From the IMG/VR virus record IMGVR_UViG_3300034272_002468, positions 1 to 44,791 of that record: a stretch of 44,791 nt of DNA; one strand, 5' to 3'. The translations under genes and the position numbers were made by a program. Below, piece after piece: positions 1 through 44,791 of this stretch; positions within the stretch are counted from its first letter, which is position 1; every line of letters starts with the position of its first letter. Origin of the DNA: a virus. Under the pieces are notes generated by a model that saw only the letters and a program-made list of their open reading frames with translations, was not told the origin of the DNA and did not search any database.

Positions 1-49
1 CTGTAGTATCTACTATAGGTAAATCTTGTACAACTTTAATGACTGACAT
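1..49 (-). CDS. 5' end of a late gene, probably terminase large subunit gp17 (partial)
   Basis: An ATG at 49-47 on the minus strand is preceded by a GGAGA ribosome binding site at 60-56, and the frame stays open to the window edge. It begins MSVIKVVQDLPIVDTT. It follows the small terminase gene by 20 bp, and in T4-like phages gp16 is followed by the large terminase gp17. The assignment rests on gene order only, because no ATPase motif lies within the 16 visible residues. Confidence 0.5.
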   Translation of the reverse strand, partial: MSVIKVVQDLPIVDTT

Positions 50-69
50 TTAAATTCTCCGAATTGTTA

Positions 70-486
70 TCATTCTTCCGTATTATTTATTTTGGATTGT
101 TTTAGAAACTTTTGAAGTTCTGCGGTGCTTCCGATAAACATTGTATTGTTTACAGTAGATGGACCTTTTCTGGAAGGAGTATCTTCTTCAATGGTCTTCA
201 TTTTTTTCTGAAGATCAATTAATTTGTCAGTCATATCAGCAATATTTTTGATGCCTTGGAAAGCAACTTCATATGCTCTTGGATGATCACTATTTCTAGC
301 TACATCCATGATGCCATCAATCGCTTCCTGACCCTTTCCAATTAAATTATATAATTGTTCTCTACTATATTCATAATCTTTTTCAATATCTTTTATATCA
401 TCTTCAAGTTTTACAATTTCTGTTTCGGAAACTGTATCTTGAGGGACAATATTAAAAGCGTCATCTAATTTATCGAATGTTGACAT
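70..486 (-). CDS. 16: Terminase small subunit (gp16-like)
   Basis: This 138-aa acidic, helical protein is the expected size for a cyanophage small terminase (T4 gp16 is 164 aa). Small terminases form rings that recognise phage DNA and load it on the large terminase for headful packaging. The middle (about residues 25-100) is predicted helical and rich in Glu, Lys and Leu, consistent with the coiled-coil oligomerisation core. It lies directly downstream of gp13-gp14-gp15, as in T4, with a 2-nt gap after gp15. The assignment combines gene order and overall resemblance to cyanophage gp16; no diagnostic catalytic motif is expected. Confidence 0.8.
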   Translation of the reverse strand: MSTFDKLDDAFNIVPQDTVSETEIVKLEDDIKDIEKDYEYSREQLYNLIGKGQEAIDGIMDVARNSDHPRAYEVAFQGIKNIADMTDKLIDLQKKMKTIEEDTPSRKGPSTVNNTMFIGSTAELQKFLKQSKINNTEE

Positions 487-488
487 GA

Positions 489-1286
489 TTATTCAGTCCA
501 AAGTTCATTAAATCCAAAATCATCATCTGCTTCTACTAAAGCATCATCTAGAGTATTAATAACTCCATCGTTATTATTATCTTCTAATGCTTTTGGAGTT
601 ACACTATATGTCACATATCTGTTGGCGTTAATTGCAGTACCAATATCAACATTGACCTTTTTGATTATATCTGAAGTTGTAATTGGTCCGTAAATATATG
701 ACTTTGCAGTAAATGTTAGAGTGTAAATAATAGTTCTTCTGACAGTAAAATCTCCTTCATAATCATCTTGAATAGTTACACCATTTAGTAAAATTGGAAT
801 ATCTTTTTTCTCATCTGTCTCTGCGACCATATTGATCGTAATTGAAAAATATGGCTGAAAGAAAGGTAAAATTTGTTCTAAAATTTGAACAGCATCGTCG
901 TTATTTTTGCTGATGATAGCAAGCTCAAAATCTAAATTATATGGAACTGGCATATAATGTGAATATGATATATCAGTTTCTCCATTCTTTGGAGTTCTGC
1001 ATACCTGAGTTGGTCCTAACTTTCTTGAGGGATCATATGTGATTCCTTTTAACTCAAACGCAATTCTAGGTAGCTGAATCTGAGTAGGTCTTCGTTGATC
1101 TAAATCTGGTTCTGCTTCTACTCTTGCTAAAAATTTCTCAACAGGACCATATGCAAAAGGAACTTTAATGGATTGCTTAACAACTCCATCTTTGTCTTTT
1201 CTTCTGAGTTCTATATTATTAAATAGAGTGCCAAATCCAATAATTGTTTTACGAATTGATTCGTTATAAAAATGTGTGCCTAACAT
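489..1286 (-). CDS. 15: Tail sheath stabiliser/completion protein (gp15-like)
   Basis: The 265-aa product matches the length of T4 gp15 (272 aa), which caps the tail tube and sheath and joins the tail to the head neck. The N-terminal part (LGTHFYNESIRKTIIGFG, then IELRRKD, then a segment with PFAYGPVEKFLAR) is the conserved pattern of cyanophage gp15. Its start codon overlaps the gp14 stop by one base (TAATG), indicating translational coupling in the neck operon gp13-gp14-gp15-gp16. Confidence 0.88.
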   Translation of the reverse strand: MLGTHFYNESIRKTIIGFGTLFNNIELRRKDKDGVVKQSIKVPFAYGPVEKFLARVEAEPDLDQRRPTQIQLPRIAFELKGITYDPSRKLGPTQVCRTPKNGETDISYSHYMPVPYNLDFELAIISKNNDDAVQILEQILPFFQPYFSITINMVAETDEKKDIPILLNGVTIQDDYEGDFTVRRTIIYTLTFTAKSYIYGPITTSDIIKKVNVDIGTAINANRYVTYSVTPKALEDNNNDGVINTLDDALVEADDDFGFNELWTE

Positions 1287-2383
1287 TAAAATTCTCCCAT
1301 ATTTGAATATTCACCGAATGGATTTCTTTCGGACCAGTCGATAATTTGGTCACCTTCATCTTCAAACCATTTGTTTTCGTTGAAGTCATCATTTTCATTT
1401 TCAATAGAGCTAAAGGTACTGATTACCCACTCTGCATTACTAGTTCCTCCGATTAAAGTTTCTCCGTCTTTAAACTTTCCTACTATATCTATAAGCTCAA
1501 GCTCTTTATTAGTTACATCATATCTTATAACTTTTCCTTTGGCTCCGCTTATAGAACCTGTTACGATCTCTTCAAATTTATAGATGCCTTTTGGTGCCAA
1601 TACTGCCTGTGCAGATGCTCCATTTCCAGCACCACCGATAATTACTGCAGGAACAGAATTATATCCAGATCCAGGTTGAATAATTTTAATTCCTGTAATT
1701 ACTCCTGCAGAAACTGTAGCAGCAGCTTGAGCACCAGATGCTCCACTTACAATACCAAAAGTTACAGTAGTTCCAGATGCAGTATATCCGGTGCCTCCAT
1801 TGAGAACATTAATTTGCTTAATTCCTTCTGTAAGTTTAAATGTAATAGAATATCCTTCCTCTCTTCTAATTTTATCTATTTCTTCTACCCCAGTTTCAAA
1901 TCTTTCACTGGAATCCTCCATTACTTCACAAACTAGTTGATATGTCGCAATCTGTCCTAATTGTCGAAATGGTTTGTTGTGCTCTACAAATTTAATTTGA
2001 AATAGTTGATTTGTTAGAGGGAAATAAATTACATCACCTTCATTAGGTCTTTCGTTGGTGAGTAAATTGTTTGATGAGGAGATTAGATCTTCCCATCTTC
2101 TCTTTGAAATTATAAATGTTGCCTCTTCTGCAATACGTACTCCAAATTTAGTTAATAACGTTCCTTCCCCGGTAAATCCTTCGTAGTTAGAAACATACAT
2201 TTCTATCATGTAGTTTTCATCAAATAATGCAAGAGGATCTTCTTTGAATAATCTGTCATCATCTGAAAATTCTCTTGGCAAATAATAAACATCAAAACCA
2301 TAAATTTTCAAAGATTCTATAATTAAATCTTCATACAATCTTTGTTCTGATGATGTTCCGTGGGAAAAGTAAACGTTTTTCAT
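1286..2383 (-). CDS. 14: Neck protein gp14-like, with a Gly/Tyr repeat insertion
   Basis: The N-terminal ~170 residues match cyanophage gp14, the neck protein that completes the head after packaging (FSHGTSSEQRLYEDLIIESL, YGFDVYYLPRE, then YVSNYEGFTGEG). At 365 aa it is about 100 residues longer than T4 gp14 (256 aa). The extra length lies at about residues 190-315 and includes two G-x-G-Y motifs (GGTGYTASG and PGSGYNSVP) separated by Ala-rich beta-like sequence. The C-terminal ~40 residues, with WFEDEGDQIIDWSERNPFGE, return to gp14-like sequence. It overlaps gp13 by a TAATG junction. Confidence 0.88.
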   Translation of the reverse strand: MKNVYFSHGTSSEQRLYEDLIIESLKIYGFDVYYLPREFSDDDRLFKEDPLALFDENYMIEMYVSNYEGFTGEGTLLTKFGVRIAEEATFIISKRRWEDLISSSNNLLTNERPNEGDVIYFPLTNQLFQIKFVEHNKPFRQLGQIATYQLVCEVMEDSSERFETGVEEIDKIRREEGYSITFKLTEGIKQINVLNGGTGYTASGTTVTFGIVSGASGAQAAATVSAGVITGIKIIQPGSGYNSVPAVIIGGAGNGASAQAVLAPKGIYKFEEIVTGSISGAKGKVIRYDVTNKELELIDIVGKFKDGETLIGGTSNAEWVISTFSSIENENDDFNENKWFEDEGDQIIDWSERNPFGEYSNMGEF

Positions 2384-3204
2384 TATCCTACCATATCAAG
2401 TGGTGGCAGTTCATATGTACTTAGAAGTTCTTCATATAGCTTATCCAACTCTCCAGATGCATCATCATATAATTGACGACCATTGAAAGTTACCCCACCT
2501 GGCATCTGAATACCTTCAAATTTAGATAAATTTTGACCCCACTGCTTTTTGATAAGTGAAGTTAAATATTTTTTGACCCAAATTTCATTATAAAGTTTAT
2601 TGAACTCATTTGGATCCAATGCTCTATAACAATCAATAACAATAAAATCATCTTTAGATTGCATACCCCAATCAAGATCAATATACAATCTATTTTGAAC
2701 TTTATTATAACGAATATCTTTGTTGCCTTCTAACATAAAATCTAGTGTTTCTAGATAAGTCAGCACCATATAATAATTCATAATATCATATGAATAGAAA
2801 TTATAAAAGTCATTTAGAAAGAACTGATATCTAAAACCAAACATGTTATTAACAAAAGCATTTGATACTTTAAAAATGCCTTGCACTGCAATAACGTGAT
2901 CTGGAACTGTTAGATATCCTCTTCCTTCTTCAAAACTTAAAGTCCTGGATGAATCAGAATCATTGGTGTCAGTTTTAGTAGTAGTAAAATTTCTTTTCTT
3001 TCCATTATCAAGATCTTCTTGGGTAAGTTTGTACTTCAAGTACATCCTTTCCATGCCATTATAGGCTCTCTCATTAAAAATTTGAATTGTGTCGTCGATG
3101 AGATCTTCTATTTGATCGTCATCAACATTAATTTCAATCACTGGTTTTCCAAGTCTACGAAGACAATATTCTTTTAATTGTACTCTACTACTTGGTTTTG
3201 TCAT
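2383..3204 (-). CDS. 13: Neck protein gp13-like
   Basis: The 273-aa product is a recognisable cyanophage gp13, which with gp14 forms the head-tail neck after DNA packaging. Characteristic parts are the N-terminal LKEYCLRRLGKPVIEINVDD, the region around residues 40-60 with YNGMERMYLKYKL, and the C-terminal motif of LTSLIKKQWGQNLSKFEGI followed by MPGGVTFNG. T4 gp13 is 309 aa. The gene overlaps the preceding 71-aa gene and gp14 by one base each (TAATG at both ends), so the four neck genes form one coupled unit. Confidence 0.9.
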   Translation of the reverse strand: MTKPSSRVQLKEYCLRRLGKPVIEINVDDDQIEDLIDDTIQIFNERAYNGMERMYLKYKLTQEDLDNGKKRNFTTTKTDTNDSDSSRTLSFEEGRGYLTVPDHVIAVQGIFKVSNAFVNNMFGFRYQFFLNDFYNFYSYDIMNYYMVLTYLETLDFMLEGNKDIRYNKVQNRLYIDLDWGMQSKDDFIVIDCYRALDPNEFNKLYNEIWVKKYLTSLIKKQWGQNLSKFEGIQMPGGVTFNGRQLYDDASGELDKLYEELLSTYELPPLDMVG

Positions 3205-3419
3205 TATACTGACCTTCTAGATTTTGTAAGTTCTTTTGTTGGAGTTTCAGATTTGTCATCAAAAGAACCCCCATCTGAAACTAAAGGTTGCTTTTGGGTA
3301 GCAGTTATCATATTATTAAGATAAATCACTTTAGCTTCAAGCATTATGTTTTGGGATGTCAATTCATTTATCTTTTTTTGCATTACTGCTAATAAATTAT
3401 TTACTTCATCTGAGTTCAT
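3204..3419 (-). CDS. Small coiled-coil protein of the neck operon, unknown function
   Basis: The 71-aa product has a leucine/isoleucine heptad-like pattern over residues 6-42 and a polar, charged tail, suggesting a short coiled coil. It is the first gene after the late promoter at 3440-3447 and overlaps gp13, so it is expressed with the neck proteins and may be a minor virion component or assembly factor. I do not recognise a characterised family. Confidence 0.75.
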   Translation of the reverse strand: MNSDEVNNLLAVMQKKINELTSQNIMLEAKVIYLNNMITATQKQPLVSDGGSFDDKSETPTKELTKSRRSV

Positions 3420-3439
3420 AATTACCTCATAGTTTTAGT

Positions 3440-3447
3440 TATTTATC
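3440..3447 (-). promoter_or_regulatory. Late promoter, GATAAATA
   Basis: The minus-strand octamer GATAAATA differs from the T4 late consensus TATAAATA only at the first base. It lies 20 bp upstream of the 71-aa gene start and overlaps the TGA stop of the 806-aa gene (TGATAAATA). It probably drives the neck operon. Confidence 0.7.
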
Positions 3448-5866
3448 AATAGGTTCCACCATCAAGAGTTGTAGTCCAAACTGGAACACCAGAACCATTT
3501 ACAGTTAAAATTTGATTTGATGTTGTTTCATCAGAAGTTCCTGCAGCAACTGTTCTTGTTAATCTCTTGTATTGATCAAAGAAAGCAACACCATTTAATA
3601 CCCCATCATCAAGTTTTACTGTTTTGAAATATGCACTACCTCTAGTTCCATTGAATACATTTCCAGAATTTGTGGCATCTGGAATGTATGTAAAATAATA
3701 TGTTGTTACATCTTCAGAGATTCCAGACTCATCATAACCGAAGAAACCAGTTTTTAAGCTGCCATTGTAGTATCTGTATTCGATACCACGATCCATATTA
3801 TCGTCTGCACCTTGAGTAAATGTTAAAGTGACTCCAGCTGCAATTCCCCCAGTTAATGCTGCACTAATGGTTATTTGATTTGAAGTATTAACTACAATTG
3901 TAGTGTTTGCAGGAATGTTGGCATCACCAGTAATAATATCTCCATTATTTAATCCTGTAGTATTATCAAGGATTAAAGTTGTTGCTCCATTTGAAGCAGA
4001 AGATGTTAAAACTTTCTCGCTAATCGCATCTCCAAGAGTAAAAATTGGATCATTTACAGTCATTACGGTAGAATTTACCGTAGTTGTAGTACCAGTTACC
4101 TTAAAGTTACCTCTAACAATGACATCACCGCCAGCATCTCCGCCAGCAGGATAAGGATCAAGAGTAATTGTTTGACCACTTACATCTCCATAAATTGTAG
4201 ATCCATTAATTTTTAGATCTCCAAAATCAGTTGTGGTAGCAGCAGTACCAAAATTAATAGTAGTGGCGTTACCAAAGGCATTTACAGTAGTTGCATTGCT
4301 ATTTAATAAATTAAATGTAGAAGTGGAACAATTTAAAGCTCCACCATCAATAGATATAGTTCCATCAACATCTAAATTATTATTGATATTAGTAGTACCT
4401 GTAGCAGCACCAATTTCAACCGCAGTGGCGGCACCAGCAAAATTTACAGTAGTTGCATTGGCATTTAATAAATTAAATGTGGATTGATTTGTTGTGAAAT
4501 TTCCGCCATCAACATTTAAATTATTATCAATATCAATATTTGCAACTCCAAAAGTAACTAATTCAGTAGAGTTGGTTGTGTCAATTTTAATATAATTATT
4601 AGAACCTTCCGCTAGCAAAAATGCACTTGCTGTATTATCTTCAACCGAAATATTTACTTTAGCAATTGAATTTCCAATTTCAATTAATTCTGAACCATTT
4701 ATGGTTGTAATATTTAAATAGTTTACTAATCCTTCTGTAATTGAAAATGCATTGGAAGCATTATTTAATATATTATTCTTAATAGATGCAATATTATTTC
4801 CTAAAATTAATGATTCCGAAGAATTAGTAGTATTAATTTTAATGTATTCATTAGTACTTTCTTTAACTACAAAAGCAGAAGCAACATTATCTTTAACAAT
4901 ATTATCAATCGCTGAAATATTATTACCTATACTTACTTTTTCAACCGAATTAGATGTTGTGACATCAATGTATACATTAGCATTTTGTTTTAATTGAAAC
5001 GCCCCTAAAGAATTATCTAAAACTTCAACGGAAGTTTTAGCTAAAGTATTTCCAATAGAAATTAATTCAGATGAATTTGTAGTGTTTATTTTTAAATATG
5101 AGTCTATACCTTGTTTAATATCAAGGGATCCTTCAATATTATCTCTTAAATTAAAATTGGTAGCAGAGTCTGTAAAATTTACATCTCCACCCTGAACCGT
5201 TAAATCGCCACTGACTGTTAAATTAGTAGGTGTTCCTGCCAGACCTACATTAAACGATCCAGCAACATAAAGATCTCCTCCAATTCCAACACCACCAGAA
5301 ACAACTAATGCACCACTAGAAACTCCTGATGAAACAGTAGTATCAGAAATAGAGACTGCAACACCACTTGTAAAATTCCAATCTGCCCCAGTAACTTCTA
5401 GTCTATCATTAGTAGCTTCATTATATCTAATTTTGGTGTCCTTACTTGTACCAAAAGTTAAATATGTATCATCTGGAATTTGTATTTCTCCAACTCCATT
5501 TGGATCTAATACAATATCCCCATCTGTATTTGTAGATGAAATAGTGTTACCATCTAATCCAAGATTATCTACATAAAATTCATTGACTTTTTTCGCAGAA
5601 TCTACTAATACCGCAGAGTTAGCAGTTAATGTTCCATGCCCATGATCGAGCATATCAGTAAAATATTTACCACCAATAACTTCAATATTAGCAGCAATAC
5701 CTCCAGTTTCAGTACCTGTACCAAGGTACATTTTACCATAGGATGTTACTGTGGCACTTTGGGCATCAATATAATTACCAGTACCCCAAGAATAACCTAA
5801 CTCACCTTGACCGAGATTTGGTTGTCCAATTCCAGAAGATCTTTTAATTTTAATAATAGTTGCCAT
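3446..5866 (-). CDS. Fibre-like virion protein with internal repeats
   Basis: The 806-aa product resembles cyanophage fibre-type virion proteins. The N-terminus (MATIIKIKRSSG, then LGQGELGYSWGTGNYI) is the conserved anchor seen in such proteins, followed by DILDPNGVGEI-like and KIRYNEATNDRLEVTG-like beta segments. About residues 240-445 carry five imperfect repeats of about 41 aa, each with a core like NEYIKINTTNSSE and GNNIA. A second pair of repeats with STFNLLN and NATTVN follows near residues 455-545. The C-terminus has LTVNGSGVPVWTTTLDGGTY. The SD AGGGAC precedes the start. Host contact is an inference from the repeat-rich beta architecture. Confidence 0.75.
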   Translation of the reverse strand: MATIIKIKRSSGIGQPNLGQGELGYSWGTGNYIDAQSATVTSYGKMYLGTGTETGGIAANIEVIGGKYFTDMLDHGHGTLTANSAVLVDSAKKVNEFYVDNLGLDGNTISSTNTDGDIVLDPNGVGEIQIPDDTYLTFGTSKDTKIRYNEATNDRLEVTGADWNFTSGVAVSISDTTVSSGVSSGALVVSGGVGIGGDLYVAGSFNVGLAGTPTNLTVSGDLTVQGGDVNFTDSATNFNLRDNIEGSLDIKQGIDSYLKINTTNSSELISIGNTLAKTSVEVLDNSLGAFQLKQNANVYIDVTTSNSVEKVSIGNNISAIDNIVKDNVASAFVVKESTNEYIKINTTNSSESLILGNNIASIKNNILNNASNAFSITEGLVNYLNITTINGSELIEIGNSIAKVNISVEDNTASAFLLAEGSNNYIKIDTTNSTELVTFGVANIDIDNNLNVDGGNFTTNQSTFNLLNANATTVNFAGAATAVEIGAATGTTNINNNLDVDGTISIDGGALNCSTSTFNLLNSNATTVNAFGNATTINFGTAATTTDFGDLKINGSTIYGDVSGQTITLDPYPAGGDAGGDVIVRGNFKVTGTTTTVNSTVMTVNDPIFTLGDAISEKVLTSSASNGATTLILDNTTGLNNGDIITGDANIPANTTIVVNTSNQITISAALTGGIAAGVTLTFTQGADDNMDRGIEYRYYNGSLKTGFFGYDESGISEDVTTYYFTYIPDATNSGNVFNGTRGSAYFKTVKLDDGVLNGVAFFDQYKRLTRTVAAGTSDETTSNQILTVNGSGVPVWTTTLDGGTY

Positions 5867-5885
5867 TTTTTGTGTCCCTGATGGT

Positions 5886-6125
5886 TTAATAGTTACCGCA
5901 ATTAATAGTCAGACCATTTCTTTCTATAATATTAGAAGCAACCCAAGCATCAAGATTAGCATCATATTGCAAAAGGGCTCCATGTTGAGCATTTAGTACA
6001 TCTACATCACGCAATGAAGAAATTTTTTGTGCTGCATTTGCAGCAATAGTTATTACTTGTGGTTGGTTAGATACTGTAGCAGATATCTTAGGAGAAGGTG
6101 AAGTATTTACTGTAATATTAGTCAT
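5886..6125 (-). CDS. Small virion-associated protein, unknown function
   Basis: The 79-aa product is rich in Ser, Thr, Asn and Val, with a C-terminal segment LRDVDVLNAQHGALLQYD followed by LDAWVASN. This resembles the short 'D-V-D ... G-x-L-x-Y-D ... W-V' segment common in phage fibre and tail proteins. It overlaps the upstream 111-aa gene by ATGA (6122-6125) and lies 19 bp from the fibre-like gene, so it is probably a structural or fibre-accessory protein. Confidence 0.7.
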   Translation of the reverse strand: MTNITVNTSPSPKISATVSNQPQVITIAANAAQKISSLRDVDVLNAQHGALLQYDANLDAWVASNIIERNGLTINCGNY

Positions 6126-6457
6126 TTTGTTACTCCTGGATTAATAGTAACAATTCCCTCTATTACTCTAGTTTTTTTACCAAAAGAATCGGTAAGAACT
6201 ACATCATATAAGTATCTTCCTTGTTCTAAAGAAGAAGTTTGCGAAAAACCCAAATCAAGTATAACAATTCCAGTGGCTCTATTAGGCGAAAAAGTTACTG
6301 TAAAATCTGTTGATGTGCTACTATAATAAGATTTTCTTATTTTAGCCAATCCTGTATAACCGGTCAAATTCCATGGCTGATTGTTATCATCATAGATGGT
6401 AATTTTAGCGTTGAAATCAGAACCTTGGTCAACATATAAGTTTTTTACAGCTGCCAT
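6122..6457 (-). CDS. Small beta-rich virion protein, unknown function
   Basis: The 111-aa product looks like one beta-sandwich domain: GSDFNAKITIYDDNNQPWNL, then LTGYTGLAKIRKS, then GRYLYDVVLTDSFGKKTRV. The pattern of an initial 'G-x-D-F' strand and a final 'G-x-Y-x-Y-D-V' strand is common in small cyanophage virion proteins that sit beside fibres. It heads the operon that runs through the 79-aa and 806-aa genes, behind the late octamers at 6465-6497. Confidence 0.72.
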   Translation of the reverse strand: MAAVKNLYVDQGSDFNAKITIYDDNNQPWNLTGYTGLAKIRKSYYSSTSTDFTVTFSPNRATGIVILDLGFSQTSSLEQGRYLYDVVLTDSFGKKTRVIEGIVTINPGVTK

Positions 6458-6464
6458 TTAAAAA

Positions 6465-6497
6465 TATTTATATAGAGAGATCTCCCTAATATTTATA
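6465..6497 (-). promoter_or_regulatory. Two late promoter octamers TATAAATA
   Basis: Perfect minus-strand TATAAATA octamers lie at 6497-6490 and 6472-6465. The upstream copy is the better placed for the gene starting at 6457, giving a leader of roughly 25 nt. The downstream copy would start transcription almost at the ATG. Having two exact copies 25 bp apart is unusual in this window. Confidence 0.75.
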
Positions 6498-6516
6498 AGC
6501 AGATCTATTCTTGAAA

Positions 6517-6675
6517 TTATTTTTTTATTAATAAGTTCATAACTACCTGTTGTTGGATATGATATAATTTTGCAAATTCTTTTGCAATGTGCTTGGCACC
6601 CTCTTCGTTCAACGTATCTATATCATTATAAATTTTTTGAAGAGTAAATTGTTTATTAAGTGGTAGATCGTTCAT
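6517..6675 (-). CDS. Small helical protein, unknown function
   Basis: A 52-aa frame starts at the ATG 6675-6673 and ends at TAA 6519-6517. It begins MNDLPLNKQFTLQKIYND and ends QVVMNLLIKK. It overlaps the end of the 77-aa gene by 20 bp and follows the same orientation, so it fits the compact late operon. The content is predicted helical. No family recognised. Confidence 0.6.
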   Translation of the reverse strand: MNDLPLNKQFTLQKIYNDIDTLNEEGAKHIAKEFAKLYHIQQQVVMNLLIKK

Positions 6676-6889
6676 TTAATTTTAACAGCAAAGTTTTAAT
6701 TTCAGTTAGCTCAGATTTTAGATCTTGTAGCTCATTCTCAATTTTATCAATTTTCTGAGATTTATTCTGTCTCATTTGATAACTTTTCATATATGATTCA
6801 TACTCATATGTATTACTATTAACGATGGCACCACTATCAGAATCTCGATATAACCCTGGGTGCCCATCAACCATTACCTTTTTCATCAT
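6656..6889 (-). CDS. Small coiled-coil protein, unknown function
   Basis: The 77-aa product begins MMKKVMVDGHPGLYRDSDSG, a start I associate with a conserved short cyanophage structural-region protein. Residues 40-72 form a clear heptad pattern of Ile/Leu with Lys/Glu, indicating a coiled coil. Its start overlaps the stop of the 2091-aa gene by ATGA, so it is translationally coupled to a virion gene. Function unknown. Confidence 0.75.
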   Translation of the reverse strand: MMKKVMVDGHPGLYRDSDSGAIVNSNTYEYESYMKSYQMRQNKSQKIDKIENELQDLKSELTEIKTLLLKLNERSTT

Positions 6890-9800
6890 ACTGCTAATGC
6901 AATTGCTCTGAAGTTTCTAATTTTTGGAACATTAGTTTGATCTGCACTAATCATACATACCTTAATTGAGTATTCTTTAAACTCCGGTAAATTCTTTACT
7001 TCAAACTCAAATGCTCTGTAGTCAGATGAATTCACTGAAGTTGGATATGAAATTGGAGGCAATTCAATATAATTCATATCATCAAATGAGCCTAGGTTTC
7101 CATCACCATTTATTTTAACAAATACCTTAATCTCAGAATAGTCTCCATTCAAACCTTGTTTTCTAATACCATCTAAAAGAACTTTAATTGCAGTCGAAGT
7201 ATTTTGTAAGGTAACTTTTTTAGTAATATATGATGAATATTTACCAGAATTTGGAGTCAATTCTGCAGAAATATCTACAACATCATTAAGAATTTTTTTG
7301 CTAATTCTATTGCATACAGTAATTGCTGATGACCCAATTACATCTACTACAGGACTGATGTTATCAATTTCAGTAGACATTCTCAAATTAAATATTAGTG
7401 ATGATGGATTAGATGGGAAATAAATTGAATTATTTGCAGATGAAACAACCAATCTAGGTGTAGTCATTTCGCAATACTGCTTATTTTCTACAGATTCTTC
7501 ATTAATTTGAGAGAATGAGGATTGTGCAGCATAAATGCTATTTCCAGTAACACTTGTAAATGTAAATGATAAATCTGTTGAAGGAAGCACCAGAGTATTA
7601 ATATTTGGATATAATTCCTCATATTGAATATTTCTAGATGCAATTATAGAATTTCCCCCAGCAATAATAGTGGAATTTGCATTAGTGGTTGCTGCAATTT
7701 TATATCTATCCAAATCAACCACTTGAGTGATTTGATGTACTTTATTAATTTGTGTTAATGGAATTCCATTAATTGAATAGCATTTTACACTAGAACCAAT
7801 TGCATGTGTTGCTGCTACACTGCCAGAAACTCCTCTTTCAGAGATAGTAAGTGTATTTCCAGAAATACCAGTGTATTTAATAATTTCATTATTGATTAAT
7901 ACAAATCCAGGATTTGTTGGAGATACTGGAAGTTTATTGATAGTTCCCCAAGTAGTAGCACTTGCATTGCCAACAGTAATATTTCCAGTTTGTGATGCGG
8001 TAGTGATTGCAGTATTTAAACTAGTATCTGGAGCATCTGACATAACAGAAGATAGTTTAACATAATTTTGTATACTGTTCATGCAATGATTTGGATGATA
8101 TACTTCAATAGTTGCAGAGTTATCTGTGAATGATAGAGAGTCTGGATTTAATACTGCATCTGGAACAGGATCGTTATTTAACTTGCAGTTATATGTAGTA
8201 TTTGTAATAAATTTAGCTCTATTTAATACAAATTTAACATCTTCAAATTGATCTGGTGACCAAGTTGACATATTCTGAGATTTAAATAATGAACCAGAGT
8301 ATGGTTGTTTATCAATAATAAATGAAGTTAATACATCATTTTCAGTAAGTCTAGATATCCACATTTTATATTGTTTAGAATTACTTCTAACTATAAATGC
8401 ATAATATGTGTCTTGATTTAAATATACCAATGATGGGAAAGTAAATCTGGTTGCTACAGAAGCATTATTAGAAACATTTACATTAGATGCATCTACGACA
8501 GCAACTCCATATGGAACTACAGTATTTGTGAGTGTTCCATTCTCCATAGTTCTAATTTCTACAGAGACTGGTACTGAAGGATCTTTGGTTTGGAAGTATA
8601 GATCAATTGAAGATATAAACACTCCGCCAGTAGAATCTACAAAGAATGACTGTGCTACTGGGTCTCCTCCCCCTGCAGGTGGTGGTGGTGGTGGATCTGG
8701 AATGAAGACTGTTCTAGTTCCTCTGATGGGTGTAGACGTGATTTGTGGGGTTTGTAATGAAACTACATTGCTGGTTAAGCTAACTCTTGCACCTAAAGTA
8801 TCATATACTGTTTCTGCATTTGACTGAGAAATTCCATAAATTGAAGTTCCAGTAATTTCATCACATAACTTAAACACAGATGTGCCAGTCTGGTATGTTT
8901 GTGGAGGAATAATCAAGAAGGCGTTCAATACTCCAAATGAATCTGTTTTTACTCTAGGTGATGTAAGAGTAAGTGTTCCAATTGCACCTGAGGAATTTCC
9001 AGATATAACAAAAGTCGAACCCAATATAACTGGATTTATATTACTTCCATCAATAGTTAAAATATTGTCAATACTTAAATATGTGGAAGTTGAAGAATAT
9101 GAACCTAAATCATCAGCAATTACTGTTGCAGTAATTACATTAGCTCCTTGGACAGTGCTAGCTAATGTTGGACGTAAAGTTACAGTTTCACCAATTACAA
9201 AAGTTCCAGTCCTATTGGTCATTCCAGTGATATTTTTAGGGAATATCATTGAATCATTCAGTGCATCATCAACAAAGAAGTGGAATAATGTATTGGGCTT
9301 TAACTTAGATGCAACTACATTAACAATTCGGGATCTAACAAACTCTTCTGTGCCAATACTATTAATACTATCCCCAACTTGAATTTCTTGAGTTAATGTT
9401 GAGAATGTATTATCAACTCCAGTTCTCTGTTGGAAGACATTAGTGCCGCCACCTGTCCTAGCAGACCCAGTAGAATTCCATGCACCCCATTGTTCACCTG
9501 AAGCACCACTATTGTCAAATAGGAATCTAATTGGTTCTGATAAATCTATCTGTTGAGTCTCTCTTTGAGTTCTAATTGTATCGAACCAGACATCTTTATT
9601 TGGACTTAATACTAATTCACCATTCCATGCAATAACCTCAAATGGCTGTAAATTTTCTACTCTACTTGCATAAATTTGGCTAATATATGCAACCTCATCA
9701 TATGGTAAAGTAACTAAAGAGCCAGTTTTAGTTGTGGTTGAGTTTGCAGAATCATAATTTAAATTTACATTGTTTACATATGGGTATGGCCTTACTAATG

Positions 9801-12800
9801 CATTATCTGTATCAATAGATGCAGTATATTGAATATTATTGAAGTCTGCAAGATTAGTAGTTTTAAAATTATCTGCAATAAATCCTGTTTTGAACCTATT
9901 ATTGCCATCTTCATCTACAATACTTAGACTGTTGGTTCCAATTTCAAGAAGATTGAGAGAAGTTAATGTTTCTACAGTTTCAAGTCTTTTATCAATTGAA
10001 CCAATATCTTTCATTGTATATCTTCTAGACTGCTCAATATTTAATGAGGCAGAAGAAACTGTCTTCATATATGGTGGAATATTGACAGTTGCTAGCAATA
10101 ACGCATTTTGAATATTTTCTGGGACTTGTGGAGTGTTAGTTTCAGATCCTTTGATTGCAACTAAATTGCCATTTTCATCTAGGAAAATTTTATCAATTCT
10201 GCCAAGATAGTAGTCATAATCAGCACTAACAATTTCTCCTGGGAAGACAAAATTTGAAATAGATCTAGTTAGTGAATAGTAATTCAATGCTGAGTTAGTT
10301 TCTTGATATGGAGTGGATAGTGTGCCACCAGTACCAGTAGATGGAACGGTTTCATATCTAAAATCTACAATATCAGTATATGGAGTTCCCTCATATGTAT
10401 TTGGAATTAATGCATAATCTACTTCAGATACATTGTATGAATTTGTAGAATAAAAATCATTAGAAGTATTTGCATGATTATAATAATCAAATACTACAAT
10501 AAATTTATTTGTTGGGGTTGGTCTATTTTCAATTCTAACTAATTTTGAAATATTGTAAAATTCTGCATTGTCATTTTTTACAAGTGCATAGTTAGTTGTA
10601 ATATCTTTATATCTTCCATGAGTTGATGTGGTGATATATCTGCCAGTAATTAAAGTACTAGAAATAATATCAACACTTAAAGCTAACGAAGTTCCTTGAA
10701 TAAACTTTTCGGAACTCAAGTAAACTACGTATAAAGTTGTTCCGCTAATTGAAATAATTTTAGCTTTAATATTTTCGTATCTAATTATATCTCCAACAGT
10801 TAAATCAGACGCATTATTAATTACCAAAGAATCAAACATTGATTGATTGGTATCTGTAGGAGACAGTGCTTCATGAATAGCATGAACTCTATATACATCC
10901 GAGAACTTCAGTGAAATATCTTTATCACTAATTCTAGTTCCATATACTAAATTCGTAAGATTTTTTACTTTATCTACAGATAAGAAATTAAATTTATTTG
11001 ATGACTTAATTTTTATTGTTGGATTGTTAACTCGTACTTTATATACGACATTTACAGAAGTTCCATTCAATGAAGTACTTACAGCTAAATTTACATTAGT
11101 AGCAGAAACAACTGTTGGTGTAAATGCTACAGTCCCAGATGCATTAGTTATAATAATGTTAGAAGCTGAAATTGTATAGTCTGATGTAGTTGAAATAGTT
11201 ACAGTGCCAGAAGTTACAACTTTATTTTCAGTAATTGTCTTATAGTAAGACATATCACTGGAAGATTTAATAAATTCATTTGAAAATTTGACAAAAAAGT
11301 TATTTCCAAATGAGCTTAACTTTGGAACTAATTTTTTGACATTATAATAAGTTCCATTTGCAACTGTGCCAGTCACGGTAACACTTGAATCTGAAGACAC
11401 TGCAGATACTGTTACTGTTGAAGATCCAACTAAAAGTTTCATTGGAACTTTTAAGTCTTGTAAAAATGAAGTGCCAGTTCCAGTTAATATGTTATTATTA
11501 ATTACAAAACTACTTCCAGAAATTGCAACTTGAGTTAATGCTAATGAAGCAGAGAAACCAGAGGCTGTTTTTACATTAGTAACGTTTTCAATTTTATTGT
11601 TCTCTACACTAGAAATAGTATATGTATTTGAATCTCTACTATTTGCAATAGTAGCTCCACTTAAGAATTGTCCAGAAATTTGACTCAATACAATAGTATT
11701 ACCACTAATAGACTCTACAATTCCTTGACTTCCATTAGTAGAAAATACAAAATCTCCAATCACAACAGTTGGAGTTGATTGTGCTGTTGTTATAGTTGTA
11801 AATAATGTTAGGTCTGCAACGAATAATCTTTCTTCGGCAGTTAAAGATAAAACTCGTGCTTTACCGATTTGAGTTTCTACACTGTTTGTAGTTTTATTTA
11901 ATATTAATATAGATCCTGGTGCAACTCCACCGTTAATAGTATTTGCTTGTAAAGTAAAATAATTTCCAAACGATGCAACAGCACCTTGATTGTTTGTGGA
12001 TAAAAATTTCCTAGGTTTTTCTATTGTCAAATAGTTTTTACTAGTATTTTGAATTTCAAAACCTTTTACGTATGCTTTTAGTGGATCCAATTCCACTGTA
12101 TAATAATTACGTCCATCAATAGCATTTCCATCTTGAGTGATTGGAGTTCTATTTAAAATTTTTCTGCCATCTGGTAAGACATCGTTTAAATTATATACTC
12201 CATTATTTTCACCAGAGTTATAAGTTTCTTTAATTCTGAGATTAATAGGATTGACAGTATAATTTCCAGACTCATCATAGGTCCTTCTTGCAAGATTTTT
12301 TTCTAGTTCATTATAAATGGATACATCTGCCTGCTCTACTAATTTACCATCTTCTAGACGTAGTAATTCAATAAAAGTTGGATCTGATGAAAAATTAATA
12401 TCTTGCTTTGCTAATGCTGCTTGAATTTGTAATCTATCTGCACCTGGAGCAGTAAAGTTTGAAGAGCCTACTGCGTTATCATATAATGAAGAATCTGTAT
12501 CTGCAGTTACAATAGTTTCGGATATAGATAATCCAATCTTATATGATGGGAAATTGGAGTACTGATCTAAAATTATACTTTGTAATGGTACGGTTACAAA
12601 AAATCCTCGTAAAAAATACACTCCCTCAGTGATATATGCGGCACTTCCAATAAAGCTAGAAGCATTTTGAGTAGCTGTAATAGCTACTGGATTATTTAAT
12701 TCATCAACTAATGTTTCTCCATTTGAGAATTTAGTCAGTTGAGTATTGTTTACAACATTTCCCGATGAAATATACTTTACATATAATGTAGCTGTAGATT

Positions 12801-13161
12801 TTTCAGAATCTGCAGCACTAATACTATTGATTACCCTTGCAGTGACATTACTAGTAGTTCCTCTAATTATAGTATCAGTTAAATTTTCCCTGATAGTTTC
12901 AAAACTTGTTCCATTAATTGTAGACTGAACAAGTACAGCATTATATTGTAAGTCAAATCCAGTCTGTCCAGGAATTACTACAGACCCCTCTTTGAATACA
13001 TGCTGCCCAAATTTTTGAATTTGGTGTTGTAAAATTGATTGTAGAGTAGTTAGTTCTCTTGCCTGAACTGGATAGTTAGGCTTAAACAGCACTCTATAAA
13101 AATTTTTACTTTCATTGAAATCATCAAAATATGGCTGCAAACTGAGATCTGTATTTTGCAT
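6886..13161 (-). CDS. Giant baseplate/fibre-type virion protein, DUF4815-like N-terminus
   Basis: The 2091-aa product begins with a conserved cyanophage domain: YFDDFNESKNFYRVLFKPN, then PVQARELTTLQSILQHQI, then VFKEGSVVIPG (DUF4815-like). Long Ser/Thr/Asn-rich beta repeats follow. A poly-proline/glycine linker (PPPPPP then GGGDPVAQSFFV) sits near residues 1488-1510 and introduces a lectin-like segment with SSIDLYFQTKD. The position next to gp8 corresponds to gp9-gp10 of T4, so it probably attaches to the baseplate wedge and may carry fibres. That role is inferred. The gene sits directly behind its own late octamer. Confidence 0.75.
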   Translation of the reverse strand: MQNTDLSLQPYFDDFNESKNFYRVLFKPNYPVQARELTTLQSILQHQIQKFGQHVFKEGSVVIPGQTGFDLQYNAVLVQSTINGTSFETIRENLTDTIIRGTTSNVTARVINSISAADSEKSTATLYVKYISSGNVVNNTQLTKFSNGETLVDELNNPVAITATQNASSFIGSAAYITEGVYFLRGFFVTVPLQSIILDQYSNFPSYKIGLSISETIVTADTDSSLYDNAVGSSNFTAPGADRLQIQAALAKQDINFSSDPTFIELLRLEDGKLVEQADVSIYNELEKNLARRTYDESGNYTVNPINLRIKETYNSGENNGVYNLNDVLPDGRKILNRTPITQDGNAIDGRNYYTVELDPLKAYVKGFEIQNTSKNYLTIEKPRKFLSTNNQGAVASFGNYFTLQANTINGGVAPGSILILNKTTNSVETQIGKARVLSLTAEERLFVADLTLFTTITTAQSTPTVVIGDFVFSTNGSQGIVESISGNTIVLSQISGQFLSGATIANSRDSNTYTISSVENNKIENVTNVKTASGFSASLALTQVAISGSSFVINNNILTGTGTSFLQDLKVPMKLLVGSSTVTVSAVSSDSSVTVTGTVANGTYYNVKKLVPKLSSFGNNFFVKFSNEFIKSSSDMSYYKTITENKVVTSGTVTISTTSDYTISASNIIITNASGTVAFTPTVVSATNVNLAVSTSLNGTSVNVVYKVRVNNPTIKIKSSNKFNFLSVDKVKNLTNLVYGTRISDKDISLKFSDVYRVHAIHEALSPTDTNQSMFDSLVINNASDLTVGDIIRYENIKAKIISISGTTLYVVYLSSEKFIQGTSLALSVDIISSTLITGRYITTSTHGRYKDITTNYALVKNDNAEFYNISKLVRIENRPTPTNKFIVVFDYYNHANTSNDFYSTNSYNVSEVDYALIPNTYEGTPYTDIVDFRYETVPSTGTGGTLSTPYQETNSALNYYSLTRSISNFVFPGEIVSADYDYYLGRIDKIFLDENGNLVAIKGSETNTPQVPENIQNALLLATVNIPPYMKTVSSASLNIEQSRRYTMKDIGSIDKRLETVETLTSLNLLEIGTNSLSIVDEDGNNRFKTGFIADNFKTTNLADFNNIQYTASIDTDNALVRPYPYVNNVNLNYDSANSTTTKTGSLVTLPYDEVAYISQIYASRVENLQPFEVIAWNGELVLSPNKDVWFDTIRTQRETQQIDLSEPIRFLFDNSGASGEQWGAWNSTGSARTGGGTNVFQQRTGVDNTFSTLTQEIQVGDSINSIGTEEFVRSRIVNVVASKLKPNTLFHFFVDDALNDSMIFPKNITGMTNRTGTFVIGETVTLRPTLASTVQGANVITATVIADDLGSYSSTSTYLSIDNILTIDGSNINPVILGSTFVISGNSSGAIGTLTLTSPRVKTDSFGVLNAFLIIPPQTYQTGTSVFKLCDEITGTSIYGISQSNAETVYDTLGARVSLTSNVVSLQTPQITSTPIRGTRTVFIPDPPPPPPAGGGDPVAQSFFVDSTGGVFISSIDLYFQTKDPSVPVSVEIRTMENGTLTNTVVPYGVAVVDASNVNVSNNASVATRFTFPSLVYLNQDTYYAFIVRSNSKQYKMWISRLTENDVLTSFIIDKQPYSGSLFKSQNMSTWSPDQFEDVKFVLNRAKFITNTTYNCKLNNDPVPDAVLNPDSLSFTDNSATIEVYHPNHCMNSIQNYVKLSSVMSDAPDTSLNTAITTASQTGNITVGNASATTWGTINKLPVSPTNPGFVLINNEIIKYTGISGNTLTISERGVSGSVAATHAIGSSVKCYSINGIPLTQINKVHQITQVVDLDRYKIAATTNANSTIIAGGNSIIASRNIQYEELYPNINTLVLPSTDLSFTFTSVTGNSIYAAQSSFSQINEESVENKQYCEMTTPRLVVSSANNSIYFPSNPSSLIFNLRMSTEIDNISPVVDVIGSSAITVCNRISKKILNDVVDISAELTPNSGKYSSYITKKVTLQNTSTAIKVLLDGIRKQGLNGDYSEIKVFVKINGDGNLGSFDDMNYIELPPISYPTSVNSSDYRAFEFEVKNLPEFKEYSIKVCMISADQTNVPKIRNFRAIALAV

Positions 13162-13196
13162 CTATTTAACCTTCAAATGGTTGCTTCGTTTTTTAT

Positions 13197-13204
13197 TATT
13201 TATT
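13197..13204 (-). promoter_or_regulatory. Late promoter, AATAAATA
   Basis: The minus-strand octamer AATAAATA starts one base after the gp8 stop codon (13207-13205) and lies about 36 bp upstream of the 2091-aa gene. It matches the late consensus except at the first base. Confidence 0.6.
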
Positions 13205-14839
13205 TTAGAACTCGATGACGAGTTTTACATCTTCAATCTGATCATTAGATCTGAATACGGGTTTTCTATTTTCCACGTATAAAATTTTACCACTATATTT
13301 TTTAATTTCTCCAGCAGAATATCCAGATACAAATGTGATGCCAGCTACAGTGCTGTTATCGGTTGTATCTGGAGTAGCAGTTACACTACTAATTGATCCA
13401 GTGATAGCATTTGCACCACTAAATTCTACTAATTTGTCTTTGTTATTTCCAGTCTGTTCGGCACTAATATATTCATTTTGATAGTATCTTAAGATTTTAT
13501 TAATAGAATCCCAATGAATTACTCTTCCTTTTGCACCAGTATTAGCTTGAGTAATAATCTCGCCATTTTGATAGTTTACAGTAGTTGATGATGCAAATTT
13601 AATTGTTTTGCAAACTGCTGCAGTTGGAGAAATATAGTCTATACCACTATTTGAAGATGGATCTTCAATAAGACCAAATCTTCTAAATTGCATATTGACT
13701 GGAATATCACCGCTACCATCTAGAAATTCTAGATTTTTGTTAATCATAATACGATATGCACCCAATTCATAAATTGGATTGGCCCCATGCCCACCAGTAG
13801 GAGAAATAATTATTTCAATAGATGCAGTTGTTCCTAAACTTGTAGTAGCTCCAGTTCTAGCTAATGCATCATTTAGACTAGAATATGAAGATGTTAAATT
13901 TAAAGATGCAAAAGTATATCCACTACCAGACTGTTCCATGGTAGCAGTTTCAATTTTGTTTGCAAAGCTTCCACTTGATGGGACAATAATTTTTACTACT
14001 GCTTTCGTGGAATTTAATCCAAGCCCCCCATTTCCAATTACTGGTACGTAATATGTACCTGGAGTTAAACTTGCACCTCTATTTGTAATTAATACTTGAT
14101 TTATAGAACCATCTACAGCCGCAGTTTGTACTGCAGTATCTACTCTAACAGGAATGAAGTCAGTTGATACAAATTTGATATAATCACTGATTGAAATAGT
14201 ATACATGTATTTCCAACGATATCCATCCCCATAAGTAACAATATCAGTGCTTGTTCCGGTTGGCTCTACTGTGGAAGGCTTTCCATTTGGATATGCTTCA
14301 GTTGATGGAGTTTGGCCATTGTAAATGCACTTATAGACTTGAAAATTACTATTCATCACATAAAAACTAGTATCATATAATTTAGATTGTCCATTTGCAG
14401 AGATTTTGGTCACGCCATTTGTAACCGTGCCATAATCATGTCTATACATATCATAAACAACCCCTGATTGCCAAGTTCTTTTACGAATTACCTCAGATAC
14501 ATCTGATCTAGTCACTCGTTTAATTGCAATCATATCATCATAAATTTCATCAATTTCATCCAGACAGTCTACTGGATCTGGTGGCAGAAAGTCTGAAACA
14601 GTAGATACGCCATCATATTTTTCTACAATAGCTCCACTTGTTGTATCATTCCAATTATAAGATCTTCCTATAAACAAGTATATTTTGCTTCTATATTTTT
14701 GTGCAGCATTGGCTTCCGCTGGATAGTTTAATGCATCCTCTGATGCAGGATTAAACGTAGAACTATATGGCTCTTCTAGAGATTCAATAAATTGCTGAGC
14801 TGCAAAAATTCTAAAATTATCAGTTACTAATGAAGGCAT
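13205..14839 (-). CDS. 8: Baseplate wedge protein gp8-like
   Basis: The 544-aa product matches cyanophage gp8, a wedge subunit that dimerises in the baseplate. Diagnostic segments are YRSKIYLFIGRSYNW near residue 50, the region with SFYVMNSNFQVYKCIYNG near 165-180, and DIVTYGDGYRWKYMYTI near 205-220. T4 gp8 is 334 aa; the excess here is in the second half, which contains Gly/Tyr motifs (SGSGYTF) like those in gp7 and gp14. SD AAGGAC precedes the ATG, and a late octamer overlaps the end of gp7 upstream. Confidence 0.88.
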   Translation of the reverse strand: MPSLVTDNFRIFAAQQFIESLEEPYSSTFNPASEDALNYPAEANAAQKYRSKIYLFIGRSYNWNDTTSGAIVEKYDGVSTVSDFLPPDPVDCLDEIDEIYDDMIAIKRVTRSDVSEVIRKRTWQSGVVYDMYRHDYGTVTNGVTKISANGQSKLYDTSFYVMNSNFQVYKCIYNGQTPSTEAYPNGKPSTVEPTGTSTDIVTYGDGYRWKYMYTISISDYIKFVSTDFIPVRVDTAVQTAAVDGSINQVLITNRGASLTPGTYYVPVIGNGGLGLNSTKAVVKIIVPSSGSFANKIETATMEQSGSGYTFASLNLTSSYSSLNDALARTGATTSLGTTASIEIIISPTGGHGANPIYELGAYRIMINKNLEFLDGSGDIPVNMQFRRFGLIEDPSSNSGIDYISPTAAVCKTIKFASSTTVNYQNGEIITQANTGAKGRVIHWDSINKILRYYQNEYISAEQTGNNKDKLVEFSGANAITGSISSVTATPDTTDNSTVAGITFVSGYSAGEIKKYSGKILYVENRKPVFRSNDQIEDVKLVIEF

Positions 14840-14873
14840 TCTTTTATGTCCTTATGGTTAGTCTTTGTATGAT

Positions 14874-14881
14874 TATTTATT
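14874..14881 (-). promoter_or_regulatory. Late promoter, AATAAATA, overlapping the gp7 stop
   Basis: The minus-strand octamer AATAAATA shares bases with the TAA stop of gp7 (14882-14880) and lies 35 bp upstream of gp8. It would allow gp8 to be transcribed separately from the long gp7 message. Confidence 0.65.
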
Positions 14882-17800
14882 AAATAAATTTATCAAAGTA
14901 TACCACATCTCCTTGATTATGTGTGGTTGATGATAGTAAACGAGTACATCCAACTAGTTGATTTGATATAATGTTAGTGTACTCAATTACATCTGTGGAT
15001 ATAATTACTCGGAATGTATCATATCCTTCACCAGAATTTTTAACCTGTACAGATATCACTCTGCCCATAGCATCCAATACTGGTTTGAGTACACATCCAC
15101 TTCCACCACCACCAACAATAGTAAGTGCTACATCTCTATCATCATATCCAATTCCTTGAGTTATTACCTCAACTTTTCTAATTCTTCCATTGCTGATGAA
15201 TGGTCTAAATGTTGCAGAAGATCCAGTTGATGACGTAATGTTAATTGATATATCACTTTCTTCAAAATTTTGAGCATTACTTAATGGAATAATTTCAGTT
15301 GTGGAAGTTATATTTGATGCTAATTTAGTTCCAATTCTGATATTTGAAGTACTCAATGGTGTTTGAGTTTCTGCAAAAATATATGAAGTGGGAACTATTC
15401 TTTGAGCAGCATATTGATTGTATCCAGGATACTGAATAGTTACAGGGGATTCAATTTTACCGCCTAATGTATAATTTACTGGTGCGGTTGCTTTAGCACC
15501 ATAGCCACTTCCAATAGTTCTCAATATAACTGGATGACGGTACTTAGTTCCGCCATTGGTGATTGTAATTCCAGAAAGTTTTCCATTTGCTAATGTACTA
15601 GTTGCATCAAATCCACTGGGCGAAGTTCCAGAATATGATGCCGTCTTCAGAACAGTAGGTGATAAAATTTGAGTGACAGTTCTTGATGTGGTTTCACCAT
15701 CAACGAAGATTTTATCTCCAATATTAACTTGGTAATACACATTGTCAATTTTCATATCTTCTGGAGATCCTTTAAAATCTAATACCACAATTTTGGTTGC
15801 ACTTGTATTGGAATTGAAGACTAATTGATTGTTGTCAATATAATAATCATATAATGGACTTTGAATATTTCCATCCTTGATAACTATAATTTGATTTTCA
15901 TGTGGTCTTGGACGACTAATATTGGCATTTGGATAATATGGAGAATTTGTTTGAGTTTTAAGATCATATACTTTTCCACCAAATCCAGAAGTAATACTAA
16001 GTAATTTCATGAAAGATCCAACACATTTTACAGAAATAATATCAGATTGAATCGGAGCAGTGGTAAAAGTAATTTGACTCTTTATATCTCCATCTAACGT
16101 ATAATCTACACCAGGATCTAAAATTTTTCCATTTTTAATTACAACTATACTAGAATCTGATGGAGTGGAATCATTTTCAATTGTGCCAGGAGGCACAAAA
16201 TTTTCTTGATTTAAGAATAGATTAAATTTAGTGTTAATTCCGTTATATGGTCTGTGGATTTGGTCTAGTAAATGGAAAATTCCAGCAAATTTAATGCCAA
16301 ATACATATGTAGATGTATTGTTGGAGGATAAAGTTATTCTCGATGTAGTAGTATAAGTGTAATCATTTATTTCATCAAATTTCCAGGTATTGTTAGAGAA
16401 TATTACTAAATTTTCTTGTTCTGGCGATGTTATTTGTTGACTTAAATTATATACAGTATTTGATCCAGATACTGAAGTTAAATTTATAACCTTATTGCCA
16501 TACATTCTAATCATGAATATGTCGTCTGTTTCTTGCGGGGCAACCAAAAATTCAATTTGTCCTCGATTAGGAGTAATTGTATATTGTACACCAGGATATT
16601 GAATTACACCATTTACTGATACTAAAACATCAGCATCTTCAACGATATCTGATTGGATTAAATTTTGATTATTATATAACAGTCTAAACTTAGTTTTAAC
16701 CCCATCTGGACAATTGACAAGTGAATCTATGTAAGTGATTGGGGCATATAAAATTGCAAAAATTGAATCAATAGTGACTGAAGATGACAATGTTACTACG
16801 TTTCCAGAAATGGTAAAATTATTTTCATAAAATTGTGGTGCTCCGTTTATATACAATATTAAATCTTTATATTGAGATGGCAATATTGTAGTAGATAATG
16901 TTACCGAAACTCCAGTTACATTGGAAATATTAATTTTACTGGAGCCATGACGATAATCTAGATAGATATTATCGGCTGCAGTAATATTTGTTGTAAATGT
17001 TATACTTCCATTTGTAATCGTAAAATCTTCTATTGGATTTTGAACCACTCCATTTCTCAATACAAATATATCGGATGCGGATGGCGGATTAAAACTCTTG
17101 TAATTTACTTGTAATTTATAAGTGGATTTACTGTAATCATCATTCAAATTATCAACAATTTGAGTTTGATAAGTGGATGATCCAATTTGGTAAATATAAA
17201 TTATATCTCCAGAAATTAACGATGGGTCTAATAATGTTATAGTTGATCCAGAAATACTGTACAGTGAGGGACTTATTGCTTCAGTTCCATTAAGGCTGAG
17301 TATTAAATCAGATTTAGTTGCCGGTAGGTCAGTAGTTATTGTACTACCACTTATGGTTAAATTATATGTATTTGTTCCTGATGCAAATGTGATTGGGTCA
17401 ATTACACGCTTTGGATTTGTGAACGCTATAATACAAACTTCGTCTAGTGTTAGACTAACAAAATTTGCAAAGCTCAATATATTGGTACTGGAATTAAAAC
17501 TCCATGAATTGCCTACTTGTAAAATACCATTTACATAAACTAAAAATACAGTCGTATCAATTGTCGGAGACTGAGAAGTATATTGTAGAGAGGATGGATT
17601 TAGTTGAGTAAATCTATTTGTAATATTTACTAAATTTTGAGCACTATAATTTACTATATCAATAGTATCAGTTGATGTGGGAGGAATAGTAAATTTAATA
17701 TTTCTTGCATCAACAAGACCTTCAATTGTATAATCTACTTCTGGATATTGATACAGCCCATTTTTGATTACTTGTAGGTGGCTTGAACTATATACGCTGC

Positions 17801-20800
17801 TGCTAACATAATTTGAGGTTAATCCAAAACGAGTTTCTATGCCATTGTACATTCGGAAAGAATCAATCGCAAAGTTTTGATTTAATCCGTCATATGAATA
17901 ATATACAGAAACTTGGTCCTCGGCAAGTAATGGATTTGCGAATTGAATACTACTACCAGTTATAGTAAAGTCAATTCCAGGTTTTTGATGTACTCCAGAT
18001 AAAATTACAACTAAATGTTGTGCAGATATCGGAGTAAATAAAATTCCATTTATAGATAATGGGAAAGTATCTTGAGTTCCATCTAAACATCCAAACGAAT
18101 CTAATAATACATTTTTGGTTTTCTCTGGCTCTAGTTGTCTATTAAAGTATGCAAGTTTAACGACATCAGATAGACTTGGTGCAGTTGTAAATGTAATTTT
18201 ATTGTTACTAATTGTATGTGATTGATTAGTCAGTTTGGACAAAATTCCATTTTTGATTACAAATACATCTCCAATATTTGCAATATACTGAGGAACTCCC
18301 CTATCAGACAAATTAAAGATTTGTCTAGATCCATTTTGTGCAACATTTAATCTATCTAATATTGCAGACTTGAAATTTGTTGTATTTGCTAAGTACTTAC
18401 TGTTAAAATCTATAACTGTGCAGGAATCTGTTGAATTGTAAGTTTGAACAAATGTGATTGAGGATCCAGTTAAAGTATATTGATCGTGATCTAATACTTG
18501 ATTATTGATATTTACTAATAAACTATTTTCCCCATTTACTGGAGTATATGGTAGCCCATCTGCATAGGTTAAATTAAATGTTTTTGAAGAGCCGTCAAAA
18601 GTAATTTTATTTAAAACTTCAACATAGCTAGTTGAATATTCTGGGCTAGTATATTTAAATTTGGTGTCTAATCCATATACTGTAGTAGTATCTGTGCCAG
18701 AATACACAGTACCATTTAACAGAGTCTTGGTTATCTTATGAACAGAATCTTGAGTTTTTACTGAATTTGATTCAATATATTGAGTTACTTTTTTGATTAT
18801 GCAATTATCAAGTTGTAAAATTTTATTAGCATTTACTGTAGCTGGATCAATGATATAGCATGAAATGGTTTCATCAATATACCAGCCAAATATATTAGAG
18901 ACATTGATTGATTCCGATAGCACAACTTGATTGCCAACCACAGAAAAATCAGTTAACAGCTGAGATTGACACACTGAATTTGTAAATAGTAATACATTAC
19001 AACTTGAACTTGGTGAATAGTTTATCGAATATGTTGTTCCAGATCCAGAGAAAGTTAATGCCTTTAGCTGTTCATGATATAAAATAAAAATAGAATCTGA
19101 GCTTTGTATTGTTTGCGATAATGTAACAATATTTCCACTTAATGTGTAGGTAGGTGCTTGGACAACTCCATTAATAGAAATCAATAAATTCTCATATGAA
19201 TTTGGTACAAAATTTAAATCATCTTTAGTCAAAATTAATTTATTATTGTCAACAACATAATCTATTATTGTGAATGGAGTGTCTAGCTCATGCGAAATGA
19301 TTTCATCCGAAGAATTTAAGTTGAATGATGGAATAAAATTGGAATCAGATATGTAATATGAAATTCTTGGAGTTTGTAGTATACCAGAGTAAAAGATAAA
19401 GTATGAATTTGTATCATCTATACCAAGACATGCAAAATCTCTTGAAATTGTAAAGAGATACTCACTTAACAATAATGATTTATTGTTTAAGACTTGAATT
19501 TCTATATAATTATCTTTGATTAATGTTATTAATCCTACTGTACCAGAAAAATTGCCAAACACAAAATCTCCAACAGAGAATGCACTATAATTATCAACAT
19601 AAACTGTTTGTGTAGTGCAGTTGGATAATTTTAAGTTTAAATTTGCAACGTTTGATAATGTTGCCTTAAATAAAACTGAGCTGTTAAATGAATCTTCTTG
19701 CCTTTCAGATAATTTTGTAGTATTCTCTACTCTATACTTACCAAAGACTTTATATCCTGCTGGGTGTGTATTTTGAATTACTTGACTCTTCCATTCAGAA
19801 GTATTTCTTTGAGATACTAAGGTATATGCCCAATCTTGGTAGTAATTACTATCAATAATTCTTTGAGTTGAATCACTGACAAAACCAAAATTATCTAAAA
19901 ATTTGTATGAATATGATGTGTATGGAGATGGTGTGCAGTATGCACTTGCGGTTTTAATGCTTATAATATTTCCATAAACATTTCCATCTTTAGTGTATAC
20001 AATATCATTTTCAGAAATAGTTCCAGAAACTGGATAATACTCTACAGTAGATGATGGGACATCAAAATGAATTACTCTACATGTAACACTAGAGCCATTG
20101 GACACGAATGATAATATATCATTTTCTTCTAAGATTTTTCTTTTAATTTTTGCTTCTAGAACAGCACCAACTCCAAAAGCACTATCAATGGTTATTGTTG
20201 GAATAGAACTAAAATTGAATCCACCTTTAATAACTTGAACTTCTGTAACAATACCAGATGAAGTAATTACCTTAAATTGACAATTAGGATCTACTACTCC
20301 ATTAACTTTTACTACATCCGTAATTGGATTGTAATTTAATCCTCCACTTTTAACTAAAATACTAGCAATTTGAAAATTATTAGTTATCTTTGCAGTTGTT
20401 GGCATTACAACTGGATATTGTGTAAGTTTGTTGCCAATTAACTCATTTCCAATTGATGAATATTCAAATTTACTAATCTTTCCAATATTATCTGAATTTA
20501 ATTGTATTAATGCACCATATCCATTTTGAGTCAAAATTCCAGTCACTTCGGGTAAACTAGAATAATTTTTTCCTTTGTTTGTGATTATAATTTTATCTAT
20601 TGATCCACTTGCTGTTCTTGAATTTGTAATATAAGTCAATCCAGCTATAGTTATAGAACTAAGATTTGATACATTTTCAATAGAAAATTGTGTAGATGAA
20701 ACTATGCTGTACACAGTTTGAGTATCTAAAAAATTATTAAATTTTACTTTATCTTTAGTCGCTAATCCATGTGGAGCACTAGTCGTAAATGTGATAACAG

Positions 20801-22907
20801 CTCTTTCATTGATAGTTGATAATTGATATGATGAAATAGCTTTTCCTTCGACGCTAGCAATTTGTGCATTAAAGCCACTTCCTAAGTTTCCATCATTGTT
20901 TATTACTAATTTGTCATTTACTTTATAATTAATTCCTTTATTTTCAATAATTACTGAATTAATCTCACCATAATTGTACTTATTTGCAGTTAATACAGTT
21001 TTGTTTAGTTTGTAGGTTGTTTCTGGATTCAATTCAAAGACATTAGTATGATATAGTGATCCGCCATCCGCAATAATGGGCTGAGATGGCAACGCATGTA
21101 ATCTAAAGATAATAGGAGTTGTATTTCTATCTCCATTCACATATCCTTTGATGAAATAACTTACTTCTCCGGCAGTCAAACATTCTCTACCATATAGAAA
21201 TATATTAGTATTTGCAGATACTGTTAATGAGCCAGGAGTCGTTAAAGTACAATTTATAAATTGAGTGGATGTCCTGCTTTCATAACGAATAATTTTATTG
21301 TTTACAAATAATCTTCCTTTCTTTTGTGGGAAATTAAATGTACTATTTACTGTAATTGTAGAACTTGATGAACTAGTTACAATAGTTGACTGAGTGGTAG
21401 TAGTTGAAGAAGGTAAGTATAGCTTTTTATAATTTAATTTAGTATCAATTTCAAATTCATACACATTATCTTTTACTCTTGTAATTTCAGAAATATCTAA
21501 TGAAGTTCCTGGAATCTTATTTGTGATATCTCTTGATTGAACTAATTCAATAAAATCAACATTATCAAGATTTTTGATTGAACTGTAATCCTGCAGTAAC
21601 TCACACCTAATTACTTTCTTCTCATAATAAGTCGCAGCAGAAGGTTTAATTAAATAATTTTTGGGATACTCTACTGTAGGATCTTGTGAAATAGTCTCAA
21701 TAGATGGATTTCCTTCTTTATTAATGTCTGTGATTGGATATGCTTTTGCAATAAAAGATCTTGGGTTTTCCCCGCCTTCTCCAATAATTCTATCTCCGAT
21801 TCTAAAATAACCAATAATTTCAGTCAATAATAATTCATCTGCTCTAGGATCCCAACTATCTACTCTGGCAGATCCAGTTGTAACACCATTTGCATTTTGA
21901 TTAATTATTTTTTGTCCTTGTGTAAAAGATCTATCTCTAACTCTTGCAGTAATTGGACCAATATAATTTTGTCCAGCATTAACAACTTGAACTGAAGTAA
22001 TGGTTCCAGATGAATTCATTCCAGTGACAACCATTTGAGCACTGGTTGGAACTTGATTAAGTTGATTAGGTGATCCAGTCCCAGAACCAAGAATATCAAT
22101 TATTGGGGGAGATACTAAATTTGATAAGTTATCTACTTCATAGTAATAATTTAATCCGCCAGAAACTAATTGAAATGCACTAATATCTCCACCATAATTT
22201 AAAATTTCAATTTTTGCATCCTTTCCACCAGGAACTAGTTTTAATTTTAACTTTTTATCATTAAATAAAATTCGGAAAAATAATTGATGAGATTGCTCAC
22301 TTCCCTTCGATAAGTAAAAGGATTTAATATTCTTTAAAAATGAAGATATATTAAGTTCTTCAGTTAATACTTCTGGTAATGTTGGCGATATTTCTGATCT
22401 AATTCTTCTGAGAAACTCCATGACAAAGGAGTACCCAAGATTAATAACTTTTGTGCGAGAAGTATGCTGTTCTGCCGCAGAACCAGTATTATATGAAATT
22501 TGATTAAATGGACTATTTTCTAATACAAATGCACTAGTTCCCCTAACGCAGTCTACAAACTGAGTCTGAGTTTTTGTTCTGTAGAATATAATTTCATCAT
22601 CAATTGACACATATCCATTTTTTTCTGGAAATCCTATAGTGCTATCTACAGAAATTGTAGTGCTGGATGCATTTATGGATGTAGATAATAATGTAGATTC
22701 TATTAACCTATTTGGATGATAATATCCAATATTATAATATTCAATAAAATTCTTTACAACATCCAGGTACCCATATCTAGATTCTTGCGATTCGTAATAT
22801 GAACTTAGAAAAGATACAAATTTTGGATTACTTTCTGCTACAAAAGATGGGAGCTGACGTTCAATTAATGTAGAAATATCTACAATCTTTTCCTTTAAAC
22901 TGTTCAT
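14880..22907 (-). CDS. 7: Giant baseplate wedge protein (gp7-like)
   Basis: At 2675 aa this is over twice T4 gp7 (1032 aa), but it sits between gp6 and gp8 and has the cyanophage gp7 N-terminus (LIERQLPSFVAESNPKFV, then LSSYYESQESRYGYLDVVKN). Order: helical N-terminal ~230 aa; a beta region with about ten Gly-x-x-Tyr motifs, such as SGGLNY, KGINYK and GGFNFS, to about residue 1000; then about twelve repeats of a ~90-aa beta unit with a core like VNGVIQYPGVQYTI; then a C-terminal part with GGTKYRHPV, GIGYDD and GEGYDTF. Gp7 initiates wedge assembly. ATGA overlap with gp6. Confidence 0.8.
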   Translation of the reverse strand: MNSLKEKIVDISTLIERQLPSFVAESNPKFVSFLSSYYESQESRYGYLDVVKNFIEYYNIGYYHPNRLIESTLLSTSINASSTTISVDSTIGFPEKNGYVSIDDEIIFYRTKTQTQFVDCVRGTSAFVLENSPFNQISYNTGSAAEQHTSRTKVINLGYSFVMEFLRRIRSEISPTLPEVLTEELNISSFLKNIKSFYLSKGSEQSHQLFFRILFNDKKLKLKLVPGGKDAKIEILNYGGDISAFQLVSGGLNYYYEVDNLSNLVSPPIIDILGSGTGSPNQLNQVPTSAQMVVTGMNSSGTITSVQVVNAGQNYIGPITARVRDRSFTQGQKIINQNANGVTTGSARVDSWDPRADELLLTEIIGYFRIGDRIIGEGGENPRSFIAKAYPITDINKEGNPSIETISQDPTVEYPKNYLIKPSAATYYEKKVIRCELLQDYSSIKNLDNVDFIELVQSRDITNKIPGTSLDISEITRVKDNVYEFEIDTKLNYKKLYLPSSTTTTQSTIVTSSSSSTITVNSTFNFPQKKGRLFVNNKIIRYESRTSTQFINCTLTTPGSLTVSANTNIFLYGRECLTAGEVSYFIKGYVNGDRNTTPIIFRLHALPSQPIIADGGSLYHTNVFELNPETTYKLNKTVLTANKYNYGEINSVIIENKGINYKVNDKLVINNDGNLGSGFNAQIASVEGKAISSYQLSTINERAVITFTTSAPHGLATKDKVKFNNFLDTQTVYSIVSSTQFSIENVSNLSSITIAGLTYITNSRTASGSIDKIIITNKGKNYSSLPEVTGILTQNGYGALIQLNSDNIGKISKFEYSSIGNELIGNKLTQYPVVMPTTAKITNNFQIASILVKSGGLNYNPITDVVKVNGVVDPNCQFKVITSSGIVTEVQVIKGGFNFSSIPTITIDSAFGVGAVLEAKIKRKILEENDILSFVSNGSSVTCRVIHFDVPSSTVEYYPVSGTISENDIVYTKDGNVYGNIISIKTASAYCTPSPYTSYSYKFLDNFGFVSDSTQRIIDSNYYQDWAYTLVSQRNTSEWKSQVIQNTHPAGYKVFGKYRVENTTKLSERQEDSFNSSVLFKATLSNVANLNLKLSNCTTQTVYVDNYSAFSVGDFVFGNFSGTVGLITLIKDNYIEIQVLNNKSLLLSEYLFTISRDFACLGIDDTNSYFIFYSGILQTPRISYYISDSNFIPSFNLNSSDEIISHELDTPFTIIDYVVDNNKLILTKDDLNFVPNSYENLLISINGVVQAPTYTLSGNIVTLSQTIQSSDSIFILYHEQLKALTFSGSGTTYSINYSPSSSCNVLLFTNSVCQSQLLTDFSVVGNQVVLSESINVSNIFGWYIDETISCYIIDPATVNANKILQLDNCIIKKVTQYIESNSVKTQDSVHKITKTLLNGTVYSGTDTTTVYGLDTKFKYTSPEYSTSYVEVLNKITFDGSSKTFNLTYADGLPYTPVNGENSLLVNINNQVLDHDQYTLTGSSITFVQTYNSTDSCTVIDFNSKYLANTTNFKSAILDRLNVAQNGSRQIFNLSDRGVPQYIANIGDVFVIKNGILSKLTNQSHTISNNKITFTTAPSLSDVVKLAYFNRQLEPEKTKNVLLDSFGCLDGTQDTFPLSINGILFTPISAQHLVVILSGVHQKPGIDFTITGSSIQFANPLLAEDQVSVYYSYDGLNQNFAIDSFRMYNGIETRFGLTSNYVSSSVYSSSHLQVIKNGLYQYPEVDYTIEGLVDARNIKFTIPPTSTDTIDIVNYSAQNLVNITNRFTQLNPSSLQYTSQSPTIDTTVFLVYVNGILQVGNSWSFNSSTNILSFANFVSLTLDEVCIIAFTNPKRVIDPITFASGTNTYNLTISGSTITTDLPATKSDLILSLNGTEAISPSLYSISGSTITLLDPSLISGDIIYIYQIGSSTYQTQIVDNLNDDYSKSTYKLQVNYKSFNPPSASDIFVLRNGVVQNPIEDFTITNGSITFTTNITAADNIYLDYRHGSSKINISNVTGVSVTLSTTILPSQYKDLILYINGAPQFYENNFTISGNVVTLSSSVTIDSIFAILYAPITYIDSLVNCPDGVKTKFRLLYNNQNLIQSDIVEDADVLVSVNGVIQYPGVQYTITPNRGQIEFLVAPQETDDIFMIRMYGNKVINLTSVSGSNTVYNLSQQITSPEQENLVIFSNNTWKFDEINDYTYTTTSRITLSSNNTSTYVFGIKFAGIFHLLDQIHRPYNGINTKFNLFLNQENFVPPGTIENDSTPSDSSIVVIKNGKILDPGVDYTLDGDIKSQITFTTAPIQSDIISVKCVGSFMKLLSITSGFGGKVYDLKTQTNSPYYPNANISRPRPHENQIIVIKDGNIQSPLYDYYIDNNQLVFNSNTSATKIVVLDFKGSPEDMKIDNVYYQVNIGDKIFVDGETTSRTVTQILSPTVLKTASYSGTSPSGFDATSTLANGKLSGITITNGGTKYRHPVILRTIGSGYGAKATAPVNYTLGGKIESPVTIQYPGYNQYAAQRIVPTSYIFAETQTPLSTSNIRIGTKLASNITSTTEIIPLSNAQNFEESDISINITSSTGSSATFRPFISNGRIRKVEVITQGIGYDDRDVALTIVGGGGSGCVLKPVLDAMGRVISVQVKNSGEGYDTFRVIISTDVIEYTNIISNQLVGCTRLLSSTTHNQGDVVYFDKFI
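15775..19195 (-). repeat. Region coding about twelve tandem beta repeats of gp7
   Basis: This is a protein-level repeat, too diverged to be obvious as DNA. Units share the pattern 'h-h-V-h-x-N-G-h-x-Q-x-P-x-x-D-Y-T-I-x-G ... I-x-F ... A-P-x-x-x-D-x-I', for example IFVLRNGVVQNPIEDFTI, VLVSVNGVIQYPGVQYTI and LQVIKNGLYQYPEVDYTI. Spacing between units is roughly 80-100 residues. Confidence 0.75.
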
Positions 22908-25084
22908 GAGCAGGTATCTGGAATAACTGGAGTAAAGTCTTCAATATTTTGATCTGGTGGTGGACAACCGAGCTGAATAAGTCGTTGTTCACTTTCATTA
23001 TCTGTAAATCCTTGGGCTTCAATTTTATTATATATTTTTTGGCATTCATCAATAAAGTCAGTTGGCTGATCTACCGTAACACTTCCATCTGGATTTGTAG
23101 TAGTTGCAGTTCCATCATCAGCTACGGTGGTGACACTTCCATCTGGGTTTGTTACAGTTGTTCCGGGAACATTTGTTACAGGATCTGTGCCAAACGGATC
23201 GCCAGATGGATACGGACTTGGATTCAATACGGATGGAATTGGTAGTGGTTGAGTGGTATCAAAATCATCTGGTGTAGTATTATTAGTACCAATAAATTCA
23301 ATATCAATTAATTCTGTAGTTGGATATGTATCAGCACCAGTGGTGATATCAGCATTTTCAGGAATAACGTAAATATTTATTGGAGTATCTTGGCAGGAAG
23401 TAATAGAAAATTCTACTTCTCCAGTCTCATAATTAATTGTTCCTACTATACCAATAACTCTTTCCCTAGTAGTTAATAAGTAAATATTGTTATCTTGATC
23501 ACATCCAGAGAAATCATTTCCAAATGCACCTAAAAATACTGGTTCATTGAAACCTTTTAGGCAGAATGGATCACTGATTAAAGTATATTTTGTTTGAATG
23601 TTATATTTTAATTTTGTGTAATATTTTAATTTATACTTATAGAATATATTCTCAACTAGTGTAACTGATCTTTTAAATAATGCTTTTAGAATGACAAATT
23701 TAATATTTGGATCAATATCTCGCAATAAGCAAATTAATTTAGATGATGAAAATACACCATTAAAATTTTTAAATTCATCATCTAAATTATATTCTGTAAT
23801 AATTTGCCTAGCAGCACTAATTAAAGTAGATGTAGTCCTTCTAGATTTTGCTTCATCAAAAATAATTTTAATATAAAGTTCAATATAAAATGCTATAGCA
23901 TCTTCTATAATTGGAGTGATAGAACCCACTGTATATGGTTGAATTTCGTCTTTAATTCTCTTCTTTTCTATGGTTGAGATAGATGAGCCCACTTTAGGCT
24001 TAATAGAAATAAAAACTTTACCATATTCTGGTGGTGATTTGGTTTCTCCACCCACAACTCGGACTAAATCTGCATTAGGATAGATATTTTGTAAAATACT
24101 TTCATAGTCACTGACCACTACAGCTCTTTGTTGTGCAGCATAGTAACGTGGTGCCCTATACTTGATAGATCTAATTGGCTCAAATTCAGATCCACCATCT
24201 GTTTTAGTTGCTAGTGCAGTTGGAACTACATTTACTGTGCCAATTTGAGTACCAACTCCAAGATTATAACCGATGGTAGATCCAATAAATTTTAATTCTG
24301 ATGTAGAAATATTGTTTGATTGCGAACCACTAGATACGATATAATTTACGACTACAATCTCTCCATTTTGGAGCTTTCTACCAATTACGTCGTCCCCAAA
24401 TACTATCTCATATTTTTGATCTTGAACTTCTTCTACAAAAAAGATTCTATCTGCAGCACCAACTCCAACAATACTAAGTTTTTTCTGGTACTCTACTTCT
24501 AAATTTGTTGCAGGATCTGAAATTACATAAACTTTGATAGATTCTGCATCAACATAATTATTTGGAACAAAAAATCTCTGATTTTCATTAGATTCATCTA
24601 CAGTATACCTAATTGAAAACTCAGCTCCTTCCTGAACCTCTACATTTTCAAATGTTACACTATTATTGCCTTGAGTATCCTTAGTAATTTCATTTCTAAG
24701 AATAAATGTGTAATTTTTATTATTTTGAGTTACTGAGAAAATAGGTCCTGGGGTTAAATTTACAGATTGATATTGAGAAACATTGTTTACAGTAATATTA
24801 TAGCTAATTTTTGCGGATACATATGAATTTGGAGTATATCCAAGTTTTTTTGCATGTGAAACTACATTATCACGAAGAACAGCAGTATCCAAATTTAATT
24901 CATTTGCTGCCATATTAATATTATATGACGAATACATGCTGTTATATGCCAATACATCCACCAACATGGATAAATTGGACCCTTCAAAGTCATAGTCTTT
25001 GAAGTCAGTTTTAGTTTTGATGAAATTTTTAATGGATTCTCTGATTTGATCGAATTCTAATGCAGAGATAGTAGGTAGTTCCAT
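22904..25084 (-). CDS. 6: Baseplate wedge protein gp6-like
   Basis: The 726-aa product is a gp6/J-like baseplate wedge protein (T4 gp6 is 660 aa); gp6 forms the inner ring linking the six wedges. Conserved features are the N-terminal FDFEGSNLSMLVDVLAYN-like segment with YSSYNINMAANELNLDTA, then RDNVVSHAKKLGYTP, and the middle SIKYRAPRYYAAQQRAVV with DYESILQNIYPNADLVRVVGGE. An extension near residues 620-671 is Pro/Thr/Asp-rich with two copies of NPDGSVT, followed by an acidic Cys-containing tail. It starts 3 bp after gp25 and overlaps gp7 by ATGA. Confidence 0.92.
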   Translation of the reverse strand: MELPTISALEFDQIRESIKNFIKTKTDFKDYDFEGSNLSMLVDVLAYNSMYSSYNINMAANELNLDTAVLRDNVVSHAKKLGYTPNSYVSAKISYNITVNNVSQYQSVNLTPGPIFSVTQNNKNYTFILRNEITKDTQGNNSVTFENVEVQEGAEFSIRYTVDESNENQRFFVPNNYVDAESIKVYVISDPATNLEVEYQKKLSIVGVGAADRIFFVEEVQDQKYEIVFGDDVIGRKLQNGEIVVVNYIVSSGSQSNNISTSELKFIGSTIGYNLGVGTQIGTVNVVPTALATKTDGGSEFEPIRSIKYRAPRYYAAQQRAVVVSDYESILQNIYPNADLVRVVGGETKSPPEYGKVFISIKPKVGSSISTIEKKRIKDEIQPYTVGSITPIIEDAIAFYIELYIKIIFDEAKSRRTTSTLISAARQIITEYNLDDEFKNFNGVFSSSKLICLLRDIDPNIKFVILKALFKRSVTLVENIFYKYKLKYYTKLKYNIQTKYTLISDPFCLKGFNEPVFLGAFGNDFSGCDQDNNIYLLTTRERVIGIVGTINYETGEVEFSITSCQDTPINIYVIPENADITTGADTYPTTELIDIEFIGTNNTTPDDFDTTQPLPIPSVLNPSPYPSGDPFGTDPVTNVPGTTVTNPDGSVTTVADDGTATTTNPDGSVTVDQPTDFIDECQKIYNKIEAQGFTDNESEQRLIQLGCPPPDQNIEDFTPVIPDTCS

Positions 25085-25087
25085 TTA

Positions 25088-25504
25088 TTAGCTTTCTCTT
25101 ACGAGGATAAAATCTACGGTTTGCACAACTGGAGGTAATCCAACTATGAAATATTCTATAGTTACATCAAATTCGTTAGAATCATCATCATTATTAACTG
25201 TAATATTCTCTAGTGTAATTCTAGGCTCATATGTAATAAGTACAGTCTCAATTTCTTCAATTAATGAGGTTGCAGAAAATGTCGAATTTAGTTCAAATAA
25301 GTAACTAGTTGTATCCGTTCCAATTAATGGATTGAATAATCTTTCACCTAATTTAGTTAAAACTAAATTTTTAACTGATTGCTTAATAGCTTCCTCATTT
25401 TTTAACACCACAATGTCCTTGGTGACTGGATTTAAACCAAAATTTAAGCTAATGTCTTTAAAAGACCTAGAAATTTTGCCTAATTCTTGAGAAACGGTGG
25501 ACAT
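25088..25504 (-). CDS. 25: Baseplate wedge protein gp25-like
   Basis: The 138-aa product is a gp25/VgrG-lysozyme-type wedge protein (T4 gp25 132 aa) that joins the wedge to the hub and starts sheath assembly. Typical segments are KQSVKNLVLTKLGERLFNP and the conserved ITYEPRITLENI (the EPR motif of this family), with a final beta pair. The gene lies just upstream of gp6, the usual order in cyanophages. Confidence 0.92.
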   Translation of the reverse strand: MSTVSQELGKISRSFKDISLNFGLNPVTKDIVVLKNEEAIKQSVKNLVLTKLGERLFNPLIGTDTTSYLFELNSTFSATSLIEEIETVLITYEPRITLENITVNNDDDSNEFDVTIEYFIVGLPPVVQTVDFILVRES

Positions 25505-25530
25505 TAAGGTAAAAAACTAGTAGTTATAAA

Positions 25531-25686
25531 CTATTTAGATACATCTTCAAAGTATTCACAGTAATCAATACTATATTTTTTTAATTTTTGAGTTTTTTGA
25601 GGAACATAGTCAGTAACTAATCTAGTTGTTCCCCACATAGTTTTCATATATGTGGTGTCCCTATCGGGATTTGGATGCATTGCCAT
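25531..25686 (-). CDS. 51-aa unknown protein of the baseplate operon
   Basis: The frame starts at ATG 25686-25684, preceded by GGAGAA as ribosome binding site, and ends at TAG 25533-25531. It begins MAMHPNPDRDTTYMKTMWG and ends CEYFEDVSK. It is the first gene after the late octamer at 25747-25754 and precedes gp25 by 26 bp. The good SD and placement support a real gene. Function unknown. Confidence 0.65.
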   Translation of the reverse strand: MAMHPNPDRDTTYMKTMWGTTRLVTDYVPQKTQKLKKYSIDYCEYFEDVSK

Positions 25687-25746
25687 CTGTTTTCTCCAAA
25701 AATGGGTCTAACAGAACTTTTAAAGGGGTTTCTATCCCTTCGATGA

Positions 25747-25754
25747 TATTTATT
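25747..25754 (-). promoter_or_regulatory. Late promoter, AATAAATA
   Basis: The minus-strand octamer AATAAATA follows the U-tract of the terminator at 25758-25780 by a few bases and lies about 60 bp upstream of the 51-aa gene. It probably drives the gp25-gp6-gp7 operon. Confidence 0.65.
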
Positions 25755-25757
25755 AAT

Positions 25758-25780
25758 AAAAAAGGAGGTCATAGACCTCC
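25758..25780 (-). terminator. Rho-independent terminator (minus strand)
   Basis: A perfect 7-bp stem (GGAGGTC, loop of 3, GACCTCC) is followed on the minus strand by TTTTTT. It ends the operon of the 1082-aa, PAAR and 47-aa genes, and the next late promoter begins immediately after it. Confidence 0.85.
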
Positions 25781-25790
25781 AAATACTATA

Positions 25791-25934
25791 TTATCGACCT
25801 TGACCTCGATAAGCTTTTTTCCGACCATTACGACTCGTAGCAGAGAGTCGGGTGTTTTTTGAACGACCTTGACGGGTCATTTTGGGGTTGCCGGGTGTGT
25901 ATCCAGACTTGTTAAAACTAGGTGCTTTTGCCAT
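25791..25934 (-). CDS. 47-aa very basic protein, unknown function
   Basis: The frame starts at ATG 25934-25932 and ends at TAA 25793-25791. It begins MAKAPSFNKSGYTPG and ends RKKAYRGQGR. It has about 13 Lys/Arg and almost no acidic residue, so it likely binds nucleic acid or an acidic surface. It starts one base after the PAAR gene and is followed by a terminator, giving a clean last gene of an operon. I associate similar small basic proteins with cyanophage structural regions, but know no function. Confidence 0.68.
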   Translation of the reverse strand: MAKAPSFNKSGYTPGNPKMTRQGRSKNTRLSATSRNGRKKAYRGQGR

Positions 25935-25935
25935 G

Positions 25936-26259
25936 TTAGTTCACGAATACGTTGGTGGGAACAGGTAATATTATACGGGGTGAAACGGTATTTGTCAAGT
26001 CCCCTACGTGCCCAGATGGCCTTCCGTTAACAAAGACTTTGCTTGGTGCAATGATGGTCCTTGCAAGAGGGGCACAGCTTGTGTTAGGACACACTGGAAA
26101 GCCTGGTGCAGGGGTTAGAACGTCCCCTGCCTTGGCTCGGGGTCTTCCATTGGCAAATACGGTAGACACAATAGGAGTCACAATATTTGGTGGATAGACA
26201 CAGCATGGTCTAAATGAAATCGAATCTGGATTTCCTAATGCTGCTATTGGTCTTGTCAT
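25936..26259 (-). CDS. PAAR-domain spike tip protein (gp5.4-like)
   Basis: The 107-aa product has the features of a PAAR tip protein, which sharpens the tail spike and binds a metal at the apex (T4 gp5.4 is 97 aa). Typical parts are repeated FANGRPRAKAGD and FVNGRPSGHVGD segments, each a 'F-x-N-G-x-P ... G-D' unit, and several Cys and His (Cys-Cys near residue 19, CPNTSC near 57, and a His in SGHVGD) that could hold zinc. It overlaps the upstream 1082-aa gene by ATGA. Confidence 0.88.
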   Translation of the reverse strand: MTRPIAALGNPDSISFRPCCVYPPNIVTPIVSTVFANGRPRAKAGDVLTPAPGFPVCPNTSCAPLARTIIAPSKVFVNGRPSGHVGDLTNTVSPRIILPVPTNVFVN

Positions 26260-29200
26260 ACGGCTTTATTTTGAATTGAAATTGGCCAAAATTGAGACAA
26301 GTAATTATTCTTCTGATAACTATGAATTGCATAGTTACTACCTGAGAATGGAGTTAAAGTACTTTCAAATAACAAAACTTCTCCACTTTCAGTAGTTCCA
26401 GATCCATCGGATGTTGCAGTGAAGATAGTTCCTACACCATATCCATCTGGAGCACCATAATCTTTCCAGTTAACAGATCCAAGAGTCTTAATTATATATG
26501 TTACCTCAGATTGAATATCGCCTGAGTTTGCAGTTTTTTCAAATGATGATGTGGTATCAAACATTTCTCTTGTGCATTGCAAAAATTGAGTTTCAGTTTT
26601 ATCTTTATAATAGATAATCTCTTCTCCAAGGTAATAATGATATAGTGTCTCATTTCTTGTTTCTGGGTTCACATCTTTCTTCACAATGAATTTTGGAATA
26701 ATCAAATACCCAGCAGAAATAAAATCATGAGTACTATTTACAGTAATAGTAGTATCTGATGTTTTTAGTTCTTGAGTAAGCTTTGCATATGGAGGTTCAT
26801 CCATATATGGGTTACCCTTGTTCTTGACTGCACTTGAAAGATTTTTGCTGACTTCATTTACTCTAAAATTTAAAATTTTATCAAAGGTAACTTGGTAGTT
26901 TGTATCATTACCATGCCAGAAGGTAGTTGGTGCTGGTCCTGCTGCCCATGCAGTAGTACTACCTCCAATTGGTGGAGCTGGGAAAGCAACTGCAGAAATA
27001 GTTACTGTAGTAATAAATCCTTCACCATCAACATTAACATTAGCTTGCCAACCAGTTCCACTTGATGGAGATATGCTGCCCGTCCAGCGAGGAATAGATT
27101 TGATCTGAATTTCTATGTTATTGGCATCAGAATCTGGGAATAATGCAGAATCATCAACAAAACTAAAGTCTTCAATAACGTATTCTAAAGATTTAAATCT
27201 AGGTGGAATACGATATGCAGCTTCAGTTTTAAATACTTGACTAGATTTATCTTCACCTTCAATCAGTGGAGGTAGATTTGGAATAGTTGTTTTCTTTGGT
27301 ACAGATCCACCAATAGTTTCAATAGCTCTCAATAGAGTGTTTTGCAGCGAATTTTCATTGGAAATGACTTGTTTGTACATTTCCTCAGGTAAATTGATGT
27401 TTGCAAAATTAAAACTATTCTGTAAATTTGATGTAATGATACCCTCAAGTTCTTCTTTACTGTAAGTTTTAGGTGTTTTTACATCAACACATGGATCAAA
27501 GTTAGTATCATTTTGAATTGGTGCAATATATTCATTAAAAGTCTTAAATTCACTGTGCGGATAGTAGACTTTTGAGTAGTCTGGAGTAACATTGTTATCG
27601 CATTCAGAGTCTTTTACTGCTTGGACAGTACGAGTTCCTAATTTTAATCTCTCAGTATCAACAATTTCTCTTTGAATGGTAAGAAAATCAGATGAAGAAA
27701 GCTTAGAAATCCAACTGTCAAGCTCATTTTTCTCTGCAGGGCGATTAAAATACGTCCAAAATACATTGTTTACCTCATATGCAGCATCATTTGCAGGAGA
27801 AACACATAAAAATTGCTGCTGTAAGTAATAACTATCATCACTTAGAATAACACTACCCAGTATAAACTTACCTAATTCATCTTCTAAGTAAGTAGATTCG
27901 CAGAATCCATCTCTAGAATAGAATAATGGTGTATAAGTATAGAACTTTTTATCATTACTGACATAAACTCCACATACTGCAGACCTATCAATAATGCCTT
28001 TGCCAGCAATAACCTGAATTCTGTTCTCTGGAATTATTGCACTATTCTGAACTCTGGTTACATTCCACCCACGAACAAAGGTATTGTTTTTATTATCTTG
28101 TTTTTTAAACCAAACCTTAAAGCTTTTGCTGTCTACTACTTCAATTTGTGATACAAAAACAAAAGATTCTTCTACTCCAGATGCAGTTTGATCATCAGTA
28201 ATAGAAATTTGAATATCATTATTGTCACTAATAGTAGTTTCATCTAAGAATGTAACTAGATAATACTTTCTATTATCAGAATCATTAGAACCACCTTCAT
28301 CATTTTTATTCTTTGCTTGTATTCTAATATCCTTAGTTGTAGTTAACTGAATATCTTTGTTCTTGTTATCATCAAAAACATGATAAACAGGACTAGTATA
28401 TTGAGGAGTACTAGGAGTATTTTTAGAATAGTATTGATCCTTCACAAATGGAGCACTGCCCCCACTAATCTCTGCATAACATAAGATTTGGTTTGAAATG
28501 TTATTTGCAAGACCAGTATTAGTAAATTTTACGTTTCTAACCTTTTTCTTGTTTTTATACTTAAGAGGTTTAGTAAGAAAGATTTTGAGTCCTTGAATAC
28601 TATCTACGTAGGTCTCTTTTTGAATGCCATACCCAATAACTTTATCACCAACATTGATAATTCTATCCTCTGCTCCGTCGTTTTTGTTAATGAAGATAAA
28701 CCCAGGAGTCTTATTATTCTCAGAAACTTTAGAGACTCTTCTTCTAACGGACTCTGTGGTTCTCAGAGATTTCTCGTCAAAGTGCTCAGAGTTATAGTTA
28801 ACTACTTTGTTTACTGTCCAACCATTGATGATATCACCAACAGCAATCATATCTTTATTGGTGGTATTCTCATAGTAAAAGAATATCTTATTGTCGAGTG
28901 TACCGCCATGGTATGCAATACTACCTTCAGGTAGGCCAATTACTTGACTGTCTACTCTAGCAAGTGTGAATGTACCGCTAACACTTGTACTGGATACTGC
29001 ATATTCTGGGCAAGGTGCTGGTGCCTCAGGATCTGTACTCGGTGGTGGAGTAGTTACAGTAATACCTCCCACAGGACGTGCAGGAAGTGTATGAGTTAAT
29101 GGCCACTCAAAGATATGATAGAAGTATTGTTCGTCGTATACTTTATCTGCTTTGCAATATCTTTCATAGACTGGTCTACTCTTGATATCATCACCAGAAC

Positions 29201-29504
29201 CAATAATCTCATATTCTGGTTGATAAAATACTTGATCAACAAAGTTTACATTCTCGCCATTAGAATTCTCTGTATCAATGGCAGGAACTTGAATTACAGT
29301 TCTGCGAAGCTTTTCTTGCTTACTGCCATTCTGTATAGTTTTATTTGCAGCATCAGGTGGTCTTACTTCGTACCAGTATTTCTCAATATAAGGAAAAGTT
29401 ATAGTTATCTGAGCTGGTGGTTGTCCTTCTGGTGCTGGACATTCGGAATATGTAAAAGTTAATTCTGCATCCTTGGGATCTTTTTTTGGACTACAATTAG
29501 CCAT
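26256..29504 (-). CDS. Large virion protein of the baseplate region, unknown function
   Basis: The 1082-aa product is translated together with the PAAR spike tip, so it is probably a baseplate or spike component. Seen in the sequence: an N-terminal Pro/Cys segment (CSPKKDPKD, then YSECPAPEGQ), long beta-rich stretches, a helical segment near residues 572-610 (VFWTYFNRPAEKNELDSWI) resembling DUF4214-type repeats, and near residues 915-1000 a segment TTITVNSTHDF ... EEIIYYKDKTETQFLQC shared with gp7. The N-terminus has the form seen in cyanophage structural proteins. Specific role not determined. Confidence 0.7.
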   Translation of the reverse strand: MANCSPKKDPKDAELTFTYSECPAPEGQPPAQITITFPYIEKYWYEVRPPDAANKTIQNGSKQEKLRRTVIQVPAIDTENSNGENVNFVDQVFYQPEYEIIGSGDDIKSRPVYERYCKADKVYDEQYFYHIFEWPLTHTLPARPVGGITVTTPPPSTDPEAPAPCPEYAVSSTSVSGTFTLARVDSQVIGLPEGSIAYHGGTLDNKIFFYYENTTNKDMIAVGDIINGWTVNKVVNYNSEHFDEKSLRTTESVRRRVSKVSENNKTPGFIFINKNDGAEDRIINVGDKVIGYGIQKETYVDSIQGLKIFLTKPLKYKNKKKVRNVKFTNTGLANNISNQILCYAEISGGSAPFVKDQYYSKNTPSTPQYTSPVYHVFDDNKNKDIQLTTTKDIRIQAKNKNDEGGSNDSDNRKYYLVTFLDETTISDNNDIQISITDDQTASGVEESFVFVSQIEVVDSKSFKVWFKKQDNKNNTFVRGWNVTRVQNSAIIPENRIQVIAGKGIIDRSAVCGVYVSNDKKFYTYTPLFYSRDGFCESTYLEDELGKFILGSVILSDDSYYLQQQFLCVSPANDAAYEVNNVFWTYFNRPAEKNELDSWISKLSSSDFLTIQREIVDTERLKLGTRTVQAVKDSECDNNVTPDYSKVYYPHSEFKTFNEYIAPIQNDTNFDPCVDVKTPKTYSKEELEGIITSNLQNSFNFANINLPEEMYKQVISNENSLQNTLLRAIETIGGSVPKKTTIPNLPPLIEGEDKSSQVFKTEAAYRIPPRFKSLEYVIEDFSFVDDSALFPDSDANNIEIQIKSIPRWTGSISPSSGTGWQANVNVDGEGFITTVTISAVAFPAPPIGGSTTAWAAGPAPTTFWHGNDTNYQVTFDKILNFRVNEVSKNLSSAVKNKGNPYMDEPPYAKLTQELKTSDTTITVNSTHDFISAGYLIIPKFIVKKDVNPETRNETLYHYYLGEEIIYYKDKTETQFLQCTREMFDTTSSFEKTANSGDIQSEVTYIIKTLGSVNWKDYGAPDGYGVGTIFTATSDGSGTTESGEVLLFESTLTPFSGSNYAIHSYQKNNYLSQFWPISIQNKAV

Positions 29505-29516
29505 ATGTATAAGTCA

Positions 29517-29699
29517 TCAGTCTCCTACTTTATGTATGCGAATACCAGGAGTATCATGATGATCAAAGTATTCAAATTCTAAAGTATCACCCTCAATCCA
29601 TTGCATTTCATCGAGAATCTCATCGGGGAATGTAATGAAATATTCGCCAGATTTATTATCGTACTGTACTTCTGTGGTAAATGAAGAAAATGTAGACAT
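29517..29699 (-). CDS. AbrB/MazE-like small DNA-binding protein
   Basis: The 60-aa product resembles the SpoVT-AbrB swapped-hairpin domain: residues 18-33 read GEYFITFPDEILDEMQW, then EGDTLEFEYFDHHDTPGIRI, matching the pattern 'x-x-I-x-x-P-x-x-h-x-x-x-h-x-h-x-x-G-D-x-L-x-h'. Such domains bind DNA as dimers and act as repressors or antitoxins. It begins a minus-strand late operon and faces the plus-strand gene at 29758, so it could regulate either. No toxin partner is visible next to it. Confidence 0.6.
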   Translation of the reverse strand: MSTFSSFTTEVQYDNKSGEYFITFPDEILDEMQWIEGDTLEFEYFDHHDTPGIRIHKVGD

Positions 29700-29716
29700 A
29701 GTTTGTGTAATAACAT

Positions 29717-29738
29717 AATTTATATAGTTGCATAAATA
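29717..29738. promoter_or_regulatory. Divergent late promoter pair
   Basis: A minus-strand TATAAATT (29724-29717) lies 18 bp before the AbrB-like gene, and a plus-strand CATAAATA (29731-29738) lies 20 bp before the 184-aa gene. Their octamers are separated by only six bases. Confidence 0.6.
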
Positions 29739-29757
29739 ATTAAAAATTTCAACAAGT

Positions 29758-30312
29758 ATGTATAATTTATCAGAATCATATTTGAACGTTTATAACTTAG
29801 ATGAAAATGTATCTGGTGGTAGAGCCACTAGGGCAAGTTTTGGTGGTATTTCTCAAAGAACTTCTTCTGCAGAAGCTAGTAGAATTAGATCTGCTGGTCA
29901 TGAAGCTAAACTTAACAAAATGAGTAAAGAGCCATCTAAAGGTGGTGTACCCAGAGATTCTGCAAGTCTAAGTAAAAAAAGAACTCCAGAAAAAGCAGCA
30001 CAAGATAAAAAGAAAAGCTTACCAAATGTATTGCCTCATATGAGAAAAACTCCAGCACAGCAAAGAACTGGAGAAAGAAATACTAATATTAGAGGAGCAT
30101 TATCAGATACTCGCTGGGGAACTCGTGCAGCTAATTATGACTGGAGACAACAGAAAAGAGCTGAAAGAAGTAAAAGACTAGGACTTAATAAAGAAGACAT
30201 TGAATATATTTTAGATTATCTAGTATATGAAGGATATGCAAATAGTTATGATACAGCATGTAATATTTGCGAACATATGTCCGACGATTGGATATTAAAT
30301 ATTTTAGACTAA
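29758..30312 (+). CDS. Basic protein with LxE N-terminus, possible packaged virion protein
   Basis: This is the only well-supported plus-strand gene. The 184-aa product starts MYNLSESYLNVYNLDENV, which has L-S-E and L-D-E motifs that resemble sites cut by T4-type prohead protease gp21. Residues 20-140 are strongly basic and Ser/Gly-rich, and the C-terminal 40 residues (YILDYLVYEGYANS, then CEHMSDDWILNIL) form a helical acidic domain that I recognise from several cyanophage small virion-like proteins. It lies behind a late octamer and ends at a terminator. A role as an internal head protein is an inference. Confidence 0.75.
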   Translation: MYNLSESYLNVYNLDENVSGGRATRASFGGISQRTSSAEASRIRSAGHEAKLNKMSKEPSKGGVPRDSASLSKKRTPEKAAQDKKKSLPNVLPHMRKTPAQQRTGERNTNIRGALSDTRWGTRAANYDWRQQKRAERSKRLGLNKEDIEYILDYLVYEGYANSYDTACNICEHMSDDWILNILD

Positions 30313-30320
30313 TTGTTTAT

Positions 30321-30353
30321 TCCGAGAACTTAAAAAGTTTTCGGATTTTTTTT
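30321..30353 (+). terminator. Rho-independent terminator (plus strand)
   Basis: An 11-bp stem with one G-U pair (TCCGAGAACTT / AAGTTTTCGGA, loop of 3) is followed by eight T. It ends 9 bp after the 184-aa gene. Confidence 0.85.
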
Positions 30354-30358
30354 GTGTA

Positions 30359-30394
30359 AAAATTTTTCCGAGATTATTTTAAATGTCTCGGAAA
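30359..30394 (-). terminator. Terminator (minus strand) for the HNH gene
   Basis: TTTCCGAGA (30365-30373) pairs with TCTCGGAAA (30386-30394), and on the minus strand the stem is followed by AATTTTT. It lies downstream of the HNH gene and faces the plus-strand terminator, so two convergent messages are separated here. Confidence 0.6.
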
Positions 30395-30456
30395 GACATA
30401 GAGTAATATATGATAATTGCTCTCGGAGACTTGTGTTTGTTGGGAGAGGCATAATT

Positions 30457-31047
30457 TTAAATTTTTTTTAGTTTGGCGCAAGAACTTCCAGAGGAGATTG
30501 CATTATGTAAACTTTTGGCAAAAGCTTTTGGAGTTTTTGTTCTTGTTCTTAACTGAATCCAATTCCAATTATCTTCAATCCAACCAGTTAAATTTGTACC
30601 ACTATAAACTTCTCCAGTAATTCCATCTAAAAGTTTAAATTGTTTTGCAGTAATTTTAATCATATTCTCTTTTCTAGAGACCCACTTTAAATTATTTGCA
30701 TGGTTGTTTAATTTATTAGAGTCAATGTGGTCAATTTCTTTGTACTTATGTGGATTTTCTAAGAAACATTCTGCTATTAATCTATGCACATAATATTTTA
30801 TTTGCTTTTCAGTTTTCCCCTCGGCATTTTTTAGAGAAATATTAATGGCTAGATACCTATCAGTTGGATTACTTCCACCTCTTGGGTGTTGTTTTAATTC
30901 TCTAAGGCTTCCTTTTTTAGAGATACATCCAGAAGTTCCTTTAATATGTGTTGAATACCATTCAGTGAAAACTTTACCATCTTCTGAAACATAATAACCA
31001 TCGAACTTTGTGGGTAAAATTTTCTGGGAAAAATTTTTTTGATTCAT
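30457..31047 (-). CDS. HNH homing endonuclease (NUMOD4 plus HNH_3 type)
   Basis: Residues counted from the ATG at 31047. Residues 17-29 (DGYYVSEDGKVFT) fit a NUMOD4 motif, and the C-terminal half has an HNH core with HRLIAECFLENP followed by IDHIDSNKLNNHANNLKWVS (H-x...D-H-x-D ... N-x-x-N-L). Such enzymes cut unlearned alleles and copy themselves into the break. The frame stays open upstream to a GTG at 31203, adding 52 residues of which the first ~32 are encoded by GC-rich DNA unrelated to the family, so I chose the ATG at 31047, 196 aa. The junction to GC-rich DNA lies about 60 bp upstream of the start. Confidence 0.85.
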   Translation of the reverse strand: MNQKNFSQKILPTKFDGYYVSEDGKVFTEWYSTHIKGTSGCISKKGSLRELKQHPRGGSNPTDRYLAINISLKNAEGKTEKQIKYYVHRLIAECFLENPHKYKEIDHIDSNKLNNHANNLKWVSRKENMIKITAKQFKLLDGITGEVYSGTNLTGWIEDNWNWIQLRTRTKTPKAFAKSLHNAISSGSSCAKLKKI

Positions 31048-31165
31048 TGAGTATATCGAAGTCGATGGATAAGGTTTATAGCTTATATAGTATCTATTTT
31101 TTTCACGGCCCGGCGGGCCGGCGACCCATAAGGCCCGCTTATACTGCCCTGCCCGACTGATCAGG

Positions 31166-31241
31166 ACTGCTGATGGATCAGGAATGCTGATCTGTCTTGC
31201 CACTGGCTGATAAGCACTGCTGATGGATCAGGAATGCTGAT
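31166..31241. repeat. 26-bp direct repeat, two copies 50 bp apart
   Basis: ACTGCTGATGGATCAGGAAT followed by GCTGAT occurs at 31166-31191 and again at 31216-31241, in the 227-bp gene-free stretch between the HNH gene and the first island gene. GATCAG/CTGATC motifs are dense throughout 31150-31280. Confidence 0.85.
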
Positions 31242-31274
31242 GGAAGGGGCCAGCCTGGCTAGCCCCGTTGCTGA

Positions 31275-31442
31275 TCAGGCCAACTCTAGCCAGCCATCCA
31301 CATAGGTGTTCACTCCGAACACTAGGGCTGCAGCCTTGGCCTCAGCCTGCTGGCGGGTCTCGGCCTTAATGCTGATAAGCTCAGCCATCAGCTCGGCGGT
31401 CTCGGGTGCGGGGTAGAAAGCGGTGAAGGTAAAGGTGGCCAT
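31275..31442 (-). CDS. 55-aa unknown protein of the GC-rich island
   Basis: The frame runs from ATG 31442-31440 to TGA 31277-31275, beginning MATFTFTAFYPAPETAELMA and ending VFGVNTYVDGWLELA. The mix of beta N-terminus and helical Ala/Glu middle suggests a small folded protein. Its leader contains the 12-bp palindrome at 31459-31470 and a -10-like TACAAT. Function unknown. Confidence 0.6.
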   Translation of the reverse strand: MATFTFTAFYPAPETAELMAELISIKAETRQQAEAKAAALVFGVNTYVDGWLELA

Positions 31443-31458
31443 TGGGGTTCTCCCTTGG

Positions 31459-31475
31459 TTGACTAGTCAATTGTA
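31459..31475 (-). promoter_or_regulatory. -10 element with overlapping palindrome (possible operator)
   Basis: The minus strand reads TGCTACAAT (extended -10, TACAAT at 31475-31470), and a perfect palindrome TTGACTAGTCAA (31459-31470) follows at the expected start site. No good -35 is visible. The gene starts 17 bp further on. Confidence 0.5.
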
Positions 31476-31514
31476 GCACGGATGGGGCCAGCCTGGCCAG
31501 CCCCTGGCTGCTGA

Positions 31515-31739
31515 TCAGTCAGCCGATGCAGCCGCTAGCAGTTCGGCGATCTGATCAAACCGATCCCACGCTGCCTTGCCCACGGCGCTGCAGCCGCTGG
31601 GGGTAAGGTCTGGCCGACGACCCTCTACGGCATCCCGCCAGAGGCTGTGCCAGCGTGTTGCGGCGTCAGCTAGCTGGCTTTGCAGCTGGCGGGCCTCGTT
31701 ACGGGTGAGGGTCAGTGTGATAGTGGTTTGCTTAGCCAT
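31515..31739 (-). CDS. 74-aa unknown protein of the GC-rich island
   Basis: The product starts MAKQTTITLTLTRNEARQL, a pattern of a short Thr-rich strand then a helix, and continues with an amphipathic helix rich in Ala, Arg and Trp (LADAATRWHSLWRDAVEG). Coding bias for GC at third positions fits the island. It lies between the 55-aa and 61-aa genes in the same orientation. Function unknown. Confidence 0.65.
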   Translation of the reverse strand: MAKQTTITLTLTRNEARQLQSQLADAATRWHSLWRDAVEGRRPDLTPSGCSAVGKAAWDRFDQIAELLAAASAD

Positions 31740-31801
31740 GGTTCGGGTGTGGTTGATCGGTGGAAGTGGAAGGGGAGGCCCGGAGGCCTCCCGTGTGGGG
31801 G

Positions 31802-31987
31802 TCAGGCTAGGACTCGGTTCAGCCTGTTGTGGAGCGCCTGGGCGCAGAATTGGCCCCGGATCCCCATGGTGAGGGATGCCCCACGGTGAGGGATCAGATC
31901 CACCCAGGCGGTGGCCCCGCTCCGCCAGATGGCAAGGCGGAAGCCCAGGGCGTGAAGGGCGGTGATGTCGGCGGCGTTGTGGGTCAT
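31802..31987 (-). CDS. 61-aa unknown protein of the GC-rich island
   Basis: The product begins MTHNAADITALHALGFRLAI and has a Trp/Ala-rich middle, with a compact mixed alpha/beta look. A near-consensus promoter and a leader hairpin lie directly upstream (32002-32058). A GC hairpin (GGGAGGCC / GGCCTCCC) follows near 31774-31791. Function unknown. Confidence 0.65.
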   Translation of the reverse strand: MTHNAADITALHALGFRLAIWRSGATAWVDLIPHRGASLTMGIRGQFCAQALHNRLNRVLA

Positions 31988-32001
31988 GGTCTCGGGGTTG
32001 T

Positions 32002-32058
32002 GGGGGACCGTTTGCCCCCGTTGAAAGAATTATAGAGGGTGGAAGGGCCAGCTGTCAA
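32002..32058 (-). promoter_or_regulatory. Near-perfect sigma70 promoter plus leader hairpin (copy 1)
   Basis: On the minus strand TTGACA (32058-32053), an 18-bp spacer and TATAAT (32034-32029) match the consensus at both hexamers. The leader then forms the hairpin GGGGG ... CCCCC (32019-32002) 14 bp before the ATG at 31987. Copy 2 is at 32378-32434. Confidence 0.8.
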
Positions 32059-32076
32059 TCAGCTGGCCTGTATGGG

Positions 32077-32361
32077 TCACCAATCGCTGGGGTCGTACTG
32101 ATCACAGAGCCAGTCGGCCCGCTCAGCTTCTGTCATTGGCCTAGTGAGGCTGAGCGGGCCGCAGGCCCAGATCTCAGCTTCCTCGCCTTGCTCAACCGGG
32201 CAGGCCCAGCTGAGAATCATCCCAGAGGGGAGATACAGCCACGCCCTGGTGGGCTGGCCAGCCTTGGTATCCACATAGAGCCAGTGGATCACTGTCTGAA
32301 ACTTAGGGGGAAGCTGGAGCTGGCCCACGGTGCAAGGGGTGAACAGATCAGCAGTTTGCAT
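32077..32361 (-). CDS. 94-aa unknown protein of the GC-rich island
   Basis: The start is ATG 32361-32359 (MQTADLFTPCTVGQLQL), because an upstream GTG at 32403 lies only about two bases after the -10 box of its promoter. The product has a beta-rich middle (IHWLYVDTKAGQPTRAW, then LSWACPVEQGEE) and an acidic C-terminus ending DWLCDQYDPSDW. Function unknown. Confidence 0.62.
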   Translation of the reverse strand: MQTADLFTPCTVGQLQLPPKFQTVIHWLYVDTKAGQPTRAWLYLPSGMILSWACPVEQGEEAEIWACGPLSLTRPMTEAERADWLCDQYDPSDW

Positions 32362-32377
32362 GGTCTCGGGTGGTAGT

Positions 32378-32434
32378 GGGGGACCGTTTGCCCCCGTGAT
32401 CACAATTGTAGAGGGTGGAAGGGCCAGCCGTCAA
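32378..32434 (-). promoter_or_regulatory. Sigma70 promoter plus leader hairpin (copy 2)
   Basis: TTGACG (32434-32429), an 18-bp spacer and TACAAT (32410-32405) on the minus strand are followed by a GGGGG/CCCCC hairpin (32395-32378) with the same loop as copy 1. Spacer and leader are nearly identical in sequence to copy 1. Confidence 0.75.
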
Positions 32435-32452
32435 GCAGCTGGCCCGATGGGC

Positions 32453-32776
32453 TCAAACTGTGGCGTTGCGATCCTGGCTCCAGTCCCGGAGCCGGCGAGT
32501 GCTGGCCTTGCTGAACACCCGGTCCCCAATGGTGCGGCCATCAGCCAGGGTGATTACAGAGCGCCCAGCGGCGTCAGCCGCTATCTGCAGAGCCTGGCGG
32601 CCAAGCTTGCGCTCTGCAGGCAGAGCGGTGGGGCTCTCCCACAGATCCAGCAACCATTGGGCACGATGCCGGCCAACGATGCAGCCGGTTTTGATCGTGA
32701 CCTTGGCTACTGCCACAGCCACGGGGGTGGGGATGCTGGTGCGGGTGAGGCGGTCAGAGCGGTTGGGGTTTGCCAT
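32453..32776 (-). CDS. 107-aa basic unknown protein of the GC-rich island
   Basis: The product starts MANPNRSDRLTRTSIPTPV and has a central helical part (RHRAQWLLDLWESP, LGRQALQIAADAAGRSV). The Arg-rich composition would suit DNA binding, but this is not shown by any motif. GC-rich codon use and minus orientation fit the island. Function unknown. Confidence 0.62.
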   Translation of the reverse strand: MANPNRSDRLTRTSIPTPVAVAVAKVTIKTGCIVGRHRAQWLLDLWESPTALPAERKLGRQALQIAADAAGRSVITLADGRTIGDRVFSKASTRRLRDWSQDRNATV

Positions 32777-32790
32777 GTTCCTGGGGGTGT

Positions 32791-32824
32791 GCGGGCTCCT
32801 GTCGGCCCGCTTGATGTAATTGTA
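32791..32824 (-). promoter_or_regulatory. -10 box and leader hairpin before the 107-aa gene
   Basis: A minus-strand TACAAT (32824-32819) is followed by the 6-bp hairpin GCGGGC/GCCCGC (32810-32791), then CAGGAAC and the ATG. No convincing -35 is seen. The arrangement -10, hairpin, start repeats that of the two neighbouring genes. Confidence 0.5.
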
Positions 32825-32875
32825 GGGGATGGGGGGACCCTGCCTATGGGTCAGGCCCCGGATTGTTGCAATCTG

Positions 32876-33157
32876 TCACACTGACGGCAACCCAGCAACC
32901 CAGGCTGCTGCAGCCGCCAAGCTGGAGAACTCAGCTCCCACGCTGGGGCATTGCCAGACGCTAAAGCAGCGGCGCTCCCATTGGCCGGCGTCATTGTGAT
33001 CGTATGGGGCGTCTACCATAACGCTCACAACCTGATCCACTCGGATCAAGTGAACCCAGCCACGGCGGCCCCTGATGGCGGCCTGCCAGTCCCGAACCCA
33101 GCGGCGCTGGCCGGGAGCTGGAGAGAAGACGGCTGGGCGGGAAGCTTGGCTGATCAT
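32876..33157 (-). CDS. 93-aa unknown protein of the GC-rich island
   Basis: The product begins MISQASRPAVFSPAPGQRRW, has a Trp-rich middle and a beta-rich part (WVHLIRVDQVVSVMVDAP), and ends in an Ala-rich helix. A -10-like TATACT is at 33187-33182, 25 bp upstream of the ATG, with no clear -35. Function unknown. Confidence 0.6.
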   Translation of the reverse strand: MISQASRPAVFSPAPGQRRWVRDWQAAIRGRRGWVHLIRVDQVVSVMVDAPYDHNDAGQWERRCFSVWQCPSVGAEFSSLAAAAAWVAGLPSV

Positions 33158-33244
33158 GGCTGAATGCCTCAGGACTCATTAAGTATACAGACTAGGAAGG
33201 GCCAGCCGTGGCTGACTGACCCGGTTTGTTGCAAAGCTTAATCT

Positions 33245-34003
33245 CTACACTTTGCTGGTGAGAATCGGCTGAAGCTCTTTACGATAGCCTCCGAACTTAC
33301 CAGCCCGGCGGCGTGCAAACAATGCTTTGCCGTAGGTTGAACCTTTAGGCTGGGTTGAATGCACAAGCAAAGCAAACGGATTGTCGCCGAAACAGTGGCT
33401 ATCATCATGATCAACCTCTAAACCCAAAGCCTCAGCTTCCTCGTCATTGTGAACCACTTTACTATAACGAGGGAACAAACCTTCGTCGATCATGTGATCG
33501 AACTTGCCCCCATAGCTGGCGGTCATGTAGAAGTTAGAAGGCAACTCCAAACCTACAAACAGCGGCAGGTTCTTGCTGTAGCAGTAGAACTTGAGATCAG
33601 GATTAAGCTTGGCAACCTCTAGCCAAGCGAGCAAGTAAGCGAGGCTAAAGAAGTCGCCGGACTCGTGAATTCTCACCAGCTCGATCCTTTTAGTGCGAGC
33701 ATTCTGCAGGCTGGTGTTCAACAACTCTACAGCAGTGCTGGCCTTAATCGCATCTGCGATTAGCTGGAGATTGCGAGCCCGAGAGAAAAACGGGCCATCG
33801 TATTGTGCCTCGCTGGTTGCAGCAAAGCACCGAAACTGAGTTTGCGGGCCGTCTTGAATGTGGCGCTTGCCGTTCTCACCAACAACAGCAAAGCTCAGGC
33901 AGAAAAGGGCACCGGGGCAGGTCTTGCCTGCCGGCAGGTTGAAAATCAGAGTTTGCTTGCCAAGCTTGGCGTTGCCGGTGGAAAAGGTCAGCAGATCAGA
34001 CAT
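33245..34003 (-). CDS. Phage 'gene product 88' type protein (GP88-like)
   Basis: The 252-aa product has the recognised pattern of the GP88 family: an N-terminal FSTGNAKLGKQTLIFNLPAG (residues 7-26), CPGALFC (29-35) with two Cys, then RIHESGDFFSLAYLLAWLEV (about 110-129) and FYCYSKN. The last ~100 residues include DHDDSHCFGDNPFALL with another Cys. GP88 proteins are known from mycobacteriophages and other phages, but their activity is not established. The moderate GC places this gene at the right end of the GC-rich island. Confidence 0.7.
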   Translation of the reverse strand: MSDLLTFSTGNAKLGKQTLIFNLPAGKTCPGALFCLSFAVVGENGKRHIQDGPQTQFRCFAATSEAQYDGPFFSRARNLQLIADAIKASTAVELLNTSLQNARTKRIELVRIHESGDFFSLAYLLAWLEVAKLNPDLKFYCYSKNLPLFVGLELPSNFYMTASYGGKFDHMIDEGLFPRYSKVVHNDEEAEALGLEVDHDDSHCFGDNPFALLVHSTQPKGSTYGKALFARRRAGKFGGYRKELQPILTSKV

Positions 34004-34083
34004 GGGTCTGTGTCGGTGGTTGACTTGAAAATCTTAGCAGGTGGGAAGGGCCAGGCTGGCCGGCCCTGTAACAAAATGAAATA

Positions 34084-34248
34084 CTATACTTTAGCCAGGC
34101 AATTGTCGATAAAGACAAACAGCTCGCCCAGGTCAATGGTAGAGTTAACCCAGCGAACAGCAGAGCCATATTCAGCCAAGAATTCATCAGCAACTAGACA
34201 CCCAGCTGCAAAGTCTAGGGCTTCAAAATAGCTTAGGGTCGGGTTCAT
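34084..34248 (-). CDS. 54-aa acidic unknown protein
   Basis: The frame starts at ATG 34248-34246 and ends at TAG 34086-34084. It begins MNPTLSYFEALDFAAGCLVA and ends FVFIDNCLAKV. It is acidic and helical with two Cys. A 65-codon frame overlapping it at 33996-34193 gives less natural protein and runs through the end of the GP88-like gene's promoter. Function unknown. Confidence 0.55.
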   Translation of the reverse strand: MNPTLSYFEALDFAAGCLVADEFLAEYGSAVRWVNSTIDLGELFVFIDNCLAKV

Positions 34249-34283
34249 TGGTGTGCCTGCAAGTGCCTGTTAATCCTACAGCA

Positions 34284-34309
34284 ATGGGTGAGCCCGAAGA
34301 CTCACCCAT
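34284..34309 (-). terminator. Perfect 9-bp hairpin, possible terminator
   Basis: ATGGGTGAG (34284-34292) pairs with CTCACCCAT (34301-34309). It separates the 63-aa gene (34327-34518) from the 54-aa gene, but it lacks a strong U-tract, so it may be a processing signal or part of a leader instead. Confidence 0.4.
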
Positions 34310-34326
34310 GTAACATTATGTAATAT

Positions 34327-34518
34327 CTACATCTCCAGCTGCCAATCTTGGTCTTTAAGTATATTTACCCAAAAGAAGTTTCGTCCATTCATACTACGCA
34401 GGAACACTTTGTCTCCTTTGTGTTGTTCTACAATACAATGTTCGCATGATTCCATTAGATTAGCGAACCTGTTTTTAGCTTTCTTTGAGATTGGCTTAAC
34501 CGAAATCATCGGATCCAT
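34327..34518 (-). CDS. 63-aa unknown protein, early gene
   Basis: The product starts MDPMISVKPISKKAKNRFAN and has C-x-x-C-like spacing (ESCEHCIVEQ) and an amphipathic C-terminus ending WQLEM. Its leader includes the palindrome at 34540-34559. Function unknown. Confidence 0.6.
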   Translation of the reverse strand: MDPMISVKPISKKAKNRFANLMESCEHCIVEQHKGDKVFLRSMNGRNFFWVNILKDQDWQLEM

Positions 34519-34539
34519 GATGAGACTTTGCGATTGATT

Positions 34540-34559
34540 ATGCTTAATAATTTAAGCAT
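34540..34559. promoter_or_regulatory. Palindrome with TAAT loop
   Basis: ATGCTTAA and TTAAGCAT form perfect 8-bp arms around TAAT. The motif TTAATAAT recurs here, as in other early intergenic regions, so this could be an operator or an RNA hairpin in the leader of the 63-aa gene. Confidence 0.45.
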
Positions 34560-34600
34560 GATGAGAGCAGCAATGAGTTCAGCTGTCACAATTTGTTATA

Positions 34601-34646
34601 GTTAATAATTTGGTGGGGAGTTGCCTCCCCGTGTATAGTTAATAAT
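34601..34646 (-). terminator. GC hairpin flanked by AGTTAATAAT direct repeats
   Basis: A 6-bp stem (GGGGAG/CTCCCC, loop TTGC; 34615-34630) lies between two copies of GTTAATAAT (34601-34609 and 34638-34646). It directly follows the stop of the 87-aa gene on the minus strand. Terminator or RNA-processing signal; there is no U-tract. Confidence 0.45.
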
Positions 34647-34910
34647 TTAGACAGTAACAGTTACTAATTCTTCAGTCTTTCGGCCATCAGCAATGGTAGA
34701 ACCAATGCTAACATCTTTCAGCATCTGATCATTAGTAAGCAAATCACTCAGGAATTGTGCATAAGACTCACTACATGTGAATGTGTATGCTTTGTCTACA
34801 TTGCTGTGATAAGTGATAATAATATCAGTATTGTCTACAGTAATGGAATGAATGGCACTGGACTGTTCTTTAGTAAACTGACGGTGAACAGGAGAGATTG
34901 CAACGGTCAT
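34647..34910 (-). CDS. 87-aa unknown protein, early gene
   Basis: I place the start at ATG 34910-34908 (MTVAISPVHRQFTKEQSSAI). The frame opens upstream to a TTG at 34970, but that TTG is the first base triplet of the promoter -35 box TTGACA, so it cannot be a start. The product is Thr/Ser/Val-rich and beta-like with a short C-terminal helix. Function unknown. Confidence 0.65.
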   Translation of the reverse strand: MTVAISPVHRQFTKEQSSAIHSITVDNTDIIITYHSNVDKAYTFTCSESYAQFLSDLLTNDQMLKDVSIGSTIADGRKTEELVTVTV

Positions 34911-34940
34911 GGTGTTCTGTGTGTTGTGTGTACAGTTAAT

Positions 34941-34970
34941 AATGTAGCTGGTGGGGGCTGAGGTTGTCAA
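34941..34970 (-). promoter_or_regulatory. Sigma70-like promoter
   Basis: TTGACA (34970-34965), an 18-bp spacer, and TACATT (34946-34941) on the minus strand. A TTAATAAT motif lies just downstream. Confidence 0.75.
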
Positions 34971-34986
34971 CCCCTTTGGGCCAGTT

Positions 34987-35121
34987 TCAGAATTGGATCT
35001 CGTCTAGAGTTGGCTCTGCAGAGTTTGTATCATCGTCTGCAGTCAACATGTCCAGAATCGAGAGAATCTCATTGCCAGTTTGGCCTTTACGAAGCATTGA
35101 AATCAGAACTGCTGTAGACAT
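34987..35121 (-). CDS. 44-aa unknown acidic protein
   Basis: ATG 35121-35119 to TGA 34989-34987. It begins MSTAVLISMLRKGQTGNEIL and ends SAEPTLDEIQF. Helical start, acidic end. It lies 5 bp after the next gene's stop in the same orientation, indicating co-transcription. Function unknown. Confidence 0.55.
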   Translation of the reverse strand: MSTAVLISMLRKGQTGNEILSILDMLTADDDTNSAEPTLDEIQF

Positions 35122-35126
35122 AATAA

Positions 35127-35261
35127 TCAATAATCGTAGTTGGAGTTAATGAAAGCAACAAAATGTTGCTGGGCTTCGGCATCATCATCAGCAGGAATCA
35201 GCATATCATCCTGCCAATCATAAACCTCAGCTTCAAGTTCAACGAAATCGTAGGTGTCCAT
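35127..35261 (-). CDS. 44-aa very acidic unknown protein
   Basis: ATG 35261-35259 to TGA 35129-35127. It begins MDTYDFVELEAEVYDWQDDM and ends FVAFINSNYDY. About a quarter of residues are Asp or Glu, compatible with a DNA-mimic or inhibitor-type protein, but this is only a possibility. It follows a strong promoter. Function unknown. Confidence 0.55.
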   Translation of the reverse strand: MDTYDFVELEAEVYDWQDDMLIPADDDAEAQQHFVAFINSNYDY

Positions 35262-35283
35262 TGGTTCAGTAGTGAACATTGAT

Positions 35284-35313
35284 AATGTAGCTGGTAGGGG
35301 TTGGACTTGTCAA
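35284..35313 (-). promoter_or_regulatory. Sigma70-like promoter
   Basis: TTGACA (35313-35308), an 18-bp spacer and TACATT (35289-35284) on the minus strand. GGGGTTG and CAACCCC flank the -35 box, so it could also sit in a hairpin as RNA. Confidence 0.75.
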
Positions 35314-35338
35314 CCCCTTTGGGCCGGTTTCAGAACTG

Positions 35339-35506
35339 TCAGTCTAGGCAACCGTTGGCGTTCAGCCAGCCAGCACACCAGCCCTCACCAGTGTAGCATC
35401 CGACATAGTAGTTGCCAATTGAAATACCAAACTGTTCTTCCATGTGGTAGGTATTCTTCAGATCCCAACCGAGATAGAAGAACTTGGTGTGAATGGAGAA
35501 TTTCAT
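35339..35506 (-). CDS. 55-aa unknown Trp/Cys-rich protein
   Basis: ATG 35506-35504 to TGA 35341-35339. It begins MKFSIHTKFFYLGWDLKNTY and ends with GWCAGWLNANGCLD. It is rich in aromatic residues (4 Trp-type positions with several Tyr and Phe) and has 3 Cys, an unusual composition for such a small protein. Function unknown. Confidence 0.55.
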   Translation of the reverse strand: MKFSIHTKFFYLGWDLKNTYHMEEQFGISIGNYYVGCYTGEGWCAGWLNANGCLD

Positions 35507-35529
35507 GGTCTTGTGTGGTTGACTTGTTC

Positions 35530-35559
35530 AGTATGGCATGGGTTGGGGGCTGGTGTCAA
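35530..35559 (-). promoter_or_regulatory. Sigma70-like promoter
   Basis: TTGACA (35559-35554), an 18-bp spacer and CATACT (35535-35530) on the minus strand. The -10 is a weaker match. GGGGGTTG and CAACCCCC flank the -35. Confidence 0.7.
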
Positions 35560-35584
35560 CCCCCTGATTGATTAGTAATACTAA

Positions 35585-35767
35585 TCAGACATCATAACAG
35601 AGGTATTCCATCATCTCTTCTTTATACATTGCAGTCTCAGCTTCAGTGTTAAATTTAACACCTGCGAGGAAGTTGTAATGGTCAACCCAAGATGCACACC
35701 ATGTCATTTTGTAGTCATGATTTGCAACTGAGTTGTACTGATTGCAAGTGTCGAGAATCAGAGCCAT
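35585..35767 (-). CDS. 60-aa unknown protein, early gene
   Basis: The product begins MALILDTCNQYNSVANHDYK and contains WCASWVDHYNFLAGV, a Trp/Tyr-rich core with two Cys. It ends with acidic MEYLCYDV. It lies behind its own promoter (35796-35824), whose -35 box includes the TGA stop of the next gene upstream. Function unknown. Confidence 0.6.
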   Translation of the reverse strand: MALILDTCNQYNSVANHDYKMTWCASWVDHYNFLAGVKFNTEAETAMYKEEMMEYLCYDV

Positions 35768-35795
35768 TGGAGTGGTTCAGAAGTGAACAAAGGTA

Positions 35796-35824
35796 ACTTA
35801 ACCGATTTTCAGGGTCCTGTCAAC
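35796..35824 (-). promoter_or_regulatory. Sigma70-like promoter
   Basis: TTGACA (35824-35819), a 17-bp spacer and TAAGTT (35801-35796). The TGA of the neighbouring gene (35822-35820) lies inside the -35 box. Confidence 0.7.
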
Positions 35825-36026
35825 CCTCTGACTGATTAGCTGTCCTTATGGTGTTGATAAGGGTTGCTAATTCAGTTTCATCTAATCCCAGAACATATTC
35901 TTCAATTACATTCTCCATGAATGTGTAGTTGTTACTATAGAGCTGTTCTTGTAGCAGTTCGATAGCTTCGTCTTGATTCATGGAATGTAGATTAAAGAAA
36001 CTAATCACTTCAGTGTAGTCAACCAT
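35820..36026 (-). CDS. 68-aa acidic unknown protein, early gene
   Basis: Start ATG 36026-36024 (MVDYTEVISFFNLHSMNQDE). It overlaps the TGA of the 52-aa gene by one base (TGATG). The product is acidic and helical (EAIELLQEQLYS, ETELATLINTIRT). Function unknown. Confidence 0.62.
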   Translation of the reverse strand: MVDYTEVISFFNLHSMNQDEAIELLQEQLYSNNYTFMENVIEEYVLGLDETELATLINTIRTANQSEG

Positions 36027-36184
36027 CAATAATCACTCCCATCATTATAATGATCATAATTAGCCATTACAGCTGCAATAGCATTATAATAACCCGCCTG
36101 GGAGTTATCATAAAAGATCTTTGCTAGTGATGCAATTAGGGCTTCCAAAGAAGGTCTCTCAGGGACATATGCAATATAGGCCAT
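36026..36184 (-). CDS. 52-aa unknown protein, start uncertain
   Basis: ATG 36184-36182 to TGA 36028-36026. It begins MAYIAYVPERPSLEALIASL. The first codons overlap the -10 of a good promoter (36173-36201), so transcription from that promoter would begin downstream of this ATG. Either a further upstream promoter is used, or the real start is an in-frame TTG near 36148, or the promoter is unused. Confidence 0.45.
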   Translation of the reverse strand: MAYIAYVPERPSLEALIASLAKIFYDNSQAGYYNAIAAVMANYDHYNDGSDY

Positions 36185-36201
36185 TTTCGGGTGCCTGTCA
36201 A
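36173..36201 (-). promoter_or_regulatory. Sigma70-like promoter overlapping a start codon
   Basis: TTGACA (36201-36196), a 17-bp spacer and TATATT (36178-36173) on the minus strand. Predicted transcription start is near 36166, within the 52-aa frame and about 140 nt before the 68-aa gene. Confidence 0.55.
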
Positions 36202-36338
36202 GTGGTGAATGATTAGCAATGCTTATGGGTGTATGATGTATAGTTAATAATCTCTGATATTAGCAATACTAATCGGAGGGGCTCGGAATGATTTGGAGTC
36301 CTTATGGGTTTTTTGATGGGTTTTTTGGGCCGGGGGGC

Positions 36339-36367
36339 TTGACAAATTCGGCGTGATGTGGTATACT
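36339..36367 (+). promoter_or_regulatory. Plus-strand sigma70 promoter
   Basis: TTGACA (36339-36344), a 17-bp spacer and TATACT (36362-36367) match the consensus closely. It is the only strong promoter pointing to the right in the early region and faces no convincing protein gene. Confidence 0.7.
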
Positions 36368-36386
36368 GCGGGCCAAGACTGCTGAA

Positions 36387-36425
36387 CCTCCGAACCTTTC
36401 TGAGACAATCAGACACATTCGGAGG
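36387..36425 (+). ncRNA. Candidate structured RNA (nested hairpins)
   Basis: CCTCCGAA (36387-36394) pairs with TTCGGAGG (36418-36425), and TCTGA (36399-36403) pairs with TCAGA (36409-36413) inside it. Starting about 20 nt after the plus-strand promoter, this could be the 5' part of a small RNA that runs into the tandem repeats and antisense to the AP2-like gene. Confidence 0.35.
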
Positions 36426-36532
36426 TATACAGTATATACTTAATAATCTATCACATATACTTGGAGGTATACAGTATATACTTAATAATCTATCACATAT
36501 ACTTGGAGGTATACAGTATATACTTAATAATT
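36421..36532. repeat. 42-bp tandem repeat, 2.7 copies
   Basis: Units at 36421-36462 and 36463-36504 look identical, and a partial third starts at 36505. Each unit begins GGAGGTATACAGTATATAC and contains TTAATAATC. The 409-bp gap 36185-36593 holds this repeat, the plus-strand promoter and a nested hairpin, but no convincing gene. Protein frames across it merely translate the repeat. Confidence 0.85.
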
Positions 36533-36593
36533 CTCTCTCTCTATACACATCACAAACTTATATTTTTTATTACATTTAATATAATGTTAATAA

Positions 36594-37193
36594 TTACTTA
36601 TATCCATACTCACCTTTCCGCATCACTTCTATCCATCTATTCAATCCATCAATGATTCTTTGATCTGTTTCTTGTGGTAGATAATAATCTTGTATACACT
36701 TTATCTTTGCATTGAGATATGCTTGATATGCTTCTTCTAATGTATAAAAATACCCAAGATGAACTCGTTTTGCATTCATATAAATTTTGACATAAAATGG
36801 TTTAGTTTTGTTGGTATTAACTCGACTAACTCCAGTTACATATTTGGTAGTAGATTTACGATGTAAAAGAAGGTTTAATCGTTGGTCTACAAATACACAT
36901 TTATCTGGTCCATAAACTTTATTGCCAGGATACATTATATCCTTATCTAATTGTTTACCTAGTACATTACCTTGCTCTAGATACCATTTTCTGAAATTGG
37001 AGAATGTATGCCATTCTGGTGTTACACTACAACCTTCATAAGATGAATACCTAGGATTGTTAGAATAGCACCTTTCTAGCATTTTCGACCAACTACTATA
37101 GGCAGGACAGAATACACTTTTACCATTTATACATGGTCGAACAGTATAATCAGCATCATTAACACCTATCCCACACACAAGTTTTTTCTTCAT
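36594..37193 (-). CDS. AP2-like mobile/homing-endonuclease-type protein
   Basis: The 199-aa product matches a widespread phage family usually found next to homing endonucleases. It has SSWSKMLERCYSNN then YEGCSVTPEWHTFSNFRKW in the first half, DKDIMYPGNKVYGPDKCVFV in the middle, and an AP2-like C-terminal segment (GVSRVNTNKTKPFYVKIY, then HLGYFYTLEEAYQAYLNAK). AP2 domains bind DNA; the first half could carry nuclease activity, but no HNH triad is clear. It is 4 bp downstream of the 112-aa gene. Confidence 0.75.
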   Translation of the reverse strand: MKKKLVCGIGVNDADYTVRPCINGKSVFCPAYSSWSKMLERCYSNNPRYSSYEGCSVTPEWHTFSNFRKWYLEQGNVLGKQLDKDIMYPGNKVYGPDKCVFVDQRLNLLLHRKSTTKYVTGVSRVNTNKTKPFYVKIYMNAKRVHLGYFYTLEEAYQAYLNAKIKCIQDYYLPQETDQRIIDGLNRWIEVMRKGEYGYK

Positions 37194-37197
37194 AAGT

Positions 37198-37536
37198 TCA
37201 TTTCTTTTTGTTGGTTAGTTCAATTCGCTTTATGATTTCTGCTTGTTCGTCTTCTCTATCTGCTTCTGCCTTCTTGTTAGCATGATACCTTGCTACTCTA
37301 TCTCTTTCTGCCTGTAGTCTTTCTTTTTGACTTTGATTTAATTGCCTTTGTCTTTCTGATACATCTTCACCGAGTTTGTATTCTCTTGGGCCTCGGTCTG
37401 GATTTTTGTCAATATACTTCTGCACTGCCTTAGCACCGATTCCACCTTGTTTCTTTAATTGCTTCTCGATGTGCTTCTTAGAGTACAATGGTTTGACTTT
37501 CTTTGCTTCTTCTAGAAATTGCTTAAAAGTAATCAT
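37198..37536 (-). CDS. Basic helical protein with LEE prohead-type N-terminus
   Basis: The 112-aa product starts MITFKQFLEEAKKVKPLYSK. The 'T-F-K-Q-F-L-E-E' start is a recurring N-terminus in cyanophage head-associated proteins and holds an L-X-E site like those cut by T4-type prohead protease. The rest is a highly charged, Arg/Lys/Glu-rich single helix (residues 55-110). Candidate for an internal head protein. Confidence 0.7.
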   Translation of the reverse strand: MITFKQFLEEAKKVKPLYSKKHIEKQLKKQGGIGAKAVQKYIDKNPDRGPREYKLGEDVSERQRQLNQSQKERLQAERDRVARYHANKKAEADREDEQAEIIKRIELTNKKK

Positions 37537-37563
37537 TTTGAATGTTTTTGAAGGGCTATGATG

Positions 37564-37571
37564 TATTTAGT
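37564..37571 (-). promoter_or_regulatory. Possible late promoter, ACTAAATA
   Basis: The minus-strand octamer ACTAAATA differs from the late consensus at two positions. It lies about 28 bp upstream of the 112-aa gene and would fit its late, head-type character. Confidence 0.4.
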
Positions 37572-37584
37572 TGGAATGGGAGTT

Positions 37585-37731
37585 TTAGTGTGAAAAACTA
37601 GTGTTTTTTGGTCGTAAATACTGAGCTTTGAGGTGGTTCAGAGATTGCTTCCTAGCCTTGAGTTTGCCTTTGCAGGTGCCTTTTGTGCTTTTTGGTTTGT
37701 TAGAGTGATGTTGCCAATTTGGTGTTATCAT
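37585..37731 (-). CDS. 48-aa basic protein, possible
   Basis: ATG 37731-37729 to TAA 37587-37585. It begins MITPNWQHHSNKPKSTKGTC and ends LRPKNTSFSH, with about 13 Lys/Arg/His and no acidic residue. No ribosome binding site is visible, so it is uncertain. The terminator at 37741-37770 lies directly before it. The rest of the gap between 37537 and 37862 shows nothing else I can support. Confidence 0.4.
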   Translation of the reverse strand: MITPNWQHHSNKPKSTKGTCKGKLKARKQSLNHLKAQYLRPKNTSFSH

Positions 37732-37740
37732 GGGATTTTG

Positions 37741-37770
37741 AAATAAAAACCACTCTGGTGTGGAGTGGTT
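37741..37770 (-). terminator. Rho-independent terminator (minus strand)
   Basis: AACCACTC (37748-37755) pairs with GAGTGGTT (37763-37770), followed on the minus strand by TTTATTT. It ends the four-gene operon 37863-38708. Confidence 0.75.
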
Positions 37771-37862
37771 GATGTTTGCTTATTTAGTTTTGGTATAGGT
37801 ATGATAGGTACCAAAGATCTTAATAGTTTTTGGCTTTGGATTGTGGTGATAGGGTTTTTTAC

Positions 37863-38135
37863 TCATAGTGTTTGTACCTCGTTCAGAATGTTGTTAATGT
37901 CAGTTTCATCTTGGTGGCCTAATACATCTTCCGTGATAGGTGTATCATAGCACAGTTCATATTTATCTGGTGTGCCTTTCAGAATAGCTATTTCATATAG
38001 ATCATCTTGAAATCCATAGGAACCAGGAAAGCGTACTACAGATACACCATAACCATTAGGGAAAAAGTGTACTGCCTGAATGCCATCATCCTTGAAATAC
38101 GGATGTGATTCAAAGTTCAAATCAGTGAAGTTCAT
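37863..38135 (-). CDS. 90-aa unknown protein
   Basis: Start ATG 38135-38133 (MNFTDLNFESHPYFKDDG), overlapping the TGA of the upstream gene as ATGA. The product is beta-rich with GYGVSVVRFPGSYGFQDD, then LYEIAILKG, and a C-terminal helix. This looks like a small soluble domain. Function unknown. Confidence 0.62.
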   Translation of the reverse strand: MNFTDLNFESHPYFKDDGIQAVHFFPNGYGVSVVRFPGSYGFQDDLYEIAILKGTPDKYELCYDTPITEDVLGHQDETDINNILNEVQTL

Positions 38136-38290
38136 TTGCAGTGATGGTGATTGGGATATTTCATGCAATACACTTGATGTACTGCTCGATATTCTGTGTC
38201 TATCAGTTTACCATTATCACGAAGAACAGCAAGAGTATTCCAACCAATGATAATAGCAAAAGCACAAATAGCAGTTGGAATCAGTTTCAT
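38132..38290 (-). CDS. Small membrane protein (52 aa)
   Basis: Start ATG 38290-38288 (MKLIPTAICAFAIIIGWN), overlapping the 58-aa gene's TGA as ATGA. One hydrophobic segment at residues 3-20 could be a transmembrane helix or a signal peptide. The C-terminus ends YPNHHHCK with three His and a Cys. Function unknown. Confidence 0.62.
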   Translation of the reverse strand: MKLIPTAICAFAIIIGWNTLAVLRDNGKLIDTEYRAVHQVYCMKYPNHHHCK

Positions 38291-38463
38291 GCATTGTACC
38301 CTTCGATTTGAAGTAAAGCACGACGGCAATCATATGCCTGTGTTTGTGAATTGAATGTTGCTACCTTTTGAAATGGTTCTAGCCTATAGATAGACCATTT
38401 CGTAGAACCAATCTCTTGCATGATGCGATAGGGATTGTCAATACCAAGTGGATACGGTTTCAT
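38287..38463 (-). CDS. 58-aa unknown basic protein
   Basis: ATG 38463-38461 to TGA 38289-38287. It begins MKPYPLGIDNPYRIMQEIGS and continues with TKWSIYRLEPF. ATGA overlaps at both ends link it to its neighbours. Function unknown. Confidence 0.6.
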   Translation of the reverse strand: MKPYPLGIDNPYRIMQEIGSTKWSIYRLEPFQKVATFNSQTQAYDCRRALLQIEGYNA

Positions 38464-38708
38464 GCTTCGATGATAGAGAAGGAACCACAGAATTTGCGAA
38501 CCCAGTTTAGAGTATCTTTGTAGTTTCTCGGATTAGAGAGAACTGCAGTAGCATTATTGCGTGGATTGTGAGCAATAGCAACATACTGATTGTCATCAAC
38601 CTCTTCAATCCACATCTGATTTACATTACCATCTTGCCAATCCCAGCGAGATGTGGTGTAGTGATACACTTCACGAGGCTTGCGGTTTGTGGTGAATGTT
38701 TGGATCAT
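38460..38708 (-). CDS. 82-aa unknown protein, first gene of an early operon
   Basis: The product starts MIQTFTTNRKPREVYHYTTS, has a beta-rich middle (RWDWQDGNVNQMWIEEVDD, YVAIAHNPRN) and a helical end. It is the first of four genes coupled by ATGA overlaps down to 37863. Promoter at 38734-38762. Function unknown. Confidence 0.65.
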   Translation of the reverse strand: MIQTFTTNRKPREVYHYTTSRWDWQDGNVNQMWIEEVDDNQYVAIAHNPRNNATAVLSNPRNYKDTLNWVRKFCGSFSIIEA

Positions 38709-38733
38709 GGGTGGTTCCCTTGACTACCTTTGT

Positions 38734-38762
38734 ATATTAGCCCACCTGGGGCGGAAGGTCAA
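38734..38762 (-). promoter_or_regulatory. Sigma70-like promoter inside the end of the upstream gene
   Basis: TTGACC (38762-38757), a 17-bp spacer and TAATAT (38739-38734) on the minus strand, largely inside the 3' end of the 61-aa membrane-protein gene. Confidence 0.65.
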
Positions 38763-38922
38763 CCTCTGATTGATCAGTCTTCTTAATGGTGCGGAAACGT
38801 TTCCGCATTTCATACTGATGGTTCCGTGTGAATGCGTAAAGAATCACAACAAGTGCTCCAGCCAATCCTGCAACAGCAGCAATAGCATTGATCTCAGTGG
38901 GGAAAGTAGTGGTTTCAATCAT
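38737..38922 (-). CDS. Small membrane protein (61 aa)
   Basis: The product starts MIETTTFPTEINAIAAVAG and has a clear transmembrane helix at about residues 11-31 (AIAAVAGLAGALVVILYAF), then a basic cytoplasmic-type stretch. It overlaps the upstream gene by 8 bp. Function unknown. Confidence 0.65.
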   Translation of the reverse strand: MIETTTFPTEINAIAAVAGLAGALVVILYAFTRNHQYEMRKRFRTIKKTDQSEVDLPPQVG

Positions 38923-39139
38923 CTAGAATACCTTCTAAGCGTGGTAGTGTAAAAGTTATGTAGTCTGGGTCTTCTTCAAGAAGTTCTCGATACTCATCAT
39001 AGATTGCAATGGCATTGAAAACATTCTTGCTCATCTTTTTGCCCTTTTTGGTTTTCAATGCACGTTTATCAAATAGCTCCATTCGATTTCGTGCATTGAC
39101 TTCAGACAAAAAGATTGAATAATCAACTGGGTCCATCAT
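38915..39139 (-). CDS. 74-aa unknown protein
   Basis: The product starts MMDPVDYSIFLSEVNARNRM and has a Lys-rich stretch (RALKTKKGKKMSK) before an acidic helix. It overlaps the 52-aa gene by 17 bp and the membrane-protein gene by 8 bp. Function unknown. Confidence 0.6.
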   Translation of the reverse strand: MMDPVDYSIFLSEVNARNRMELFDKRALKTKKGKKMSKNVFNAIAIYDEYRELLEEDPDYITFTLPRLEGILDD

Positions 39140-39281
39140 TGTGAGGATCTCCTTTTCCTTCTAGTGATTTGGCGAAAAGTTCAACATACTTTTCAAGATA
39201 TGCAGTATCGTAGGCTGCAAGATGATTCTTTGATAATTCCTTGTGCATGTTGTTCAGGTTGGTCCAATCTTCGTCGTTCAT
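39123..39281 (-). CDS. 52-aa unknown helical protein
   Basis: ATG 39281-39279 to TGA 39125-39123. It begins MNDEDWTNLNNMHKELSKNH and contains LEKYVELFAKSLEG. The start overlaps the phosphoesterase stop by ATGA. Helical and acidic. Function unknown. Confidence 0.6.
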   Translation of the reverse strand: MNDEDWTNLNNMHKELSKNHLAAYDTAYLEKYVELFAKSLEGKGDPHNDGPS

Positions 39282-39910
39282 AGTTCCAAATCAATGTGTT
39301 CTAATTCACCCAGACCAATGTATTCAACACCTTTGTGTATGGTGTGATGATTTACATGCCAATGTCCATGAATGAATAGATCTGGTTTGTGAATCTCTAG
39401 TATATTATCAAGAAACTGACGAGTGATAGATGGATCGTCATATTTCGTTTTATTACACTTAGAGCACACTATGTATGTTAGACTCTCTGGCATTTCATGT
39501 GCCACAATGATAGATGGTTTGAGTTTCTCATATACATCGCACACAATGAGAAACTCTTTATATGATAATTCTTCATTCACCCACCAGTTGTAACCTTCTG
39601 TTCTGTAATGTGCATCAATAGATTTTGCACCACCAATACAGAAGATTTTATCATGAACCATTGTGCCATCAGGTATCCAGAATGGATGCTTTTTACATAC
39701 ACTTGGATTGTCATGATTGCCACGAATGAATCGGTGATCACCTTTTTTCATGGAATCATATGGTGGATTAGAATGAACTTGCTCAGTGATCTTACTCACA
39801 AAGCCAACACCGAAGTCACCAACCTGAATCGAAGTATCGCATTCATTGATGATCTTCTTATACTTTTTCCAATTACCATGAACATCACCAATGAAGCGAA
39901 TACTTTTCAT
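39278..39910 (-). CDS. Calcineurin-like metallophosphoesterase
   Basis: The 210-aa product has the complete metal-binding motif series of the family: GDVHGN (residues 8-13), GDFGVG (32-37), GNHDN (64-68), a later His in VAHEMPE, and GHWHVNHH near residues 184-191. Such enzymes use two metals to hydrolyse phosphate esters; substrates range from proteins to nucleotides and DNA ends. A Cys pair near residue 158 (CSKCNK) is unusual and might bind zinc. It is in the middle of a co-transcribed early operon between two membrane proteins. Its substrate cannot be told from sequence. Confidence 0.88.
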   Translation of the reverse strand: MKSIRFIGDVHGNWKKYKKIINECDTSIQVGDFGVGFVSKITEQVHSNPPYDSMKKGDHRFIRGNHDNPSVCKKHPFWIPDGTMVHDKIFCIGGAKSIDAHYRTEGYNWWVNEELSYKEFLIVCDVYEKLKPSIIVAHEMPESLTYIVCSKCNKTKYDDPSITRQFLDNILEIHKPDLFIHGHWHVNHHTIHKGVEYIGLGELEHIDLEL

Positions 39911-40233
39911 TTGTTAAACCATTTGTAGATATAATATATTGCAAACAGAATGATTGCAACTAGAATCACATAGCGAAACACATAGACAGCCATCATGGCA
40001 CCGAAGAGCAGAATCCAGAACCAACTACCATCAGACGATCCACTAGAATACGATTCGGATGAGTTATTAGATGATCGTGAACTAATTGGATTGCACGTAA
40101 CAACTTCTTTTGCACCATAAGTTGATTTAATCTGTGCAATAGCATCTTGTCGTACAATACCAGGAGTTTCAATCTCGATGTTCTGAAGAACATTAGATTG
40201 AGTTCGGATTGTTGCTAACCAGCGTTGTCCCAT
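39907..40233 (-). CDS. Membrane protein (108 aa)
   Basis: The product starts MGQRWLATIRTQSNVLQNIE, has a Ser-rich central linker (residues 50-69) and two hydrophobic segments at about residues 71-102 (WFWILLFGAMMAVYVF, then YVILVAIILFAIYYIY). The C-terminus is short. It overlaps the phosphoesterase by ATGA. Function unknown. Confidence 0.65.
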   Translation of the reverse strand: MGQRWLATIRTQSNVLQNIEIETPGIVRQDAIAQIKSTYGAKEVVTCNPISSRSSNNSSESYSSGSSDGSWFWILLFGAMMAVYVFRYVILVAIILFAIYYIYKWFNK

Positions 40234-40234
40234 G

Positions 40235-40411
40235 TTACTGTCCTACTTTGTAAATAATGCAACGCTTAAACTCTTGCCACTCAGTATCGCTAAAGTTATC
40301 ACTAGCATAAGGAATACCAACATCACTGGCACATTGCCTTGCAATACTTTCAGGAACAGGAGTCGATAGGAAATCATACTGAATGATTGTGGCCAGAAGA
40401 ATTGGAATCAT
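40235..40411 (-). CDS. 58-aa unknown protein
   Basis: ATG 40411-40409 to TAA 40237-40235. It begins MIPILLATIIQYDFLSTPVP, with a short hydrophobic start that may be a signal-like segment. Two Cys in the C-terminal half. ATGA overlap upstream and a 1-nt gap downstream. Function unknown. Confidence 0.58.
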   Translation of the reverse strand: MIPILLATIIQYDFLSTPVPESIARQCASDVGIPYASDNFSDTEWQEFKRCIIYKVGQ

Positions 40412-40632
40412 GATTCAGAAGTGAAACGGTCAGCCCAGAGTTCGTAAAACATTTCCCGAAGATTCTCAATCATTGTATAACGCTGAATGATTGGATTCTC
40501 CATGGGAATATCATATAGCCCATCATCATATGGTGCTACAAGTTGAAATGTATCTAGGGCATGATGTAGAATCTCATTGATGAGTTCATGTTGGGATTCT
40601 GTCAGAGTGACAGTGATGTTACTTTCGTTCAT
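40408..40632 (-). CDS. 74-aa unknown acidic protein
   Basis: The product starts MNESNITVTLTESQHELINE and is helical and acidic, with FYELWADRFTSES at the end. It lies 2 bp after the membrane-protein gene and overlaps the next by ATGA. Function unknown. Confidence 0.62.
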   Translation of the reverse strand: MNESNITVTLTESQHELINEILHHALDTFQLVAPYDDGLYDIPMENPIIQRYTMIENLREMFYELWADRFTSES

Positions 40633-40634
40633 GA

Positions 40635-40901
40635 TCAGTTGTTAGTGTTAATGTTCAGTCCACCGAAAATCATACGAACACCAATGATAATGCCCCAGAT
40701 TTGCCAGATGGTGAGTACAGTGTAATTAAACAGGTTCACTAGAATCCAGTGAACAATCCATGCAGGAATCAACATGAATGCAGCACCGAGTGCAAATAGT
40801 AGCACAGCTGCAATAACAAGTCCCAGGCCAGTACCTAGGATCTCAGCCCAGGTAGTGTTGTCGTTTGACATAATGCGTCGTCGGCGTGATGTGCGGGTCA
40901 A
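40635..40901 (-). CDS. Small membrane protein (78-88 aa)
   Basis: Two hydrophobic segments (LGLVIAAVLLFALGAAFMLI and WHWILVNLF/WQIWGIIIGV-type) suggest two membrane helices. The start could be ATG 40871 (MSNDNTTWAEIL) or the TTG at 40901, which has a GGAGG ribosome binding site 4 nt upstream but adds five basic residues. First gene of a long early operon that includes the phosphoesterase. Confidence 0.6.
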   Translation of the reverse strand: MTRTSRRRRIMSNDNTTWAEILGTGLGLVIAAVLLFALGAAFMLIPAWIVHWILVNLFNYTVLTIWQIWGIIIGVRMIFGGLNINTNN

Positions 40902-40924
40902 GAAACCTCCGTCTCAACAAAGAT

Positions 40925-40953
40925 ACAATAGGATGATTTGGCTGGCTTGTCAA
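40925..40953 (-). promoter_or_regulatory. Sigma70-like promoter of the phosphoesterase operon
   Basis: TTGACA (40953-40948), a 17-bp spacer and TATTGT (40930-40925) on the minus strand, after the helicase stop. Confidence 0.7.
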
Positions 40954-40980
40954 GGGGGGTGTGCCAGCCTGGCAACTGGT

Positions 40981-42222
40981 TCAGTCAACATAGTATTCAG
41001 GAGGAATGCCCTGCTTGAATACAAAGTCTACCACAGATTGCAGACGCTGTTGTGTATTCTTACCATAATTTTTGTGAACTGGTACAGTCACAAAGCCATA
41101 TGATTTACGATATGACATATAATCACCAGGAGTGAGTACACCATTAGCCATATCTTGTGCATCTTCACGATCTACACGAATCACACGACCAATAGTTTGA
41201 CACATCTCAATCACATTGAGATTTCGCAGGAGCACAGAATGTGTGAGCCCTGGGCAGTTGATACCTTCACTGAGAATAGAATAGTGAAACAATACAAATT
41301 TCTTCTGTTTGTCTTGTCCCCACTTAGTCATTGTCTCAAAGAATACTTCACGATTCACTTTCTTGTCATTGACATATGCACCTTCTTTAGATGTGATGTG
41401 AAGAATCTCATAGCCACGCTGTTTGAACTGATTCATCACATCAGTACGAAACAACATCTGACACAATACACGAGTGCTAGGTGCAGCTACCAATACTTTC
41501 TGTGCTTTGGTATCATCAAGACCATCCAGAATATCCAATAGAGTCTTAGCATCATGCTTGGCTGCATTGTCTTTATCACGCTCACCATCAATCTCATGAA
41601 TTTGTACCATTGGAGGAATGATACTACCATTCTCGATCAGTTCAGGTGCAGGTACATTCTCGATCACCTGACCAAACACAATAGAGTTATTCATGCCACG
41701 ACCTTTAGGGTTCTGTGACAGTTTAGGTGTAGCAGTGAAATAGTATGCAGACTCTGCATGTTGAGACATCATTGCAGTAGAATAAAAGAAGTCTCGCTTA
41801 CAGGCATTGTGAGCCTCATCAAAGTAGACTGTATCAATGTGTATTCCACTGTCAATAACACGATGAAGAGAATGATAAGTAGTAAAAAGTAATTGGTGTT
41901 CATTGTTGAATTTGACCATGTTATGAAACATGGTAATTTGATCAGGATTAGTTGTAGAGAAATGCTTAGTCTCACCAGAGTGAACATGGGCAACCACAGC
42001 ATTGGTGATCTGATCAGTGAACTCTGCACAGAGCTGATTGGCCAGAAGGATCCTGGGAGCCACCACAAGGGCTGTGAAGGGCTTCTGTGCCTCATTCAGA
42101 CGACGAATCAGATCACGGATCATGATCAGGGTCTTGCCTCCGCCAGTGGGCACATACACCTGGCCCATACGAACCAGTTCCATCTTGGTGAGGCTACGGC
42201 TTTGGTGGGGTCGAAGCTTCAT
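40981..42222 (-). CDS. SF2 helicase (ResIII/DEAH type)
   Basis: The product (413 aa from ATG 42222) has all main SF2 motifs: I, VPTGGGKTLIMIR near residue 24-36; II, FDEAHN (DEAH); III, FTATP; V, ILSEGINCPG; VI, QTIGRVIRVDR. It resembles type III restriction-type helicases and T4 UvsW, which branch-migrate or unwind replication intermediates. The start is set at ATG 42222: a TTG at 42273 is the -35 box of its promoter. Overlap or operon partners are not seen; it stands alone. Confidence 0.85.
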   Translation of the reverse strand: MKLRPHQSRSLTKMELVRMGQVYVPTGGGKTLIMIRDLIRRLNEAQKPFTALVVAPRILLANQLCAEFTDQITNAVVAHVHSGETKHFSTTNPDQITMFHNMVKFNNEHQLLFTTYHSLHRVIDSGIHIDTVYFDEAHNACKRDFFYSTAMMSQHAESAYYFTATPKLSQNPKGRGMNNSIVFGQVIENVPAPELIENGSIIPPMVQIHEIDGERDKDNAAKHDAKTLLDILDGLDDTKAQKVLVAAPSTRVLCQMLFRTDVMNQFKQRGYEILHITSKEGAYVNDKKVNREVFFETMTKWGQDKQKKFVLFHYSILSEGINCPGLTHSVLLRNLNVIEMCQTIGRVIRVDREDAQDMANGVLTPGDYMSYRKSYGFVTVPVHKNYGKNTQQRLQSVVDFVFKQGIPPEYYVD

Positions 42223-42243
42223 GGTGAAAACAGCAATGGGTCC

Positions 42244-42273
42244 ACCATACCATGGCAGACCCAAGCTTGTCAA
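42244..42273 (-). promoter_or_regulatory. Sigma70-like promoter of the helicase
   Basis: TTGACA (42273-42268), an 18-bp spacer and TATGGT (42249-42244) on the minus strand. It lies 7 bp after the 598-aa gene. Confidence 0.7.
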
Positions 42274-42280
42274 GAGTTAT

Positions 42281-44077
42281 TCAGGACATGTAGAAATGAG
42301 GTACAGTATCAAACTCCTTTATACTCTTCATCATACTTTTAGTTACTTGTGCTTTAATTGCACCTATCAGTTGTGTTGATTTAAAAGCTCCAGTTGGATT
42401 ATTCTGCAAGAACAGTTTATATGATTTTTTAGTGATTACACCAAATACAGTTAGGAATATTCTCTGCTTCAAATATCTGTGCATCTTAATGCCACCTCTA
42501 GTTAAAAAATATGATACTTGAGCATTCTCATAATGAGTTTTAATCATAGAATCTGAATTATTGATTCCTGATGATAATGAATTCTTTAAAATTAAATTCA
42601 CTACTGCAACTCTATACGTATTTAAAATATTTTCTCTTTGAGTAACTTTTTCATACTCCTCAATGAATTTAATCAAACTATCTTGTCGTTCAGCACCTAC
42701 AACAAAAAGTGGTTTTGATATATCTCGTTTTGCTCTAGCATATAGTGTCTGCAAATTCTTTATTTGCATTGAATAATTCTTTGTATCTTTACTAGGGTTC
42801 TTTCCATAATCATATTTTCCTTGAGTTCCCTTCAAATAAGTCATCCTAGAATACATACCCTCCTTAGTGTATGGTGTCTGTGGGTCTGTTTTCTTTAGTT
42901 TTCTATATACTGGAGTTTTACCTGCTCCTACTGGTTTTGATACTTGAATATCAGTATTAATTTGTTGTGTCAAATTAACTGATTTGTTTATGCTACCAGA
43001 CAATGCATAGTTTAATGCTTTCTTGCGAATAGATATTAATTCATTATTAATTTTATCAAATTCTGGATATTTGAATAGAAAATTCTCTAATGGCTTAACT
43101 CCTGTTCCTCCAACCCATTGAGTGCTATAACCAGGAGTATTGAAAAACTGACCATTAAATCCTGCAGTTCCACCTCCATCTGCTTGTGCTTTTGGCCATG
43201 CCAATAGATTGAATTTCACATCATTTTCATATAATCCTAAACGTTTATATCTGAAGGTAACTGGAAACTTCCATTGACCAATTCTATTAACATCAATTTT
43301 AGTATGAAGAAACACAGTTTCATCTATCATTTTGTCTATATTTGTTTTAGGATCTGAAAGCATAGCAATAAATTTGCTATACGGATCAACATGCTTAAGC
43401 ATTTTCTTGCCAACTGCATTGCCTGGTTTTCCTACCACTTTGATATTTTTTGTTCCATTAGTTGCAGGCAATTTCAATGAAACTCCAAACAATGTATGCT
43501 TCTTCCAATACATTTCTAGTAGTTCATTATACTTATCAAAGTTATTGATTAAATATATGTCACTTTTGTTTAATATTTCAGCTTCAAATGTTTCCTCTAT
43601 ATTATTCTTTGCAGTCTTCTTTACAATGTAAATATCTGCACTGGATAATACATCTTCCTTTATTGGAAGTTTAGTTGCTTTAATTATCTTTCCCAAACAT
43701 CTATTCTTTATCAATCTCATGAATGGATCAGTTTGATCCAAGAACTCATACATTTGAAAATTTTTAGATATTAAATTTCTATGATAAAAGTTCTTAGCAA
43801 CATCATATACTATTTTCACGGAAATATCTATACTCTTTTCATTTGTAGATGGTGTAGTAGTTGTTGGCCAATTTTCAAATACTCGTTCAAATAGAAAATT
43901 CTGACCCAAATGCTTCTCATATGCACTGGTATCACTAGTGATATCTGAATCAAACAAATCATAAAACGATTGCTCATGTTGAGCTTCAGTTTGTTTAGAA
44001 TACTTATATGCAGCAAAATGAGCAAATGCAAGACATTGCATAAGCTCTTTGCCTAAGTCCCATTTTTCTAGTGCCAT
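42281..44077 (-). CDS. Large unknown late protein (598 aa)
   Basis: I do not recognise a characterised family. The protein is AT-encoded and late-like. Features: a helical N-terminus (MALEKWDLGKELMQCLAFA), a region SADIYIVKKTAKNN followed by LFGVSLKLPATNG near residue 195, Gly-rich GGGTAGFNGQFFNTPGY near 310, and a basic helical C-terminus. It lies directly (0 bp) after the ART-like gene, so both are made together. Phage proteins with 'ADIYxVxK ... GVSLK' segments are often large DNA-associated or packaged proteins, but this is a weak analogy. Confidence 0.6.
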   Translation of the reverse strand: MALEKWDLGKELMQCLAFAHFAAYKYSKQTEAQHEQSFYDLFDSDITSDTSAYEKHLGQNFLFERVFENWPTTTTPSTNEKSIDISVKIVYDVAKNFYHRNLISKNFQMYEFLDQTDPFMRLIKNRCLGKIIKATKLPIKEDVLSSADIYIVKKTAKNNIEETFEAEILNKSDIYLINNFDKYNELLEMYWKKHTLFGVSLKLPATNGTKNIKVVGKPGNAVGKKMLKHVDPYSKFIAMLSDPKTNIDKMIDETVFLHTKIDVNRIGQWKFPVTFRYKRLGLYENDVKFNLLAWPKAQADGGGTAGFNGQFFNTPGYSTQWVGGTGVKPLENFLFKYPEFDKINNELISIRKKALNYALSGSINKSVNLTQQINTDIQVSKPVGAGKTPVYRKLKKTDPQTPYTKEGMYSRMTYLKGTQGKYDYGKNPSKDTKNYSMQIKNLQTLYARAKRDISKPLFVVGAERQDSLIKFIEEYEKVTQRENILNTYRVAVVNLILKNSLSSGINNSDSMIKTHYENAQVSYFLTRGGIKMHRYLKQRIFLTVFGVITKKSYKLFLQNNPTGAFKSTQLIGAIKAQVTKSMMKSIKEFDTVPHFYMS

Positions 44078-44716
44078 TTACCTTCTTCTACGAATTGTTG
44101 GTGATGGATTACGAATCATCCTTTTATTTGCATAATCTGCATCCATTGCAACATGACCAGTTCTTGTATTTTGTACTACTGGTTTTTCCCTTGTAGTTTT
44201 TTGTTGTGATGTAAGTCCTTTTGGAATAGTATCAGTTTTAGATACTTTTTTAGCAGGAACTCTATATGATACTACTGCTGGCTTTTTCTTTCTTTGCTTT
44301 GAAGTAAACTCTGCATACTTCTCTGCTTTCTTTCTATCTGGTGTGACATAATGACCTGGACCTTCACTTCCTTTTGGTGATGGTTTTGGACCAGTTCGTT
44401 TGATAGATTTTACAGAGTCTTGATCAGATCCATGATGCAATACTTTAAATCCTATTGTTTTTCCAGTTCTCTTGAATGCTTCATCTAAAAACTGTGAATA
44501 TGTTTTGCCCTCAGCATAATTTCCAGTAGATTGTGCTCTTTTGCGAAGTGCTTGAATGAGTGGACTATCCCCAGACATTCCTGGTTTTTTACTTAAATTT
44601 CTTCTTCTTTCTTTCTCATACTCATATTGTTTAGCAGCAGATCTTTTCTTTTTAGGAACTAGACCTCCAGTTTTTGAACCAATTTCTACTTCATCCTTTT
44701 CGTAAATTGTATGCAT
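44078..44716 (-). CDS. ADP-ribosyltransferase-like protein, possible packaged effector
   Basis: The 212-aa basic protein has two parts. Residues 72-79 (TYSQFLDE) resemble the N-terminal motif of packaged cyanophage proteins and hold an L-D-E site for T4-type prohead protease. Residues 88-160 show an ART-fold pattern: KVLHHGSDQDSVKSI, then EGPGHYVTPDRKKAEKYAEF, then PAVVSYRVP. The positions of an H-x-G pair, the G-x-Y-x-T-P motif and a downstream V-strand match small ADP-ribosyltransferase domains, but the catalytic Glu is not clear. T4 Alt is a packaged ART that acts on host RNA polymerase. The late octamer at 44739-44746 supports late expression. Confidence 0.55.
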   Translation of the reverse strand: MHTIYEKDEVEIGSKTGGLVPKKKRSAAKQYEYEKERRRNLSKKPGMSGDSPLIQALRKRAQSTGNYAEGKTYSQFLDEAFKRTGKTIGFKVLHHGSDQDSVKSIKRTGPKPSPKGSEGPGHYVTPDRKKAEKYAEFTSKQRKKKPAVVSYRVPAKKVSKTDTIPKGLTSQQKTTREKPVVQNTRTGHVAMDADYANKRMIRNPSPTIRRRR

Positions 44717-44738
44717 GGAACAATTGATTGATTTTAAG

Positions 44739-44746
44739 TATTTATA
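44739..44746 (-). promoter_or_regulatory. Late promoter, TATAAATA
   Basis: A perfect minus-strand late octamer overlaps the U-tract of the terminator on its right and lies 23 bp upstream of the ART-like gene. Confidence 0.75.
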
Positions 44747-44771
44747 AAAAAGAGGGGCTTTTGGCCCCTCT
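44746..44771 (-). terminator. Rho-independent terminator (minus strand)
   Basis: AGAGGGGC (44751-44758) pairs with GCCCCTCT (44764-44771), followed on the minus strand by TTTTTT. It ends a gene that lies beyond the right edge of the window. Confidence 0.88.
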
Positions 44772-44791
44772 GAATCACTTATTCATTTGTA

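What the first reader, a model, noticed from the sequence alone, without database searches (positions are those of the whole stretch)
31107..34080. GC-rich island of small unknown genes inside an AT-rich phage
Composition changes sharply near 31,107, about 60 bp from an HNH endonuclease start, and declines by steps toward 34,100. The genes are all on the minus strand and include a GP88-like gene. They use the same sigma70 promoter style as the neighbouring early genes, so the island seems to be integrated into the phage's expression programme rather than an inert insertion.
Basis: partly seen in the sequence, partly recalled or inferred. Interest (0 to 1): 0.6.

Follow-up and report, generated by a model that had tools for sequence, protein, structure and literature searches.

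The report
GC-rich swappable gene-cassette array in cyanophage
An AT-rich virus of freshwater-type cyanobacteria carries a short, GC-rich row of small early genes, each with its own promoter and RNA hairpins, and its close relatives swap these genes one at a time at those control elements.

Summary
The GC island is real. GC jumps from 31% to 63% at 31,104, then steps down at about 33,225 and 34,308. It is not a misassembly: ten related IMG/VR contigs carry the same GC step at the same place.

It is the 3' end of the small early-gene (hyperplastic) region between a helicase and the gp25/gp6 baseplate genes of a T4-like cyanophage. It is an array of one-gene cassettes. Most genes are preceded by a hairpin overlapping a sigma70-type promoter, matching published PeSL (promoter-early stem-loop) cassettes. 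Five close relatives hold different genes in the same slots, and homology breaks at the intergenic control regions.

Two elements had no match in Rfam or in papers I could search: (i) a 5'-leader hairpin with an 8-nt loop motif (31 forward, 1 on the opposite strand) before unrelated small genes, absent from 300 Cyanobiaceae genomes; (ii) a nearly invariant noncoding block exactly at the GC step in 11 distinct contigs.

High GC is old: orthologs at 40-70% identity keep it, and the DNA has no host match. The mechanism is inferred: monocistronic early transcripts capped by hairpins, and cassette exchange by recombination at repeated control elements. Protein functions remain unknown. New variant of a known kind.

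The parts
33245..34003 (-). GP88-family gene (252 aa), GC 0.52; replaced by a DUF7227 gene in relative L193
   Evidence: PF17338 E 1.7e-41; 231 relatives in IMG/VR; AF2 model pLDDT 92 with no PDB match at E<=0.001 and matches to other GP88 models; DUF7227 in L193
34047..34067 (-). hairpin upstream of GP88, followed by -10 TAAGAT
   Evidence: upstream hairpin retained in 60 GP88 orthologs, mean z -1.42, t=-7.5
32876..33157 (-). g6, 93-aa cassette gene; present in L192/L188 and L193/L189, absent from L002, L191, L081, L004, L006, L008
32453..32776 (-). g5, 107-aa cassette gene, always downstream of GP88; 23 orthologs down to 40% identity, mostly GC3 0.55-0.87
   Evidence: mostly helical AF2 model, no PDB match
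32791..32810 (-). 5'-leader hairpin of g5 (GCGGGC-cgacagga-GCCCGC)
32421..32445 (-). PeSL-like hairpin with TTGACG, plus -10 TACAAT, before g4
32378..32395 (-). 5'-leader hairpin of g4 (GGGGG-caaacggt-CCCCC)
32077..32361 (-). g4, 94-aa cassette gene (ATG start just after the leader)
32046..32068 (-). PeSL-like hairpin with TTGACA; the promoter matches sigma70 consensus 12/12 (-10 TATAAT at 32,029-32,034)
32002..32019 (-). 5'-leader hairpin of g3
31802..31987 (-). g3, 61-aa cassette gene; its slot holds other genes in relatives
31773..31792 (-). hairpin (GGGAGGCC-tccg-GGCCTCCC) before g2
31515..31739 (-). g2, 74-aa cassette gene, present in L002, L191, L192, L193
31275..31442 (-). g1, 55-aa cassette gene, no relative found in IMG/VR
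31048..31274 (-). END element: conserved noncoding block at the GC step
   Evidence: over 110 bp nearly invariant in the five nearest phages, core in nine; marks the GC step in 11 distinct contigs
31120..31146 (-). core of END: CAGTATAAGCGGGCCTTATGGGTCGCC (TATAAG and TAAG..CTTA dyad)
   Evidence: pattern found once per contig in 15 IMG/VR stretches
31160..31241 (.). dyads ATCAG-N5-CTGAT (at 31160, 31177, 31227), found nowhere else in the window
30457..31047 (-). HNH homing-type endonuclease after END, absent from the five nearest relatives
   Evidence: PF13392 E 2e-9; PADLOC homing endonuclease E 3e-13
35296..35318 (-). PeSL-like hairpin and promoter (TTGACA-18-TACATT) before g12, in the adjoining AT-richer early genes
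35540..35562 (-). PeSL-like hairpin and promoter (TTGACA, CATACT) before g13

Best explanation
The island is the cassette array at the 3' end of the early, hyperplastic region of a T4-like cyanophage. Shown by sequence: each unit is one small gene followed by a GC-rich hairpin that overlaps the sigma70-type promoter of the next gene, and a subset of genes also carries a 5'-leader hairpin with an 8-nt loop of form C-R-A-N-N-G-G-W; related phages carry different genes in the same slots, with homology ending at these control regions. Inferred: host RNA polymerase transcribes each gene early as a short monocistronic mRNA; the downstream hairpin ends or protects its 3' end; the leader hairpin, at or near the 5' end, slows decay and/or sets translation; the repeated control elements are the sites where homologous or short-repeat recombination inserts, deletes and swaps genes. 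The products are probably host-takeover or counter-host proteins (inferred only from early-type promoters, small size and fast turnover). High GC is an old property of this cassette pool, kept by exchange among phages of GC-rich picocyanobacteria and/or by selection. END closes the array and is probably a regulated promoter or operator for the neighbouring block, or another replication or packaging landmark.
For: Hairpin over TTGAC plus a correctly spaced -10: 79 forward, 14 opposite strand, 17 in shuffles. GP88 upstream hairpin: 60 orthologs chosen by protein homology alone, mean z -1.42, t=-7.5; g5 leader hairpin: 15 orthologs, mean z -1.44, t=-4.4, with different stem sequences that still pair. 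Leader motif: 31 forward, 1 opposite, 0-1 in shuffles, before unrelated small genes in many contigs. Cassette orders: window GP88-g6-g5-g4-g3-g2-g1-END; L192 g6-g5-g4-z61-g2-y65-END; L193 DUF7227-g6-g5-z61-g2-END; L002/L191 GP88-g5-x69-g2-END; L081 GP88-g5-y66-END. 13 of 14 homology break positions lie in intergenic regions within 8 bp, the 14th 9 bp away; the g6 cassette is flanked by repeats TTGCAACAA(A/T)CCGGG that appear once in L002, L081 and L191. Relocation: g10 is upstream of GP88 in 8 records and downstream in 15. GC persistence. No host DNA match beyond short marginal pieces.
Against: No RNA, TSS or protein data. The hairpins before the -10 lack a U-run, so they may be weak terminators or not terminators at all. 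Breakpoints between genes are also expected simply because intact ORFs survive selection, so their position alone does not prove recombination at PeSLs. Some modules in the window (g1, g2, GP88) lack a clear TTGACA. Protein functions were not found by sequence or fold. The promoter of END is a guess; its RNA fold is unremarkable.
Confidence: 0.72

Rival explanations
1. A recent block insertion of host or other GC-rich DNA, perhaps brought by the neighbouring HNH homing endonuclease.
For: Abrupt GC step, HNH 60 bp from it, dinucleotide signature closer to one Cyanobium genome (0.087) than to the phage late genes (0.134).
Against: Orthologs at 40-70% identity are equally GC-rich in the same place; no host DNA match in 300 Cyanobiaceae genomes beyond short marginal pieces; strong-to-weak and weak-to-strong changes about balanced; the five nearest relatives have the step without the HNH.
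Confidence: 0.06
2. Codon selection: early genes must compete with host mRNAs and so keep host-like, GC-ending codons, while late genes drift AT-rich.
For: Early and late phage genes differ in codon use in about half of 14 phages studied (PMC5683454); island GC3 is 0.65-0.84 against about 0.2 in late genes.
Against: Intergenic DNA and hairpins in the island are also GC-rich (50-68%), and adjoining early genes with the same promoters are only about 40% GC, so codon selection alone does not suffice.
Confidence: 0.2
3. Assembly chimera joining an AT-rich phage to a GC-rich contig.
For: Sharp step only.
Against: The same END element and step in 11 distinct contigs, with conserved genes on both sides.
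Confidence: 0.01
4. The hairpins are operators (DNA dyads for a phage or host regulator) rather than RNA elements, and cassette exchange is ordinary illegitimate recombination filtered for intact genes.
For: The -35 lies within a dyad; terminator U-runs are missing; breakpoints between genes are expected under selection for intact ORFs.
Against: Stem sequences differ freely between modules while pairing is kept and TTGAC stays constant, unlike a fixed operator; the leader hairpin lies downstream of the -10; a 15-bp repeat flanks the g6 cassette.
Confidence: 0.2

Closest known systems
PeSL (promoter-early stem-loop) cassettes of T4-type phages (Arbiol 2010; Comeau 2014)
   Same: Sigma70-like early promoter joined to a stem-loop between small non-essential genes in a hyperplastic region; genes appear to be exchanged at these elements.
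   Different: Here in a cyanophage, for which the S-PM2 study reports a much lower PeSL density than in other T4-likes (PMC4503421). The -35 lies in the hairpin, stems are very GC-rich, no U-run, and a second, 5'-leader hairpin is present in a subset. The two primary PeSL papers were not held, so their details come from PMC4503421 and memory.
Cyanomyovirus hyperplastic / ORFanage regions (S-PM2, PMC4503421; g15-g18 region, PMC2984593)
   Same: A block of small orphan genes in a T4-like cyanophage, variable between close relatives.
   Different: Different position (between the helicase and gp25), with GC above 60%; isolates S-SRM01, Sf-FR1, B23, S-SSM7, S-SSM5 and P-HM2 have small early genes before gp25 but no peak above 60% there.
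5'-terminal stabilising mRNA hairpins (ompA type; from general knowledge)
   Same: A GC-rich hairpin a few nucleotides from the predicted transcription start of a short mRNA.
   Different: An 8-nt loop motif conserved across unrelated genes; effect untested; no Rfam match.
Synechococcus phage S-SRM01 (Kyanoviridae, Serangoonvirus)
   Same: Closest isolate by GP88 (70% aa; Sf-FR1 next at 65%), small-gene cluster before baseplate genes, hairpin and -10 before GP88.
   Different: Milder GC rise (45-52%), no leader-motif match in the stretch searched and no END core found.

Membership tests
PeSL cassettes | Early sigma70-like promoter joined to a stem-loop between genes | tested here: met
   79 forward vs 14 opposite vs 17 shuffled; alignment of modules; orthologous upstream hairpins, t=-7.5
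PeSL cassettes | Stem-loop acts as transcription terminator | not testable with these tools
   No U-run after these hairpins; needs a termination assay
PeSL cassettes | Gene gain, loss or replacement between close relatives with ends at the modules | tested here: met
   Five relatives, 13 of 14 ends within 8 bp of intergenic control regions; ORF integrity is a confounder
PeSL cassettes | Encapsidated mini-circles or other direct evidence of exchange | not testable with these tools
   Feature recalled from memory of Arbiol 2010; needs wet-lab data
T4-like cyanophage (Kyanoviridae or sister lineage) | gp25, gp6, gp15 structural genes and helicase-small genes-gp25 order | tested here: met
   PF04965, PF21379, PF16724; gene order as in isolates; gp6 only about 33% identical to isolates, so a deep lineage
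GP88 family (PF17338) | Pfam score above cut-off | tested here: met
   143 bits vs cut-off 24.4
Recently acquired genomic island | Absent or compositionally different in relatives, with a donor match | tested here: not met
Known Rfam element | Covariance-model match | tested here: not met
   No match at gathering or E<=1

The most novel reading that the evidence does not exclude
A lineage of freshwater-type T4-like cyanophages uses a portable control unit (promoter inside a hairpin plus a loop-conserved 5'-leader hairpin) as both expression unit and recombination port, keeps a GC-rich shared pool of small takeover genes inside an AT-rich genome, and closes the array with an almost invariant noncoding switch element (tandem ATCAG-N5-CTGAT dyads with a TATAAG core) at the boundary with the structural genes.
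Probability: 0.4. Interest if true: 0.72.

Novelty: new variant of a known kind. Interest (0 to 1): 0.57.

Why it matters
It suggests that PeSL-type gene shuffling operates densely in cyanophages, where a published study saw little of it, and gives near-base-pair examples of single-gene swaps between close relatives. It also provides a compact natural set of early genes, a searchable leader-RNA motif and a conserved boundary element, which make early takeover functions, phage mRNA stabilisation and the early/late boundary in cyanophages directly testable. The persistence of 60-66% GC within a 31% GC genome is a clear case of long-lived compositional patchiness in a virus.

Tried and rejected
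Recent host import: rejected. Misassembly: rejected. HNH as cause of the step: rejected. Known RNA family or tRNA in the island: none. Defence genes: PADLOC finds only the homing endonuclease. Function from fold: GP88 and g5 models give no PDB match at E<=0.001; GP88 resembles only other GP88-type viral models. Dinucleotide signature as test of origin: ambiguous, island intermediate between host and phage. Structured RNA in END: not supported, z +0.4 to -1.7. Pair counts on alignment A4 were not used as proof because the sequences had been chosen for pairing; the ortholog-based test replaced them. The two PeSL source papers could not be read.
Full report
What was checked. The window is a 44,791-bp IMG/VR virus fragment. 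Its minus-strand genes include T4-type gp15, gp6, gp25 and a PAAR-like protein, then a block of small genes up to a helicase at 40,981-42,273. That is the order seen in cultured T4-like cyanophages, although gp6 is only about 33% identical to theirs, so this is a deep, uncultured lineage. The DNA between the HNH start (31,047) and g1 is noncoding.

Not an artefact, not recent. A scan with GP88 returned 80 loci. L081, L002, L004, L006, L008 and L009 align on both sides and show the same GC-rich peak. A noncoding block at the step (END) recurs in 15 IMG/VR stretches. In the 11 distinct cases analysed, window included, GC is 57-64% on the array side and 31-40% on the other in every case where both sides were held. 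Orthologs of g4 (55-69% identical) have GC3 0.69-0.75, and those of g5 (mostly 40-94%) average GC3 0.70, with a few marine or more distant ones near 0.5. Inferred changes in the island run about equally towards and away from GC, whereas the late-gene rates would predict an excess towards AT; p is 0.002-0.03 in four of five partly overlapping comparisons, without correction for saturation. 300 Cyanobiaceae genomes give only short marginal DNA matches and two weak GP88 hits.

Anatomy of a cassette. In the intergenic regions a GC-rich hairpin follows the stop codon and, in many modules, contains the TTGAC of the next promoter, with a -10 box 15-19 nt after the -35 hexamer. This composite occurs 79 times on the gene strand, against 14 on the other strand and 17 in shuffled DNA; stems vary freely (GGGGCAGC/GCTGCCCC, GGGGCAAGC/GCTTGCCCC, GGGGAGGG/CCCTCCCC) while TTGAC stays. 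Sixty GP88 upstream regions, chosen by protein homology only, fold more stably than dinucleotide shuffles (mean z -1.42, t=-7.5). A second hairpin lies downstream of the -10 in a subset of genes: CAA-GCGGGS-CRANNGGW-SCCCGC-AC, 14-16 nt before ATG. It occurs 31 times forward and once on the opposite strand. It precedes unrelated small genes in GC-rich stretches and was found in 21 IMG/VR stretches and in none of 300 Cyanobiaceae genomes. In larger records it occurs 0-4 times, where present clustered at one locus. Leaders of g5 orthologs, again chosen by protein homology, keep a hairpin with different stems (mean z -1.44).

Cassette exchange. The gene order between GP88 and END is: window GP88-g6-g5-g4-g3-g2-g1; L192 g6-g5-g4-z61-g2-y65; L193 DUF7227-g6-g5-z61-g2; L002 and L191 GP88-g5-x69-g2; L081 GP88-g5-y66. 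Of 14 homology break positions 13 lie within 8 bp of an intergenic region and the last is 9 bp off; grouped, they form seven clusters. This also follows from selection for whole genes. More specific is the 15-bp repeat TTGCAACAA(A/T)CCGGG on both sides of the g6 cassette, present once in phages lacking g6. Over longer times cassettes move: g10 lies upstream of GP88 in 8 records and downstream in 15.

END. The block is nearly invariant over more than 110 bp in the five nearest phages, while neighbouring genes are about 70-95% identical; its core is kept in nine. It holds dyads ATCAG-N5-CTGAT that occur nowhere else in the window, and a core with TATAAG and a TAAG..CTTA dyad. Its RNA fold is unremarkable, so a DNA function (promoter/operator, origin or packaging site) is more likely; this is inference. 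After END come an HNH gene in the window, a 124-aa gene in L002, L191, L192 and L193, and no ORF found in L081.

Function. GP88 has a confident model (pLDDT 92) with no PDB match; its conserved Cys and RIHESGDF motifs are kept in the family. In L193 its place is taken by a DUF7227 protein that also scores weakly as GP88, which suggests one role filled by related proteins. The small proteins have no annotated relatives. That they act early on the host is inferred from promoters, size and turnover only.

Known and new. The units match what is reported for PeSL cassettes: promoter plus stem-loop, hyperplastic region, exchange at the units. Termination by the hairpin was not testable. The S-PM2 study (PMC4503421) states that its PeSL density is low compared with other T4-like phages; here it is high. 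The leader hairpin, the END element and the stable GC-rich pool are the parts for which I found no precedent, within the limits of the papers held.

Noticed in passing
window 26256-29504 versus 29517-42000: Mosaic genome: early genes are 92-98% identical to L081, whereas the structural gene at 26,256-29,504 is only about 70% identical to L081 but 84-92% to L192/L179; the switch lies near 29,500.
   Followed up: partly
upstream of GP88 in many loci, e.g. L071, L072, L059: A further inverted repeat, GTGNCA-N9/10-TGNCAC, lies just after the upstream stop codon and before the GC-rich hairpin; possible third hairpin or operator.
   Followed up: partly
L193:229-900: A DUF7227 gene replaces GP88 at the same position, a likely replacement by a distant relative.
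   Followed up: yes
window 36213-36548: Tandem copies of a motif reading LLSIYCIPPSICDR in an ORF of 111 aa; may be a repeat array rather than a gene.
   Followed up: no
window 30338-30445: Noncoding stretch including a strong terminator-like hairpin with a T-run, 85-92% identical in L081, L002 and L192 although the flanking genes differ.
   Followed up: no

What the first reader, a model, noticed from the sequence alone, without database searches (positions are those of the whole stretch)
42281..44746. Late operon encoding an ADP-ribosyltransferase-like protein with a prohead-type cleavage motif and a 598-aa unknown partner
The 212-aa protein couples an L-D-E site in a context (TYSQFLDE) like that of packaged head proteins with an ART-like segment (residues 88-160). 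It is expressed from a perfect late octamer and is directly followed by a 598-aa protein of unknown family. T4 Alt is a packaged ADP-ribosyltransferase injected with the DNA. An analogous packaged effector in a cyanophage, with a second large protein, would be new. The ART call is by pattern only and the catalytic Glu is not identified.
Basis: partly seen in the sequence, partly recalled or inferred. Interest (0 to 1): 0.72.

Follow-up and report, generated by a model that had tools for sequence, protein, structure and literature searches.

The report
Cyanophage head-packaged ADP-ribosyltransferase with swappable neighbour
A virus of photosynthetic bacteria appears to load a small NAD-using enzyme into its head with a T4-style packing tag, probably to reprogram the host at injection, and the large gene beside it can be swapped as a block between near-identical viruses.

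Summary
The 212-aa gene (44078-44716, minus) has a TATAAATA octamer and carries KTYSQFLDE|A. In 14 of 17 intact relatives that motif is the exact N-terminus (MKSYKEFVSE, MKTYTQFIAE...), matching T4's 10-residue capsid-targeting sequence; the window's clade has about 70 residues in front. The rest is ART-like: H95-G-S, G-H-Y123-V-T, with Asp192 or His188 (not Glu) as candidate third residue. All 50 VIA rows are ARTs (Z under 8). Two tested Ackermannviridae homologues pass Pfam's ART-PolyVal cut-off; all six compared start with a similar tag, and published mass spectrometry found the protein in virions of two phages. Related contigs encode a gp21-type protease (3 of 13) and psbA-type genes (3 of 13).

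The 598-aa partner is an orphan family (invariant D148, S200-L-K202) without a tag. Each gene also occurs without the other. Two phages over 99% identical on both sides carry partners about 24% identical. So "packaged ART" is supported, "packaged pair" is not. Head-packaged ARTs are a published theme, so this is a new variant. Packaging here, cleavage, activity, target and partner function are untested.

The parts
44751..44771 (-). terminator-like hairpin directly before the late promoter
   Evidence: 8 pairs, 6 GC, T run; sequence
44739..44746 (-). late-promoter octamer TATAAATA
   Evidence: NATAAATA begins 21-32 nt before the start in 13 of 18 viral-contig starts, and in 0 of 2 Ackermannviridae starts
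44078..44716 (-). 212-aa gene: N-terminal extension + capsid-targeting-like sequence + ART-like domain
   Evidence: dN/dS 0.155 vs L002
44510..44716 (-). residues 1-69: extension in front of the tag, seen in window, L002, L005 and the L003 remnant
   Evidence: dN/dS of residues 1-71 is 0.169 vs L002
44480..44509 (-). residues 70-79 GKTYSQFLDE: capsid-targeting-like sequence; predicted cut after E79
   Evidence: T4 rules from PMC9026906 passages
44081..44455 (-). residues 88-212: ART-like domain (H95, Y123; D192 or H188 as third-residue candidate)
   Evidence: H-Y-D rule from PMC5512222 section 9
42281..44077 (-). 598-aa partner: orphan family with invariant D148 and S200-L-K202; exchanged as a block in related phages
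   Evidence: no usable family or fold match
42237..42263 (-). terminator-like hairpin after the partner, before the UvsW-like helicase (40981-42222 if it starts as in L001)
   Evidence: helicase; L001 start

Best explanation
The 212-aa protein is a late-made, head-packaged ADP-ribosyltransferase of a T4-like cyanophage. A T4-type capsid-targeting sequence (residues 70-79) brings it to the prohead core. A gp21-type protease is predicted to cut after Glu79, leaving a 133-aa, 15-kDa, very basic (pI 10.9) ART domain in the head with the DNA. It is then ejected into the host, where it would transfer ADP-ribose from NAD+ to a host target at the start of infection. The 598-aa partner shares the late transcript but is a separate, exchangeable gene; its invariant D...S-L-K set suggests an enzyme, most likely a nuclease-like or counter-defence protein. 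SHOWN by sequence: late octamer, tag, ART-type motifs, family conservation, partner exchange, protease gene in related contigs. SHOWN by others for Ackermannviridae homologues: presence in purified virions. INFERRED: packaging here, cleavage, ejection, activity, target, partner function.
For: Tag: at the exact N-terminus in 14 of 17 intact ART genes, internal in 3. Its kept positions Tyr/Phe4, Phe7, Leu/Ile/Val8 and Glu10 (17 of 17) are those that govern targeting (4, 7) and processing (8, 10) in T4 IPIII (PMC9026906, passages). ART: Pfam DUF3990 matches 14 of 14 aligned members, ART-PolyVal 11, PARP 4, all weak. Model pLDDT is 86-89 in blocks 91-110 and 131-160, 48 in 111-120, 75 in 121-130. 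Foldseek PDB: first row IcmQ (prob 0.60), second an exotoxin ART domain (prob 0.90), the other 48 of the 50 shown also ARTs. VIA: all 50 rows ART-superfamily, Z 6.7-7.9. Ackermannviridae homologues: tblastn E 4e-4 with L010; hhalign 97%; ART-only profile 20.4-27.2 bits on 6 of 6, at most 7.6 on 2,000 shuffles. Two of them tested pass Pfam's ART-PolyVal cut-off (43.1 and 47.2 vs 31.2 bits); 6 of 6 start MKTF..[FY]..E. Virion mass spectrometry: LIMEstone1 ORF173, 1 peptide (PMC3296691 Table 2); Sajous1 gp116, 10 spectra (PMC10892097 Table 6). gp21-type protease in 3 of 13 records, including those of L001 and L002. Late octamer in 13 of 18 starts.
Against: The window protein is below the Pfam cut-offs, and its own tblastn against phages found nothing at 1e-5. 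Mean pLDDT 65; no Foldseek hit with E < 0.001; Z under 8, which the tool warns may mean only a common arrangement. The third catalytic residue is unsettled; the hhalign match to the Ackermannviridae family stops at residue 157. In the window clade the tag is internal, and I know of no case where an internal tag still targets. The Ackermannviridae tags deviate at position 7 (Tyr in LIMEstone1) or 8 (Tyr in Vi01), and those proteins are acidic (pI 5) while these are basic. LIMEstone1's evidence is one peptide; the Sajous1 authors warn that low counts may be contamination. Some homologues carry other labels (N-acetyltransferase, ParB, DarB-like). L003 has lost the ART domain. The window holds neither gp21 nor psbA.
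Confidence: 0.72

Rival explanations
1. The protein is packaged by its tag but is a catalytically dead or structural/DNA-binding internal protein that only kept the ART fold, like a basic T4 internal protein.
For: Very basic mature part, pI 10.5-10.9 in 14 of 14; the T4 review calls the internal proteins basic. No conserved Glu in the C-terminal part; third residue uncertain.
Against: H95, G96, S97, Y123, H188 and D192 are invariant in 14 of 14 although identity to the window falls to 56%. Polyvalent-protein ARTs use H-Y-D (PMC5512222), which the family can satisfy.
Confidence: 0.17
2. The ART acts in the cell late in infection (for example as a modifier like the T4 Mod proteins) and the tag-like sequence is coincidental.
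For: Late promoter; the tag is internal in the window clade; no virion data for a cyanophage member.
Against: Tag at the exact N-terminus in 14 of 17 genes and, in similar form, in 6 of 6 Ackermannviridae proteins compared; two published virion proteomes contain the homologue.
Confidence: 0.08
3. The ART and the 598-aa protein form an obligate functional pair (toxin with immunity or carrier) delivered together.
For: One transcription unit between two terminator-like hairpins; intact ART directly upstream of a partner in 11 of 22 partner contigs, across divergent partner types.
Against: 9 of 22 partner contigs have no ART in the fetched flank (profile search of ORFs of 40 aa or more), 1 has only a remnant. 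ART genes in 6 contigs have no partner next to them. The partner has no tag. A UvsW-like helicase follows the partner in many contigs with or without the ART.
Confidence: 0.12
4. The partner is a selfish nuclease or mobile gene that spreads by itself into a tolerated late slot; its nearness to the ART has no functional meaning.
For: Block replacement between >99% identical flanks; different neighbours in different phages; invariant D148 and S-L-K over 19 proteins, a pattern seen in some PD-(D/E)XK-type enzymes (my recollection); strand positions in the model fit.
Against: No match to any nuclease family or fold; the predicted model is poor (pLDDT 55.8); dN/dS 0.10-0.16 in the window clade shows a kept function.
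Confidence: 0.3

Closest known systems
Ackermannviridae virion protein Vi01_183 / LIMEstone1 ORF173 / Sajous1 gp116 (annotated hypothetical, phage associated or unknown structural protein)
   Same: N-terminal tag MKTF..[FY]..E followed by a small ART domain; late promoter annotated in LIMEstone1; followed by a second virion protein; homology shown
   Different: Acidic; Glu in the last motif; tag positions 7 or 8 vary; no 598-aa-type partner next to it; found in virions, whereas the cyanophage version is untested
ART-PolyVal domains of polyvalent proteins (Pfam PF18760; PMC5512222)
   Same: H in strand 1, Y in strand 2, Asp candidate near the last strand; predicted by that paper to be packaged and injected
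   Different: Here a stand-alone, tagged 15-kDa enzyme rather than one domain of a large protein; the window protein scores below the Pfam cut-off
T4 Alt
   Same: Head-packaged, injected, non-essential ART of a T4-like phage, processed by the prohead protease
   Different: R-S-E active site and about 680 aa (size recalled); different ART clade
T4 internal proteins IPI-IPIII
   Same: 10-residue capsid-targeting sequence with the same key positions; small, basic
   Different: Not described as ART enzymes; in the window clade the tag sits behind an extension

Membership tests
ART superfamily (H-Y clade) | profile match above a curated cut-off | tested here: not met
   window protein: DUF3990 20.3 vs 32.2 bits, ART-PolyVal 17.6 vs 31.2; two Ackermannviridae homologues pass ART-PolyVal. 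So: homologous to members, not itself over the line
ART superfamily (H-Y clade) | ART fold | tested here: met
   all 50 VIA rows are ART-superfamily chains by title, Z 6.7-7.9; Foldseek: 49 of 50 shown rows, the first being IcmQ, none with E<0.001. Moderate support: Z under 8 on a model of pLDDT 65
ART superfamily (H-Y clade) | His in strand 1 and Tyr in strand 2 | tested here: met
   H95 in strand 90-98 and Y123 next to a short extended stretch (124-125) of the model, invariant in 14 of 14
ART superfamily (H-Y clade) | third catalytic residue (D, E or Q) in strand 5 | tested here: inconclusive
   D192 and H188 invariant on either side of strand 189-191; no Glu
ART superfamily (H-Y clade) | NAD+-dependent transfer | not testable with these tools
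   needs an enzyme assay
T4 Alt/Mod (R-S-E clade) | R-S-E active site | tested here: not met
   H and Y at the two first positions instead (clade rule)
T4-type capsid-targeted internal head proteins | 10-residue tag with key residues 4, 7, 8, 10 | tested here: met
   rule from PMC9026906 passages
T4-type capsid-targeted internal head proteins | tag at the N-terminus | tested here: not met
   internal in the window (residues 70-79); N-terminal in 14 of 17 family genes
T4-type capsid-targeted internal head proteins | gp21-type protease in the same phage | tested here: inconclusive
   not on the window fragment; present in 3 of 13 records (L001, L002, L028)
T4-type capsid-targeted internal head proteins | present in virions and ejected | not testable with these tools
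   only homologues have published virion data
PD-(D/E)XK nucleases (partner) | acidic residue at start of one strand, x-K at end of the next, common core | tested here: inconclusive
   D148 and S200-L-K202 invariant in 19 of 19 and next to strands 149-153 and 196-200; no fold or family match

The most novel reading that the evidence does not exclude
Cyanophages and Ackermannviridae share an old kind of injected weapon, a minimal capsid-tagged ART. In cyanophages it sits at a late 'arsenal slot' whose second gene, a new enzyme family with an invariant D...S-L-K set, is swapped as a cassette between otherwise near-identical phages to match host defences, with both products acting at the start of infection.
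Probability: 0.2. Interest if true: 0.82.

Novelty: new variant of a known kind. Interest (0 to 1): 0.62.

Why it matters
In the listings I saw, no title or abstract start describes a head-packaged ADP-ribosyltransferase in cyanophages (12 of 17 papers for ART + cyanophage; 2 of 2; 1 of 1 for capsid targeting + cyanophage); this is a limited search of open papers. If true, the tag gives a simple rule (N-terminal M-K-[TS]-[YF]-x-x-F-[LIV]-x-E) for predicting injected proteins in T4-like phages of uncultured hosts. It also gives an Ackermannviridae virion protein, so far 'unknown structural', a testable enzyme role. The exchange of the partner between near-identical phages points to selection at this slot and to an unknown enzyme family.

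Tried and rejected
T4 Alt homology: rejected, different active-site type. Partner identification: Pfam, PHROGs, NCBIfam, PADLOC, PDB sequence search, Foldseek and VIA against PDB, tblastn in phages (E up to 1, three partner types) and in plasmids gave nothing usable. The weak hits judged chance include NCBIfam TIGR01209 RNA ligase E 0.005 (2 of 14), PADLOC PD-Lambda-6 E 0.004 (1 of 14) and PHROG 7910 endolysin E 0.013 (4 of 14). BFVD gave two unnamed viral proteins with Foldseek probability 1.00 and 0.99 at E 5e-3 and 7e-3 (A0A8S0HUW6, M4SJI8), which I could not open. Bacterial genomes: neither the partner (A4) nor the ART (A6) gave a relative in the GTDB contigs; these scans need exact short peptides, so absence is weak. 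The more divergent ART query L029 found 189 records, Ackermannviridae-type by name in the 30 listed; L053 found one weak Pseudoalteromonas phage row, labelled DdrB-like. In one search, 25 Vibrio records were counted but none was among the 60 listed rows, and I did not look at them. A toxin/immunity pair was judged unlikely because each gene occurs alone. 'Generic L-x-E site by chance' was rejected.

Rows left out: A6 leaves out L005 (99% identical to the window), L012 (identical to L011) and L053 (found later). A5 has 14 partners; 5 later ones (L046, L047, L049, L050, L053) were added; L035 and L037 are identical to L034 and L036 and were left out. The output was cut: the end of L005 and the first rows of L006 were not shown.

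Full report
WHAT WAS CLAIMED AND CHECKED. The two ORFs are where the finding puts them: 212 aa at 44078-44716 and 598 aa at 42281-44077, minus strand, abutting. The octamer TATAAATA is at 44739-44746. The window has 3 copies where shuffles give 7.1, yet all 3 lie just before a minus-strand ORF start (44739 before this gene; 6465 and 6490 before ORF 6122-6457). Terminator-like hairpins bound the unit at both ends. This looks like a two-gene late unit.

WHERE IT LIVES. The window is a 44,791-base virus record of a T4-like phage: PHROGs names terminase small subunit, tail sheath stabilizer, head closure, head-tail adaptor, baseplate wedge and DNA helicase families ('UvsW-like' is my equation of the helicase with the T4 gene). 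In the 12 rows listed of 2,323, its gp6-type protein is about 33% identical to cyanophages. PF00124 occurs in 3 of 13 related records. Two were opened and match photosystem II D1 best; one is the record of L005, whose ART protein is 99% identical to the window's. 'Cyanophage' is well supported, though the window itself holds no psbA. Its habitat is not known from any call.

THE TAG. Scans of viral contigs gave 16 further contigs with an intact ART gene. In 14 of the 17 genes, window included, the protein starts with the tag: MKSYKEFVSE, MITYNQFLEE, MKTYKQFLEE, MKSYKEFITE, MKSYAEFITE, MKTFSEFLEE, MRTFSEFLEE, MKTYNQFLSE, MKTYTQFIAE, MKTFNEFLEE. In 3 (window, L002, L005) about 70 residues precede it. 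A T4 review (PMC9026906, passages read) says that ten residues suffice for targeting, that positions 4 and 7 matter for targeting and 8 and 10 for processing, and that T4 propeptides reach 65 residues. All 17 genes keep these positions. The predicted cut leaves 129-135 residues with pI 10.5-10.9 in 14 of 14. A gp21-type protease (PF03420) is present in 3 of 13 records, including those of L001 and L002, the closest partner relatives.

LATE EXPRESSION. NATAAATA begins 21-32 nt before the start in 13 of 18 viral-contig starts (one of the 18 is the L003 remnant). The exceptions are L010-L013 (TCTAAATA) and L028 (start overlaps another tagged gene). The 2 Ackermannviridae starts examined lack it and read CTAAATA. 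Several of the 18 are close relatives, so the independent cases are nearer eight groups.

THE DOMAIN. Pfam finds DUF3990 in 14 of 14 members, ART-PolyVal in 11 and PARP in 4, all weak; the window protein is below cut-off. The PDB profile search gives PARP15 at E 0.78, not significant. The AlphaFold2 model has mean pLDDT 65; blocks 91-110 and 131-160 reach 86-89, 111-120 is 48 and 121-130 is 75. Foldseek's first row is IcmQ (prob 0.60), the second an exotoxin catalytic domain (prob 0.90); the other 48 of 50 rows shown are tankyrase, PARP and KptA/Tpt1 chains; none reaches E 0.001. VIA's 50 rows are all of the ART superfamily, Z 6.7-7.9, a range in which the tool advises caution. H95-G96-S97, G121-H122-Y123, H188 and D192 are invariant. 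Polyvalent-protein ARTs use H-Y-D (PMC5512222, section 9 read), so the missing Glu is no objection; whether D192 or H188 plays the third part is open.

THE BRIDGE TO VIRION DATA. The window protein alone found nothing in phages at 1e-5. tblastn with L010 at E up to 1 finds 231 records, best E 4e-4; the 60 listed are Ackermannviridae-type by name, starting at the tag. The 7 records I opened are all Ackermannviridae. Labels given by depositors vary, from structural protein to N-acetyltransferase, ParB and DarB-like. hhalign between the two families gives 97%, over the tag and residues up to 157. With the tag removed, the ART profile scores 20.4-27.2 bits on six Ackermannviridae proteins and at most 7.6 on 2,000 shuffles. 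Vi01_183 and LIMEstone1 ORF173 pass Pfam's ART-PolyVal cut-off. LIMEstone1 ORF173 is recorded as 'confirmed structural protein' with a putative late promoter; [quoted passage not shown] The computed mass, 17.33 kDa, matches the table. Sajous1 gp116, the same gene, has 10 spectra in CsCl-purified virions (PMC10892097, passages and one section); its authors warn that low counts can be contamination.

THE PARTNER. Relatives form one very divergent family. Over 19 proteins, C15, A94, Y110, K124, I131, D148, Y183, S200-L201-K202, D231, G306, G323-G324, R351 and K537 never change. No library names it. Of 22 contigs with a partner gene, 11 have an intact ART gene directly upstream (window, L002, L005 with a cut partner, L006, L007, L008, L009, L019, L022, L027, L053), 1 has a remnant (L003), 9 have none in the fetched flank (L034-L038, L046, L047, L049, L050) and 1 cannot be judged (L001, at a contig end). 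Six ART contigs (L010-L013, L028, L029) have no partner next to the ART. The partners of L034 and L035, and of L036 and L037, are identical, so the 9 are 7 distinct.

THE EXCHANGE. L006 and L019 are 99.66% identical over 2,077 bases ending 11 bases past the ART stop. They share no blastn alignment across the partner (665 and 629 aa; 24% identity over 288 residues, E 7e-5) and about 0.3 kb after it, and are again 99.35% identical over 2,315 bases. L006 and L008 are 98.6-99.3% identical up to the ART end and then differ in both partner and helicase. The three contigs come from different metagenomes; assembly error is possible but unlikely where identity resumes on both sides. In the window's own clade the partner is stable (76-96% identity) with dN/dS 0.10-0.16. 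Looser values occur elsewhere: 0.52 for the partners of L006 and L009, 0.40 for the ART genes of L022 and L027.

NATURAL ART DELETION. L003 keeps promoter, extension and tag, ends 11 residues after the predicted cut and runs into an intact partner. The ART thus seems dispensable in at least one phage, as Alt is in T4.

READING. The ART half of the claim is well supported as a new family of a known theme: packaged ARTs in phages with contractile tails (PMC9503650, abstract and passages). The 'packaged pair' half is not. The bold part is the exchange slot.

Noticed in passing
37198-37536, minus: A second ORF (112 aa) begins with a tag-like N-terminus, MITFKQFLEEA; no Pfam or PHROG family. Possibly another packaged protein.
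   Followed up: partly
L028:2616-3257: Tag MKTFNEFIFEA fused to a P-loop kinase/ATPase-like protein, overlapping the tagged ART gene: two tagged genes side by side.
   Followed up: no
L003:5692-5970: Natural deletion of the ART domain with promoter, extension and tag retained.
   Followed up: partly
L043:2995-3453: LIMEstone1 ORF174 (MPTSKLFESE...), the gene after the ART homologue, is also a virion protein; its Sajous1 counterpart by position, gp115, has 31 spectra.
   Followed up: no
6465-6497, minus: Two TATAAATA octamers 25 bases apart before ORF 6122-6457.
   Followed up: no
36594-37193 and 30457-31203, minus: HNH endonuclease genes, one directly after the second tagged ORF.
   Followed up: no
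L022:4549-4935: Another tagged ORF, MKTFSQFIAEA, 128 aa.
   Followed up: no
L058:1429-2771, minus: The psbA of L005's phage is split; a 164-aa ORF that looks like a homing endonuclease (by eye) lies between the pieces, suggesting an intron.
   Followed up: no
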